Assembly (NCBI GenBank): GCA_022822085.1
Contig: JAJECK010000111.1
Span: 1-46,903 of the forward strand
From: Candidatus Poribacteria bacterium
GTDB lineage: Bacteria > Poribacteria > WGA-4E > WGA-3G
Direction: 5' to 3'
Length of the DNA stretch: 46,903 nucleotides
The notes under the pieces were generated by a model, which saw only the letters and a list, made by a program, of their open reading frames with translations, was not told the DNA's origin and searched no databases. Position numbers and translations under genes: made by a program. Below, piece by piece: positions 1 to 46,903 of the stretch (its first letter is position 1; each line of letters begins with the position of its first letter).

Positions 1-329
1 TCTATATGATAACATGACATTATTTCGTCCGTCGGGTAGAAGCGGTAGCGAAACCCGACTTCTTATAGCGTCATGTCGGGTTTCGTTCCTCAACCCGACC
101 TACAATATATTATGACAATTTGTCAATTAGAAATGGTATAAATAGGAAAATAATGGTAGAATAACCGATCTGTGATTTACTGGCAAACACATTTGACAAA
201 ACTTGTCTTTGAAAGGAGGTTTATTACGACTTTTAATGTTATCACCTCCCTAATCTCAAAAACCCTGGTTCAGACAAAAGATCACTACCCAACGTTCAGT
301 CTAAAATATTCCACTGAAACTAAAATCAT
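1..329. other. Intergenic region with inverted repeats
   Basis: No convincing gene is seen. Bases 31-99 contain GTCGGGT and its complement ACCCGAC alternating (31-37, 53-59, 75-81, 93-99), so the stretch can fold into nested hairpins; a related ACCCGACCTAC string recurs near 27,531, so this is probably a dispersed repeat. Bases 214-248 hold AGGAGGT facing ACCTCCC, a Shine-Dalgarno-like palindrome. Short frames next to it would need ATT starts and are not called. Confidence 0.5.
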
Positions 330-357
330 TTGACACATAAACACAGCATGTGATAAT
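330..357 (+). promoter_or_regulatory. Putative sigma70-type promoter of truA
   Basis: TTGACA at 330-335 and GATAAT at 352-357 are separated by 16 bases. Transcription would begin about 34 bases before the truA start. Called by eye from consensus similarity only. Confidence 0.5.
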
Positions 358-397
358 CTTTATGTATTAGTTCACGAAACTGTTTCAATGTGATTTA

Positions 398-1153
398 ATG
401 AGAAATATTAAACTCGTGCTTGAATATGATGGCACAAATTATCATGGATGGCAGAAGCAGCCGAAACTTCCTACAATTCAGGAGACTATTGAAGATGCCC
501 TGACCCAACAGACGAAAACGCCAATACAGATTGTTGGTGCTGGTAGGACAGACACTGGAGTTCATGCTGAAGGACAGGTGGCTAACTTTCACACTGATTC
601 ATCTATCCCGTTATCTGCGTTTCAAAAAGGACTCAATACTATGTTACCGCACGATATTGTTGTATCTGCTGTAGATGAAGTTCCAGCAGATTTTCATGCC
701 CGATTCAGCGCAAAAAGTCGACGATATAGATATACGATTTTGAACCGAGAATATCCATCAGCTCAGCAAAGACATTATGCATATTTTTATTCGGTTCCAA
801 TTAATATTGACTTACTTGATGCAATCTGTCAGAGTATAATTGGAAAATGTGATTTTTCTTCGTTTCAAAAAACAGGAAGTGATAGAATCAATCCTGTGTG
901 TGAGATAATAAATACACGGACATATAAAGTGGATGAATATGTGAACATTGAAATTGAAGCAGATTCGTTTTTGCGTGGAATGGTTCGTGCTATTGTTGGT
1001 ACTGCATTGAAATGCCTAAAGAAGGCATCACATAATAGTGAAACCCCATGTGTACTTTTCCAAAATATTTTGAAAGCTAAGGATAGAGCATCCGCGGGAC
1101 CATCTGCCCCTGCACTTGGTCTATCTCTAATTCATGTTAAATATAACGAGTAA
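398..1153 (+). CDS. truA: tRNA pseudouridine(38-40) synthase TruA
   Basis: This gene encodes the cytoplasmic enzyme that isomerises uridines 38-40 in the anticodon stem-loop of many tRNAs. The 251-residue length is normal for bacterial TruA. The family signature GAGRTDTGVHA lies near residues 47-57 and contains the catalytic aspartate in RTDTG; the N-terminal LEYDGTNYHGWQKQ and the C-terminal FLRGMVRAIVG motif are also present. The ATG at 398 gives the normal N-terminus (MRNIKLVLEYDG), although the ribosome binding site is weak. A likely promoter lies at 330-357. The HD-domain gene follows after 16 bases and may be cotranscribed. Nothing suggests truncation. Confidence 0.95.
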   Translation: MRNIKLVLEYDGTNYHGWQKQPKLPTIQETIEDALTQQTKTPIQIVGAGRTDTGVHAEGQVANFHTDSSIPLSAFQKGLNTMLPHDIVVSAVDEVPADFHARFSAKSRRYRYTILNREYPSAQQRHYAYFYSVPINIDLLDAICQSIIGKCDFSSFQKTGSDRINPVCEIINTRTYKVDEYVNIEIEADSFLRGMVRAIVGTALKCLKKASHNSETPCVLFQNILKAKDRASAGPSAPALGLSLIHVKYNE

Positions 1154-1169
1154 ATAGAATGAGGTATAT

Positions 1170-2183
1170 ATGAACTACACCCAAGTCTTGAATGAATTGG
1201 AAACATTGGTCAATGAAACTTTCGGTCTCTGGGAACATAACCGAGTTGGATTTCAATGGCGACACTATACTTGGAATCACACGATGCGTGTTCGTGCAAT
1301 GAGCATGGAACTGGGTAGACGTGAAGGTGGTGATGTCAAACTACTTGAGGTTGCTGGAACTTTACATGACATTACTAAACGATATGACGGTGTAATCTTG
1401 ACTGATGACAACGGTAAACGTATACTTGACCACAACGGATTTTGGCTAAATGAAACGTTAACCCCTGCCGGACAAAATATAGTTACTGATTTGTACAACA
1501 AACATGAGCTTCACGGAAAGGTTCACCATGAATCTGGTGCTGTTATAACTGAAAATATCTTAGCGATGTATGACTTTGAACCAGAATTTGTTGAAGCAGC
1601 AACAGCGGTTGTTCTTGCGCACCTTAAACCCATGAACCTTACTGCTGAAAACTTCAAATTATTATATGGTAATATAGAAAATCAGATACTATATGATGCA
1701 GATACTATGGATCCGAATATTGGATACACTGGATTTTTCCGTAATATCCATATCCACGCCTATTTCGCGTTACAACGCGGGAATTTTGATTTGGTAGAAT
1801 ATGTGCGGAATCTACCCCGCTGGATTAATTCTAAACAGGAATTTGTTGATAAACTTCTCACTGAATCTGCCCGTGAAGTTGCTCAAGCAAGACAAGATCG
1901 TAATCAGCAACTCTTTTCACAAATGGTTGCCGAATTAGACGATTTGGAGATAAACCGAAAATACGGCTTACTTGGAATAATAGAGTATTTTGTTAGCGAA
2001 ACAGAGGACCCACATTTTCTGAATCAACTGGATTATCTGCAAAACGAATGGCTCCCAGAACGAAAAAAATGGGTCGCCGAAGAGGAGAAAAGTGAATCGG
2101 AACGTGACCGCGCACAATCTGCTATCAACCGTGTAGACAAGTTCTTAACATTACTTGAACAGGAAGGTAAAGGAGAAATATAA
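1170..2183 (+). CDS. HD-domain metal-dependent hydrolase
   Basis: A 337-residue HD-superfamily protein. Candidate metal ligands are His37 (WNHTMR), His66-Asp67 (GTLHDIT), His119/His120 (VHHESGA), His151 (AHLKP) and Asp176/Asp178 (YDADTMD), a spread compatible with a one- or two-metal site. The C-terminal third, from about residue 205, is helical and charged. HD proteins include phosphohydrolases, nucleotidases and a few oxygenases; the sequence does not show which this is. It sits 16 bases after truA and 11 bases before a PhyH dioxygenase, so these two probably form one unit. It is not clearly the PhnZ type, unlike the gene at 32,486-33,088. The substrate is unknown. Confidence 0.75.
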   Translation: MNYTQVLNELETLVNETFGLWEHNRVGFQWRHYTWNHTMRVRAMSMELGRREGGDVKLLEVAGTLHDITKRYDGVILTDDNGKRILDHNGFWLNETLTPAGQNIVTDLYNKHELHGKVHHESGAVITENILAMYDFEPEFVEAATAVVLAHLKPMNLTAENFKLLYGNIENQILYDADTMDPNIGYTGFFRNIHIHAYFALQRGNFDLVEYVRNLPRWINSKQEFVDKLLTESAREVAQARQDRNQQLFSQMVAELDDLEINRKYGLLGIIEYFVSETEDPHFLNQLDYLQNEWLPERKKWVAEEEKSESERDRAQSAINRVDKFLTLLEQEGKGEI

Positions 2184-2194
2184 GGAGAATATAT

Positions 2195-3070
2195 ATGAAT
2201 ATACCAGCACATGACCAACCGAAGCAAGTTGCAACTACCCCACCACCAATTCCTTATCCGGAGGAGTTATATAGTTTTGATACAGTTGCCAATAGTATTT
2301 CTGGTGGTTTTTCATCGGTCTCTGATACTGAAATCCAATACTTTCATCAACACGGTTATCTTGTCATAGAAGATGCATTTTCTCCTGAAGAAATTCAAGA
2401 TGCAATAGATGGCATGGTCCATCTGATGGATGGGAATAACCCTGACTTCCGTGCAATCCAATTTGAGCCTAAACTTGCAAAGCAGAAAGACGAGATGGAT
2501 GCGGATGAACGCCGGGATGCAATCAGAAAGATTTTCAATTTCGTAGACCACGAGTCCCGTCTGAATGCTTTGGCTGCACATTCAAAACTCCTTGATGTGT
2601 TGGAACGGATAATGGGTGATACACCTGTGCTTTTTCAGGATATGGCATTGGTAAAACCAAAGTTGTTTGGATCTGAAAAGCCTTGGCATCAAGATTGTGC
2701 ATACTTTAATTTGGAGGATGGAGCAACTGTAGTCGGTGTATGGATAGCTTTAGACGAAGCGACTGCTGAAAATGGATGTATGCATATCATTCCTGGCTCT
2801 CATAATGAAGGCCCCATGATCCATTTCAAACGGAGAGATTGGCAGATTTGCGATACAGATGTTCCCGTTGCTCGTGATACAATGGTGCCACTGCAACCGG
2901 GAGGTTGTCTATTCTGGCACGGATTGACCCATCATGGGAGTCCTGTCAACCACTCATCGCAACGTCGCCGTGCGCTCCAGTTTCATTATAAACCTGCAAG
3001 TTCTGAAGATATTACGACACAGGATCGGATGGATGTATTTGGAAGTGAAGGAAAGGAGGTAGATTGTTAA
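2195..3070 (+). CDS. Phytanoyl-CoA dioxygenase (PhyH) family protein
   Basis: A predicted Fe(II)/2-oxoglutarate-dependent oxygenase of 291 residues. The iron-binding facial triad is visible as His165-x-Asp167 in PWHQDCAYF and a distal His at 246 or 247 in GLTHHGSP; Arg258/259 (RRRALQF) would hold 2-oxoglutarate. The N-terminal 40 residues are proline-rich and low in complexity; the conserved fold begins near FHQHGYLVIED (about residue 50). The start has a good ribosome binding site (AAGGAG). The family hydroxylates many small substrates, so the substrate cannot be named. The adjacent upstream HD gene suggests a two-step oxidation or hydrolysis. A hairpin at 3,075-3,099 follows the stop. Confidence 0.85.
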   Translation: MNIPAHDQPKQVATTPPPIPYPEELYSFDTVANSISGGFSSVSDTEIQYFHQHGYLVIEDAFSPEEIQDAIDGMVHLMDGNNPDFRAIQFEPKLAKQKDEMDADERRDAIRKIFNFVDHESRLNALAAHSKLLDVLERIMGDTPVLFQDMALVKPKLFGSEKPWHQDCAYFNLEDGATVVGVWIALDEATAENGCMHIIPGSHNEGPMIHFKRRDWQICDTDVPVARDTMVPLQPGGCLFWHGLTHHGSPVNHSSQRRRALQFHYKPASSEDITTQDRMDVFGSEGKEVDC

Positions 3071-3074
3071 ATGG

Positions 3075-3099
3075 AATAGGGTGGATAATCCACCCTATT
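3075..3099. terminator. Perfect 11-bp hairpin between convergent genes
   Basis: AATAGGGTGGA (3075-3085) pairs with its exact complement at 3089-3099 across a 3-base loop. It lies between the convergent PhyH and Gfo/Idh genes. It lacks a clear T-tract on either strand, so it may be a weak bidirectional terminator or an mRNA 3'-end stabiliser. Confidence 0.5.
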
Positions 3100-3140
3100 A
3101 GAGAGACATAATGTATCTGAGGATACTTAAGCTAAGCCTA

Positions 3141-4190
3141 TTATTTCTGTTCAGGGAACGGTGCTCTGATGTCGTAACGCCCCTCTTTAAACACGGGTAA
3201 CTTTCCGCCTTCAACCAGCAAGTCAAGTGGATTCGGACGCGTTTCTAACGGGAAGGTAACAACGTCTTGTAAACGCACAGATTCGTAGAATGCCATCAAG
3301 ATTTCTATGGTGCAAAGTCCATGTCTGCCAGCGTTTCGGTGTTCATCAACATCGCCTTCAATCCAAGCTAACATTTCAGAAAACTGATTTGGTTCACTTT
3401 GACGGGGTTTGATAGTCTGCCATCCAGCTGCTTTACTGTTCAAAAGTTCAATCGTACCATCGCTGCCCCGACGGAGTTGACCGTCATCACCATAGACTGC
3501 ATCTCCACGTAGACCTGGTCCTGGTAGATCACTTTCATATATTCCACGGATACCGCCTTCAAAACATATTTCAGCCATGCAAAGGTCTTCAGTTCGGACA
3601 CGCCGTTCCCAACGGTCTGTTTTACGTGAAACCTGTCCGATGAGCCATTGCGGGTCAGGATCACCGAGAATAAAACGCATTTCGTCAATTTCGTGTGTCC
3701 CGCGATTTAACAATCCGTGTCCATCACGACGGAGCATCGCTTGTGGTTTTCCAATTGCCCCTTCTTGGATAAGTCTACGAGCTTCACAATTATTAGCACT
3801 GAATCGTCGCTGGTGTCCAACTACTAATTTTGTGCCACTCTTTTCACAAGCGTCCATCATGTCTTGAGCATCGCCAACTGAAGCAGCCATAGGTTTCTCT
3901 GTAATAACGCCTACTACACCATTTTCTGCAGCGGCAATAGTCGGTTCAGCACGGACACTCTGCCATGTAGTGATACTTACAATATCAAGCTCCTCTTTTT
4001 GACACATTTCTTCAAAATCTGTATAATGTGTTTTGAGAGAGAATTCATCTGCAAACTTGGATGCAGATTCCGCGCTGATATCAGAAGCAGTAACGACTTG
4101 TACATTATCAAAACCGTTCCAACTTCTGGCATGTGCACGCCCCATGCCACCACAACCAATTACACCAACACGATATGTTTTATCTGCCAT
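3141..4190 (-). CDS. Gfo/Idh/MocA family oxidoreductase
   Basis: A predicted NAD(P)-dependent sugar or polyol dehydrogenase of 349 residues. The N-terminus carries the Rossmann motif GVIGCGGMGRAHA (about residues 8-20) and the family EKP motif in VITEKPMA, where the Lys is catalytic. The second domain begins near KLVVGHQRRFS. A longer frame exists to 4352, but the ATG at 4190 starts directly before the Rossmann strand and is preceded by GAGGAAA, so it is preferred. The family acts on varied sugars, inositols and dehydrogenated derivatives; the substrate is not evident. It diverges from murA and is convergent with the PhyH gene. Confidence 0.88.
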   Translation of the reverse strand: MADKTYRVGVIGCGGMGRAHARSWNGFDNVQVVTASDISAESASKFADEFSLKTHYTDFEEMCQKEELDIVSITTWQSVRAEPTIAAAENGVVGVITEKPMAASVGDAQDMMDACEKSGTKLVVGHQRRFSANNCEARRLIQEGAIGKPQAMLRRDGHGLLNRGTHEIDEMRFILGDPDPQWLIGQVSRKTDRWERRVRTEDLCMAEICFEGGIRGIYESDLPGPGLRGDAVYGDDGQLRRGSDGTIELLNSKAAGWQTIKPRQSEPNQFSEMLAWIEGDVDEHRNAGRHGLCTIEILMAFYESVRLQDVVTFPLETRPNPLDLLVEGGKLPVFKEGRYDIRAPFPEQK

Positions 4191-4343
4191 CTGATTTTCC
4201 TCAAATATTAGTAAAAAATGTAGAATTAATGATTGCAGTTTACCAAAAATTGATATACAATGCAATGCAATTCTACGAAAAACCTTGAGAACACAATTAC
4301 ATGTGTCTATTTTAATACAATCACTGACAAGCATTTTCCTCAG

Positions 4344-4372
4344 TATACACATATTTGTAACATGATTATAAT
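4344..4372 (+). promoter_or_regulatory. Putative sigma70-type promoter of murA-hisD
   Basis: TATACA (4344-4349, 4 of 6 to consensus) and TATAAT (4367-4372) are 17 bases apart. The leader to murA would be about 78 bases. Called by eye. Confidence 0.45.
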
Positions 4373-4456
4373 TGGCATCGTTTATGCAAGAAAGAAGGTA
4401 ACTAAAGAAATTATTTACAAATTACAACAATTCAAGAACTATATTGAGGAGAAAAA

Positions 4457-5728
4457 ATGCAAAAATTCATCATCAACGGTGGAGCGAGACTTGAGGGAAC
4501 TGTAAAAATTAGTGGATCAAAAAATGCTGTGCTTCCCATAGCAGTTGCTGCTGCTATTCTCGGGGATGGGGTCAGTGTACTACACAATGTACCAAATCTT
4601 ACGGATGTAAAGACACTCAGTGCTGTACTGGAAGGACTTGGTGCGTCAATAAACCGAAAAAACGGTTCTCTCTATATTGAACCGATTAACCGTATGGAAT
4701 ACGAAGCCCCTTATGATCTTGTTCGTAAGATGCGAGCCTCTATCTATGTATTGGGACCGTTAGTTGCTAAGTTGGGTAGAGCAAAAGTTTCTTTTCCCGG
4801 AGGGTGTGCCATCGGACCGCGTCCAGTTGATTTACATATACGGGGTTTAGAGAATTTGAACGCGAATGTAGATGTAAAGAAAGGGTATATTTATGCACAG
4901 TCCGAGAAATTAATCGGTTCTGATATGAATCTTACCGGTCAATATGGTCCCAGTGTTGGTGCTACTGCGAATGTTATGATGGCAGCAACGTTAGCAGAGG
5001 GAACTACAATTATCCGTGGTGCAGCACGTGAACCCCATATAACCGATCTCGCTACATTTCTGAACGCTATGGGAGCAGAAATTGAAGGTATAGGGACATC
5101 TAAATTGACAATACATGGCGTGAAACAGTTACACGGCACGGAACACACTGTAATATCTGACGATATTGAAGCCGGAACATTTATGGTTGCTGGCGCAATA
5201 ACGAATGGTGATGTATTTGTAGAAGGTATCACACACGAACAAATCCCCGCTGTATCAGATAAACTTTCCGAATCAGGAGTGCAATTAAACTGGACCGAAA
5301 CTGGAGTACAGGTAACAACACCCAAAGAACTCAAGGCTGTTGATGTGAAAACTGTGCCATTTCCAGGATTTCCCACTGATATGCAAGCACAAATGATGGG
5401 ATTTCTCAGTGTTGCTTCAGGGAAAAGTATAATCACTGAGAATGTGCATACCGACCGCTTTATACATGCAGCAGAACTAAATAGAATGGGAGCAGACATT
5501 AAACTTGAAGGACGGAAAGCGATTATTAACGGCGTTTCATATCTCAGTGGAGCACCTGTTATGGCATCCGATCTCCGAGCTGGAGCTGTGCTTGTTGTTG
5601 CTGGATTGGCTGCTGCTGGTGAAACCATAGTTTCCCGCATTTATCACATTGACAGAGGATATGAAGCAATAGAGAACAAACTCAATAATCTCGGTGCAGA
5701 TATTGTCAGAGCAGACGACATTACGTAG
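4457..5728 (+). CDS. murA: UDP-N-acetylglucosamine 1-carboxyvinyltransferase MurA
   Basis: MurA transfers enolpyruvate from PEP to UDP-GlcNAc, the first committed step of peptidoglycan synthesis in the cytoplasm. The 423-residue length matches the family. Lys22 and Asn23 in SGSKNAVLPI, the MRAS arginine near 93, and the active-site loop GGCAIGPRPVD are present. The loop residue is Cys117 rather than Asp, the form normally inhibited by fosfomycin. AGGAGAAAAA precedes the ATG. hisD follows after 14 bases, so the two are probably cotranscribed. Its presence indicates a peptidoglycan-making organism. Confidence 0.97.
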   Translation: MQKFIINGGARLEGTVKISGSKNAVLPIAVAAAILGDGVSVLHNVPNLTDVKTLSAVLEGLGASINRKNGSLYIEPINRMEYEAPYDLVRKMRASIYVLGPLVAKLGRAKVSFPGGCAIGPRPVDLHIRGLENLNANVDVKKGYIYAQSEKLIGSDMNLTGQYGPSVGATANVMMAATLAEGTTIIRGAAREPHITDLATFLNAMGAEIEGIGTSKLTIHGVKQLHGTEHTVISDDIEAGTFMVAGAITNGDVFVEGITHEQIPAVSDKLSESGVQLNWTETGVQVTTPKELKAVDVKTVPFPGFPTDMQAQMMGFLSVASGKSIITENVHTDRFIHAAELNRMGADIKLEGRKAIINGVSYLSGAPVMASDLRAGAVLVVAGLAAAGETIVSRIYHIDRGYEAIENKLNNLGADIVRADDIT

Positions 5729-5742
5729 AACCTAATGAGGCA

Positions 5743-7059
5743 ATGGAGCATTCTTTAGATATGTTGCGAATTGTTGAAACTGAAACTTCGGAAACTGAAT
5801 CCTTTCTTGCAAAACTTAACGAACGCGGTAGGTTGTTAGATGAAAATATCCTAAGAACTGTGCGAAAAACTATCAGCGAAGTACAGGATGAAGGTGACAA
5901 AGCAGTTGCACGTTATACACGAAAATATGATGCACCTCGTATCTCGACCAAGGGACTTAAAGTCCAACCTCGCGAGTTTAAACAAGCCTACTCGGATGTC
6001 AAATCAGATTACATTGATGCAATTGGGCATGCTAAGAACAACATAGAAAGTTTTCATAGAAAGCAACTACAAAAATCTTGGGTCTCTACTGAAGATGATG
6101 GTGTTATGTTAGGACACCTAATACATCCACTAAAACGTGTAGGTGTATGTGTTCCATCTGTGAGTCAGCTTCTGGTCTCGTCACTACTAATGAGTGTTAT
6201 ACCGGCTACCGTAGCAGGTGTAGAAGAAATCGCAGTGTGTATGGGACCAATGCGGAATCGTCATATTGATCCTCACATGTTGGTAGCTGCAGCAGAATGT
6301 GGAATTGACGAGATCTATAAATGTGGAGGTGCTCAGGCAATCGCTGCAATGGCTTATGGTACAGAGACTATTCCAGCAGTAGACAAAATTGTTGGACCTG
6401 GGAACTTATTTGTTCAGATGGCAAAAAAAGAGGTATTTGGGCATGTGGGTATTGACAAGTTAGCTGGACCGAGTGAAATCCTTGTAATTGCAGATAGTAC
6501 GGCTGATCCTGATTTTGTCGCTGCGGATCTTATCTCACAGGCTGAACACGGTGCTGAATGCTCTGCTATATTACTGACTCCATCACGAGGCGTTGCTGAA
6601 CAAGTTAAAGGGGCAATAGAACTTCAGGCACAGACGCTTCCAAGACAGTATGAACTTGTAAAAGCATTTGAGAACTATGGAGTTGCAATTATTGTCAGAG
6701 ATTTAACTGAAGCAGTTGAATTCGCCAACAAAATTGCACCTGAACACGTTGAATTACACGTTGAAAATCCGTTTGAGTGGATTGGTGATATACGGAATGC
6801 AGGAGCAATCTTTATAGGTCCTTATTCTCCAGAAGCGGTTGGAGATTATATTGCAGGACCAAACCATATTCTTCCAACCGGTACTGCAGCACGATACGCC
6901 TCATCTCTAAGCGTTGACGACTTTTTGAAGAAGACAAGTCTAATTTCCTATACTAAAACAGCATTGAACAAAGTTACACCAGATGTTGTTAAACTTGCAG
7001 AAGTAGAAGGTTTAGAGGGTCATGCTGCAGCGATGAAAATTAGATTTGAGGACGATTAA
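5743..7059 (+). CDS. hisD: Histidinol dehydrogenase HisD
   Basis: HisD is the Zn- and NAD-dependent enzyme that oxidises histidinol to histidine in two steps. The 438-residue protein carries KIVGPGNLFV, KLAGPSEILVIAD and SQAEHGAEC, and the catalytic Glu-His pair in APEHVELH plus the later His in AGPNHILPTG. The first ATG (5743) has GAGG just upstream; a second at 5761 would remove six residues and is also possible. No other his genes are in the window. Pairing with murA is a scattered-operon arrangement rather than a his operon. Confidence 0.96.
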   Translation: MEHSLDMLRIVETETSETESFLAKLNERGRLLDENILRTVRKTISEVQDEGDKAVARYTRKYDAPRISTKGLKVQPREFKQAYSDVKSDYIDAIGHAKNNIESFHRKQLQKSWVSTEDDGVMLGHLIHPLKRVGVCVPSVSQLLVSSLLMSVIPATVAGVEEIAVCMGPMRNRHIDPHMLVAAAECGIDEIYKCGGAQAIAAMAYGTETIPAVDKIVGPGNLFVQMAKKEVFGHVGIDKLAGPSEILVIADSTADPDFVAADLISQAEHGAECSAILLTPSRGVAEQVKGAIELQAQTLPRQYELVKAFENYGVAIIVRDLTEAVEFANKIAPEHVELHVENPFEWIGDIRNAGAIFIGPYSPEAVGDYIAGPNHILPTGTAARYASSLSVDDFLKKTSLISYTKTALNKVTPDVVKLAEVEGLEGHAAAMKIRFEDD

Positions 7060-7135
7060 TTTCTATCAAATATACCCGTTCTGTCATTACTATGTAATTT
7101 GTTATCTATATAAATCTCTAACAAATACAAACAAA

Positions 7136-7807
7136 ATGCAAAATCATCTATCTAATTCAGAACATACGACACCAGTTGCAACTTTTTCCATAGTTGGATA
7201 TGATCCGAACAATGGTGATTTAGGTATAGCAGTGCAATCAAAGTTTTTCGCTGTAGGGGCTGTGGTTCCTTGGGCGGAAGCGGGTGTAGGGGCTATCGCA
7301 ACTCAATCTTGGGCAAATACTACCTACGGTCCCAGAGGATTACAGTTACTGAAAATTGGACTTACGTCAGAGCAGGCATTGGAACACCTCATAAAAGATG
7401 ATCCCGATAAGGAATTACGGCAAGTTGGTATCGTAGATGCTTCAGGCAATGCTACCCACTACACAGGCACTAAATGCAACGATTGGGCAGGTGCTGTATC
7501 TGGTAAACATTACACTGCACAAGGAAATATCCTCACTGGCGAAGATGTCGTCCAAGCAATGGGTGAATCATTTGAACATACTGACGGTGAATTGGCAGAC
7601 AAACTATTATCCGCACTCGTGGCTGGACAAGAAAATGGTGGAGATAAACGGGGGCAACAGTCAGCTGCACTTCTTGTTGTTCGCAAAAATGGTGGTTATA
7701 GTGGTTTCAATGATAGATATATTGATTTGCGAGTTGATGATGCTGATAAACCAATACAAGAACTTGAACGTCTCTTAAAAATACATAAACAATTTTATTC
7801 GCAATAA
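7136..7807 (+). CDS. DUF1028 family protein (putative Ntn-hydrolase fold)
   Basis: A 223-residue protein that matches the DUF1028 pattern: ATFSIVGYDP, DLGIAVQSKFFAVGAVVPWA and GVGAIATQSWAN. The family is thought to adopt an Ntn-hydrolase-like fold, but its reaction is not established. The open frame extends upstream to 7046 and overlaps hisD, yet that extension is non-conserved and the family begins near the ATG at 7136. No strong ribosome binding site precedes either start. There is no signal peptide, so it is probably cytoplasmic. A good terminator follows at 7960-7993. Confidence 0.85.
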   Translation: MQNHLSNSEHTTPVATFSIVGYDPNNGDLGIAVQSKFFAVGAVVPWAEAGVGAIATQSWANTTYGPRGLQLLKIGLTSEQALEHLIKDDPDKELRQVGIVDASGNATHYTGTKCNDWAGAVSGKHYTAQGNILTGEDVVQAMGESFEHTDGELADKLLSALVAGQENGGDKRGQQSAALLVVRKNGGYSGFNDRYIDLRVDDADKPIQELERLLKIHKQFYSQ

Positions 7808-7959
7808 ACCTATACACTATAAACTGTTTATATCTGTTACATGACCCAAAACCTTACAAAATAATCAATCTTCTATTTATTCTTAAAAAATCGGCACCAA
7901 TATTCTAAGAGAATTGGTTAATATCCCTGAATTAAACGATATATAAGAATAAACAGAAT

Positions 7960-7993
7960 AAATGAAACCCTGTAGCATTGCAGGGTTTCATTT
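7960..7993 (+). terminator. Rho-independent terminator after the DUF1028 gene
   Basis: A 13-bp stem (7960-7972 with 7981-7993) closes an 8-base loop and runs into a T-rich stretch. It probably ends the murA-hisD-DUF1028 transcript. Confidence 0.75.
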
Positions 7994-8058
7994 TAGGCTA
8001 TTTTATCTGTAATTTACGAATGCCAATCTTGTTTTCTTTACAACGTTGTTATGAAATA

Positions 8059-8067
8059 TGGTATAAT
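8059..8067 (+). promoter_or_regulatory. Extended -10 promoter element
   Basis: TGGTATAAT is an extended -10 with a perfect TATAAT at 8062-8067. No good -35 is seen at the expected distance. It would give a leader of roughly 80 bases for the gene at 8155. Confidence 0.4.
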
Positions 8068-8154
8068 CTAATGCAGATCGCTTAGACTAAAATATCACTC
8101 ACTTCTAAATCTACACTCCATTAACACAATATAAAAATAATCTGAGGTGTCAAG

Positions 8155-9465
8155 ATGTTAAAACAGAAGCAGTTCATTGCAACAGTGTTAGTATGTTGTT
8201 TGTTGTTTGGTGTATTTGTTGTATCAATTTATGCGCTTAAAGCATCGAATTCGTTGACTAACATGTTCCCTGTAGGTAAACCTTTAGCAAGTTTCGAAAA
8301 ATTTCACGTTATTGCTCATGATTTAGATGAAATGGGAGATCTTGATGAAGAGTGTAAAGCCCAATTAGGGACAGGAATACGTTTAGCAGACTGGAATGAT
8401 ATTGTCCAGTATTACGAAACGGGTGGTTCACTTGAAGAATTTATTTCAGGCCTTAAGATGTCACAAAGAGATGATATGAATTTACCAGTTGATAATATTA
8501 ATATCGATACAATAGTTTTATATGATATTGATGAAAAGCGGGTGCTTCCGTATGCCCCTGGTGGTCATCGCATATCTTATAATGGAAATCCGCTCTGGGT
8601 AGATTCAGGCCGGCACTTCTTTGTGAGTAGACATGATCATATTAAACCACCCGGATTTTTGGAGCATAGCAATCTAAATGATTTCCAATTAACATTAGGA
8701 TCTTGGTATGGTCAAGGTGGATATGCACTCTGTTATGGCGAATTAAACTCAAAATTCAAGGATAAACCTTTAGCCAGTTTTGGTAATTTTCATGTCATTG
8801 AACATGACTTGCACGAATTGGCAGATCACGATGCTGAATGTAAAGCACAACTTGGTGAAAATGTACGTTTAGCAGACTGGAATGACATCGTAGCATACTA
8901 TGATTCTGGTGGCTCATTAGAAGATTTCATTATCGGTTTAAAAATGTCATTAAGAGATGATATGAAGGGAATATTTGAGACTGCTAAGAGATTAAGAAAG
9001 AACGTAGATACGGAAGATGATTTACAACAAACACCTGATTTAATTGGAAACGAATACCGTATTTCAAGAGATGGAAGTCTAAGATGGCAAGGCAATAGAC
9101 ACTATTTCGTAGGTAGACACGACCACCTAAAACCATTCGGTTTTTTGGATCATGACAATCTTAATAATTATCAATTAACACTCGGTTCCTGGTCCGGAAA
9201 GGGTGGGTTTGCACTCAGTTATGGCAAACTTATTGATATACCAATTTCGTTAAGTAAAACATTAAAGTCAACGATAGATATTCTCTCCATCCTTATTGTC
9301 TGTTGTTTGTTTATTGCGGCAGCATTAACTTCTATACATATACTCAAAATACCTAACTGGTTGATAGGTAAAAACTCTGTAGCGATTTCTCAAAATATAG
9401 AAAAGAAAAAGATTGAGATTGAGGAATTGCAAAAACTTCAAGAAAAAATATCAGATGAGGAATAA
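8155..9465 (+). CDS. Unrecognised membrane-anchored protein with two 156-residue repeats
   Basis: I do not recognise this 436-residue protein. A membrane segment at about residues 8-28 is followed by two tandem copies of one domain (about 42-197 and 203-359). Each begins KPLASF, continues HVI.HDL, ECKAQLG, RLADWNDIV, YY.(S/T)GGSLE.FI.GLKM, then ends FV.RHDH.KP, QLTLGSW and GG.AL.YG. A second membrane segment at about 373-395 precedes a charged, coiled-coil-like tail (412-436). The predicted topology puts both repeats outside the cytoplasm and both ends inside. The invariant RHDH and HD residues could bind metal, but this is only a guess. GAGG lies before the ATG, and the gene stands alone. 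Confidence 0.75.
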   Translation: MLKQKQFIATVLVCCLLFGVFVVSIYALKASNSLTNMFPVGKPLASFEKFHVIAHDLDEMGDLDEECKAQLGTGIRLADWNDIVQYYETGGSLEEFISGLKMSQRDDMNLPVDNINIDTIVLYDIDEKRVLPYAPGGHRISYNGNPLWVDSGRHFFVSRHDHIKPPGFLEHSNLNDFQLTLGSWYGQGGYALCYGELNSKFKDKPLASFGNFHVIEHDLHELADHDAECKAQLGENVRLADWNDIVAYYDSGGSLEDFIIGLKMSLRDDMKGIFETAKRLRKNVDTEDDLQQTPDLIGNEYRISRDGSLRWQGNRHYFVGRHDHLKPFGFLDHDNLNNYQLTLGSWSGKGGFALSYGKLIDIPISLSKTLKSTIDILSILIVCCLFIAAALTSIHILKIPNWLIGKNSVAISQNIEKKKIEIEELQKLQEKISDEE

Positions 9466-9557
9466 TTGAGAAACCGACTGTGTTACATTTGAATTAAGAA
9501 ATCAACATCCGAATATTGAGATGCTATCCTAATTAACATACTTTCATTTTTCTCCAA

Positions 9558-10046
9558 CTATTTCTCATCTAATACAAAGGGTGGACGATTGAACCTGCTA
9601 CGAATCTTATTTGCTCCAATATATACAACACGTATAGAAATAATACGTCGAGCAAGTCGTTTTTTACCAGGAAAGTCGCTGATTATCAATCCGGCTAAAA
9701 TAGTCAATAAACCTTGTCCGGGAACTCCAGGTAATGAAAGCAATGCACCTACAATAACAAGCAGTAAACCTATAAGGTTTTTCAGAATTGCAGTTAAAAA
9801 TCGTAATATAGGAATTCTAAAATTTCGTATTATGGGATTCCTAATAGGATGTATCTGTTTTGACTCTAGAAAATAGTCTGGTGGTAACATTGTAATTAAT
9901 ACTACACAACCGACTATGCTTAACACGAAAGACACACCAGAGAAAATCAAAAAAAATAACCAGTTATTAGCGATTAGATCCTTTAGGAACAAAATCCAAT
10001 CCAGGATTACATTCCAACAACTGTTCAGGGTATTTAGCAACCACAA
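9558..10046 (-). CDS. Small multi-pass membrane protein, PGPGW-like
   Basis: A 162-residue hydrophobic protein with membrane segments near residues 30-55 and 85-125. The stretch LSLPGVPGQGLLTILAGL followed by DFPGKKRLARR resembles conserved bacterial membrane proteins of the PGPGW type; function is unknown. The start appears to be TTG at 10046, preceded by GGAGAAG at a good distance. It begins 21 bases after the stop of the SDR gene, so the two probably share an mRNA. Confidence 0.65.
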   Translation of the reverse strand: MWLLNTLNSCWNVILDWILFLKDLIANNWLFFLIFSGVSFVLSIVGCVVLITMLPPDYFLESKQIHPIRNPIIRNFRIPILRFLTAILKNLIGLLLVIVGALLSLPGVPGQGLLTILAGLIISDFPGKKRLARRIISIRVVYIGANKIRSRFNRPPFVLDEK

Positions 10047-10067
10047 AGTAGTTCTTCTCCTACTATT

Positions 10068-10838
10068 CTATCTGCGTGATACCGCTCCACCATCAATCGT
10101 CAAGATATCACCGCTGATGTAGGCTGCATCGTCTGAAGCAAGAAATAACACAGCACCGATATAATCCCATACCGTTGCTCTTCGTTCAAGGGGTGCGTCT
10201 GATGGTGCTGGCAATAGTTCTGGAAGACTGTCATCCTCAGGTATATTTTGGGGAGCGTTCATTCCTGTAGGGGCACCACCACCCGGTGCAACAGCATTCA
10301 CTGTAATGCCGTGTGGTCGTAATTCCAATGCAAGACTTCGTGTTAATCTGTTTACTGCAGCTTTACTCACACAATAACTTAATACACCTACATGTGATTC
10401 TTCAGCAAAAATAGACGAATTATTTATAATTCTCCCCCGTATTCCTTGCGCAATCATTACCTTAGCCGCAGCTTGTGCACACAATAAACATCCCTTTACA
10501 TTCACTTCCATCACTCTGTCATAAGCCTCTGGTGTCAGCTCAAATAAGGTTTGTCTATTGATTATTCCAGCATTATTAAATAAAATGTCAATCTGTTGAT
10601 ATTTCTCTACTGTCGTATCAATTGCAGCTTGTACCTGTTTGGGATCAGTGACATCCAATGGAACAGCAATTGCTTCTCCTCCTTCTGATCTAATTACTGC
10701 TGCGACTGCATCAGCATTTCTACCACCTGCTACTACAACAGACGCACCTTCACGAGCAAATGCTAAACAGGCTGCCCGACCAATACCTAATGGTCCACCG
10801 CCGCCAGTGATGAATGCAACTCTATTTTTAAAACGCAT
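10068..10838 (-). CDS. Short-chain dehydrogenase/reductase (SDR)
   Basis: A classical 256-residue SDR, an NAD(P)-dependent oxidoreductase. The cofactor motif is GGGGPLGIGRA (residues 11-21), the NNAG motif is present (NNAGIIN), and the catalytic Ser, Tyr and Lys appear in NNSSIF and SYCVSKAA. The C-terminus ends SGDILTIDGG, typical of FabG- and glucose-dehydrogenase-like members. The substrate is not determined. GAGG precedes the ATG and a TGGTATAAT element lies upstream. Confidence 0.9.
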   Translation of the reverse strand: MRFKNRVAFITGGGGPLGIGRAACLAFAREGASVVVAGGRNADAVAAVIRSEGGEAIAVPLDVTDPKQVQAAIDTTVEKYQQIDILFNNAGIINRQTLFELTPEAYDRVMEVNVKGCLLCAQAAAKVMIAQGIRGRIINNSSIFAEESHVGVLSYCVSKAAVNRLTRSLALELRPHGITVNAVAPGGGAPTGMNAPQNIPEDDSLPELLPAPSDAPLERRATVWDYIGAVLFLASDDAAYISGDILTIDGGAVSRR

Positions 10839-10870
10839 ATATTCCTCATTATGGACGACAATACTGAGTC

Positions 10871-10879
10871 ATTATACCA
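10871..10879 (-). promoter_or_regulatory. Extended -10 element upstream of the SDR gene
   Basis: Reading on the minus strand, TGGTATAAT (extended -10) ends at 10871, about 33 bases before the SDR start. No consensus -35 is seen at 17 bases. Confidence 0.4.
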
Positions 10880-10944
10880 TAACAGTCAACTGATGTGAAA
10901 TGTAAATTCAATGATACAATAGAAAATTCTATTTATGACTTCAC

Positions 10945-10980
10945 ATAAAAAATGTCCAACAACCAGAGCTGGACATTTAG
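10945..10980 (-). terminator. Terminator after the VOC gene
   Basis: AAATGTCCA (10950-10958) pairs with TGGACATTT (10970-10978). On the minus strand the stem runs into TTTTTT, the pattern of a Rho-independent terminator for the VOC gene. Confidence 0.7.
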
Positions 10981-11037
10981 AATTTTAGAGGTGAAATATA
11001 AAATAAGTAATTATATAAAATAGATTATGGATAATTC

Positions 11038-11454
11038 CTATGAGTGATCGGAGAGGATATCCCATGTAATGCCAAATTTGTCTATACATTTGCCGTAATA
11101 GGAACCCCAGAACACATCCCCCATCGGCATTACGACTTTACCACCATCGGATATTTTAGAAAAGATTTCGTCCGCGTGTTTCCTACTATCTGCATTATAA
11201 CAGAGTGAGAAGTTGTTCCCAACTTTTGGCGGGGGTCCGAAAGATGAACAGGTATCACTACCCATCAATACATTTGAACCTATTGGAAGTGAGACGTGCA
11301 TAATACGATCAAGGTCTTCATCAGCAATTTCCATTTCTTCTGGACCTTCTCTAAAAGTGGAAATCCTGATAAATTCATTACCGAAAACAGAACTATAGAA
11401 TTCAAATGCTTCTCGACATTCTCCATTAAAGTGTAAGTATGGATTAAGTGTCAT
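11038..11454 (-). CDS. VOC family protein (PhnB/glyoxalase-like)
   Basis: A 138-residue protein of the vicinal oxygen chelate superfamily. It opens with LNPYLHFNGECREAFEFY, the usual start of PhnB- and DUF1338-like VOC proteins, and ends with a second half-repeat (MPMGDVFWGSYYGKCIDKFG). VOC members include isomerases, glyoxalases and antibiotic-binding proteins, and many PhnB-like ones have no proven activity. The gene is preceded by AGGAGATAATA and stands alone between two terminable units. Confidence 0.85.
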   Translation of the reverse strand: MTLNPYLHFNGECREAFEFYSSVFGNEFIRISTFREGPEEMEIADEDLDRIMHVSLPIGSNVLMGSDTCSSFGPPPKVGNNFSLCYNADSRKHADEIFSKISDGGKVVMPMGDVFWGSYYGKCIDKFGITWDILSDHS

Positions 11455-11597
11455 TATTATCTCCTAAATATGCATTATTTTTTTTTAATATGAGGTGAGA
11501 TTCCTAACATTACATAACACGTTTAGGAGAGTATATCGGTTTCAACTTGAAAATGTATTAAACAGAAGAATCTTGAAAACCATATCAGCTGTAATAT

Positions 11598-12455
11598 TCA
11601 TTCTTCCTCTGGCACTGGCAGGACATCCCGTTCAACTTCATGTACTTTATCAGGATAAGTCTCACCCCGTACCCACATCACAGGTTGTCCCCTATATGTT
11701 CCATTACCCTTTGCCCATTCAGCTTTTGCACTTAGGTAATGTATGACATAACTTCGCCTGAACCGAAGACTATGATTATCCGTACTTTTGTGTAATAGAT
11801 GGCTGTGAAACCAGACAACAGCCCCAGGTGGCACTTCAACTGCTACACCATCTTCGTCACGTGCACCGCGTGCAAGTTTAAATTCACGTTGTTGTGAACC
11901 TTCAAGGTCATCATGTTCATGTATGTTATTTTTATGGCTTCCCGGTATCACATAAAGGCATCCGTTATCACGATCTGCTGCATCTATTGCCGTCCAAGTA
12001 CCGATAGTTGTTTCAGTATTAAATCTATTTCGAAAATAGAACATATCTTGATGCCACGGAAATCCGAGACCAATCTTTGGTGCTTTCCATATAAATAAAT
12101 TGTTAATTCCAAGAAGATCAGGTCCCATTATATCAACAATTGGGTCGGTTAATCGAGTATCGCGTACTCGTGCAAGAAATTCTGGCACATAACAACTCGG
12201 ATGGTGTATCTTATGCATCGCATAAATGCCTTGTTCATTTAACTTCCCATCTCGGACAAGGGCGTTCTGATCAATATGCGCTGATGGAAATAGACGTATT
12301 CTATCTACAATATCTTCCGCAACTTGACGCAGCGCATCGTTTTCCTCATGATTGAATACATCTTGTCTGATGAGATATCCGTTTTCATTCCAAAAAGAAA
12401 GTTCGTCAGCGGATAAACCATAACTTGATTTGTCTGACACAGTATTCGTGCTCAT
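11598..12455 (-). CDS. Phytanoyl-CoA dioxygenase (PhyH) family protein
   Basis: The second PhyH gene in the window, 285 residues. The Fe(II) ligands are His135-x-Asp137 (PWHQDMFYF) and His222 (LLHKSTDNHS); Arg233/234 (RFRRSYV) is the likely 2-oxoglutarate anchor. It shares only family motifs with the genes at 2195 and 31,711, so it is not a recent duplicate. GAGGAG precedes the ATG. It diverges from an Ldh-family dehydrogenase and a transporter gene, which may mean a shared catabolic role, but no substrate is visible. Confidence 0.87.
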   Translation of the reverse strand: MSTNTVSDKSSYGLSADELSFWNENGYLIRQDVFNHEENDALRQVAEDIVDRIRLFPSAHIDQNALVRDGKLNEQGIYAMHKIHHPSCYVPEFLARVRDTRLTDPIVDIMGPDLLGINNLFIWKAPKIGLGFPWHQDMFYFRNRFNTETTIGTWTAIDAADRDNGCLYVIPGSHKNNIHEHDDLEGSQQREFKLARGARDEDGVAVEVPPGAVVWFHSHLLHKSTDNHSLRFRRSYVIHYLSAKAEWAKGNGTYRGQPVMWVRGETYPDKVHEVERDVLPVPEEE

Positions 12456-12521
12456 TATTTCTCCTCTATCAAAATTGATTGAACATAATTGAAATATAAT
12501 TCTGTTATTTTTTCTACATTG

Positions 12522-12550
12522 ATAGTATCATTTTTACTAAATTTAGTCAA
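12522..12550 (-). promoter_or_regulatory. Putative promoter of the PhyH gene (minus strand)
   Basis: On the minus strand TTGACT (12550-12545) and TACTAT (12527-12522) are 17 bases apart. Called by eye. Confidence 0.4.
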
Positions 12551-12604
12551 ATGATGTATGCGTTAGGTTGGGTAATTAGTTTTCAATAACCCTGGAAATA
12601 GTCC

Positions 12605-12633
12605 TTGATTCATTGCAACCTATTTGGTAAAAT
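12605..12633 (+). promoter_or_regulatory. Putative promoter of the Ldh-family gene
   Basis: TTGATT (12605-12610) and TAAAAT (12628-12633), with a TGG extension, are 17 bases apart. The leader to the ATG at 12664 would be about 24 bases. Confidence 0.5.
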
Positions 12634-12663
12634 GCCAACATATTCATAATTATAGAGGATTTT

Positions 12664-13692
12664 ATGCAAGAGATAGTAGTAGATGGTGTCCAGTTACACA
12701 ATTTTGCTCGGGGACTCTGTGAAAAAGCAGGGCTCTCATCAGATGACGCTGAACTGATGGCAAAACTACAGGTACAAACCGATCTGCGTGGTGTCCATTC
12801 TCATGGAACACGTGCATTACCGGGCTATCTGAACCTGGTGCTTGATGGGAAGTTAAACCCAAAACCAGAACTCCGAATTGTAACTGAAGGACCAGGTTAC
12901 GCAGTAATTGATGGAGATAACGGAATGGGACATCTGGCAAGTACTCTTGCTATGGAAACTGCGATTGAAAAAGCTAAAACAACAGGTGTTGCAGCTGCTG
13001 GGGTTCATAATGCAGGACATTTCGGGGCAGCGGCTTGTTATGCTCTTATGGCAGCCGAAAATCAGATGATTGGGTTTTCAACGACGAATACGGGTAGACC
13101 CTCTGTGGCAGCACCTGGTAGTGCTGAAGCAGTCGTAGGAAACAACGCTTTTAGTTACGCATTGCCAACTGGGCACGGACATCCCATCGTATTAGATATG
13201 GCGTGTGGTGTATCCTCATGGGGAAAGATTGGAACGTTCCGTATGTACGGCAAACCGATACCTGACGGGTGGCTATTAGACGGGACGGGTAAACCAAGTA
13301 CCGACCCAAATCAAGGCAGCTTATTAGCACCCGCTGCCGGGCCAAGAGGCTACGGCTTAGCTCTGATAATGGGTATATTAGCGGGACCTCTCTCTGGTGG
13401 AATGATGACAATCAACAAAACCATCACCACATCTGAACACTTCTTTATCGCCATGAACATTGAATGTTTCACCGATTATGATATGTTTATCTCCGAAGTT
13501 GATCACGGAATTCAGGCAATTCACAATGCGAAAACTGCGGAGGGTGTGGAACAAGTATATCTCCCCGGTGAAATTGAATGGAACAACTACAATAAATGGA
13601 TAGAGAGCGGCATTCCTATACACATTGACCATTTACGCAGTCTCGCAAACATCGCAGAGAAATTAGATATTAACATTTTTTGGGAGTGGTAA
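12664..13692 (+). CDS. Ldh/malate dehydrogenase (YlbC/YiaK-type) family oxidoreductase
   Basis: A 342-residue NAD(P)-dependent dehydrogenase of the malate/L-lactate/ureidoglycolate family, which is unrelated to classical Rossmann LDH. Conserved segments include GVHSHGTRALPGYL, DGDNGMGH, the catalytic-region HNAGHFGAAACYA, STTNTGRPSVAAPGS and VLDMACGV. The family reduces or oxidises 2-keto/2-hydroxy acids. GAGG lies upstream of the ATG and a promoter at 12605-12633. The transporter gene follows after three bases, so the pair probably handles an imported compound or shares regulation. Confidence 0.9.
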   Translation: MQEIVVDGVQLHNFARGLCEKAGLSSDDAELMAKLQVQTDLRGVHSHGTRALPGYLNLVLDGKLNPKPELRIVTEGPGYAVIDGDNGMGHLASTLAMETAIEKAKTTGVAAAGVHNAGHFGAAACYALMAAENQMIGFSTTNTGRPSVAAPGSAEAVVGNNAFSYALPTGHGHPIVLDMACGVSSWGKIGTFRMYGKPIPDGWLLDGTGKPSTDPNQGSLLAPAAGPRGYGLALIMGILAGPLSGGMMTINKTITTSEHFFIAMNIECFTDYDMFISEVDHGIQAIHNAKTAEGVEQVYLPGEIEWNNYNKWIESGIPIHIDHLRSLANIAEKLDINIFWEW

Positions 13693-13695
13693 TCT

Positions 13696-15210
13696 ATGGA
13701 TGAAGCGAATGAACGTGTAGAAGAAATGGATGAACATGTGGATGGTGGCACACTTCCCGATTGGGAAGTCCGAGAACTCCCTGCACCACCACAATATCAA
13801 TTTGGTAAAGCATTTAGAAACATATTAGGCCCAGGAATAATTGCTTTAGGGGCTTCAATCGGCAGTGGAGAATGGTTATTAGGACCAGCAATTACGGCTC
13901 AATATGGTGGTACTTTACTTTGGATTGCTACCATTGCAATCATATTGCAATCTGTTCTAAACACAGAATCAATCCGTTACACGTTGTATACGGGCGAACC
14001 GATGTTGAGTGGTTACATGCGGTGTAAACCTGGTCCGCGATTCTGGGCTGTTTTCTATTCAAGTGTTGACTTTTTCAGCATTTGGCCTGGTTGGGCAATG
14101 GCAGCTGCAACTGCACTCGCAGCTGCATGGATAGGAAGAATGCCAGTGGAAGCTGACCAAAATACTGTCCGTATCTTTGCATACATAATCTTCTTTGCGT
14201 GCTTAGCTATTATAATGTTTGGAGGAAAGATATACAATGCACTTGAAAAGGTTTTACTTTTCATGGTTGTATGGATTGTAGGTTATCTGGTCATCGTAGA
14301 TTTAATCCTTGTCTCACCAAGAGTATGGTGGACTGTCATTAAAGGTTTCTTTAGTTTCGGGGCATTACCCCCTGAAGTCCAGAGCGGAAACTTTGATTGG
14401 CTACTACTTGGTGCATTTGCCGCGTATGCTGGAGCCGGCGGTTTAGGTAACATCACTATATCAAACTATGTCCGAGACAAAGGTTGGGGTATGAGTAGTT
14501 TGGTTGGTGCAATTCCATCTATCATTGGTGGGCAAAAGGTTACACTCTCACACTTCGGAAAAGTGTTTAGAATTTCACCAGATAATATAAACAAGTTCAA
14601 AGAGTGGTGGAAATATGTTAGATTTGAACAGTATTATATCTGGGTCATTGGGTGCTTCGTAGGATTAGCATTACCTGCAATGTTAACACTTGAATATGTG
14701 CCTTTAGGAAAAGAGATGGATCAGTGGGCTGCGGCAGGATTTCAAGCTGATGGACTCGCACAAAGAGGTGGTAGAGTCATGTGGTACCTCACGCTATTAT
14801 GCGGGTTTTGGGTGCTTTTTTCAACACAACTCGGTAGTGTGGACGGTGTGCCACGTCGGTTTACAGATATTATTTGGACAGGTTTTAGAAGTGCAAGGAA
14901 AATGGACGATCACAATGCAAAGTGGATCTACTATCCGATTGTTCTCACGTATGTCCTCTGGGGTGTCATCGCAATGTATTTAGCAAAACCATTATTGATG
15001 ATTATCGTGTCAGCAACTATAGGTGGATATCAATTGGTCATGTGTTCAATCCACACCTTATATGTAAACCGCAAATTCTTACCGAAGGAGATCCAACCAC
15101 CAATATATAAACAGATTGGACTGATATTGTGTGCATTATTCTATTCAATCTTTGGCACAATCACGGTATACAAACAAGTAATTGTAAAGTATATTCTACC
15201 CATGTTCTAA
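13696..15210 (+). CDS. Nramp-like divalent-metal-transporter family protein, non-canonical site
   Basis: A 504-residue protein with about eleven membrane segments and the Nramp/LeuT-like layout. TM1 begins near residue 45 with GPGIIALGASIGSGEWLLG. The canonical TM1 DPGN metal-binding motif is absent, replaced by SIGSGEW, and the TM6 MPHN motif is also absent (GGLGNITISNYV). The protein may therefore not carry Mn2+ or Fe2+. Distant Nramp relatives with altered sites include Mg2+ and Al3+ carriers; other solutes are possible. The first 35 residues are acidic and cytoplasmic. It is coupled to the Ldh-family gene with a three-base gap. Confidence 0.8.
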   Translation: MDEANERVEEMDEHVDGGTLPDWEVRELPAPPQYQFGKAFRNILGPGIIALGASIGSGEWLLGPAITAQYGGTLLWIATIAIILQSVLNTESIRYTLYTGEPMLSGYMRCKPGPRFWAVFYSSVDFFSIWPGWAMAAATALAAAWIGRMPVEADQNTVRIFAYIIFFACLAIIMFGGKIYNALEKVLLFMVVWIVGYLVIVDLILVSPRVWWTVIKGFFSFGALPPEVQSGNFDWLLLGAFAAYAGAGGLGNITISNYVRDKGWGMSSLVGAIPSIIGGQKVTLSHFGKVFRISPDNINKFKEWWKYVRFEQYYIWVIGCFVGLALPAMLTLEYVPLGKEMDQWAAAGFQADGLAQRGGRVMWYLTLLCGFWVLFSTQLGSVDGVPRRFTDIIWTGFRSARKMDDHNAKWIYYPIVLTYVLWGVIAMYLAKPLLMIIVSATIGGYQLVMCSIHTLYVNRKFLPKEIQPPIYKQIGLILCALFYSIFGTITVYKQVIVKYILPMF

Positions 15211-15246
15211 TACAGTAAAACAGAAGAATTATACATATCAGCAATT

Positions 15247-16758
15247 TTAAGCATATTCAGCAATAATTGCTTTTGTTAAGCTTTCTATAGTTGCTTCTTT
15301 CGCTACCAAATCAACACGTACCCCGTGTTCCTCAGCAGTTGCTTTAGTTGTGGGACCGATAACAGCAACCTTAACATTTCTCAGAAAATCTTTTGCAGTG
15401 TGTTTAGGAAACATCTCGAGGAAATTGGTAACGGTTGAGGAACTGGTAAATGTGACGACATCGATTCTGCCATCTGATAGGTCTTTCTGAATAACTTTAC
15501 TGCATTCGCAATGCACTTTGACAGTCCCGTAAAGAGAAAAGTCATCAACTATAGCACCTTTCTGATGCAATGCATTCAGCAGGTCTGCAGTTGCGATTTT
15601 TGCTCTCGGTAGCAGAATCTTCTTATCGTCTATATCGCTAATTTCTGCGGCGATAACACTGCCACGAGATTGAGACGGAACAAAATCGGGTGTAATTCCG
15701 ATGCTGTTTAATGCCGCAACTGTTTTCGGTCCCACAGCACAGATGTTGCAGCCATCGAATGCACGCGCGTCCATTCCTTTATCCAGAAGGTGTTGATAGT
15801 ATATCTCAACAGCATTCACACTCGTAAATATCACCCAATCATATTCCTTAGGAGAAGGGACATCTGAACTTTGATGCTCAAGAGGAACAATCTCAATGGT
15901 TGGGAATTGAATCACTTCTGCTCCATTTTCTTCAAGCATCTCAGAAAATTCGCTTGCTTGTGCTCGGGCACGAGTTACAAGGATACGTTTGCCGAATAGT
16001 GGCTTATTCTCAAACCACCGTAGTTGTTCGCGTAAACTGTTCACCTCACCGACAACGATTATAGCAGGACTTGTCAGTTGTGCAGCTTCAATTTTTTCTA
16101 CAATGTCTGCAAGTGTGCCTTGAACCACAAACTGTTGTGGAGTCGTTCCAACACGAACCAAACTCACGGGTGTATTTGCATCTCGTCCATACCTCGTAAG
16201 TCTATCAACAATCTGACTAAGATGTGCCACTCCCATATAGACTACAAGCGTATCTACGCCTTTCGCGAGATACTCCCATTTGATATTGGAATCGGGATGT
16301 AGTGCTGCCGAGTGTCCTGTAACAAAAGCAACCGATGAGGCATAGTCACGATGCGTAACCGGTATGCCTGCATAAGCAGATGCTGCAACGGCAGAAGTGA
16401 CACCCGGAACGACTTCAAACGGTATACCTGCTTCCACAAGTGCCATCGCTTCCTCTCCGCCACGGCCGAAGATATACGGGTCACCACCCTTTAGACGAAC
16501 AACGACTTTACCTGCCTTGGCATGATGTATTAGTAATTTGTTGAGTTCAGCTTGTCGTGTCGCACGAATTCTGGGGTCAGGTGCTTTTATCTTTTCGGTG
16601 TGCGGTGGACAATGCTCAAGCAATACATCATTTAATAACAGATCGTAGATGACGACATCTGCCTTTTGCAGACATTCTAAACCCCTTACGGTGATAAGTT
16701 TCTTATCACCAGGACCGGCACCTACAATATAAACAATACCCTTTTGTTTTGAGATCAT
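15247..16758 (-). CDS. cobA-hemD: Uroporphyrinogen-III C-methyltransferase / uroporphyrinogen-III synthase fusion
   Basis: A 503-residue two-domain enzyme. Residues about 1-250 are the SAM-dependent methyltransferase (SUMT), with [15 protein letters not shown] near the start and [17 protein letters not shown]; it converts uroporphyrinogen III to precorrin-2. Residues about 255-503 are HemD, starting [15 protein letters not shown], which closes and rearranges hydroxymethylbilane to uroporphyrinogen III. The CobA-HemD fusion is known in several anaerobic and environmental phyla. The start overlaps the hemC stop as ATGA, showing translational coupling. It is the last gene of the cluster and is convergent with the Nramp-like gene; no clear terminator is seen in the 36-base gap. 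Confidence 0.93.
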
Positions 16759-17681
16759 AGTTGATTATTTGTTGCTTTCAAAAGGTCACTTGCACCGCTA
16801 TCAAGCAATTTTTCAACAACAATTTTCCCTAATTGTTGAGGACTTTCTATATTTCCAGATGCTCTTTCCACAATTCGCAATTTACCCTCTGGATGGCATA
16901 CAGCTGCAATAAGTGAAAGTTCATCATTCTTATGTTTGGCATAAGCACCGATAGGCAGTTGACATCCTCCACCGAGGCATTCCAACACTGTTCTCTCCGC
17001 TGTAATTTCAGCAGTAGTTGTAGCATTATTCAGAGGAGCACACAGTTTTTCAATTACATTATCATTCTCACGCGCTTCAATTGCAAGTGCTCCCTGTCCA
17101 ACGGCAGGCACCATCTGCTCTACATCAAAATATTGTGTGATAATATCATCATTTAGCAGTCGTTTTATCCCAGCAGCAGCAAGTATAATCCCATCAAGGT
17201 CGGTTTCTTGAAGTTTCCGCAATCGCGTATCCACATTCCCACGCACATCAACCACATGTAAATCAGAACGGAGACAAAGGAGTTGTGCTTTTCGGCGGGG
17301 ACTTGTGGTGCCGATTTTCGCACCATTGTGTAATTCCTCTAATGTAACATCAGTAGATGTAATAAGCACATCACGCGGATCCTCGCGTGATGGGATTGCA
17401 GCGATTTGAAGTCCGTCCGGTAATTCTGTGGGAAGATCTTTGAGACTATGTACAGCAAGGTCTATCTCACCATTCAGAAGGGCAGTTTCTATCTCTTTAG
17501 TAAAAACACCTTTACCAAGTCCCACTAAAGAACGATTTTGGATGGTGTCACCAGTGGTTTTGATTATCTTTATGATTATTTCAACAGTGGGAAAGTGGTT
17601 GGATAACTGATGTTTAACATATTTTGTTTGCCAGAGAGCGAGTTGACTACCACGCGTGCCAATTGTAACAGAGCTGGTCAT
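16755..17681 (-). CDS. hemC: Hydroxymethylbilane synthase HemC
   Basis: HemC polymerises four porphobilinogens into hydroxymethylbilane. The 308-residue protein has GTRGSQLALWQTKY at the N-terminus, HSLKDLPTELPDG, RRKAQLL, and the dipyrromethane-cofactor cysteine in LECLGGGCQLPIGAY. Both ends overlap neighbours by four bases (hemA stop and cobA-hemD start), so the three genes are tightly coupled. Length and motifs are normal. Confidence 0.95.
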   Translation of the reverse strand: MTSSVTIGTRGSQLALWQTKYVKHQLSNHFPTVEIIIKIIKTTGDTIQNRSLVGLGKGVFTKEIETALLNGEIDLAVHSLKDLPTELPDGLQIAAIPSREDPRDVLITSTDVTLEELHNGAKIGTTSPRRKAQLLCLRSDLHVVDVRGNVDTRLRKLQETDLDGIILAAAGIKRLLNDDIITQYFDVEQMVPAVGQGALAIEARENDNVIEKLCAPLNNATTTAEITAERTVLECLGGGCQLPIGAYAKHKNDELSLIAAVCHPEGKLRIVERASGNIESPQQLGKIVVEKLLDSGASDLLKATNNQL

Positions 17682-18979
17682 TTCTGTTCCTTTTCGCCAT
17701 TTGCATCCAATGCGAATAGATCTTGAAGGGCTTGGACATATTTCCCATGATCTGCCTTTCCATCATTGACAGCGTGGCGTAAGTTTTCTACTGGAAGGTG
17801 TAATAGTTTTTTGATAATCGCCTGTGTCATAGCTGCAGCATCGGCTTCCTGTGTATTGGATAATCCTGTTTTGTCAAGAAATGACTGTAGTTCAGTATCA
17901 GCAACTTCTTGAAATTGCTGATGTAGGGCTTTGATTGTGGGATTGACTTCAAGGATTTGCAATTGATCGTGGAACCGCTTCGCTTCCTCTGTTACAATCA
18001 ACTCTGCGCGTGAAGCTTCTTGCTGTCTATCTTTAAGATTTGACGCTACAACAGCCTCTAAATCATCTATATTGTATAGGAAGGCATGGTTGATTTTACT
18101 GACATCTGGTTCAATGTCCCGTGGAACAGCAATGTCTATTAGAAACATATACCTATGTTTCCGTTTTCTCATGATCTCAGCAAGCGGTTGCCTTTCAATA
18201 AGGTAATATGGTGCATCTGTAGAACTAATTACTATATCTGCATCAATTAAAAAGTTGAGATCGTCATCATAGGCGACTGGAATACCTTTGAACTTTTCAG
18301 CAATTTTGACTGCTCGTTCATAAGTGCGGTTAGCAACAATAACTTTAGTAACGCCATTGGCAACGAGGTGTTTTGCTGTCAACTCGCTCATTTCACCAGC
18401 ACCCAAGATAGCTACCGTTTTGTCTTCCAAAGTATTGAATATTTTCTTAGCAAGTTCCACAGCTGCATAACTGATGGATACAGCACCCGTAGCGATTGTT
18501 GTTTCAGTCCGGATCCGTTTGCCAACACTAAATGCTTTGGCGAAAAGTTTGTTTAGTATTGTTCCTGCCCCACCCGCAGAACGTGAAAGGTCGTAAGCTT
18601 CTTTTACTTGTCCCAATATTTGGGATTCTCCCACAACCATTGAATCAAGACTTGATGTTACACGGAATAAATGTTGAATGGAATCAAGATTATTATGTAG
18701 ATAACTCCATTTTTTTAACGTTTCCATTCCAATTTGATGATAATGAGATAGAAAGTCGAGTAATATTTGGGAAGGAGCCTGTTTGGTCTGATGTGTATCT
18801 GCAACAGCATACACCTCAACTCTATTACAAGTTGAGAGGATCACAGATTCTTGCAGCGAATAAGAGTCACGAAGTTTGTGGAGAGAGTCTATGAGTTGGT
18901 CATTGGAAAAAGCCAGTTTTTCTCTGAATTCAATCGGTGCAACATGATGGCTTGTTCCAATAGATACAATCTGGTTCAT
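17678..18979 (-). CDS. hemA: Glutamyl-tRNA reductase HemA
   Basis: HemA reduces glutamyl-tRNA to glutamate-1-semialdehyde with NADPH, the first step of the C5 tetrapyrrole pathway. The catalytic cysteine is in STCNRVEVYA; GTSHHVAPIEFREKLAF, VVGESQILGQVKEAY and the NADPH-binding AILGAGEMSELTAKHL are present. I choose the ATG at 18979 (433 residues), which begins MNQIVSIGTSHH as in the family; an in-frame TTG at 19006 would add nine non-conserved residues. A 368-base gap separates it from the ccsA-like gene, so hemA-hemC-cobA/hemD may have their own promoter. Confidence 0.94.
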   Translation of the reverse strand: MNQIVSIGTSHHVAPIEFREKLAFSNDQLIDSLHKLRDSYSLQESVILSTCNRVEVYAVADTHQTKQAPSQILLDFLSHYHQIGMETLKKWSYLHNNLDSIQHLFRVTSSLDSMVVGESQILGQVKEAYDLSRSAGGAGTILNKLFAKAFSVGKRIRTETTIATGAVSISYAAVELAKKIFNTLEDKTVAILGAGEMSELTAKHLVANGVTKVIVANRTYERAVKIAEKFKGIPVAYDDDLNFLIDADIVISSTDAPYYLIERQPLAEIMRKRKHRYMFLIDIAVPRDIEPDVSKINHAFLYNIDDLEAVVASNLKDRQQEASRAELIVTEEAKRFHDQLQILEVNPTIKALHQQFQEVADTELQSFLDKTGLSNTQEADAAAMTQAIIKKLLHLPVENLRHAVNDGKADHGKYVQALQDLFALDANGEKEQK

Positions 18980-19347
18980 GTTCTTACTCAACGGAAATGA
19001 ATACAATATCCACTGTTTCAGATCTATGATTCAATTATAAATCAAATAAGTATAACTTTTATAGTTAAATCCATAATTACCTGGACATTAGCGAGGTTAG
19101 GAAGAAATCAACGGTATGAATCATGGCGAATGCCATACGCGCATTCGTCTTTAGGCATTCCCCGCCTCGCCAGCGGGCGATGGTGTAGGGATTGTTGTTA
19201 ATTGAAATGTGAACATATTTTCGGATTTTACTATATAATGTTGCTTCTACCATATTTGACATAGGCACATTTATTAATAAATTATATCACACAAAAATAT
19301 CAATGTCAAAATTTGAATAGAGATTATTGAACGGAATTCCGTGATTT
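18980..19347. other. Intergenic gap inside the tetrapyrrole cluster
   Basis: This is the only gap of over 300 bases inside the cluster. Bases 19,081-19,200 contain small inverted strings (CCCGC facing GCGGG near 19,160-19,176, and GGCGAATGCC/GGCATTCCCC) and a 63-codon minus-strand frame (19,077-19,268) with no recognisable family. It looks like the remnant of a dispersed repeat or insertion element. AT-rich sequence at 19,010-19,070 could carry the hemA promoter, but no consensus pair is clear. Confidence 0.4.
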
Positions 19348-20190
19348 TTAACGATATGTATGTACGCTGTCTAAAAACAGATTTACACCGATATAGGTAC
19401 ATAGCACTGCGACAAATCCAATTATTTCAGAATACGCGGCTTTTCTTCCACGCCATCCCCACAGTTGGCGAATGCCAATTTGAACAACATATATGCACCA
19501 TGTCACAATTGTAAAGAAAACTTTAGCATCAAGCCATCTCCATATTATTTCTTCGTTGATATACTGTGTCCACACAGCGCCAATAACCGCGCCCACGGTC
19601 AGTAAAATCACCCCAAGTACGGCGAATCTGTATCCAAAATCGTCCGATGCACCAAGTGATGGAAGGATATTATACAAAGGTGTATGTATCTTTTCTCTAA
19701 TCTTTTTCTCTGTCATTAAAAACAATAAACCGAAAGCAAATGCAGTGATAAACGCTGCATAAGCAGAGAAAATGAGTGTTACATGTGGGACTAACCAGTA
19801 AGTTTCTAAATTTGATGGTAATGCTGATGTTCCCGTTGAGAAACTATAGGAAATCAAAATTGTGAGAAAAGCCACTGGCATCACGAGACTACCAATTGCG
19901 CGTAGATGCGGCCTTCGACCTACAATCAAATAGATAAGTGTAATTGCCCATGCAAAAAAAGCGGTTGAGTCAGTCCAGTGAGACATTGGAAAATGACCGT
20001 TCAATGCCCACCAGAGCACAATAAATAGTGTCAGCAGTCCAAAACCGAGACACGTAACCCAGAAGGCAATTTGTGCAATTGTAGGACGGAGTGCGGGGGT
20101 TTCTGTCTGTTTCCCTATTACTACATATAGGGCTTGAAAAATGCTTGCCGTTAAATAGACTAAGACTGTTACAAGAAAAAGAAAATGCAT
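19348..20190 (-). CDS. CcsA/HemX-like cytochrome c assembly family membrane protein
   Basis: A 280-residue integral membrane protein with about eight segments. It resembles the CcsA/CcmC/HemX family: the tryptophan-rich stretch WWALNGHFPMSHWTDS, VPHVTLIFSAYAAFITAFAF, and the C-terminal FFTIVTWCIYVVQIG. CcsA moves or holds heme at the outer face for attachment to apocytochrome c, while HemX in Bacillus lowers HemA levels. Position beside hemA fits the HemX type; WWD-like signatures fit either. The gene starts 16 bases after the stop of the precorrin-2 dehydrogenase gene. Confidence 0.8.
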   Translation of the reverse strand: MHFLFLVTVLVYLTASIFQALYVVIGKQTETPALRPTIAQIAFWVTCLGFGLLTLFIVLWWALNGHFPMSHWTDSTAFFAWAITLIYLIVGRRPHLRAIGSLVMPVAFLTILISYSFSTGTSALPSNLETYWLVPHVTLIFSAYAAFITAFAFGLLFLMTEKKIREKIHTPLYNILPSLGASDDFGYRFAVLGVILLTVGAVIGAVWTQYINEEIIWRWLDAKVFFTIVTWCIYVVQIGIRQLWGWRGRKAAYSEIIGFVAVLCTYIGVNLFLDSVHTYR

Positions 20191-20206
20191 AGTTTTCTGG
20201 TTTAAC

Positions 20207-21367
20207 TCATAAGTTTGTTCGTTGCGTTGTTAATTGGTTGGAAATAAAGTCTGTTGCATGTTCAATTTTACCGTGTCGCACCCAGTTAAACATACATTCA
20301 GCATTGCACCCCAGGTCATCAAGCCCCAGACAACATCTTTCATATAGTGAAGTATTTTCAACATGTCCAATGAGTGTTTCAAAAAAGTCTCCGCGCATTT
20401 TTGATGTTGGAAATGAATCAAGGACTTCAGGACGGCACTTTCCGAGAAGATTGATAAATGCACCGTATCCGTTGTTTTCAAACTGTGTTTTGAGTCTCTT
20501 ATGTATACCTTCTGCTTTTGTCCGATCTGATCCGTTCTTAGCTGATATGCTGATGATAAGGTTATCATCCATAACAAGTTTTGGTGTAAAATAGGTGCCT
20601 GCATCTGGTTCATCAAGAAACTCATAGATGAATCCTGCATCATTTTCAATCGGAAAATCTATACTTTTCCGTTTCTCTACGATTACAAGGAAGGCATCTT
20701 CAATATCTTGATATTCCACTGTATTGGTATTATATATAACAACATTAGCCCCACATTGGCGTAACAAAGTCAGATAACTCTCAATTTCTGATGTTTCATT
20801 GTCACACAAAACAACACATTTCCGATTGTCTAAAAGAAGATATACAGGATAAGGTAAACCTTGATTCTCAATCGGAACGGGGTTACCATTTTCATATCCG
20901 AGTGTATACAAAGAAGATGCTCTCAACATCACCTCAAGATGTTCCCGTATACGACGACTTGTTGCTGGACTTTTTCCACTGGTAGATATACTAATTATTA
21001 TGTCTCCATCAGTTACTACAGAAGCAGCGGCGAAAGTACATTGAGGAATTACATCAACCACATTTACCAAACGGACGTTGTGTTTTTCATGTGCTTCCGC
21101 AAAAACGGCAGTGTTAATTGAAGTATCATCTGTAGCTGCACAGACAAGAAAATAGTCTTGTGTATCCCCTTCTTTCAGTTGGCGTTTGTGTAAATGGATT
21201 GTCCCGATCTCAGCAAGAAATTCTACTAATTCCGTACTTTCAGGACTAATTACTGTTACATTTGCTCCACTGATTAGTTTGGATACCACTTTTCGTTCAG
21301 CAACTGTCCCACCTCCAACAACAAGACAATTTCGATTTTGAAGATTAATATGTGCAGGATAAAACAT
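20207..21367 (-). CDS. Precorrin-2 dehydrogenase (CysG-N/Met8-like) with an extra degenerate module
   Basis: A 386-residue protein, well above the roughly 150-220 residues of stand-alone homologues. Residues 1-150 are a canonical module: NAD motif VVGGGTVAERK (16-26), VNVVDVIPQCTF with Asp106 at the catalytic position, and IIISISTSGKSPATSRRIREHL. Residues 172-295 repeat the pattern: LPYPVYLLLDNRKCVVL replaces the start, FLDEPDAGTYF places Asp252 opposite Asp106, and NLIISISAKNGSDRTKAEG follows, but the glycine-rich motif is lost. The C-terminal 85 residues contain Cys345, Cys346, Cys354 and Cys358. The first module should oxidise precorrin-2 to sirohydrochlorin and possibly insert iron; the rest is of unknown role. 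Confidence 0.88.
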   Translation of the reverse strand: MFYPAHINLQNRNCLVVGGGTVAERKVVSKLISGANVTVISPESTELVEFLAEIGTIHLHKRQLKEGDTQDYFLVCAATDDTSINTAVFAEAHEKHNVRLVNVVDVIPQCTFAAASVVTDGDIIISISTSGKSPATSRRIREHLEVMLRASSLYTLGYENGNPVPIENQGLPYPVYLLLDNRKCVVLCDNETSEIESYLTLLRQCGANVVIYNTNTVEYQDIEDAFLVIVEKRKSIDFPIENDAGFIYEFLDEPDAGTYFTPKLVMDDNLIISISAKNGSDRTKAEGIHKRLKTQFENNGYGAFINLLGKCRPEVLDSFPTSKMRGDFFETLIGHVENTSLYERCCLGLDDLGCNAECMFNWVRHGKIEHATDFISNQLTTQRTNL

Positions 21368-21399
21368 TGTAATATGGAATAGAAGCAGAATAAAGAAAC

Positions 21400-22380
21400 T
21401 TACGATTCCCGTGAAACAACATAATTAGCAAGATTTTCAAGTGCCTTTCGCGCATCTGATTGTGGGATAGCCCTTAATGAGGAAGTTGCTAAGTCTGCAT
21501 ACCCCTGAGCGACCTTTAAACAGTGTCGTTCTACATCATACTTCTGAAACAGTGATTCAACATAGGTGATAGCTTCTGTTTCATCACTATCTGGGTTAAG
21601 GACCTTTTCAAGCATCTGTTTTTCAGTAGTATTACAAACTTTTCTCGTAAATATAATAGGGTAAGTTAACTTTCCTTCACGCAGATCACCATAAGCATTT
21701 TTACCTAATTTCTCAGGTGCTTCAACAAAATCAAGTAGGTCATCAACGATTTGAAATGCTGTTCCGATCTGCTGTCCGTAAATTGTGATAGCTTCTATTT
21801 GTTGCGTATCATTTGTGCCGAGGTGCGCCCCGAGTGTACAGGAGGCTGCAATCAACTTCCCTGTTTTGAAACTTATGATTTTGAGATACTCTTCCTCTGT
21901 TATGTCAAAATCACCGCTTTTATATGCATGTATCACTTCACCTTCACACATTGCCTGCGTTGTATCAGCAAGGATTTCCATTGCGGGATCATCGGAATGG
22001 CGTGACACAAGCATAGATAGCACACGTGCGTGTAGATAATCCCCTACAAGAACTGCTACTTTGTTCCCCCATTTTGTTTGTAATGTTTCTCGCCCTCGAC
22101 GGATAGCTGCTTCATCAAGAACATCGTCATGCACAAGAGAAGCAACATGGATAAGTTCAACGACTGCTGCAAGTGTATGTGCATCACTTCCGACATATCC
22201 ACATGCCCGTGCGGACAGTAAAACGAGTATCGGACGAAGACGTTTCCCACCTCCCTCAACAACATGTTGAACTGCCATATCTACAAAACTGTATTCACTC
22301 GCTGTATTTTCTGTCAATTTGGACTCAACAGCATTTAAATCGTCTGAAATCAAATTAACGATTTGATCAATACTTGACAT
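21400..22380 (-). CDS. Trans-polyprenyl diphosphate synthase
   Basis: A 326-residue isoprenyl diphosphate synthase. The first Asp-rich motif is VHDDVLDEA with GRETLQTKWGNK after it, and the second is FQIVDDLLDF; GGGKRLRP is the substrate-entry motif. This pattern fits long-chain (C35-C50) synthases that make quinone side chains, such as HepT or IspB; the chain length cannot be read here. It lies between hemL and the precorrin-2 dehydrogenase, so quinone or heme-prenyl supply may be regulated with tetrapyrroles. Confidence 0.92.
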   Translation of the reverse strand: MSSIDQIVNLISDDLNAVESKLTENTASEYSFVDMAVQHVVEGGGKRLRPILVLLSARACGYVGSDAHTLAAVVELIHVASLVHDDVLDEAAIRRGRETLQTKWGNKVAVLVGDYLHARVLSMLVSRHSDDPAMEILADTTQAMCEGEVIHAYKSGDFDITEEEYLKIISFKTGKLIAASCTLGAHLGTNDTQQIEAITIYGQQIGTAFQIVDDLLDFVEAPEKLGKNAYGDLREGKLTYPIIFTRKVCNTTEKQMLEKVLNPDSDETEAITYVESLFQKYDVERHCLKVAQGYADLATSSLRAIPQSDARKALENLANYVVSRES

Positions 22381-22392
22381 TCAATTCCTTTA

Positions 22393-23676
22393 CTATAGTT
22401 TAGCAATTACATCAGATGCGACTTGAACGGTTTTATCAATATCATCTTCCGAGTGGACTAATGAAACAAATCCTGCTTCAAATTGCGATGGTGCGACATA
22501 AACACCGCATTCAATAAGTCCCCAGAAATACTCGCGAAAACGTTCAGTATCTGCGGTACGTGCCCCGTCAGCGTCCGTAACAGATTCTGATGTGAAGTAG
22601 AGCATCAACATTGAACCGATGCGGCTGTGCCATGCCTCAATACCATGTTTTTTTGTCGCATCTGCAAGTCCATTCGCGAGTGATGATGCGCGATTTTCAA
22701 GTTGATCGTATACGCCAGGTTGTGAAAGCAGTTTAAGTGTAGTTAATCCTGCAGAAACAGCCAACGGATTACCAGATAAAGTTCCCGCCTGATAAACATC
22801 CCCTTCCGGTGCAACACATTTCATAATCTCCCGTTTTCCGCCATAAGCACCGACAGGCAATCCACCCCCAATAACTTTACCAAGACATGTCATATCTGGA
22901 GTTACATTATACAAAGACTGTGCGCCACCATAAGCGACACGAAAGCCAGTAATCACCTCGTCAAATATCAGAACGATTCCATGTTGTTCCGTAATCTCGC
23001 GTAGTTCATTGAGATACCCATCGCGCGGTGGGATAATCCCCATATTACCCATTACAGGTTCAAGTATGAGACAAGCAATTTCCTCCGGATTTGCTTCAAC
23101 AGTAGCTTTTAATGCTTCAGCATCGTTAAATGGTATTGTTAATGTATTCCTTGCGAAATCTTCAGGCACACCACCACTATCCGAAAGACCGAATGTTGCT
23201 ACTCCTGATCCTGCTTTTGCTAACAGATAATCCACATGTCCGTGATAACATCCATCAATTTTAATGATCTTATCACGTCCAGTATATCCGCGTGCAACGC
23301 GAATAGCACTCATTGTGGCTTCAGTACCGGAATTGACAAGACGAACTTGATCTATTGATGGAACTGCATTTACAATGAGTTCAGCAAGTTCAGCCTCTAA
23401 TGTTGTTGGAGCACCGAAACTTGTTCCGTTAGCGGCTGCGTTATTTACTGCTTCCACTATACTTGGATGTGCATGTCCTAATATTAGTGGCCCCCAAGAG
23501 GCGACATAATCGATATATTCGTTTCCATCTATGTCGTAGATTTTTGGTCCATGTCCGCGTTCAATAAAACGTGGATGTTCTCCAACTTTGCTAAAGTTAC
23601 GGACAGGACTGTTGACACCACCAGGAATATATTGTTGTGATTTCTCCCAAGCTGATAGCGATTTTTTACTCTCCAA
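22393..23676 (-). CDS. hemL: Glutamate-1-semialdehyde 2,1-aminomutase HemL
   Basis: HemL is the PLP enzyme that converts glutamate-1-semialdehyde to 5-aminolevulinate. The 427-residue protein has [11 protein letters not shown], the PLP-aspartate region [18 protein letters not shown], and the Schiff-base Lys in [18 protein letters not shown]. The frame is open to a TTG at 23706, but GGGAGG at 23682-23687 points to the TTG at 23676 ([13 protein letters not shown]), which gives the normal family length; this start choice is inferred. It follows hemB after a 57-base gap and precedes the prenyl synthase by 12 bases. Confidence 0.94.
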
Positions 23677-23733
23677 TTCATTCCTCCCATTAAGTAAAAT
23701 ATTCAATTGTCCAAATGATATATCTCGACAAAT

Positions 23734-24711
23734 CTATTGATCAAGCCATTTCACAGCAGACTTAGCGAAATAGGTTAAAATCATGTCTGCTCCAGCGCGT
23801 TTAACACTTGTTAGTAACTCAAGAGCTACACGCTTCTCATCTATCCATCCATTTTGTGCTGCAGCCTTAACCATAGCATATTCACCGCTGACGTTGTAGG
23901 CTGCTACAGGCATCTGAAATTCCGTTTTCACTTGATAGATGACATCAAGATATGACAGTGCTGGTTTCACCATGACAATATCAGCACCCTCCTCAACATC
24001 TAATGTAACTTCACGTAATGCCTCTTCAGCATTGGCAGGATCCATCTGATATGAGCGGCGATCACCAAATTGCGGTGCAGATTCAGCAGCTTCACGAAAG
24101 GGACCGTAGAATGCGGAAGCGTATTTTGCTGAATATGCCATAATCGGTATATGTTCGTAACCTTCATCGTCCAAAGCGTCCCGTATTGTCCCCACACGTC
24201 CATCCATCATATCCGATGGCGCGATGACATCAACCCCAGCATGTGCATGTGATAAACTCTCTTTAACAAGAAAATCCAGAGTCGGATCGTTCAATACTTC
24301 TCCATCCTCTATAATACCACAATGTCCGTGATCTGTATATTCACACAGGCATACATCTGTGATTACAAGCAAATCTGGAACGGTATCTTTTATAGCACGT
24401 ACCGCTTGCTGAATAATACCATCTTCAGAGTAAGCTTCAGACCCATGTGAATCTTTGGTTGCAGGTATTCCAAAAAGTATGGTTGCAGGTATTCCAAGAG
24501 ATGCAAGTTCCTGTGCAGCAATCACGAGTTTATCTATGGAGTATTGATAACACCCAGGCATAGACGATATTTCTATTGCCGTATTCTCACCGTGAACAAC
24601 AAACATCGGATATATCAGATCGTCCACTGACAGGTGCGTCTCGCGTACGAGTCGCCTCAAGTTTTCATTTGCACGTAGTCGTCTTGGACGATAAATAGGA
24701 AAAACGCTCAT
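23734..24711 (-). CDS. hemB: Porphobilinogen synthase (ALA dehydratase) HemB
   Basis: HemB condenses two 5-aminolevulinates into porphobilinogen. The 325-residue protein has the zinc-binding cysteines in [15 protein letters not shown] and both Schiff-base lysines ([13 protein letters not shown] and [10 protein letters not shown]). The start overlaps the stop of the upstream secreted-paralog gene by four bases (24,708-24,711), a translational-coupling arrangement that puts the paralog array on the heme transcript. Confidence 0.96.
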
Positions 24712-25601
24712 TCACCCTCCGCAGCTTCCGATTTAATTTCATACTTCTTCAATTCAAAAGTTTTGACTTGGGTTGTTGGTTCAAGATTATCAATAAAACC
24801 GATCATTGGTTTTTCAGCTTCTTGATAAAATTTTACGATTCCGACATCGGGTGCTAACCAGACAGTTGTAACAGATTCACCTGCTTTAGGATCCTCACCA
24901 CGACCATCCATCTTAGGCATCACTGTCTCAGTTTGATACTCAATTTTCAGGCAATTATCAAATTTCCCCGCAGGTGTTTCTACTGTTTCCTTGGCAATAA
25001 TATTTCCTGTTTCCAAAATCGTGAAATACATTATGGAGCTAAAAGATGCCCCGGCTAATTCAGGATCATTTTCAGGAATTGCAAAACTCATAGTTACCTT
25101 AACCGTCGGTTTAATCCGTATTGTGTCCCATTCTTCATTCAAGGTGATGGGAAAAGGTAACATATAAAAGTCATCTTGGTTCTCTATTACTACCTCAAAT
25201 TTAGGTAGCATTTGTTCTTCTGGCATGTTTTGAGGTCGATTTTCAAATAATGATTGTAAATCGTTGGTAAGTCGTTCCTTATATGCTTTTTTAACCGTAT
25301 CTCCGATGTGGAACTTGATTCCTGAGTCGTCTACCATAAACAGGGTAGGATGGATATGATACTCATAATTTTCCCAATTTTCAAATGCCGGTTCGTATTC
25401 AAAAGCCTGATACATTTCACCCGAGATCTCTTCTCCTTCAACAGCACGACGTGTTAACTCGTTTCCATCCTGATCTTCATATACCCAATAGCTGCCAATA
25501 GTAGCGGGAAAATATTTTAATGCACTATCATTACCCAACAAGGTTCCACTAAAACATAGAATTAACAATAACAGCAAAATAGTACGGGTTTTTCTAAACA
25601 T
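24708..25601 (-). CDS. Secreted paralog 1 of the YFP-WVY-DQDGNE family
   Basis: A 297-residue protein with an N-terminal hydrophobic signal (residues about 7-22) and no lipobox cysteine, so probably periplasmic or exported. It is one of seven copies of one domain in this window. The pattern is [37 protein letters not shown], then a mid-domain [23 protein letters not shown], and [15 protein letters not shown], ending LKKYEIK. The layout recalls widespread beta-rich secreted proteins with GxxWxY and PAGxFxxC..K motifs; the function is unknown. Its stop overlaps the hemB start by four bases. GGAG precedes the ATG. Confidence 0.75.
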
Positions 25602-25635
25602 TATATTCTACTCCAATTCGTAGACTTAGATATGG

Positions 25636-26532
25636 TTATTCGCTTTCATCACTACCAGTATCTTCGGTTTTAATTTCATATTTCTTTAATTCATAGGTTA
25701 TCGGTTTAGGATCAGGTGGTATTGGAAAATCTTCTGTATCAGGTATCAATTCTAAAAAAGTGTACTTTCTTTTTTGATGGAATTTTATAATTCCAACATT
25801 CGGAGCGTACCATACTGTTGTTATAGTTTCTCCAGCAGGATCCATATCATCAGCGGCATCTTCAGGCATAACATTTACATTCGTTTCAGTCCGGTACTCA
25901 ACCTTGAGACATTCCTCAAAAGTTCCCGCAGGGACTTGGACAGTTTCAGTTTCTATCGCTTTTCCTGACTCAATTATATCAAAAATAAAAGTTAATCCAT
26001 CAGGATCTCGCATATCTGGATCAGTAAAGACCATACTAAACTCAGCACTTGTCTTAGCTGAATCCCATTCTTCATTGACAGCAACTGTTTCAGGAAGCAA
26101 TAAAAAGTCATTCTGTGCATCAGTCTTAATTGAAACATTAAGGGTTGCGCCTGGATCTGTCTGTGCCTTAAAGATATCAAGTAGAATATCTGCTTCGCTT
26201 TCTAAACGCGTCTCTAAAGTTTTCTTTAAATCACCTCCAACATTAAGAGATATTCCAGACTCATTTATGTCATACAGTGATGATTGAAGAAAGGGGTTAT
26301 AGTCATTCCAATCTTCTAACTCTGGTTCAAAACTAAAGGCTTGGTATATCTTACCATCAATCTCTTCACCTTCAACAGCACGACGCGTAAATTCATTACC
26401 ATCCTGATCTTCATAGACCCAAAAACTATCAATAGTAGCAGGAAAATATTTATCTGCTGTTTCATTCCCCATCAACAGCACACTAAAACTAAAGATAAAA
26501 AAGAATAGTAAGATTGACCTAATTTTTAACAT
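25636..26532 (-). CDS. Secreted paralog 2 of the YFP-WVY-DQDGNE family
   Basis: A 298-residue copy with signal segment at residues about 5-22 and the same order of motifs: [71 protein letters not shown] and ELKKYEIK. The middle (about residues 75-150) is the most divergent part, so paralogs probably share a scaffold and differ in a binding face. It lies 34 bases upstream of paralog 1. Confidence 0.75.
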   Translation of the reverse strand: MLKIRSILLFFFIFSFSVLLMGNETADKYFPATIDSFWVYEDQDGNEFTRRAVEGEEIDGKIYQAFSFEPELEDWNDYNPFLQSSLYDINESGISLNVGGDLKKTLETRLESEADILLDIFKAQTDPGATLNVSIKTDAQNDFLLLPETVAVNEEWDSAKTSAEFSMVFTDPDMRDPDGLTFIFDIIESGKAIETETVQVPAGTFEECLKVEYRTETNVNVMPEDAADDMDPAGETITTVWYAPNVGIIKFHQKRKYTFLELIPDTEDFPIPPDPKPITYELKKYEIKTEDTGSDESE

Positions 26533-26565
26533 GCTTTTTACTCCATTTATTTCGATCAGATGTGC

Positions 26566-27462
26566 CTATTCACTTTTCTCACTTTCAGTATCTTCGGTTT
26601 TAATTTCATATTTCTTTAATTCAAAGGTTATCGGTTTAGGATCAGGAGGTTTGAGTAGTTCATCATCTGGGATCATGTCCAAAAACTTGAAATTCCGCTG
26701 CTGATGAAATTTTACTATACCTACGTTGGGAGCAAGCCATACTGTGGTTACAGTTTCACCTGGTTGTTCAACTGCCTCTGGAGGTGGAGGAGGTATCATA
26801 GTATATGTTGTTTCGGTTCTAAATTCAACTTTTATACATTCTTCAAAGGTTCCTGCAGGAATTTCAAGGGTTTCTTTTCCAAGGACAATGCCTGTTTCTA
26901 ATATTTGGTAATCAATAATCATTTGCTGATTTGCAGGAAGACCTCCTCCTGAAAAAGCCATAGTGATTTTGGCATCATACTCGTTGACATCCCACTCTTC
27001 ATTTTCAGTAACAGTATCAAGCAGAAATGTTAATTGATCTTGCGCCTGTACATCAATGTCAATTTCAATTACTGCATCTGGTGGTGTCTCTTTCTTGACT
27101 ACTTCCGTGAAGCCATCCATCTCCTTTTGTAGACGTGCCTTAACTATTTTCTCAACCTCATCACCAACAGAGAATATTATCCCTGAATCACCTATTTTGT
27201 AAAGAGAAGGATTAAAGAAGTAGTTATAACCTATCCAGTTCTCTATTGCCGGTTCATAACTGAATGCATAGTATACCTCATCAGCAATCTCTTCACCTTC
27301 AACAGCACGACGCGTAAATTCATTCCCATCCTGATCTTCGTAGACCCAAAAACTATCCAATGTCCCAGGGAAATATTTGGATGAGGATTCTTCACCAGAC
27401 AAGACTACACTAAAAGTAAAAGGAAATAAAAGAATAAATACCAAACAGACTTTCTTCAACAT
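26566..27462 (-). CDS. Secreted paralog 3 of the YFP-WVY-DQDGNE family
   Basis: A 298-residue copy with a signal segment (residues about 5-22). Motifs are [68 protein letters not shown] and ELKKYEIK. The C-terminus (KYEIKTEDTES.KSE) is almost identical to paralog 2, suggesting that these two are the most recent duplicates. A 33-base gap separates them. Confidence 0.75.
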   Translation of the reverse strand: MLKKVCLVFILLFPFTFSVVLSGEESSSKYFPGTLDSFWVYEDQDGNEFTRRAVEGEEIADEVYYAFSYEPAIENWIGYNYFFNPSLYKIGDSGIIFSVGDEVEKIVKARLQKEMDGFTEVVKKETPPDAVIEIDIDVQAQDQLTFLLDTVTENEEWDVNEYDAKITMAFSGGGLPANQQMIIDYQILETGIVLGKETLEIPAGTFEECIKVEFRTETTYTMIPPPPPEAVEQPGETVTTVWLAPNVGIVKFHQQRNFKFLDMIPDDELLKPPDPKPITFELKKYEIKTEDTESEKSE

Positions 27463-27578
27463 AGGAATTACTCCATTTCAATAGATTTAAATTGGATGGA
27501 ACCGGGTGAAATTGAAAGTAGATCGAGCAGAATGATGACACCCGACCTACTGGATTTTGTTTGTTGAACGATTATTGG
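27463..27578. repeat. Spacer carrying a dispersed-repeat fragment
   Basis: The spacer between paralogs 3 and 4 contains CCGGGTG facing CACCCGAC and the string ACCCGACCTAC, which is also found at 93-103. It is probably a copy of a dispersed repeat. Confidence 0.35.
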
Positions 27579-28541
27579 TTATTCATTACCTTCTTCTTGT
27601 TCTTCTACAGGGGCAATTTCATAACTCTGTAATTCAAACGACTTTACGGTAGGCGCAAGGAGTGCTTCTATATCTGGTTGTGCTAACGCAGCTTCCTCAA
27701 AATCTGTGTCAGACATAGTATTCAGGAAAACTCTTTCTTCTTCTTGGTGAAACTTTACGATACCCACATTGGGGGCTAACCATAGAGTTGTAACAGTTTC
27801 ACCAGGTTCCTCCTGATTTGGATTTGGTTCATTGGCAGTCAGTTCTGTTTCTGTTTGAAATTGAATTTTCAGACAATCTTCAAATGTACCTGCAGGAACA
27901 TCTACCGTTTCAGTACCGAGGATCATACCAGTTTCTTGAATATCAACGTTTAATGTAATAGTCGGAATTTCTGGCGCACCTTGTAATTCCGGTATCCCCT
28001 GTATATCCATCGTAAATGTTACAGTCGCACTGACATTAATTGAATCCCATTCTTCATCAGGAGACACATCCAAGGGAAGCAAAAAGCAATTTTCTTCAGA
28101 TTCTGCTTCTACATCATAGATTAATTGAATAGTCACATTCAATTCAGGTGGTGCAGTGCTTGCAATAACATTCTGCGTCAATTCTGATATAATGTCCATC
28201 TCTTTGCTGAGACGGGCTTTTATTGTATTTTCTACCTCTTCCCCGACAAAGCCTGAGACCCATTCATCTCCAACATGATACAGATACGGAGAAAAGTGTC
28301 GGTCAAAATCAAGCCAATCTTCCAATTCTGGATCATAACTGAAACCGTTATATATTACACCCGATATTTCTTCACCTTCAACGACTTGTCGTGTCAATTC
28401 ATTCCCATCTTGATCGACATACACCCAATAACTGTCAAGTGTGCTTGGGAAATATAATTTTGCAGTTTCATTACCCCTTAAGGTCGCACTAAATATAAAG
28501 ACAAAAATCAGCGTGAATAAAAAACAAAATCTCTTTAACAT
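27579..28541 (-). CDS. Secreted paralog 4 of the YFP-WVY-DQDGNE family
   Basis: A 320-residue, longer copy with a signal segment (residues about 5-22). Motifs are [74 protein letters not shown] and ELQSYEI. The extra length lies in the middle region (about 115-170) and an acidic C-terminus. It is more diverged from paralogs 1-3 than they are from each other. Confidence 0.73.
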   Translation of the reverse strand: MLKRFCFLFTLIFVFIFSATLRGNETAKLYFPSTLDSYWVYVDQDGNELTRQVVEGEEISGVIYNGFSYDPELEDWLDFDRHFSPYLYHVGDEWVSGFVGEEVENTIKARLSKEMDIISELTQNVIASTAPPELNVTIQLIYDVEAESEENCFLLPLDVSPDEEWDSINVSATVTFTMDIQGIPELQGAPEIPTITLNVDIQETGMILGTETVDVPAGTFEDCLKIQFQTETELTANEPNPNQEEPGETVTTLWLAPNVGIVKFHQEEERVFLNTMSDTDFEEAALAQPDIEALLAPTVKSFELQSYEIAPVEEQEEGNE

Positions 28542-28587
28542 TTCAATGTTCCTTTATTATATTGTGAAAACATTAGTTTACGTTATC

Positions 28588-30333
28588 TTATTCTGTATCT
28601 ACAGTTTTGATTTCATAACTTTTTAATTCAAGAGTCTTAACATCAATTGCATTAAACTTTGCAATATCTTCTTCAGTAATATCCTTCTCATTTTCTGAAC
28701 TCTTAGATATAGCTTTTAGTATTATATTCTCACTTCTTTTATTGAACTTAACAATACCGACATTCGGTGCTATCCATAATGTCGTAATCGTTTCTCCAGG
28801 TTGACCTATCTGCTCATCTTGGTAACTATGAGATCCACTCATTGTCGCCTCTGACCGAAATTCAACTTTAAAACAGTCATCAAACCTACCTGCTGGTGTT
28901 TCAATAGATTCTCTACCAGTAACTTTACCTGTTTCAATGACTCTAATGTTCCAAATTTCTCTACTTGACGGACGATTGTTCACTCTATTCTGTGGGTTCT
29001 TATTAATAAAATTTAAGTTAATTTTTGCATCAAATTTTGCTACATCCCATTCTTCATTGAGTGTGAGGGTGTTTGGTAAAAATTGAAATAATTCTTCTGT
29101 CTTTATATCAACTTCGTATTTTATATCAAATGCCCTAACCCCCTGAGGATTAGGGTCGTTATTCAGTGATTCTTCAACTCTGGCAGTTATTTCTTCTATT
29201 ACATCTAATTCTTTATTCAATCGTGCTTTAACTGCTTTTGCAGCATCATCTCCCACATGAAGTCCTATCCCATCATCCATAACTTCATACAATTTTGAAT
29301 TGGCGTAGACATCGTAATTATCCCAATTTTCAATAGGTGGTTTATAATTGAATGCCTTCAGACGTTTCTCAGGAATCACCACGTCATCTATTGCTCGCCG
29401 CGTAAATTCGTTACCATCTTGATCAACATACACCCAAAAATTTCCAGGACTGACAGGAAAGTAGTTGGTATTAGGACCAATGTCAGAAGGTTTGATTTCA
29501 AATTTCTTTAGTTCCAGTGTGTTTTCAGTGATTGTCAATGGAAATTCATCATCAGGAATTGCCTTGATTAGCATATCTTCCATTTCTCTGTGACACTTCA
29601 CGATACCAACATTCGGAGCTAACCATAGTGTCGTCACCGTTTCGCCTGGAGGATTACTATCAGCAAAAGTCGGTATACTAATTTCTGTTTCGGTTCTGAA
29701 CTCTAATTTCAGGCATTCCTCAAACGTCCCAGCTGGAACCTCCACTGTTTCAGTAGTTACCACCGTCCCAGATTCAATTACTGAAAAACCAAATGCCACA
29801 CGTTCATTATCAGCATTTGAAGGGTCATTTACCTCTATATTAAGTGTAGCATTGAGCTTACCCGTATCCCACTCTTCGTTCAATGAAATGGGTAGAGGTA
29901 GAAAAAGCATCTGTTCTGAGACATCTGAGGTAACATCGTAATTGAGTTCAACACCTCCTCCAGGAGGTTCTATAAGAATAAGTGTCTCAATCTCTCTTGT
30001 TAATCGAGCTTCGATAAACTTCGCTATTTCATCACTACTATAGAAAGTTATTCCATCGGCATCTACTCTGAAACGATTAGGTTGTAAATGTGGGATATAA
30101 TCAAACCATTTTTCTATCGCAGGTTCATAACTGAACGCATGAAAGGTTTGGGCAGGAATTATTTTATCTGCAGCCGCTTCACGTACTACTTCATTACCAT
30201 CCTGGTCTACATAGACCCAATTACTGCCAGGTGGAAACGAAAAATATGTTTTCGCAGGTTCATTCCCGGATATCGTTACACTGAAACATAAGATAAATAT
30301 AAAAATCGCAAATTGACTTAATTGCTTTAACAT
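28588..30333 (-). CDS. Secreted paralog 5, two tandem domains of the YFP-WVY-DQDGNE family
   Basis: A 581-residue protein with a single signal segment (residues about 5-22) and two full copies of the domain. The first (about 25-285) has TYFSFPPGSNWVYVDQDGNE, LNEEWDTG, PAGTFEECLKLE and TLWLAPNVGIVKCH. The second (about 293-581) has NYFPVSPGNFWVYVDQDGNE, LNEEWDVA, PAGRFDDCFKVE and TLWIAPNVGIVKF. The second copy has no signal peptide of its own, which fits fusion of two adjacent genes by loss of a stop codon and signal sequence. Confidence 0.75.
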   Translation of the reverse strand: MLKQLSQFAIFIFILCFSVTISGNEPAKTYFSFPPGSNWVYVDQDGNEVVREAAADKIIPAQTFHAFSYEPAIEKWFDYIPHLQPNRFRVDADGITFYSSDEIAKFIEARLTREIETLILIEPPGGGVELNYDVTSDVSEQMLFLPLPISLNEEWDTGKLNATLNIEVNDPSNADNERVAFGFSVIESGTVVTTETVEVPAGTFEECLKLEFRTETEISIPTFADSNPPGETVTTLWLAPNVGIVKCHREMEDMLIKAIPDDEFPLTITENTLELKKFEIKPSDIGPNTNYFPVSPGNFWVYVDQDGNEFTRRAIDDVVIPEKRLKAFNYKPPIENWDNYDVYANSKLYEVMDDGIGLHVGDDAAKAVKARLNKELDVIEEITARVEESLNNDPNPQGVRAFDIKYEVDIKTEELFQFLPNTLTLNEEWDVAKFDAKINLNFINKNPQNRVNNRPSSREIWNIRVIETGKVTGRESIETPAGRFDDCFKVEFRSEATMSGSHSYQDEQIGQPGETITTLWIAPNVGIVKFNKRSENIILKAISKSSENEKDITEEDIAKFNAIDVKTLELKSYEIKTVDTE

Positions 30334-30398
30334 TGATATACATCCCTTCTATGTCTCGATTTTATTGAACAAATTTCCACATGTGGATAATTATTTAG

Positions 30399-30530
30399 CA
30401 GGACGGACGCATTTTCTCTTAAAGTCCCCTTGATAAGGGGATTTAGGGGGTTAAAAAGACTAAAAACACTGAAATATCGCATCATTTAACCCCCCTACCC
30501 CCCTTATCAAGGGGGAATGTGTAAGTCCTG
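30399..30530. mobile_element. MITE-like element 1 (132 bp) with 5-bp target duplication
   Basis: Ends are CAGGACGGACGCA (30399-30411) and the imperfect inverted TGTGTAAGTCCTG (30518-30530), matching at 10 of 13 positions. TTTAG flanks both sides (30394-30398 and 30531-30535). The interior holds a second inverted pair of GGGGATTTAGGGGG/CCCCCTTATC strings and no coding frame. It is homologous to the element at 31,575-31,686 and lies between paralogs 5 and 6. Confidence 0.8.
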
Positions 30531-30539
30531 TTTAGTTTC

Positions 30540-31421
30540 TTATTGCTCTATTGAGTTATCTTTTATCTGGTAACTTATTAATTCATAACTGATAACTTCA
30601 TCTGAATTCTTACTCTTGTTTATGTATTTTACGATACCTACATTCGGTGCTAACCATACTGTAGAGACAGACTCATTAGTTTGCTGTTCTGGTAGAAGTT
30701 GTTTTATCTGTGGAGGAAGTGTTGTATCTGTAGTTGAAAGAGTGCTGAATTCAATCTTTAAACATTCTTTAAACTTACCTGCTTTCGTTTCAACAGTTTC
30801 TTTTCCAATAATCTTCCCTTTCTCCTCAATAGTCGTGCTTGATGAAATGGTTTTTAGTTCATCGGGGGGATCCACTGGGGCACCAGTTATGTCCATCGTC
30901 ATGTTCACTTTCACTTCCACCCGCATAGCAACCCACTCTTCATTATAGGTAATTGGAATCGGAAAAAGATAGAAATAATCTTGCGCAATCGGATCAACAG
31001 CGTAGTCGAACTCAATTGAAATACCTGATGGAAGTTGTTCCGCAATCTGAATCCGCATAGATGCAATAACTTCATCAAGTTTTTTGCTAAGAATCGCCCT
31101 TGTTGCAGTTTCTATGTCATCACCTACAAAAAATGTAACCCATTTTTCTCCAATTTGGTATAGAGATGGATGCATAATATATTGATATTTTTCCAAATCT
31201 TCCAATTCTGGTTGATAGGCAAATGCCTGATAGGATGTTCCGTCAATTTCTTTTCCTTCAACAGCATTTCGGGTTAATTCGTTTCCATCTTGATCAACAT
31301 ACACCCAAGTACTCCCAATGGTATTAGGGAAATAGGACTTTGCAGTTTCATCTGCAATTGAAATTATACTCAAACCGAATATGAGTAAAAAGATAAGTAG
31401 TGAACGACGATTTTTGGACAC
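30540..31421 (-). CDS. Secreted paralog 6 of the YFP-WVY-DQDGNE family
   Basis: The first gene of the array in transcription order, 293 residues. It uses GTG at 31421 with GGAGG eight bases upstream. A signal segment covers residues about 6-23. Motifs are SYFPNTIGSTWVYVDQDGNE, TRNAVEGKEIDG, YNEEWVAM, KAGKFKECLKIEF and VSTVWLAPNVGIVKY. A consensus-like promoter lies at 31,459-31,487. It is bracketed by the two related MITE-like elements, whose inner ends are about 1 kb apart. Confidence 0.74.
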   Translation of the reverse strand: MSKNRRSLLIFLLIFGLSIISIADETAKSYFPNTIGSTWVYVDQDGNELTRNAVEGKEIDGTSYQAFAYQPELEDLEKYQYIMHPSLYQIGEKWVTFFVGDDIETATRAILSKKLDEVIASMRIQIAEQLPSGISIEFDYAVDPIAQDYFYLFPIPITYNEEWVAMRVEVKVNMTMDITGAPVDPPDELKTISSSTTIEEKGKIIGKETVETKAGKFKECLKIEFSTLSTTDTTLPPQIKQLLPEQQTNESVSTVWLAPNVGIVKYINKSKNSDEVISYELISYQIKDNSIEQ

Positions 31422-31458
31422 TTATGATTCCTCCAACTTAAGATAACATCACCTATTT

Positions 31459-31487
31459 AGTATACACCAACATATTACCTATATCAA
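31459..31487 (-). promoter_or_regulatory. Strong sigma70-type promoter for the paralog/heme operon
   Basis: On the minus strand TTGATA (31487-31482) and TATACT (31464-31459) are exactly 17 bases apart. It sits 38 bases before the GTG start of paralog 6 and could drive the run through hemB. Confidence 0.6.
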
Positions 31488-31531
31488 GGAAATTAATCTA
31501 TTGTGATATGTAAAATTGACAAAGAGTAAAT

Positions 31532-31560
31532 TTGACAAAATGTAGAATACAAGTTATATT
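31532..31560 (+). promoter_or_regulatory. Strong sigma70-type promoter for the phosphonate-type gene pair
   Basis: TTGACA (31532-31537) and TATATT (31555-31560) are exactly 17 bases apart. Predicted transcription starts near 31,567, just before the MITE-like element, so the element would be in the 5' leader. Confidence 0.6.
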
Positions 31561-31574
31561 AACAGGAAGATGGT

Positions 31575-31686
31575 CAGGACTTACGCAACTTGCGCAAAAA
31601 AACAGAGAAATTTGCATAAAAAGTCGTTATTTCAGCACATTTAACCCCCTAAATCCCCCTTATCAAGGGGGAATGCGTAAGTCCTG
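31575..31686. mobile_element. MITE-like element 2 (112 bp) with 5-bp target duplication
   Basis: Perfect 13-bp terminal inverted repeats CAGGACTTACGCA (31575-31587) and TGCGTAAGTCCTG (31674-31686) are flanked by ATGGT on both sides (31570-31574 and 31687-31691). The right half, including ACCCCCT and CCCCCTTATCAAGGGGG, matches element 1. There is no coding frame, so transposition would need a transposase from elsewhere. Confidence 0.88.
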
Positions 31687-31710
31687 ATGGTAATTGATAA
31701 GGATGGAGTT

Positions 31711-32502
31711 ATGACGCACTTAAATTCTCAACATCACAAGGATTGGAAACATAACGGTTTTCTCGTCCTTCCCACTTTTTTTAATGCAGAAGAAGTGAAT
31801 AATATTCAATCATGGATATCAGAGATATCATCTTGGGAACCCACAGCAGACAAGTGGATGCATCATTACGAATCCACTAAGAATGGCGCACGACACTCAC
31901 GTTCCGAAAATTTCATACCCTATCATCACGATTTAAACACCACTGTCACAAGTGGAAAAGTCATTGATGTCGTTTCTGAATTGATGTCCGAACCTGCAAT
32001 ACTTTACAAAGAGAAAATAAATTACAAGTATCCAGGGGGTGGTGGTTATGCGGCACATCAAGATGCCCCTGCTTATGAATTTGTGGATTACCATATTACT
32101 TGTCTAATTTCAGTAGACTCAGCAACAACGGAAAGCGGTTGTCTCTATTTTTCTCCCGGCAGACATCAGGAAGGTTTCATAGCACTTGATGAAAAAGGCT
32201 GCATTTCTCCAGAAGTAGCAGAATCAATGAATTGGGTTGCTGTACCAACGGAACCGGGAGACATACTTCTTTTCGGTTCATATATTCCACACAAAAGTCC
32301 ACCTAACCTGTCAAATGAACCGAGGCGGATAATCTATCTTACCTATAATGCAAAGTCACAAGGTGATTGGCGTGAGAAGTATTATGCGGATAAACGGCAA
32401 GCCTTCACACAGTACGCTAATGATGGCTCAAATCGAGACTCACAAATTAGCAAAATCGCACATTTTCAAGGAAAAGTCATAAGTCATGCAGAATCTGATT
32501 GA
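31711..32502 (+). CDS. PhyH-family dioxygenase, probable PhnY-type phosphonate hydroxylase
   Basis: A 263-residue Fe(II)/2-oxoglutarate oxygenase. Ligands are His116-x-Asp118 (YAAHQDAPAY) and His194 (IPHKSPPN); Arg205/206 would hold 2-oxoglutarate. KINYKYPGGGGYAAHQDAP and the C-terminal WREKYYADKR resemble PhnY and TmpA, which hydroxylate carbon 1 of 2-aminoethylphosphonate or its trimethyl form. The HD gene overlaps its last 17 bases, the arrangement of PhnY-PhnZ. I chose ATG 31711 because GGAG sits just before it; the ATG at 31687 lies inside the target duplication and lacks a ribosome binding site. Confidence 0.8.
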   Translation: MTHLNSQHHKDWKHNGFLVLPTFFNAEEVNNIQSWISEISSWEPTADKWMHHYESTKNGARHSRSENFIPYHHDLNTTVTSGKVIDVVSELMSEPAILYKEKINYKYPGGGGYAAHQDAPAYEFVDYHITCLISVDSATTESGCLYFSPGRHQEGFIALDEKGCISPEVAESMNWVAVPTEPGDILLFGSYIPHKSPPNLSNEPRRIIYLTYNAKSQGDWREKYYADKRQAFTQYANDGSNRDSQISKIAHFQGKVISHAESD

Positions 32503-33088
32503 TAGGACATTAGCTCATAACTTGAGTCAAGCAACAAAAGCCCAAAAAGTTGATATCCTCTTCAACTATATGGAAAGGCGTGGCCAAACATTTTACGACG
32601 AAGTCGTAACACAGTTAGAACATGCACTTCAATGCGCGGCAATTGCCGTTAAGAACAAGGCAAACACCACCCAGATTGTGAGCGCGTTGCTCCACGACAT
32701 CGGGCATTTTATTTTAGACGAACACAATGAAGATGTCTCATTTTTGGATATAGATCTGAACCACGAAGAAATTGGGGCAAAGTACCTGGAACCGTTTTTC
32801 CCAGAGGCAGTTACAACGCCAATCCGTCTGCATGTCCCTGCGAAAAGATACCTATGTACAGTTGATCCATCTTATTATAATGGATTATCGGAAGCATCTA
32901 AACGGAGCCTAAAACTGCAGGGGGGTGTCATGTCGGACGAGGAACGCGTTAAGTTTGAACAAATAACACATTACAAAGACGCACTGACCCTCCGTAGATG
33001 GGACGATCAAGCTAAAGTCAAAGGGATAGAGACTGATGGATTAGAAAGATATAGAGACTTAGTTTTAAAGTGTTTCGTGGGTGTGTAA
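32486..33088 (+). CDS. HD-domain oxygenase, probable PhnZ-type phosphonate-cleaving enzyme
   Basis: A 200-residue HD protein of the phosphonate-associated type. Ligand candidates are His46 (QLEHALQ), His70-Asp71 (LLHDIGH), His93 (LNHEEIG), His116 (RLHVPAK) and Asp174 (RRWDDQAK), the six-ligand set expected for a mixed-valence di-iron site. Tyr37 and Glu39 in FYDEVVTQLEHA lie where PhnZ has its substrate-gating residues. PhnZ splits 1-hydroxy-2-aminoethylphosphonate to glycine and phosphate with O2. The gene overlaps the dioxygenase by 17 bases. The exact phosphonate is inferred from the pairing only. Confidence 0.83.
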   Translation: MQNLIDRTLAHNLSQATKAQKVDILFNYMERRGQTFYDEVVTQLEHALQCAAIAVKNKANTTQIVSALLHDIGHFILDEHNEDVSFLDIDLNHEEIGAKYLEPFFPEAVTTPIRLHVPAKRYLCTVDPSYYNGLSEASKRSLKLQGGVMSDEERVKFEQITHYKDALTLRRWDDQAKVKGIETDGLERYRDLVLKCFVGV

Positions 33089-33107
33089 AGTTTTTGTCAC
33101 CTTTTTT

Positions 33108-33298
33108 GTCTGAATCGCGGAAAGCGCGGAGAACACGGAAAACGCGGATTGGGAATCTGTAACATCAGGTAATCCGCTAAGGCAAGCGTTTTCTTTTTGC
33201 TGCTATGGCTGTGGAGATGTTAGCAGTGCGGCGATGTCTTCGGGTAATTGGTTGAGAAGTTTATCTCCAGTATTCATGTTCATTTCGGTAATAATGTC
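33108..33298 (-). repeat. Island boundary module: GCGG repeat plus ALLTSPQP 3' cap (copy P1)
   Basis: On the minus strand this decodes as NQLPEDIAALLTSPQP-stop (about 33,210-33,260), preceded by a short in-frame ATG near 33,289, then a conserved A-rich stretch and a GCGG-rich repeat ending near TCTGAATCGCGG (33,109-33,120). The same cap ends both TIR-TPR genes. Here it is detached from a parent gene and follows the 100-aa gene. The block 33,108-33,612 matches 36,656-37,155. Confidence 0.7.
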
Positions 33299-33299
33299 G

Positions 33300-33602
33300 C
33301 TACCGTTTTCCCAATTTTTTCTCCATCATGTGGCTGATGGCTTGAATTGCGGGTTGAGGGACTATAGGTTGGACTTCTCGAATAGCATCCCAATCAATCA
33401 CCGCTGTCCACAACTTTTCTTCTTCTGAGTAGTGAACGATGCCCTCAACCTCTAATTCTTCGCTATAGATGATAAGGGATTGTCCATCTTGCAGTTCAAT
33501 TCCCTGCCGTTCGATATCTGCTACCGTGCCAGCGCAATTCAACCGCACCCTGCCTTTTACGTCTGCGTTGTGGAAGTCTGCAAAAACTCTGAGTGTGTTC
33601 AT
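33300..33602 (-). CDS. Conserved 100-residue protein, copy 1 (orphan)
   Basis: A 100-residue soluble protein that starts MNTLRVFADFHNADVKGRVR and contains GTVADIERQGIELQDGQ and KLWTAVIDWDAI. It is about 95 percent identical to the gene at 36,847-37,149, differing at five positions. The family is familiar as a conserved hypothetical in cyanobacteria and Poribacteria and has no known function. Copy 2 is coupled to a 113-residue gene; this copy lacks that partner upstream, so it is probably the derived, orphan copy. Confidence 0.7.
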   Translation of the reverse strand: MNTLRVFADFHNADVKGRVRLNCAGTVADIERQGIELQDGQSLIIYSEELEVEGIVHYSEEEKLWTAVIDWDAIREVQPIVPQPAIQAISHMMEKKLGKR

Positions 33603-33720
33603 CTTCTCTCCAAATCGCTATTCCGTTACAAGGACACTGTTTGCAAAGAGGGCCTCCACCCGTGCTCCGTTGAGAAATGAAAAATCAGATCATCTGTTTT
33701 TAGGTGAACGTATCAACGAT

Positions 33721-33921
33721 CTATTTTATCAGTTCGCTTGAATGAACGGATAAATATTCCGCCACTTCAAGATTCATTCGTTCAATTTCGGAAAGAAAAC
33801 CACCCGCGGATAACTCATAATTCCGTGGGTTGGTTTCAACCTGCTGGAGCTTTTCGACCAGTTTTTGAAAACGATCGATGCGATTCAGCGTTGCTTTAAG
33901 TTCCCGATCATTTTGAATCAT
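33721..33921 (-). CDS. Small protein downstream of doc, candidate antitoxin or partner
   Basis: A 66-residue helical, charged protein beginning MIQNDRELKATLNRIDRFQ and ending EYLSVHSSELIK. A TTG at 33936 would add five residues, but the ATG at 33921 fits better with GAGATGG upstream. It begins 22 bases after the Doc-family stop. Similar short IxNDREL... proteins occur next to toxin-like genes in other bacteria. No DNA-binding motif is clear, and an antitoxin role is inferred from location only. Confidence 0.55.
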   Translation of the reverse strand: MIQNDRELKATLNRIDRFQKLVEKLQQVETNPRNYELSAGGFLSEIERMNLEVAEYLSVHSSELIK

Positions 33922-33943
33922 TGCAAACCATCTCAACTATGTT

Positions 33944-34315
33944 TCACAAAACCCATGACTGTATATGATCGGCGATGACCGCAATATCGGTTATTGATCT
34001 ATCCGCAATTTCATAACCTAACTTGATAACTGAATCATTGATGTCTGGACGCAAATCACAACCGTTCAAATCTAAAAATATGAGCGCGCAGGTTAGACCG
34101 ATCCGTTTATTTCCGTCCAGAAATATATGCCCTATAATAATATGACGGGCATATATAGCAGCTTTTTGGAATAGAGTCGGATAGAGCTCTTCATCACCAA
34201 ATTTTGCACTTACTACATCGACTAAATAGTCTAACTGCTCTTTATGCAAGAACTGATAGTTCCCCACCTGGGCCTCGGCAATGATTAGAATATCCTCAAT
34301 TGTCAAATATATCAT
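33944..34315 (-). CDS. Doc/Fic-family protein (death-on-curing type)
   Basis: A 123-residue Doc-type protein. The catalytic signature HIFLDGNKR lies at residues 63-71, matching HxFx(D/N)xNKR. P1 Doc phosphorylates EF-Tu and arrests translation; Fic relatives AMPylate. The ATG at 34315 forms an ATGA overlap with the stop of the TPR gene, so translation is coupled; a longer frame to 34336 is less likely. A classical Phd antitoxin upstream is missing; instead a TPR gene precedes and a 66-residue gene follows. Confidence 0.82.
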   Translation of the reverse strand: MIYLTIEDILIIAEAQVGNYQFLHKEQLDYLVDVVSAKFGDEELYPTLFQKAAIYARHIIIGHIFLDGNKRIGLTCALIFLDLNGCDLRPDINDSVIKLGYEIADRSITDIAVIADHIQSWVL

Positions 34316-35385
34316 ATATTGCCGAGGGTCTTCCATGCGCGATCGTAATCTTTCAGTATTTTATCTAAGGCAATGAGAGAGTCATATTTCATACTTCTGG
34401 CAATCGCGAGGTCTAATTTAGCCATCGCGCGCTTTTCAAGTCGTAACAAGGCTCCGCCACGATAATAATACGCCTCAGCATAATCGGGATTGAGTGCTAT
34501 CGCTTTGGAATAGTCAGCTATAGCAAGTTCTACTTGACTTTTTTTCGCATAAGCCAAACCCCGATTGTAATAGGCAATTGCATTATAGGGTTTAAATTCA
34601 ATTGCTCTATTATAGTCTTCAATGGCTTTGTCAACATCGTCTTTGTCCTTGTAAATCGTCCCCCGATTGTTATAGGCATCGGCATAATTTGGTTGCAGTT
34701 CTATCGCTTTTCTGAAGTCTATCAAGGCTTTGTCAAGCTCATTCTTTGCGCCGTAGGCAGCCCCTCTACGGTTATAGGCAGGGGCATAATCTGGGTTCAA
34801 CTTTATCGCTTTATTAAAGTCTTTAATGGCAAGGTTAAGTTCGCCTTTGTGGAAGTAAGCACCGCCGCGATTGTAATAGGTATCGGCATAATCGGGATTA
34901 AGCTCTATTGCTTTACTAGAATCTTCAATGGCACGGTCAATCTCACCTTTGTGGAAGTAAGCACCGCCGCGATTGTTATAGGCAGGGGCATAATCTGGGT
35001 TCAACGCTATTGCTTTATTGTAGTCTTCAATGGCAAGGTTAAGTTCACTTTTGCTGAAGTAAGCACCGCCGCGATTGTTATAGGCAAAGACATAATCTGG
35101 GTTAAGTTCTATTACTTTGGTATAATCTCTTATTGCCTTATCAAGCTCTTCTTTGATCAGATAAGTTAGACCTCGATTGTTATAGGCAAAGGCATAATCA
35201 GGTTTTAGTTTTATCGCTTTATTAAAGTAGGTAATAGCAAGATCATAATGTCCATTTTCGGCATGATTAACGCCTTGATTATTGTATGCCTCAACACTAT
35301 CCTGTTTGTGAGATAGTGTGTTATTAGCATAAATAAAATTGGTGTCGTAAGAGGCATTAACAAGTCCTTGATTTAGTCCTTGCAT
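34312..35385 (-). CDS. TPR protein coupled to the Doc-family gene
   Basis: A 357-residue protein built from about nine TPR units of the NNRGxAYxxKGExDxAIxD type, each 34 residues. There is no TIR or signal peptide. The ATG at 35385 has AGGAGAAAAAG before it; a longer frame to 35457 has no support. The C-terminal 40 residues (RAMAKLDLAIARSMKYDSL...) leave the repeat pattern. The stop overlaps the doc start by four bases. TPR arrays usually bind partner proteins, so it may hold or regulate the Doc-like protein; this is inference. Confidence 0.8.
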   Translation of the reverse strand: MQGLNQGLVNASYDTNFIYANNTLSHKQDSVEAYNNQGVNHAENGHYDLAITYFNKAIKLKPDYAFAYNNRGLTYLIKEELDKAIRDYTKVIELNPDYVFAYNNRGGAYFSKSELNLAIEDYNKAIALNPDYAPAYNNRGGAYFHKGEIDRAIEDSSKAIELNPDYADTYYNRGGAYFHKGELNLAIKDFNKAIKLNPDYAPAYNRRGAAYGAKNELDKALIDFRKAIELQPNYADAYNNRGTIYKDKDDVDKAIEDYNRAIEFKPYNAIAYYNRGLAYAKKSQVELAIADYSKAIALNPDYAEAYYYRGGALLRLEKRAMAKLDLAIARSMKYDSLIALDKILKDYDRAWKTLGNI

Positions 35386-35496
35386 AACTTTTTCTCCTGC
35401 ACAATTCGTATTCCTTGATGGTAATGATAACACAACCCATCCCCACATATCAACCAAAATTCCTATTTCCCTTTTAGCCTCCGCGCCTTCCGCGAT

Positions 35497-35655
35497 TCAG
35501 GCACTCCCCTCCACAATCGCAATTTCTTGATTTCGGAATCGCGAATTGAAAACTTGTAACATTAGGTAATCCGCTAAGGGGCGTGTTTTCTGTTTCACTG
35601 CTATGACTGTGGAGACGTTAGCAGTGCGGCGATGTCTGCTGGAAGGGTAACATTA
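35497..35655 (-). repeat. Island boundary module: cap P2 plus IVEG tail upstream of the TPR gene
   Basis: On the minus strand LPADIAALLTSPQS-stop (about 35,647-35,600) is followed by a degenerate GCGG stretch and NQEIAIVEGSA-stop (about 35,530-35,497), then CGCGGAAGGCGCGG toward the TPR gene. The tail matches the C-terminus of the restriction/methylase-like remnants at 40,312-40,440 and 46,529-46,600. Confidence 0.6.
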
Positions 35656-35734
35656 TGTTTTTATTCAAAGTGGCAATGCATTTATATAAGCGGTTGAGCA
35701 AATTCTTCGCTGTTGTTGAGCAATTTCTTTGCTG

Positions 35735-36325
35735 TTATGGTAGGTGACTTCCGCCGCCGGTTTGGGACCAAAAATCTTCGGCGGCCTGTTGATGGTTCTG
35801 GCATAGCCACTGATGAATCCGCCTAAGAATGCGTGGCAACCCTTTTTGCGGCAAGTTTTCTGATTCCCAGCTTGCCATCTGCCGCCGCAGCGAAACATCA
35901 ATCGGGTTTTCAACTGCAATATCTACTTGATGACAGGCTTGTATCAGTTTTCGGTCATCTGTTGCTAATACGTTAGCACCTCGTGTACGGGTCACCTGTA
36001 AAAGTATCGCATCAGTGATGTCAATTTTCAGTGCGTCTGCGATCTGCATCGAGGTAAGGGTTATCGGTAAGTCTACCTCAATAATTTCAATCGGACCAGC
36101 GGAAAATTGGGAAAGTTGTTGTGAGGCAAGGTTGACATCTACATCATAAACCTTTGTGAGAATTGCTTGTGCTTCCAGCAATGTAAGCGTTGTCGTGAAC
36201 CAATTGACGTGGTTTCGGATGAACGATTCGCACACGTCGGATGCGGGATGGTCGTCGAGCAAGGAATAGACGATCAGCATTGCGTCTAATCCGCGTCCGG
36301 CGAATTGTTCAGAAGATAAGGTCAT
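35735..36325 (-). CDS. PIN-domain protein, probable VapC-like toxin
   Basis: A 196-residue protein with the PIN fold pattern. Acidic residues, numbered from the alternative GTG at 36328, are Asp15 (RGLDAMLIVY), Glu52 (LLEAQAIL), Asp106 (ITDAILL) and Asp124/125 (LATDDRKL). These fit the metal-binding tetrad of PIN nucleases, which in VapC toxins cut tRNA or rRNA. Residues about 145-197 are an unusual Arg/Gln-rich extension. The start overlaps the upstream AbrB-like gene, as in type II TA pairs. A shadow frame at 35,665-35,919 overlaps its end and is not called. Confidence 0.78.
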   Translation of the reverse strand: MTLSSEQFAGRGLDAMLIVYSLLDDHPASDVCESFIRNHVNWFTTTLTLLEAQAILTKVYDVDVNLASQQLSQFSAGPIEIIEVDLPITLTSMQIADALKIDITDAILLQVTRTRGANVLATDDRKLIQACHQVDIAVENPIDVSLRRQMASWESENLPQKGLPRILRRIHQWLCQNHQQAAEDFWSQTGGGSHLP

Positions 36326-36536
36326 CACCGCTTACCTCAGACAGGTCTAATGCCGAAGGAGTCCCCATTTTCAGTTTCTCGGCATAAATATTGTCCCACG
36401 TCCGTGTAGTGGAGGGACGAATCAATATGCCATCCTCTGTTCTTTCGATCACGACACCTGATTCCAACCCCAATTCTTTCACCCAGTCTAGGGGCAATTT
36501 GATTTTATAGCCAGTTTCCAATACAAGCGTTTTCAT
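36309..36536 (-). CDS. AbrB/MazE-type antitoxin
   Basis: A 75-residue protein with the swapped-hairpin AbrB pattern: TLVLETGYKIKLPLDWVKELGL, EDGILIRP, then a toxin-binding tail ending EVSGDDLIF. The ATG at 36536 has AGAGGTGG upstream. The gene overlaps the PIN gene by about 17 bases, so they are probably a VapBC-like pair. Such antitoxins bind and repress their own promoter; the promoter at 36,569-36,597 would be the target. Confidence 0.8.
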   Translation of the reverse strand: MKTLVLETGYKIKLPLDWVKELGLESGVVIERTEDGILIRPSTTRTWDNIYAEKLKMGTPSALDLSEVSGDDLIF

Positions 36537-36568
36537 GATAACCACCTCTTCGTAAAACAGTTGAAAAG

Positions 36569-36597
36569 AGTATATCATAACTTGCGTTGATTATCAA
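36569..36597 (-). promoter_or_regulatory. Consensus promoter of the AbrB/PIN pair
   Basis: On the minus strand TTGATA (36597-36592) and TATACT (36574-36569) are 17 bases apart, with a TG extension. The 93-base region 36,553-36,645 is repeated exactly or nearly so at 40,016-40,108. Confidence 0.6.
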
Positions 36598-36655
36598 TTG
36601 TTTTTAGTGGGGAATGCTAATCGACAGTTTGTGCGCGAAGGACGCTGATTTTGTT

Positions 36656-36841
36656 ATCTGAATCGCGGAAGGCGCGGAGGACACGGAGGACGCGGATTGG
36701 TAATCTGTCACATCAGGTAATCCTATAAGGCGAGTGTTTTCTGTTTTGCTGCTATGGCTGTGGAGATGTTAGCAGTGCGGCGATGTCTTCGGGTAATTGG
36801 TTGAGAAACTTATCTCACAGGACTCATGTTCATTTCGGTAA
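36656..36841 (-). repeat. Island boundary module: GCGG repeat plus ALLTSPQP cap (copy P3)
   Basis: A second copy of the P1 block. The cap decodes on the minus strand as LPEDIAALLTSPQP-stop, but its upstream small frame is broken by a stop after MNMSPVR, unlike P1. It directly follows copy 2 of the 100-aa gene. Confidence 0.65.
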
Positions 36842-36846
36842 TGTAA

Positions 36847-37149
36847 CTACCGTTTGCTCAATTTTTTCTCCATCATGTGGCTGATGTCCTGAATTGCGGG
36901 TTGAGGGACTATAGGTTGGACTTCTCGAATGGCATTCCAATCAATCACCGCTGTCCACAACTTTTCTTTTTCTGAGTAGTGAACAACGCCTTCAACCTCC
37001 AACTCTTCGCTATAGATGATAAGGGATTGTCCATCTTGCAGTTCAATTCCCTGCCGTTCAATATCTGCTACCGTACCAGCGCAATTCAACCGCACCCTGC
37101 CTTTTACGTCTGCGTTGTGGAAGTCTGCGAAAACTCTGAGTGTGTTCAT
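36847..37149 (-). CDS. Conserved 100-residue protein, copy 2
   Basis: Nearly identical to the protein at 33,300-33,602, with five substitutions. Here the ATG overlaps the stop of the 113-residue gene by four bases (ATGA), so the two are translationally coupled. The pairing of two small conserved unknowns in a toxin-antitoxin-rich island suggests a two-component module, possibly TA-like; there is no motif proof. Confidence 0.7.
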   Translation of the reverse strand: MNTLRVFADFHNADVKGRVRLNCAGTVADIERQGIELQDGQSLIIYSEELEVEGVVHYSEKEKLWTAVIDWNAIREVQPIVPQPAIQDISHMMEKKLSKR

Positions 37150-37487
37150 CTTCTTTCTCTCCCAGGATTTGGAACTGTCGGTGTCAGCAGTCTACTAACT
37201 TGTTCGGGGGTCAGTCCTGTTAACGTTGCATGATGGGGACTCCGACCAGCAGTTCGGACCACATCACCACCTGCTTTTCGAACCTCCGCAACGGTTGTTA
37301 TACCAATTTGTCCATGTGGAATGGTTTGTGCCAATTCCTCAATAGGTACACCTTCGGCACTTTCTACCGACACACCAGTGACTCCAGCCGGATGTGTGCC
37401 AGTCCCTCGTTGAATGTCACTCGCTTGATTTTTACCGCCCCGAATAACAAGAGCATCGTCCGAAATTCTCAAGCCGCTGATTTCCAT
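37146..37487 (-). CDS. Conserved 113-residue protein coupled to the 100-aa gene
   Basis: A 113-residue Gly/Thr-rich protein. It begins MEISGLRISDDALVIRGGKN, contains RGTGTHPAGVTGVSVE and GQIGITTVAEVRKAGGDVV, and ends ATLTGLTPEQVSRLLTPTVP before a basic tail. Similar conserved hypotheticals are known to me from cyanobacteria; no function is established. A consensus promoter lies so close (37,500-37,528) that the leader would be only a few bases. Confidence 0.68.
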   Translation of the reverse strand: MEISGLRISDDALVIRGGKNQASDIQRGTGTHPAGVTGVSVESAEGVPIEELAQTIPHGQIGITTVAEVRKAGGDVVRTAGRSPHHATLTGLTPEQVSRLLTPTVPNPGRERR

Positions 37488-37499
37488 TCCCTATTATCC

Positions 37500-37528
37500 A
37501 TTCTATCGTATTGATTTAACACTGTCAA
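37500..37528 (-). promoter_or_regulatory. Consensus promoter of the 113-aa/100-aa pair
   Basis: On the minus strand TTGACA (37528-37523) and TAGAAT (37505-37500) are 17 bases apart. The predicted transcript starts about five to seven bases before the ATG at 37487, so it would be nearly leaderless. Confidence 0.5.
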
Positions 37529-37580
37529 GTGATAGTTGCGCGGCTTCTTTACAGATAATACGATATGGCACCAATTCAAA

Positions 37581-37650
37581 ATCCACTAAGAGAGCAGTTT
37601 TGTTTTGCTGCTATGGCTGCGGAGGCGTTAGCAGGGCGGCGATAAGAAAT
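37581..37650 (-). repeat. 3' cap remnant P4 (ALLTPPQP)
   Basis: On the minus strand this decodes as IAALLTPPQP-stop followed by the conserved AGCAAAACA stretch. It lies 42 bases beyond the 3' end of the 3-TM gene and is not in frame with it. Confidence 0.55.
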
Positions 37651-37691
37651 CTTGATATTGCTGAAAAGACGTATCTCGTATCGACTCCGTA

Positions 37692-38102
37692 TCAATTAGA
37701 AAAATAGACAATTGTACCCACAAAAAGTACCTCTATCAAATAAAAAATGATTAGCGTGACCGAAAAAATAGCGGATATCCAACTACTTTTGGGTTTGCCT
37801 TTATGTTTGCCGAGATCCATCTTGAAATCGGTGTCAGTTTGCTCTCTGATATCATCATAGACATATCGGAACAATCGTTCCTGCCAGAGAAAGTATCCAT
37901 CCAGAATCCAAAATCCCACGATGGGAAAGAAGAGTACCAAGACAAAATATGAATTTTGTAGGTTTTCTCTGGCGATTAAGACCATTGCTGCAACGAGGAT
38001 CGTCATGCTCCAACTTTTTAAGAGAAAACTGTTGCGTCCCAAGCGGTTAATAACGGCTTGCGTCATTTCCAGATGCTTTACAACTTTTTCGATGCCATTC
38101 AT
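37692..38102 (-). CDS. Small membrane protein with about three membrane segments
   Basis: A 136-residue protein that starts MNGIEKVVKHLEMTQAVINR, then FLLKSWSMTILVAAMVLIA, FVLVLFFPIVGFWILDGYF with WQERLFRYVYDDIR after it, and a last segment near residues 110-132. Related proteins with HLEMxQxVIxR...LKxWSxT occur widely and are often in accessory islands; function is unknown. AAGGAGG before the ATG at 38102 decides this start over the one at 38123. The promoter at 38,130-38,159 overlaps a boundary tail. Confidence 0.72.
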   Translation of the reverse strand: MNGIEKVVKHLEMTQAVINRLGRNSFLLKSWSMTILVAAMVLIARENLQNSYFVLVLFFPIVGFWILDGYFLWQERLFRYVYDDIREQTDTDFKMDLGKHKGKPKSSWISAIFSVTLIIFYLIEVLFVGTIVYFSN

Positions 38103-38129
38103 GGATTTGCCCTCCTTTATCATATTAGC

Positions 38130-38159
38130 AGTATATCATAAGGTGAAATGGATTTTCAA
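38130..38159 (-). promoter_or_regulatory. Promoter of the 3-TM gene, formed in a boundary tail
   Basis: On the minus strand TTGAAA (38159-38154) and TATACT (38135-38130) are 18 bases apart with a TGA extension. The -35 is the same CTTGAAAAT string that encodes LEN in the tail remnants elsewhere. Confidence 0.5.
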
Positions 38160-38371
38160 GTGTAAGCCTTTACATTGGTTTGTATTTTGGTGTGAGGGTT
38201 GTCCTGTCCGTTAGGGGTTCTTTGTTGTCTGAATCGCGGAAAGCGCGGAGGACGCGGATAAGACCGCAGCCACTAATCGTCTTGCTTAGAAACACTTATC
38301 CTAATCAATAGATTCCTCATGTTCAACTCTTATCCGCGAAATCTGCGTCATCTGTGTCCTCCGAGATTCAG
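38160..38371 (-). repeat. Boundary tail remnant and GCGG inverted pair
   Basis: Bases 38,160-38,215 match the first part of the restriction/methylase-like remnant at 40,380-40,440 (ACGGACAGGACAACCCTCAC region). GCGG arms at 38,229-38,262 and 38,329-38,371 are imperfect inverted copies around a 66-base centre. No gene is seen. Confidence 0.6.
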
Positions 38372-38386
38372 TCACATGCTACAGTA

Positions 38387-38506
38387 TATCTCATAAATCA
38401 TAATAGGACACCTTCATTGTAGGGGCGAGGTTACCTCGTCCCTATATAAAAAGGGTTGTTCTAAACGGGCGGGGAGACCCCGCCCCTACAAGTGATTTAT
38501 GAGATA
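38387..38506. mobile_element. MITE-like element of a second family (120 bp)
   Basis: Perfect 14-bp terminal inverted repeats TATCTCATAAATCA (38387-38400) and its complement (38493-38506) flank an interior with GTAGGGGCGAGG and CGGGGAGACCCCGCCCCTAC, which themselves pair. No target duplication is clear. There is no coding frame. Confidence 0.65.
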
Positions 38507-38522
38507 CGCTCTAATAAACACG

Positions 38523-38642
38523 GTTTTTGGGAGGCCACAGATTGTGGCATTTGACGCGGAAAAAGGGCATACGAATTTTGGACTTGATATAGATATTTGC
38601 AATCTGACTGAGAAGAAGATTTTGGAACACACTAATATGTGA
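38523..38642 (+). pseudogene. Possible gene remnant, 39 codons
   Basis: A plus-strand frame with coding-like composition reads VFGRPQIVAFDAEKG and ends KKILEHTNM-stop. It has no start codon near and abuts the MITE-like element at 38,387-38,506. I do not recognise the family. It may be the 3' end of a gene lost on insertion, or chance. Confidence 0.25.
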
Positions 38643-38701
38643 AAACAATAGTAACAATATATTTTAATATCAAAGAACTCTAAAACTGAGATGATTTGAT
38701 G

Positions 38702-39919
38702 TTATTCGGTGTCTTCTTGCAGAGATTTTGCTGCAAAAATTGTCAGGCATAATTCTTCATTGTGAAGTTCATAAATAGGTGTTTGTCCACTCAGTTGCTC
38801 GCTTTCGTTAAGGATGATACCGACACCTTCGCCACGTCGTTCAAAAAAGTGTCTCCGCTTCACTTGGTTTCCTACATCATCATCTAAATTAATTTCCGAA
38901 AGTAAACGAGCTAAGAGTTCATTACGGGTGGCTTGACTATAAGGCAATTTCTCAATTGTTACCGTATTTGCTAATGCCCCTGGCGAATAGAGTTCAAGTC
39001 GATCCGCAAACATGAACAGACGTATTTTTGACACGCCTTTTGAATAATCACGATGTACAACTGCATTAACGATTGCCTCAAAAACGGCGCGCAAACTGTA
39101 TTGGGGTCGGTCTATCCTGCCAATTTCCTTACGCGCTGATACCTTGTTGTGTTTTTGAACAAACTTAAAGGCATCTATAATCTGTTGATCAAGCGGTCCT
39201 CTAAAATCTACTGCATCAATTTGGTAGTTGGCATCTTTTTGTTTACCGCTATAATAAACAGCCTGAATAAAACTGTTATAGAGGAATTCGTCAGGTGTAT
39301 CGTGACACATCAAAACGCCAGCAACAGAAGCACGAATATCACGACCTTCTTTAACAAGTAAAGTTCTTTTCAAGAGTAGGTCTTCTATCATTTCTTCAGA
39401 GGCATCTTGGGTGATGAATCGTCGATATAGCGATTCCCTTAATGTTCTTCTATGTGTGGTTGGAACGAATAGTGTGTCAAAATGAGTTATGCGCGGCTGT
39501 GAACGGGCATGAATCAGTCGTGCTAACTGTACTGTGGACATCTCTCTTTTAGTCTTTTCTTGACGCGTAAAATACCCGTTAACAGTCTTGTGAACAAAAA
39601 AACTACTGGGGATCTTTATTCTCAATAGGTTTTTACCATCAAGTCGAAACTTCTCTGTGAAGATGTGAACGGTGGGTTCAATGCTCTCACTGCATATTTC
39701 AACAACAGTTTTTTCTATCTGATCCAATTTCTGTAGTTCAATTCCAACGATTTCCCTGTTGTCGTCAATACCGATAAGTATCGTCCCTCCTTCGGCGTTC
39801 GCAAATGCAGCGATCTCATCTGCCATGCTGTCTCTGTGTGGCATCTCTCTTCTGAATTCCATCGTCGAGTCTTCACTAAGTATGATGTCTTCAATAAGTT
39901 CGGTTTGACTGTGTAACAT
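38702..39919 (-). CDS. AlbA_2 (Schlafen-like) and HATPase domain putative regulator
   Basis: A 405-residue protein. Residues about 15-120 are the AlbA_2 DNA-binding domain: STMEFRREMPHRDSMADEIAAFANAEGGTILIGIDDN. A middle region (about 150-245) links to a GHKL-type ATP-binding region (about 255-390) with SLRAVFEAIVNAVVHRDYS and LELYSPG. This layout is the common RecG-like or putative transcriptional-regulator annotation; the DNA target is unknown. The ATG at 39919 lies two bases from the stop of a DUF433 remnant, whose promoter it probably uses. Confidence 0.83.
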   Translation of the reverse strand: MLHSQTELIEDIILSEDSTMEFRREMPHRDSMADEIAAFANAEGGTILIGIDDNREIVGIELQKLDQIEKTVVEICSESIEPTVHIFTEKFRLDGKNLLRIKIPSSFFVHKTVNGYFTRQEKTKREMSTVQLARLIHARSQPRITHFDTLFVPTTHRRTLRESLYRRFITQDASEEMIEDLLLKRTLLVKEGRDIRASVAGVLMCHDTPDEFLYNSFIQAVYYSGKQKDANYQIDAVDFRGPLDQQIIDAFKFVQKHNKVSARKEIGRIDRPQYSLRAVFEAIVNAVVHRDYSKGVSKIRLFMFADRLELYSPGALANTVTIEKLPYSQATRNELLARLLSEINLDDDVGNQVKRRHFFERRGEGVGIILNESEQLSGQTPIYELHNEELCLTIFAAKSLQEDTE

Positions 39920-39921
39920 AA

Positions 39922-40008
39922 CTAATTTCCACCTGTGATTTTTCCTTGCCCGCTGCGTTTACCTGGTTCAATGGTAATAATATCTCTATAGTCGTTTATG
40001 GTACCCAC
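39922..40008 (-). pseudogene. DUF433-family antitoxin remnant
   Basis: From a GTG at 40008 the frame reads MGTINDYRDIITIEPGKRSG then QGKITGGN-stop, 28 codons. DYRDIITIEPGKRSGKPCIRG is the usual N-terminus of DUF433 antitoxins of about 75 residues, so this is a truncated start. The upstream 93 bases are a copy of the AbrB/PIN promoter region. Truncation has put the AlbA gene under that promoter. Confidence 0.6.
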
Positions 40009-40015
40009 CTCTTGC

Positions 40016-40108
40016 TAAAACAGTTGAAAAGAGTATATCATAACTTGCGTTGATTATCAATTGTTTTTAGTGGGGAATGCTAATCGACAGTTTGTGCGCG
40101 AAGGACGC
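40016..40108 (-). repeat. Copy of the AbrB/PIN promoter region
   Basis: This 93-base stretch appears identical to 36,553-36,645, including TTGATA (40,060-40,055) and TATACT (40,037-40,032). It is a duplicated promoter now reading into the DUF433 remnant and the AlbA gene. Confidence 0.75.
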
Positions 40109-40124
40109 GGATTATGCCTCTTTT

Positions 40125-40317
40125 GTCTGAATCGCGGATTGACGCGGATGACACAGATTAACGCGGATTATGTTTTCGCATATCCTAAATCTGCTTCCAA
40201 AAAACAGCGTTAATTGCATGATCCACAACATCGGCACTGGATAGGCCCGGGACTTGAAAATGAAAACTCAATAATCCGCGTTAATCCGTGTCATCCGCGT
40301 CAATCCGCGATTCAGAC
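40125..40317. repeat. 46-bp near-perfect inverted GCGG repeat
   Basis: The left arm (40125-40170) and right arm (40272-40317) match at 45 of 46 positions when inverted and enclose 101 bases. Each arm is a run of GCGGAT units about 10-14 bases apart. A third, more diverged copy lies at 43,206-43,251. It could form a cruciform. Confidence 0.8.
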
Positions 40318-40440
40318 ACTCCCCTCCACAATCGCAATCTCATCTTCCGTAAAATCGGACAATTCGCACACCAGTTTATCAATCTCATTTTCAAGAGAAA
40401 ACCTTTACATTGGTCTGTATTTTGGTGTGAGGGTTGTCCT
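40312..40440 (-). pseudogene. C-terminal remnant of a restriction/methylase-like gene (tail d)
   Basis: The minus strand decodes RTTLTPKYRPM, a stop, RFSLENEIDKLVCELS, DFTEDEIAIVEG and SV-stop. ENEIDxLVYELYxLTEEEIxIVE is the usual C-terminus of Eco57I-type restriction/N6-adenine methylase proteins. The stop after RPM shows decay. Its stop codon comes from the flanking GCGG repeat. Confidence 0.6.
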
Positions 40441-40454
40441 GTCCGTTCAGGGTT

Positions 40455-40547
40455 ATTGTTGTCTGAATCGCGGAGGACACAGAGGACGCGGATTGGTAAT
40501 CTGTCACATCAGGTAATCCGCTAAGGCGAGCGTTTTCTGTTTTGCTG
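40455..40547 (-). repeat. Conserved 3' region and GCGG repeat after TIR-TPR protein 1
   Basis: The stretch after the TIR-TPR stop (CAGAAAACGCTCGCC, CATCAGGTAATCC in plus sense, then TCTGAATCGCGGAGG) is shared with 33,108-33,200, 36,656-36,740 and 44,560-44,636. It links the 3' cap to the restriction/methylase-like tail d. Confidence 0.7.
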
Positions 40548-43175
40548 CTATGGCTGTGAAGGTGTTAGCAGTGCGACGATGTCTTCTGGTAATTGAATGC
40601 CTGATATCCGCTCAAAGTTTTCAACACTTATAAATCCGCTACGAAAAACTAAGGCGATATCTGCTCCCATGTTTTTGGCAGTTGTCAGGTCAGATCTGGC
40701 ACTTTCCCATTTCTGCAAACACAATAGTATGATACCACGATTGCTGTAAACTTCCGCATAATCTTGCTTGAGTTGTATTGCTTGGGTATAATCCGAGATG
40801 GCAAAATCAAACTTACCTTTTTTTACGTAAGTCGCCCCACGATTATTATATGCTTCGGCATAATCTTGTTTGAGTTGTATTGCTTGGGTATAGTCTCGGA
40901 CAACTTGGTCAAAATTGCCTTGTTCCTGGTATGCATTACCGCGATTGTAATATGCTTCGGCATAACCAGGATTAAGTTGTATTGCTTGGGTATAATCTTG
41001 AATAGCCTGATCGAAATCACTTATTCTCTGGTAAGCGTTCCCACGATTATTATATGTTTCGGCATAATCTGGCTTGAGTTGTATTGCTTGGGTATAGTCT
41101 CGGACAGCCTGGTCAAAATCGCCTTGTTCCTGGTAGGTGTTTCCGCGATTGTAGTAGGCTTCTGCATAATCTTGCTTGAGTTGTATTGCTTGAGTATAAT
41201 CTTGAATAGCCTGATCGAAATCGCTTTGTTGCTGGTAAGCGTTACCACGATTGTTATAGGCTTCAGCATCATCGGATTGAAATTTTATAACGGCGTTGTA
41301 GTCGTTGATGGCACTATCAAAATCACCTTTTGTTTCATAAGCATTGCCACGATTGAAATAGGCTTCGGCAAAATCGGATTTCAATTTTATCGACTCGGTA
41401 TAGTCTGTTATGGCACTATCAACATCGCCCTTGTCAACATAAGTCCTGGCCCGATTGAAATAGGCTTCGGCAAAATCAGGTTGTAGTTCTATCGTTTTAG
41501 TATAACTTGGAATGGCATTGTTAAAATTACTTTCTTTCCTATAAATATTGCCGAGATTGTAATAAGCTGAAGCATGATTTGGATCCAGTTGGATCACTTT
41601 TGTATAGTCTTCAATGGCACGCGCTAAGTCGCCTTTTCTACCGTAAACCTTGCCACGGTTATAGTATGCACTAATATCCTGAGGATTGATTTCTATTGCC
41701 AGCGTATAGTCTTTGATGGCATTATCCACCTCACCTTTCTTGTTGTAAGTATCAGCGCGATTGTAATAGGCACTAGCATAATTAGGATTGATTTCTATTG
41801 CCCGTGTATAATCTTTAATAGCTTTATCTAACTCGCCTTTTTCATAGTAAGTATTACCGCGTCCATTATATGCTTCGGCATAACCGAGATTTAGTTCTAT
41901 AGCTCTATTATAGTCTTTGATCGCGCAGGCGAATTCATTTTTGTTGAAATAAGCATTACCACGATTGTGATAGGCTTCGGCAAAATCGAATTTGAGGGCA
42001 ACCGCCTTGTTATAGTCTTCAATCGCTTTGTCAAAATCACCCTTGTCGGTGTAGGCAACACCGCGATTATTATATGCCTCGGCATAATCGGGTTTGAAGT
42101 TAACTGCCTTATTATGGTCTTTGATGGCAAGGTCATACTTACCTTTGTTGGCATATACATTACCACGATTGCTGTATGCTTCGGCATAATCGGGTTTGAG
42201 CTTTATTGCAATGGTAAAGTCTTCAATAGCACGATAGCACTCGCCTTTATTATCGTAAGCAGTTCCACGATTGCTGTATGCTTCGGCAAAATCGGGTTTG
42301 AGTTTTATTGCGGTGTTATAGTCTTTGATGGCAAGGTCATACTCGCCTTTGTCGTCGTATACGAAACCGCGATTGTTATACGCCCCGGCAAAATTAGGTT
42401 TGAGTTTTATAGCAATGTTATAGTCTTTGATTGCAAGTTCGTTCTCACCTTTGGCGTTGTAGGCATTTCCTCTATTGGAATATGCTACGGCATCATCGGA
42501 ATTGAGATATATCACCTCATTATAGTCCGCTATGGCAAGTTCGTACTCACCTTTAGCATGGTACGCGAGACCCCGGTTGTTATATACCTCGGCTAAGTAG
42601 GGGTTGAGATTAACGAGAAGAGAATAGGCTTCTATTGCCATGTTGATTTGATTTAACATTAGCAGAAAGTTTCCCTGTTGGAATACCCACTTAATTAGTT
42701 GTTCATTCTGGGCACTATCAGATGATAGGTTTGCTTGAGCTTGCATTTCATTAATCGCTTTTCGAATACCATTCACCACATTTTGCCAACCTTCACTCTC
42801 ATCCTCCCATTTGCTAATCGGTTTCCCTTTGTACGGAAGAACTTCAGAACCCCTGATTTGATGTTGTAACCAATCACAATGCTCAAGTATAATTGGGATA
42901 ACCCTTATTTCTTGTTTTAATGCTTCTGCTAATTCCCTGTTACAGTTTTTAGAAGCAAGGCTCGCAGCGGAAACAAGATAGAGTAACAGGTCCGAATCAG
43001 TAACCTTTTCGAGAATGTCTTCCTGAAGTGCTCCATCTCCAGGTGTAAGTTGACCGTCGTCCCATGTAATTAGCTCGTTATTCTGCTCCATCACGGCAAG
43101 ACGTTTTCGTAGTTCATTCTTCGCCTCTGTATTTTCGTGTGAATAGGTAATGAATCCCTTTAACGTTTTGCTCAT
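40548..43175 (-). CDS. TIR-TPR protein 1 (19 TPR repeats)
   Basis: An 875-residue protein. Residues 1-about 140 are a TIR domain (KGFITYSHENTEAKNEL, LLLYLVSAASLASKNCNREL); Glu81 occupies the catalytic-glutamate position of NAD-cleaving TIRs. About 19 TPR units follow (about 170-820). Units 14-18 are nearly identical (FDQAIQDYTQAIQL), indicating recent amplification. The end FERISGIQLPEDIVALLTPSQP is the shared cap. TIR-TPR proteins may act in phage defence, with TPRs sensing a partner, but this is inference. The ATG overlaps the stop of an IVE tail, and GTGGAGAAAA in that tail is the ribosome binding site. Confidence 0.88.
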   Translation of the reverse strand: MSKTLKGFITYSHENTEAKNELRKRLAVMEQNNELITWDDGQLTPGDGALQEDILEKVTDSDLLLYLVSAASLASKNCNRELAEALKQEIRVIPIILEHCDWLQHQIRGSEVLPYKGKPISKWEDESEGWQNVVNGIRKAINEMQAQANLSSDSAQNEQLIKWVFQQGNFLLMLNQINMAIEAYSLLVNLNPYLAEVYNNRGLAYHAKGEYELAIADYNEVIYLNSDDAVAYSNRGNAYNAKGENELAIKDYNIAIKLKPNFAGAYNNRGFVYDDKGEYDLAIKDYNTAIKLKPDFAEAYSNRGTAYDNKGECYRAIEDFTIAIKLKPDYAEAYSNRGNVYANKGKYDLAIKDHNKAVNFKPDYAEAYNNRGVAYTDKGDFDKAIEDYNKAVALKFDFAEAYHNRGNAYFNKNEFACAIKDYNRAIELNLGYAEAYNGRGNTYYEKGELDKAIKDYTRAIEINPNYASAYYNRADTYNKKGEVDNAIKDYTLAIEINPQDISAYYNRGKVYGRKGDLARAIEDYTKVIQLDPNHASAYYNLGNIYRKESNFNNAIPSYTKTIELQPDFAEAYFNRARTYVDKGDVDSAITDYTESIKLKSDFAEAYFNRGNAYETKGDFDSAINDYNAVIKFQSDDAEAYNNRGNAYQQQSDFDQAIQDYTQAIQLKQDYAEAYYNRGNTYQEQGDFDQAVRDYTQAIQLKPDYAETYNNRGNAYQRISDFDQAIQDYTQAIQLNPGYAEAYYNRGNAYQEQGNFDQVVRDYTQAIQLKQDYAEAYNNRGATYVKKGKFDFAISDYTQAIQLKQDYAEVYSNRGIILLCLQKWESARSDLTTAKNMGADIALVFRSGFISVENFERISGIQLPEDIVALLTPSQP

Positions 43176-43206
43176 TGGATTTTCTCCACAGTCCCAATTT
43201 CTTTTG
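43172..43206 (-). pseudogene. IVE tail remnant overlapping the TIR-TPR 1 start (tail c)
   Basis: The minus strand reads TKEIGTVEKIQ-stop, the last residues of a restriction/methylase-like C-terminus. Its TGA overlaps the ATG of the TIR gene as ATGA. Upstream it is joined at once to a GCGG repeat (43,206-43,251), so all but the last ten or so codons are gone. Confidence 0.5.
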
Positions 43207-43283
43207 TCTGAATCGCGGATTTACGCGGATGACACAGATTTACTCGGATTATTGACTTTGAAGTGTTTCATGCTTCACTCCAA

Positions 43284-43323
43284 TTCTACATTCTATGGTT
43301 AATTTCTACATTCTATGGTTAAT
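43284..43323. repeat. 20-bp perfect tandem duplication
   Basis: TTCTACATTCTATGGTTAAT occurs twice head to tail (43284-43303 and 43304-43323) between the DUF932-like gene and the GCGG repeat. Confidence 0.9.
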
Positions 43324-43348
43324 AGAATAAACTGGATTAAGATATTGA

Positions 43349-44407
43349 TTACAAAAAACGAAGACTTTCATCCGCAGCAACCAATTTCTCCATTAGATTT
43401 GTAATATCTACCCATTTTAGTCGCTTGGGAATTGTGCCTTCCTGACTTGCAATCCAACTCAGGATTTGACTGAGATCAAATGCATTTCTTGCTGGGGCAA
43501 AATGTTCGGGGGCTGGATCTTTCTTCTGCACATAATATCGCGGTTTAGAGGAATATGGTGTAAGTTCTGATGGTTGTGGAATCTGTTTTCTACTCTCTGT
43601 TTCTTGGTCTTTATCATCAGATTCTAATGTCTTAACTTGAATATCATATCCCACCATAGCGATATGATATGCCCTTGCTGCCTTTTCATACTTCCATTTG
43701 TTCTTAACATCATTATCAATCCAACGTGCTAATGTTCGCTGACTGACCTTAGCAGCTTTCCAACGTTTGTAAAATTCGCGCTCACCTGAAAGTTTTGAAA
43801 GATGAAATACTAAGAAGGAATGAATTTCATTTGCAATTATGTTTGAGTCTAATTCCTTTTCCTTTTTGCGTTTTATCTTTTTGAACTTTACCTCCTGTGA
43901 AGATAACATACCGTAAGGTATTCGGGTTCCGTATTCCGGTTCATACCAGTTTAGGCGGACATCTAAGGCTTTACCCGGTTTAACTGTATTTAATCCACTA
44001 ACTTCAAGGTGAAAAGGATATTTTTCTGCTTTATTAAGCTCATGGTTGTCTAATGAAAAACTCACCCACATATTTTGACCGTATTCTGTAATATGCAAAG
44101 TGGCTTCAAGAGATTTTATGTCAGAAGCTACTAACTGCACTGCCTGCACTAATGCCTTAAATACGTCTCGGTGTTGGACAAGTCGGTATTGTTTTGAAGC
44201 GATACATACCGGTATATCCTGACGCTCATTGATTAATTCTCCATCCGTACTCAGAGATTGACGTATGATCATTTCAAGGTATTCATTGGTACCCCCATTA
44301 TGAAGTTTAAATGGCACTCTATTGAAATGCGGAATCCAATCTAATAACTCGTCAACTGTTTTTTTGTATACAAATGTTTCTCTACCTTCCCACTTTAGTT
44401 TCAACAT
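43349..44407 (-). CDS. DUF932-like protein between two TIR-TPR genes
   Basis: A 352-residue protein without signal or membrane segments. It contains YRLVQHRDVFKALVQAV, LHITEYGQNMWVSF, PFHLEVSGLNTVKPGKALD and GTRIPYGML, a pattern like the phage/plasmid-associated DUF932 family. Residues about 180-250 are Lys-rich and helical (KKIKRKKEKEL). The C-terminal 60 residues may be a separate helical domain. DUF932 function is unknown. The ATG at 44407 has AGGAGAG upstream, and an IVEG tail remnant lies just before. Placement between two TIR-TPR genes suggests a shared accessory role. Confidence 0.6.
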   Translation of the reverse strand: MLKLKWEGRETFVYKKTVDELLDWIPHFNRVPFKLHNGGTNEYLEMIIRQSLSTDGELINERQDIPVCIASKQYRLVQHRDVFKALVQAVQLVASDIKSLEATLHITEYGQNMWVSFSLDNHELNKAEKYPFHLEVSGLNTVKPGKALDVRLNWYEPEYGTRIPYGMLSSQEVKFKKIKRKKEKELDSNIIANEIHSFLVFHLSKLSGEREFYKRWKAAKVSQRTLARWIDNDVKNKWKYEKAARAYHIAMVGYDIQVKTLESDDKDQETESRKQIPQPSELTPYSSKPRYYVQKKDPAPEHFAPARNAFDLSQILSWIASQEGTIPKRLKWVDITNLMEKLVAADESLRFL

Positions 44408-44418
44408 ATATCACTCTC

Positions 44419-44545
44419 CTATAACTGTCCCTCTACAATGGCAATTCCTTTATTGTTAAATTATACAATTCAGACACCAATTTATCCACTTCATTTTCAA
44501 GTGTAATCCTTTCCATTGGTCTGTGTTTTGGTGTGAGGGTTGTCC
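44419..44545 (-). pseudogene. C-terminal remnant of a restriction/methylase-like gene (tail b)
   Basis: The minus strand reads DRTTLTPKHRPMERITLENE, then VDKLVSELYNLTIKE, then shifts frame to GIAIVEG. One indel therefore breaks it. It has the same residues as tail d but keeps MER where tail d has a stop. It directly precedes the DUF932-like gene. Confidence 0.6.
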
Positions 44546-44559
44546 TGTCCGTTCGGGGT

Positions 44560-44636
44560 TCTTTGTTGTCTGAATCGCGGAAAGCGCGGAGGACACAGAG
44601 GACGCGGATTGGTAACCTGTAACATCAGGTAATCCG
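44560..44636 (-). repeat. GCGG repeat and conserved 3' region after TIR-TPR protein 2
   Basis: Matches 40,455-40,547. It joins the cap of TIR-TPR 2 to tail b. Confidence 0.7.
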
Positions 44637-46532
44637 CTAAGGCGAGTGTTTTCTGTTTTGCTGATATGGCTGTGGAGACGTTAGCAGTGCGGCGATGTCT
44701 ACTGGTAATTGAATATTAGTTTTCTCCTCAAATTCTGCAATGCTTGCGTACTCGTTGTGGAATGAAGCGATGATATCCAGTCCCATGTTTTTGGCAGTGG
44801 TAAGGTCTGATTTGGCTTCTCGCCATTCACTAAGATGCAGCCACGCTTCCGCGCGATTGCAGTAGGTCAAAGCAAGTTGAGGATCCAGTTCTATTGCCTT
44901 ATTATAATCTTGAATGGCACGGTCATAATCACCTTTTTGAAAGTAAGCATAACCCCGGTTGCTATATGCCAAAGCAAGTTGAGGATCCAGTTCTATTGCC
45001 TTATTATAATCTTGAATGGCACGGTCATAATCACCTTTGTCGTGGCAAATCGCACCGCGATTGGAATATGCCTCAAAATCCTCAGGACTAATTGCAAACG
45101 CCTTGTTATAGTCTTGAAGCGCACGATCAGGATCATCTTTGTCAAAATATGCGTTACCGCGGTTAGTATATGCTTCAAAATTCTTAGGATTCAGTTCAAT
45201 AGCCTTGTTATAGTCTTGAATGGCACGGTCAAATTCATCTTTCTGGTAGTGAGTAAGTCCGCGGTTGTTATATGCCGAAGCAAGTTGAGGATTCAGTTCA
45301 ATCGCTTTGTCATAGTCCTGAATGGCACGGTCAAATTCACCTCTATCGTCGTAAATAACACCTCGGTTGTTATAGGCTAATGCCTGATCTGGATTGAGGT
45401 CTATCGCCTTGTTATAGTCTTGAATGGCACGATCAGGATCACCTTTGTCGTAGTAAATCAAACCGCGATTAGAATATGCCAGAGCAAGCTGAGGATTGAT
45501 GTTTATTGCCTTGTTATAGTCTTGAAGTGCACGATCAGGATCACCTTTGTTGTAGTAAAATAAACCGCGATTGTTATAGGCTAATGCCTGCTGAGGATTG
45601 ATGTTTATCGCCTTGTTATAGTCTTGAATGGCACGATTAGGTTCACCTTTGTCGTAGTAAATTAAACCGCGATTGGAATATGCCAGATCAAGCTGAGGAT
45701 TGATGTTTATCGCCTTGTTATAGTCTTGAATGGCACGATCAGGATCACCTTTGTCGTAGTAAAATAAACCGCGATTGCTATAGGCTAATGCATGCTCAGG
45801 ATTAATGTCTATCGCAGCGTCAAAGTCTTGAATGGCAAGGTCAAGTTCCCGTTTTATATAGTAAAGAACACCCCGGTTGTTATAACAATTAGCAAAATCG
45901 GGTTTGTGTTTAACTGCTCGTGTATAATCTTCTAATGCCTCATCTATCTGCCGGTGCATCATCTTAAAGTTACCATGATTGAATGCATTATCTGCCAGCA
46001 CTTTCAATTCTTCAGGTGTTATTTGAGGAGTAGTTTCTTCTTCACTTTCCAACTCGTCAGGTGACAGTTCAGTCGTAGGTTGTGGCTGTGACAGCATTGC
46101 GTTGACAACTCGTCGTAAACCAGTTACCACGTTGTTCCATGCTTCGTCTTCTGAATTCCAGTCGTCGGTACCGTAGATTGGTTTACCTTCATCTGGCAAT
46201 GCTTGAAAATCACTAAGTTGATGATTTCCCCAATCGCAAGGCTTCAGGATAATCGGAATCACCTTTATTTCTGGATCAAACGCTGCTATCAATTCCTTAT
46301 TGCAGTTTTTAGAATTAAGACTGTCAGGACAAGTAAGATATAGCAGAATATTTGAATCAGCGAGGTTTTTAAAAATAGCATCACGCCATTTGTCTCCAGG
46401 TAAGATTTCATTATCGTGCCAGATTTTTACAAGTCCTTCTTGAATCAGGACAGTAAGGTGAGTGATCAATCTATCCTTGGCATCTGAACTCTTATGTGCG
46501 TAGGTTATAAAAACCTTTACTGGTTTATTCAT
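44637..46532 (-). CDS. TIR-TPR protein 2 (about 12 TPR repeats)
   Basis: A 631-residue protein. The TIR domain (1-about 140) reads VKVFITYAHKSSDAKDR and LLYLTCPDSLNSKNCNKE, with Glu80 at the catalytic position. About 12 TPR units (170-570) have the pattern AYSNRGLIYYDKGDPDRAIQ. The end is NIQLPVDIAALLTSPQP followed by ten extra residues (YQQNRKHSP). The TIR domain is clearly a paralog of protein 1, but the TPRs are a different expansion. The ATG overlaps the stop of tail a; that tail's GTGGAGGG supplies the ribosome binding site. Confidence 0.87.
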   Translation of the reverse strand: MNKPVKVFITYAHKSSDAKDRLITHLTVLIQEGLVKIWHDNEILPGDKWRDAIFKNLADSNILLYLTCPDSLNSKNCNKELIAAFDPEIKVIPIILKPCDWGNHQLSDFQALPDEGKPIYGTDDWNSEDEAWNNVVTGLRRVVNAMLSQPQPTTELSPDELESEEETTPQITPEELKVLADNAFNHGNFKMMHRQIDEALEDYTRAVKHKPDFANCYNNRGVLYYIKRELDLAIQDFDAAIDINPEHALAYSNRGLFYYDKGDPDRAIQDYNKAININPQLDLAYSNRGLIYYDKGEPNRAIQDYNKAININPQQALAYNNRGLFYYNKGDPDRALQDYNKAININPQLALAYSNRGLIYYDKGDPDRAIQDYNKAIDLNPDQALAYNNRGVIYDDRGEFDRAIQDYDKAIELNPQLASAYNNRGLTHYQKDEFDRAIQDYNKAIELNPKNFEAYTNRGNAYFDKDDPDRALQDYNKAFAISPEDFEAYSNRGAICHDKGDYDRAIQDYNKAIELDPQLALAYSNRGYAYFQKGDYDRAIQDYNKAIELDPQLALTYCNRAEAWLHLSEWREAKSDLTTAKNMGLDIIASFHNEYASIAEFEEKTNIQLPVDIAALLTSPQPYQQNRKHSP

Positions 46533-46600
46533 ACTTTTCCCTCCACAATAGTTATTTCTTCATCAGTGAAGTTGTATAATGTTTAGATCAGTTTCAAGTT
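46529..46600 (-). pseudogene. IVEG tail remnant overlapping the TIR-TPR 2 start (tail a)
   Basis: The minus strand reads NLKLI, a stop, TLYNFTDEEITIVEGKV-stop. Its TGA overlaps the TIR-TPR ATG as ATGA. The in-frame stop shows the upstream gene is dead, but the coupling junction survives. Confidence 0.6.
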
Positions 46601-46634
46601 AATATTCATGATTTGGTTTTTGCTGTGGTTCGGT

Positions 46635-46661
46635 TGTATAGTATGTCTAGTGTACTATACA
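46635..46661. repeat. 9-bp inverted repeat beside the transposase end
   Basis: TGTATAGTA (46635-46643) and TACTATACA (46653-46661) are exact inverted copies around a 9-base centre. The position just beyond the transposase 3' end would fit an insertion-sequence end, but no target duplication can be checked. Confidence 0.5.
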
Positions 46662-46722
46662 CCTATCGCTTCTCTGGAGCTCAAGAGCCGCATGCTTACA
46701 TGCAAGCACAACTTATACCAAA

Positions 46723-46903
46723 TTAATGTGATTCGTATTGTTTTTCCATTTTGCAAATCCACTGAAAACCGACATGTGCCTGCACTTTCTTTCTGTTTTT
46801 AGAGAACCATTGACACCTTTTCTCAACCGCATCTTCAAGTGCACAAAGTGTTGTCCAAACTTTATTCGCTATGGCCTCTCGCAACAGAGGCCATAGGCGT
46901 TCG
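46723..46903 (-). mobile_element. 3' end of an IS630-family-like transposase (runs off window)
   Basis: On the minus strand an open frame enters at 46903 and stops at 46723 (59 codons). It reads ERLWPLLREAIANKVW and then LEDAVEKRCQWFSKNRKKV, ending KMEKQYESH. ERLWxLLREA is the C-terminal signature of IS630/Tc1-like DDE transposases (the NPIERLW box region). The 5' part lies outside the window. The hairpin at 46,870-46,895 lies within this coding sequence. Confidence 0.7.

What the first reader, a model, noticed from the sequence alone, without database searches (positions are those of the whole stretch)
43172..46600. Both TIR-TPR genes start inside the stop codon of a dead restriction/methylase-like tail
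TIR-TPR 1 (ATG 43175) and TIR-TPR 2 (ATG 46532) each have an ATGA overlap with a tail reading ...VEKIQ-stop or ...VEGKV-stop. The GTG GAG codons for VE double as the ribosome binding site. This suggests an ancestral restriction-modification gene translated into a TIR-TPR gene as one coupled unit, a combination that would make a linked defence locus. Only the junction survives here.
Basis: partly seen in the sequence, partly recalled or inferred. Interest (0 to 1): 0.72.

Follow-up and report, generated by a model that had tools for sequence, protein, structure and literature searches.

The report
Restriction gene overlapping a TIR-TPR gene
In Poribacteria (sponge symbionts) some DNA-modifying restriction genes run straight into an immune-type TIR-TPR gene, the end of the first supplying the ribosome-binding site of the second; in this genome one of the two reported junctions is a broken leftover of such a pair, and the other is only a look-alike.

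Summary
The reported ATGA junctions are present on the minus strand, but the two differ in kind. TIR-TPR 2 (46532-44637) is preceded by a decayed C-terminus of a type IIG Eco57I-type methylase (46529-46648; ..YNFTDEEITIVEGKV*, with an in-frame TAA). TIR-TPR 1 (43175-40548) is not: its 'VEKIQ*' is the TIR-TPR family's own Shine-Dalgarno leader. All 43 TIR-TPR starts scored without a methylase junction also begin [A/G/T]TGA, and they resemble the methylase end only over the 15-nt ribosome-binding block, not over the 21 nt upstream.

The predicted intact unit exists. Five full-length IIG genes (1164-1266 aa) in four relatives end inside the start of a TIR-TPR gene: four by exactly 4 bases, one by 8. 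Trees show that the pairing formed or broke several times, with different methylase groups.

The methylase 3' end by itself matches the TIR-TPR leader (GARATTGCGATTGTGGAGG), so recombination at this shared block could explain the fusions. PADLOC models and the papers searched showed no described IIG + TIR-TPR unit.

Best reading: a new variant of an RM defence locus in which a TIR effector gene overlaps a IIG gene; in the window only a broken junction survives, at TIR-TPR 2. Coupled translation and joint defence are inferred.

The parts
44637..46532 (-). TIR-TPR 2, 631 aa: N-terminal TIR (TIR_2, ThsB-like) and a TPR array; start ATGA overlaps the stop of the methylase-tail frame
   Evidence: ORF; Pfam TIR_2 2.6e-13 and TPR_1 1.3e-116; PADLOC ThsB 4.1e-25
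46529..46648 (-). Decayed C-terminal tail of a type IIG (Eco57I-type) methylase, ..TLYNFTDEEITIVEGKV*, with an in-frame TAA before TLYNF
   Evidence: tblastn E 8.9e-4 in own genome; upstream-block shuffle p 0.0006; frames
46541..46546 (-). GTGGAG: codons V-E of the tail, doubling as Shine-Dalgarno of TIR-TPR 2
   Evidence: sequence
40548..43175 (-). TIR-TPR 1, 875 aa
   Evidence: ORF; Pfam TIR_2 1.3e-11 and TPR_1 5e-182
43172..43202 (-). Family-type leader of TIR-TPR 1 (AAGAAATTGGGACTGTGGAGAAAATCCAATGA), not a methylase tail; preceded by the end of a dispersed repeat (..CCGCGATTCAGAC)
   Evidence: upstream-block p 0.88; nearest relatives L180 and L167 have the same leader type and no methylase junction
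43349..44407 (-). 352-aa gene P0002, DUF932-related family; its homologue follows a long methylase frame 12 nt after the stop in G008 (L228)
44419..44555 (-). Frameshifted methylase tail in front of P0002 (ERITLENEVDKLVSELYNLT / IAIVEGQL*)
   Evidence: E 1.4e-18 (query made from this copy)
40315..40446 (-). Methylase tail copy with an in-frame TAA; its stop lies in dispersed repeat GTCTGAATCGCGGATT; no coupled gene follows
   Evidence: E 2.9e-16
38152..38211 (-). 5' part of a tail copy, cut off after LEN
   Evidence: E 1.1e-5
35497..35540 (-). Last codons only of a tail copy (QEIAIVEGSA*)
   Evidence: exact ATTGCGATTGTGGAGGG
46645..46903 (-). End of a multi-copy element at the contig end, probably an insertion sequence; what lies upstream of the TIR-TPR 2 tail beyond it is unknown
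   Evidence: five places in the genome, mostly at contig ends

Best explanation
In Poribacteria a type IIG restriction-methylase gene and a TIR-TPR gene are repeatedly joined end to start. The last methylase codons (E-I-A-I-V-E-G, spelled GARATTGCGATTGTGGAGG) are also the ribosome-binding site of the TIR-TPR gene, and the methylase stop TGA lies inside its [A/G]TGA start. The joint probably forms because the methylase 3' end and the normal TIR-TPR leader share this ~15-nt block; deletion or recombination at it removes the spacer (shown: the shared block, fused and unfused versions, several changes on the trees; inferred: the recombination step). The product is a two-gene operon of a IIG enzyme and a predicted NAD-acting TIR effector, whose synthesis would be tied together so that restriction and a suicide-type response are made as one set (inferred). 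In the window, TIR-TPR 2 comes from such a pair whose methylase frame is broken; TIR-TPR 1 does not.
For: Intact fused pairs: L128, L130, L133, L143 and L156, with Eco57I domains in all, TaqI_C above cut-off in four and best PADLOC match type IIG. Five of 38 frames of at least 800 aa with this tail are fused; with about 80 TIR-TPR genes in 57 genomes, chance would give almost none. Truncated, contig-cut or remnant versions: L126, L165, L110/L155, L119, L121, L108, L113, L114. Seam homology: a matrix made only from uncoupled leaders has its best or second-best hit at the 3' end in eight of nine methylase genes (rank 4 in the ninth). Uncoupled leaders match the tail in the 15-nt block (p 6e-19 against 224 other ORF starts) but not in the preceding 21 nt (p 0.13). 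L129 (205-bp spacer) and L128 (fused) carry near-identical TIR domains and the direct repeat GTGGAGGG at both edges. One-clade origin rejected; partners from distant methylase groups.
Against: No expression or function data. Overlap need not mean coupling: in PvuII the C and R genes overlap but initiate independently (PMC2997769). Most IIG genes of the family (33 of 38 frames) are not fused and most TIR-TPR genes have no methylase next to them. A DUF932-related gene also follows the same methylase end in one genome, so the partner is not always TIR-TPR. Direction of change (fusion or separation) is not settled by unrooted trees. Leaders and tails are each families of related sequences, so p values overstate independence.
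Confidence: 0.7

Rival explanations
1. The fusion is a neutral by-product of recombination in a repeat-rich defence island. The TIR-TPR gene brings its own ribosome-binding site and is expressed independently; the overlap has no function.
For: The TIR-TPR leader keeps the same ribosome-binding block with or without a methylase; the segment [TIR-TPR 3' end + spacer + tail] is duplicated several times in the window; another gene type also follows the same methylase end; overlapping RM genes can be translated independently (PMC2997769).
Against: The exact 4-base overlap is found in four intact pairs with long open methylase frames, in two TIR-TPR clades and different methylase groups.
Confidence: 0.3
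2. One reading: both window genes descend from one ancestral methylase-TIR-TPR unit, and VEKIQ before TIR-TPR 1 is a methylase remnant.
For: In the methylase frame the TIR-TPR 1 leader reads KEIGTVEKIQ*, close to the ends VEKSQ*/VEKNQ* of L133 and L121; 28 of 39 scorable uncoupled leaders keep GTGGAG in that phase.
Against: No resemblance upstream of the ribosome-binding block (p 0.88, p 0.13 for all uncoupled leaders); TGA overlap in all 43 uncoupled starts; the TIR-TPR 1 clade holds 20 rows and no coupled member; the frame upstream of uncoupled starts is no longer open than the others (medians 21, 21 and 15 codons).
Confidence: 0.08
3. The tail in front of TIR-TPR 2 is kept after loss of the methylase because it still works as a translated leader or regulatory element.
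For: Remnant-only tails precede TIR-TPR genes in several genomes (window, L108, L119, L121, L110/L155), some with 15-20 further open codons.
Against: The window copy has an in-frame stop and L108 is frameshifted; remnants differ in length; tail copies also stand where no gene follows (40315-40446, 35497-35540).
Confidence: 0.07

Closest known systems
Type IIG restriction enzyme-methyltransferases (Eco57I-type)
   Same: Upstream partner: Eco57I methylase domain, TaqI-like C-terminal specificity domain in most, about 1200 aa; best PADLOC models are REase_MTase_IIG; C-terminus matches BseCI methylase (PDB 7qw5)
   Different: Known IIG systems are usually described as stand-alone genes (own knowledge); here the 3' end overlaps a TIR effector gene. 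The nuclease domain was not identified.
Thoeris (ThsB TIR protein)
   Same: The TIR domain matches PADLOC ThsB (E 4e-25 and 1e-24); the catalytic-type glutamate (E80 in A1) is invariant in 13 coupled proteins
   Different: TIR is fused to a TPR array; no ThsA search was made; the partner here is a IIG enzyme
TIR proteins with solved structure (Cat1, CRISPR-associated TIR; and a TPR protein, 9m0n)
   Same: TIR profile A1 matches Cat1 9mud (E 3.4e-6) and, weakly, 9m0n, an 824-aa 'tetratricopeptide repeat protein' (E 0.008)
   Different: Cat1 is CRISPR-associated by name; 9m0n could not be tied to a paper in the library
BREX (PglX) and DISARM (DrmMI) methylases
   Same: Large Eco57I-related methylases of multi-gene defence loci
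   Different: Scores 39-92 bits against BREX-1 PglX, cut-off 500; IIG models score far higher than PglX or DrmMI
PvuII-type C/R gene overlaps in RM systems
   Same: Overlap of stop and start between two RM-linked genes
   Different: There the overlap is between controller and endonuclease, and coupling was tested and not found (PMC2997769)

Membership tests
Type IIG restriction enzyme-methyltransferase (upstream partner) | Eco57I/N6-adenine methylase domain | tested here: met
   Pfam Eco57I E 1e-28 to 1e-38 in six proteins
Type IIG restriction enzyme-methyltransferase (upstream partner) | C-terminal specificity (TaqI_C) domain in the same chain | tested here: met
   TaqI_C above cut-off in L130, L143, L156 and L128; just below cut-off in L133; absent in L113, the type with another C-terminus
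Type IIG restriction enzyme-methyltransferase (upstream partner) | Nuclease domain in the same chain | tested here: inconclusive
   N-terminal ~350 aa conserved among seven proteins, but no nuclease family was matched
TIR effector (NAD-acting) | TIR domain | tested here: met
   Pfam TIR_2 over cut-off in both window proteins
TIR effector (NAD-acting) | Conserved catalytic glutamate | tested here: met
   E80 invariant in 13 coupled proteins; in line with WDEL of Cat1
TIR effector (NAD-acting) | NAD cleavage or signalling activity | not testable with these tools
   needs an assay
Thoeris | ThsA partner gene | not tested
   no ThsA search was run
BREX | PglX methylase above curated cut-off | tested here: not met
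   NF033452 39-92 bits against cut-off 500
Linked IIG + TIR-TPR unit (this report) | intact methylase gene overlapping the TIR-TPR start | tested here: met
   five intact pairs in relatives; in the window itself only a broken tail at TIR-TPR 2
Linked IIG + TIR-TPR unit (this report) | co-translation | not testable with these tools
   inferred from overlap only

The most novel reading that the evidence does not exclude
The IIG 3' end is a reusable docking end: its last codons are a ready-made ribosome-binding site, so that different effector genes (TIR-TPR, a DUF932-related gene, perhaps others) are repeatedly captured onto the restriction gene and come under its translation, giving a swappable 'restriction plus backup effector' unit in Poribacteria.
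Probability: 0.3. Interest if true: 0.7.

Novelty: new variant of a known kind. Interest (0 to 1): 0.5.

Why it matters
It gives a concrete, testable case of a restriction enzyme gene and a TIR effector gene built into one overlapping unit, with intact, fused, spaced and broken versions in related genomes. It also shows how a protein's C-terminal codons can double as the start signal of a neighbouring immune gene, and it warns that an ATGA start plus a GTGGAG motif is the default for this gene family and is not evidence of a fused neighbour.

Tried and rejected
DNA search with the TIR-TPR 2 upstream 81 bases found no second significant copy in the genome. The idea that the tails are attachment-site repeats of an integrating element was considered because intact and partial copies stand in direct order (L106, L107), but no integrase was looked for and segmental duplication explains the window copies. 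The idea that uncoupled leaders are old, decayed methylase tails was disfavoured by the upstream-block test. A conserved upstream reading frame in uncoupled genes was rejected: open lengths do not favour that frame. Fold search with the P0002 model (mean pLDDT 77) gave no significant match. Literature searches for TIR-TPR with restriction or IIG returned nothing relevant. The first TIR tree had mis-set rows and was replaced. The chance rate for fused pairs was estimated from gene density, not simulated.

Full report
Check of the observation. Both genes lie on the minus strand. TIR-TPR 1 is 43175-40548 (875 aa) and TIR-TPR 2 is 46532-44637 (631 aa); both are TIR plus TPR array. Both starts read ATGA, and in the +1 frame the upstream sequence reads ..KEIGTVEKIQ* and ..TLYNFTDEEITIVEGKV*. 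So the letters are as described.

Are they methylase tails? A query made from the window's best tail finds, in the whole 5.6-Mb genome, window copies and one intact gene end: C25:122911-122997, the C-terminus of a 1255-aa open frame (two further hits have E above 0.1), which reads ..LEDEIDKLVYALYDLTEDEIAIVEGGV*. An Eco57I domain lies in the same frame. The tail family is therefore the C-terminus of an Eco57I-type methylase. In the window there are recognisable copies at 46529-46648, 44419-44555, 40315-40446, 38152-38211 and 35497-35540, all without a methylase body. Parts of the segment [3' end of TIR-TPR, spacer with dispersed repeat, tail] are repeated several times between 33.1 and 44.7 kb.

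Where the two junctions differ. I took TIR-TPR starts from relatives and scored 43 that carry no methylase junction (TIR-TPR 1 among them). All 43 have a stop codon starting at the second base of the start codon, mostly because residue 2 is Ser or Asn. Most carry GTGGAG or a close variant 14-17 nt upstream, with a leader consensus ..AAgaAATTgnnATTGTGGAGAAAA. Scored against a matrix from uncoupled methylase ends, these leaders match the last 15 nt (ATTGCGATTGTGGAG) far better than 224 other ORF starts (p 6e-19), but the preceding 21 nt do not match (p 0.13). For the window genes themselves, the preceding block gives shuffle p 0.88 for TIR-TPR 1, 0.0006 for TIR-TPR 2 and below 0.0002 for P0002. 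TIR-TPR 1 thus has the family leader, while TIR-TPR 2 and the DUF932-related gene P0002 have real methylase tails. The tree agrees: TIR-TPR 1 sits in a 20-row clade with no coupled member (99/93), and TIR-TPR 2 in an 11-row clade with seven coupled members.

Intact units. In 41 of 59 genomes of the family the tail query has a match. Full-length methylase frames end inside the start of a TIR-TPR gene in L128 (G056), L130 and L156 (G038), L133 (G041) and L143 (G044), with overlaps of 8, 4, 4, 4 and 4 bases. L126 is the same but cut by the contig end; L165 has a 198-aa truncated frame. In L113 and L114 a methylase with a different C-terminus is followed by a short tail and then the TIR-TPR gene. 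In L110/L155, L119, L121 and L108 only the tail remains next to the TIR-TPR start. Of 38 frames of at least 800 aa with this tail, five are fused to TIR-TPR; at least three more have a TIR-TPR start about 190-240 bp downstream. With about 80 TIR-TPR genes in 57 genomes of about 5 Mb this is far above chance; I estimated this from density and did not simulate it. The organisms are Candidatus Poribacteria; one unfused relative of the TIR domain is in a Latescibacterota bin and starts ATGG, without the stop overlap.

What the upstream gene is. Pfam gives Eco57I in all six proteins tested and TaqI_C above cut-off in four; PADLOC's best models are type IIG; BREX PglX is far under its cut-off. The N-terminal third is conserved but no nuclease family was recognised, so complete restriction activity is not shown.

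How the joint may form. In unfused genes the methylase stop usually lies in a dispersed repeat, GTCTGAATCGCGGATT (22 places in this genome with up to one mismatch, against 0 for the reversed pattern). A matrix made from uncoupled TIR-TPR leaders, slid along nine methylase genes, hits the 3' end as best or second best in eight, six to nine bases before the end of the gene. L129 and L128 are a natural pair: near-identical TIR domains, 205 bp of spacer with inverted repeats in L129, none in L128, and GTGGAGGG at both edges. Loss of the spacer between these short direct repeats would give the fused form. The direction is an inference.

One origin or several. Coupled TIR-TPR genes cluster (7 changes, shuffled mean 12.8, 0 of 500 as low) but do not form one clade (AU p 1e-7). 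Coupled methylases are scattered over distant groups (quick tree, some long branches). L143 pairs a TIR of one clade with a methylase of the group otherwise paired with the other clade.

Mechanism, with status. Shown: the overlap, the shared block, the intact pairs, the repeated change. Inferred: that the methylase's last codons serve as the ribosome-binding site of the TIR-TPR gene, that the two are co-expressed, and that a IIG enzyme and a TIR effector act together in defence. The caution is real: PvuII's overlapping C and R genes are translated independently (PMC2997769).

Limits. Beyond 46645 the contig runs into a multi-copy element also found at the ends of other contigs, including C25, so what stood upstream of the TIR-TPR 2 tail is unknown; the tail frame itself carries a stop, so a methylase ending there would be broken. 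Tails, leaders and genes within a family are related, so p values treat them as more independent than they are. The literature search covers open-licence papers only.

Noticed in passing
window 43349-44407 (-) and L228: P0002 (352 aa) belongs to a DUF932-related family (7 of 13 homologues match); its homologue in G008 starts 12 nt after the stop of a long methylase frame, so TIR-TPR is not the only gene found behind this methylase end.
   Followed up: partly
window 33101-44720 (-): Segment [TIR-TPR 3' end + spacer + methylase tail], whole or in part, repeated at 44408-44720, 40322-40598, 38152-38253, 37580-37643, 36650-36799, 35540-35642 and 33101-33250, suggesting a decayed tandem array of TIR-TPR units.
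   Followed up: partly
window 40125, 40303, 43206, 33108, 38227, 40461, 44568: Dispersed repeat GTCTGAATCGCGGAT (both orientations, often as inverted pairs around spacers): 22 places in the genome with up to 1 mismatch, 0 for the reversed pattern; in many relatives it contains the methylase stop codon.
   Followed up: partly
window 46645-46903; G000:C25:124244-124384: Multi-copy element at the window's right contig end, also at the end of contig C25, which carries the genome's intact tail-bearing methylase frame; the two contigs could be neighbours but the repeat makes this ambiguous.
   Followed up: partly
L113, L114, L111: Methylases with another C-terminus (..SRAKSSK*, ..TRARSKK*) are followed at once by a short tail of the other type, which looks like a scar of a swapped specificity end.
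   Followed up: no
window 35386 (-): A TPR-only gene has the same leader type (TTATCATTACCATCAAGGAATACGAATTGTGCAGGAGAAAAAGTTATG) as uncoupled TIR-TPR genes.
   Followed up: no
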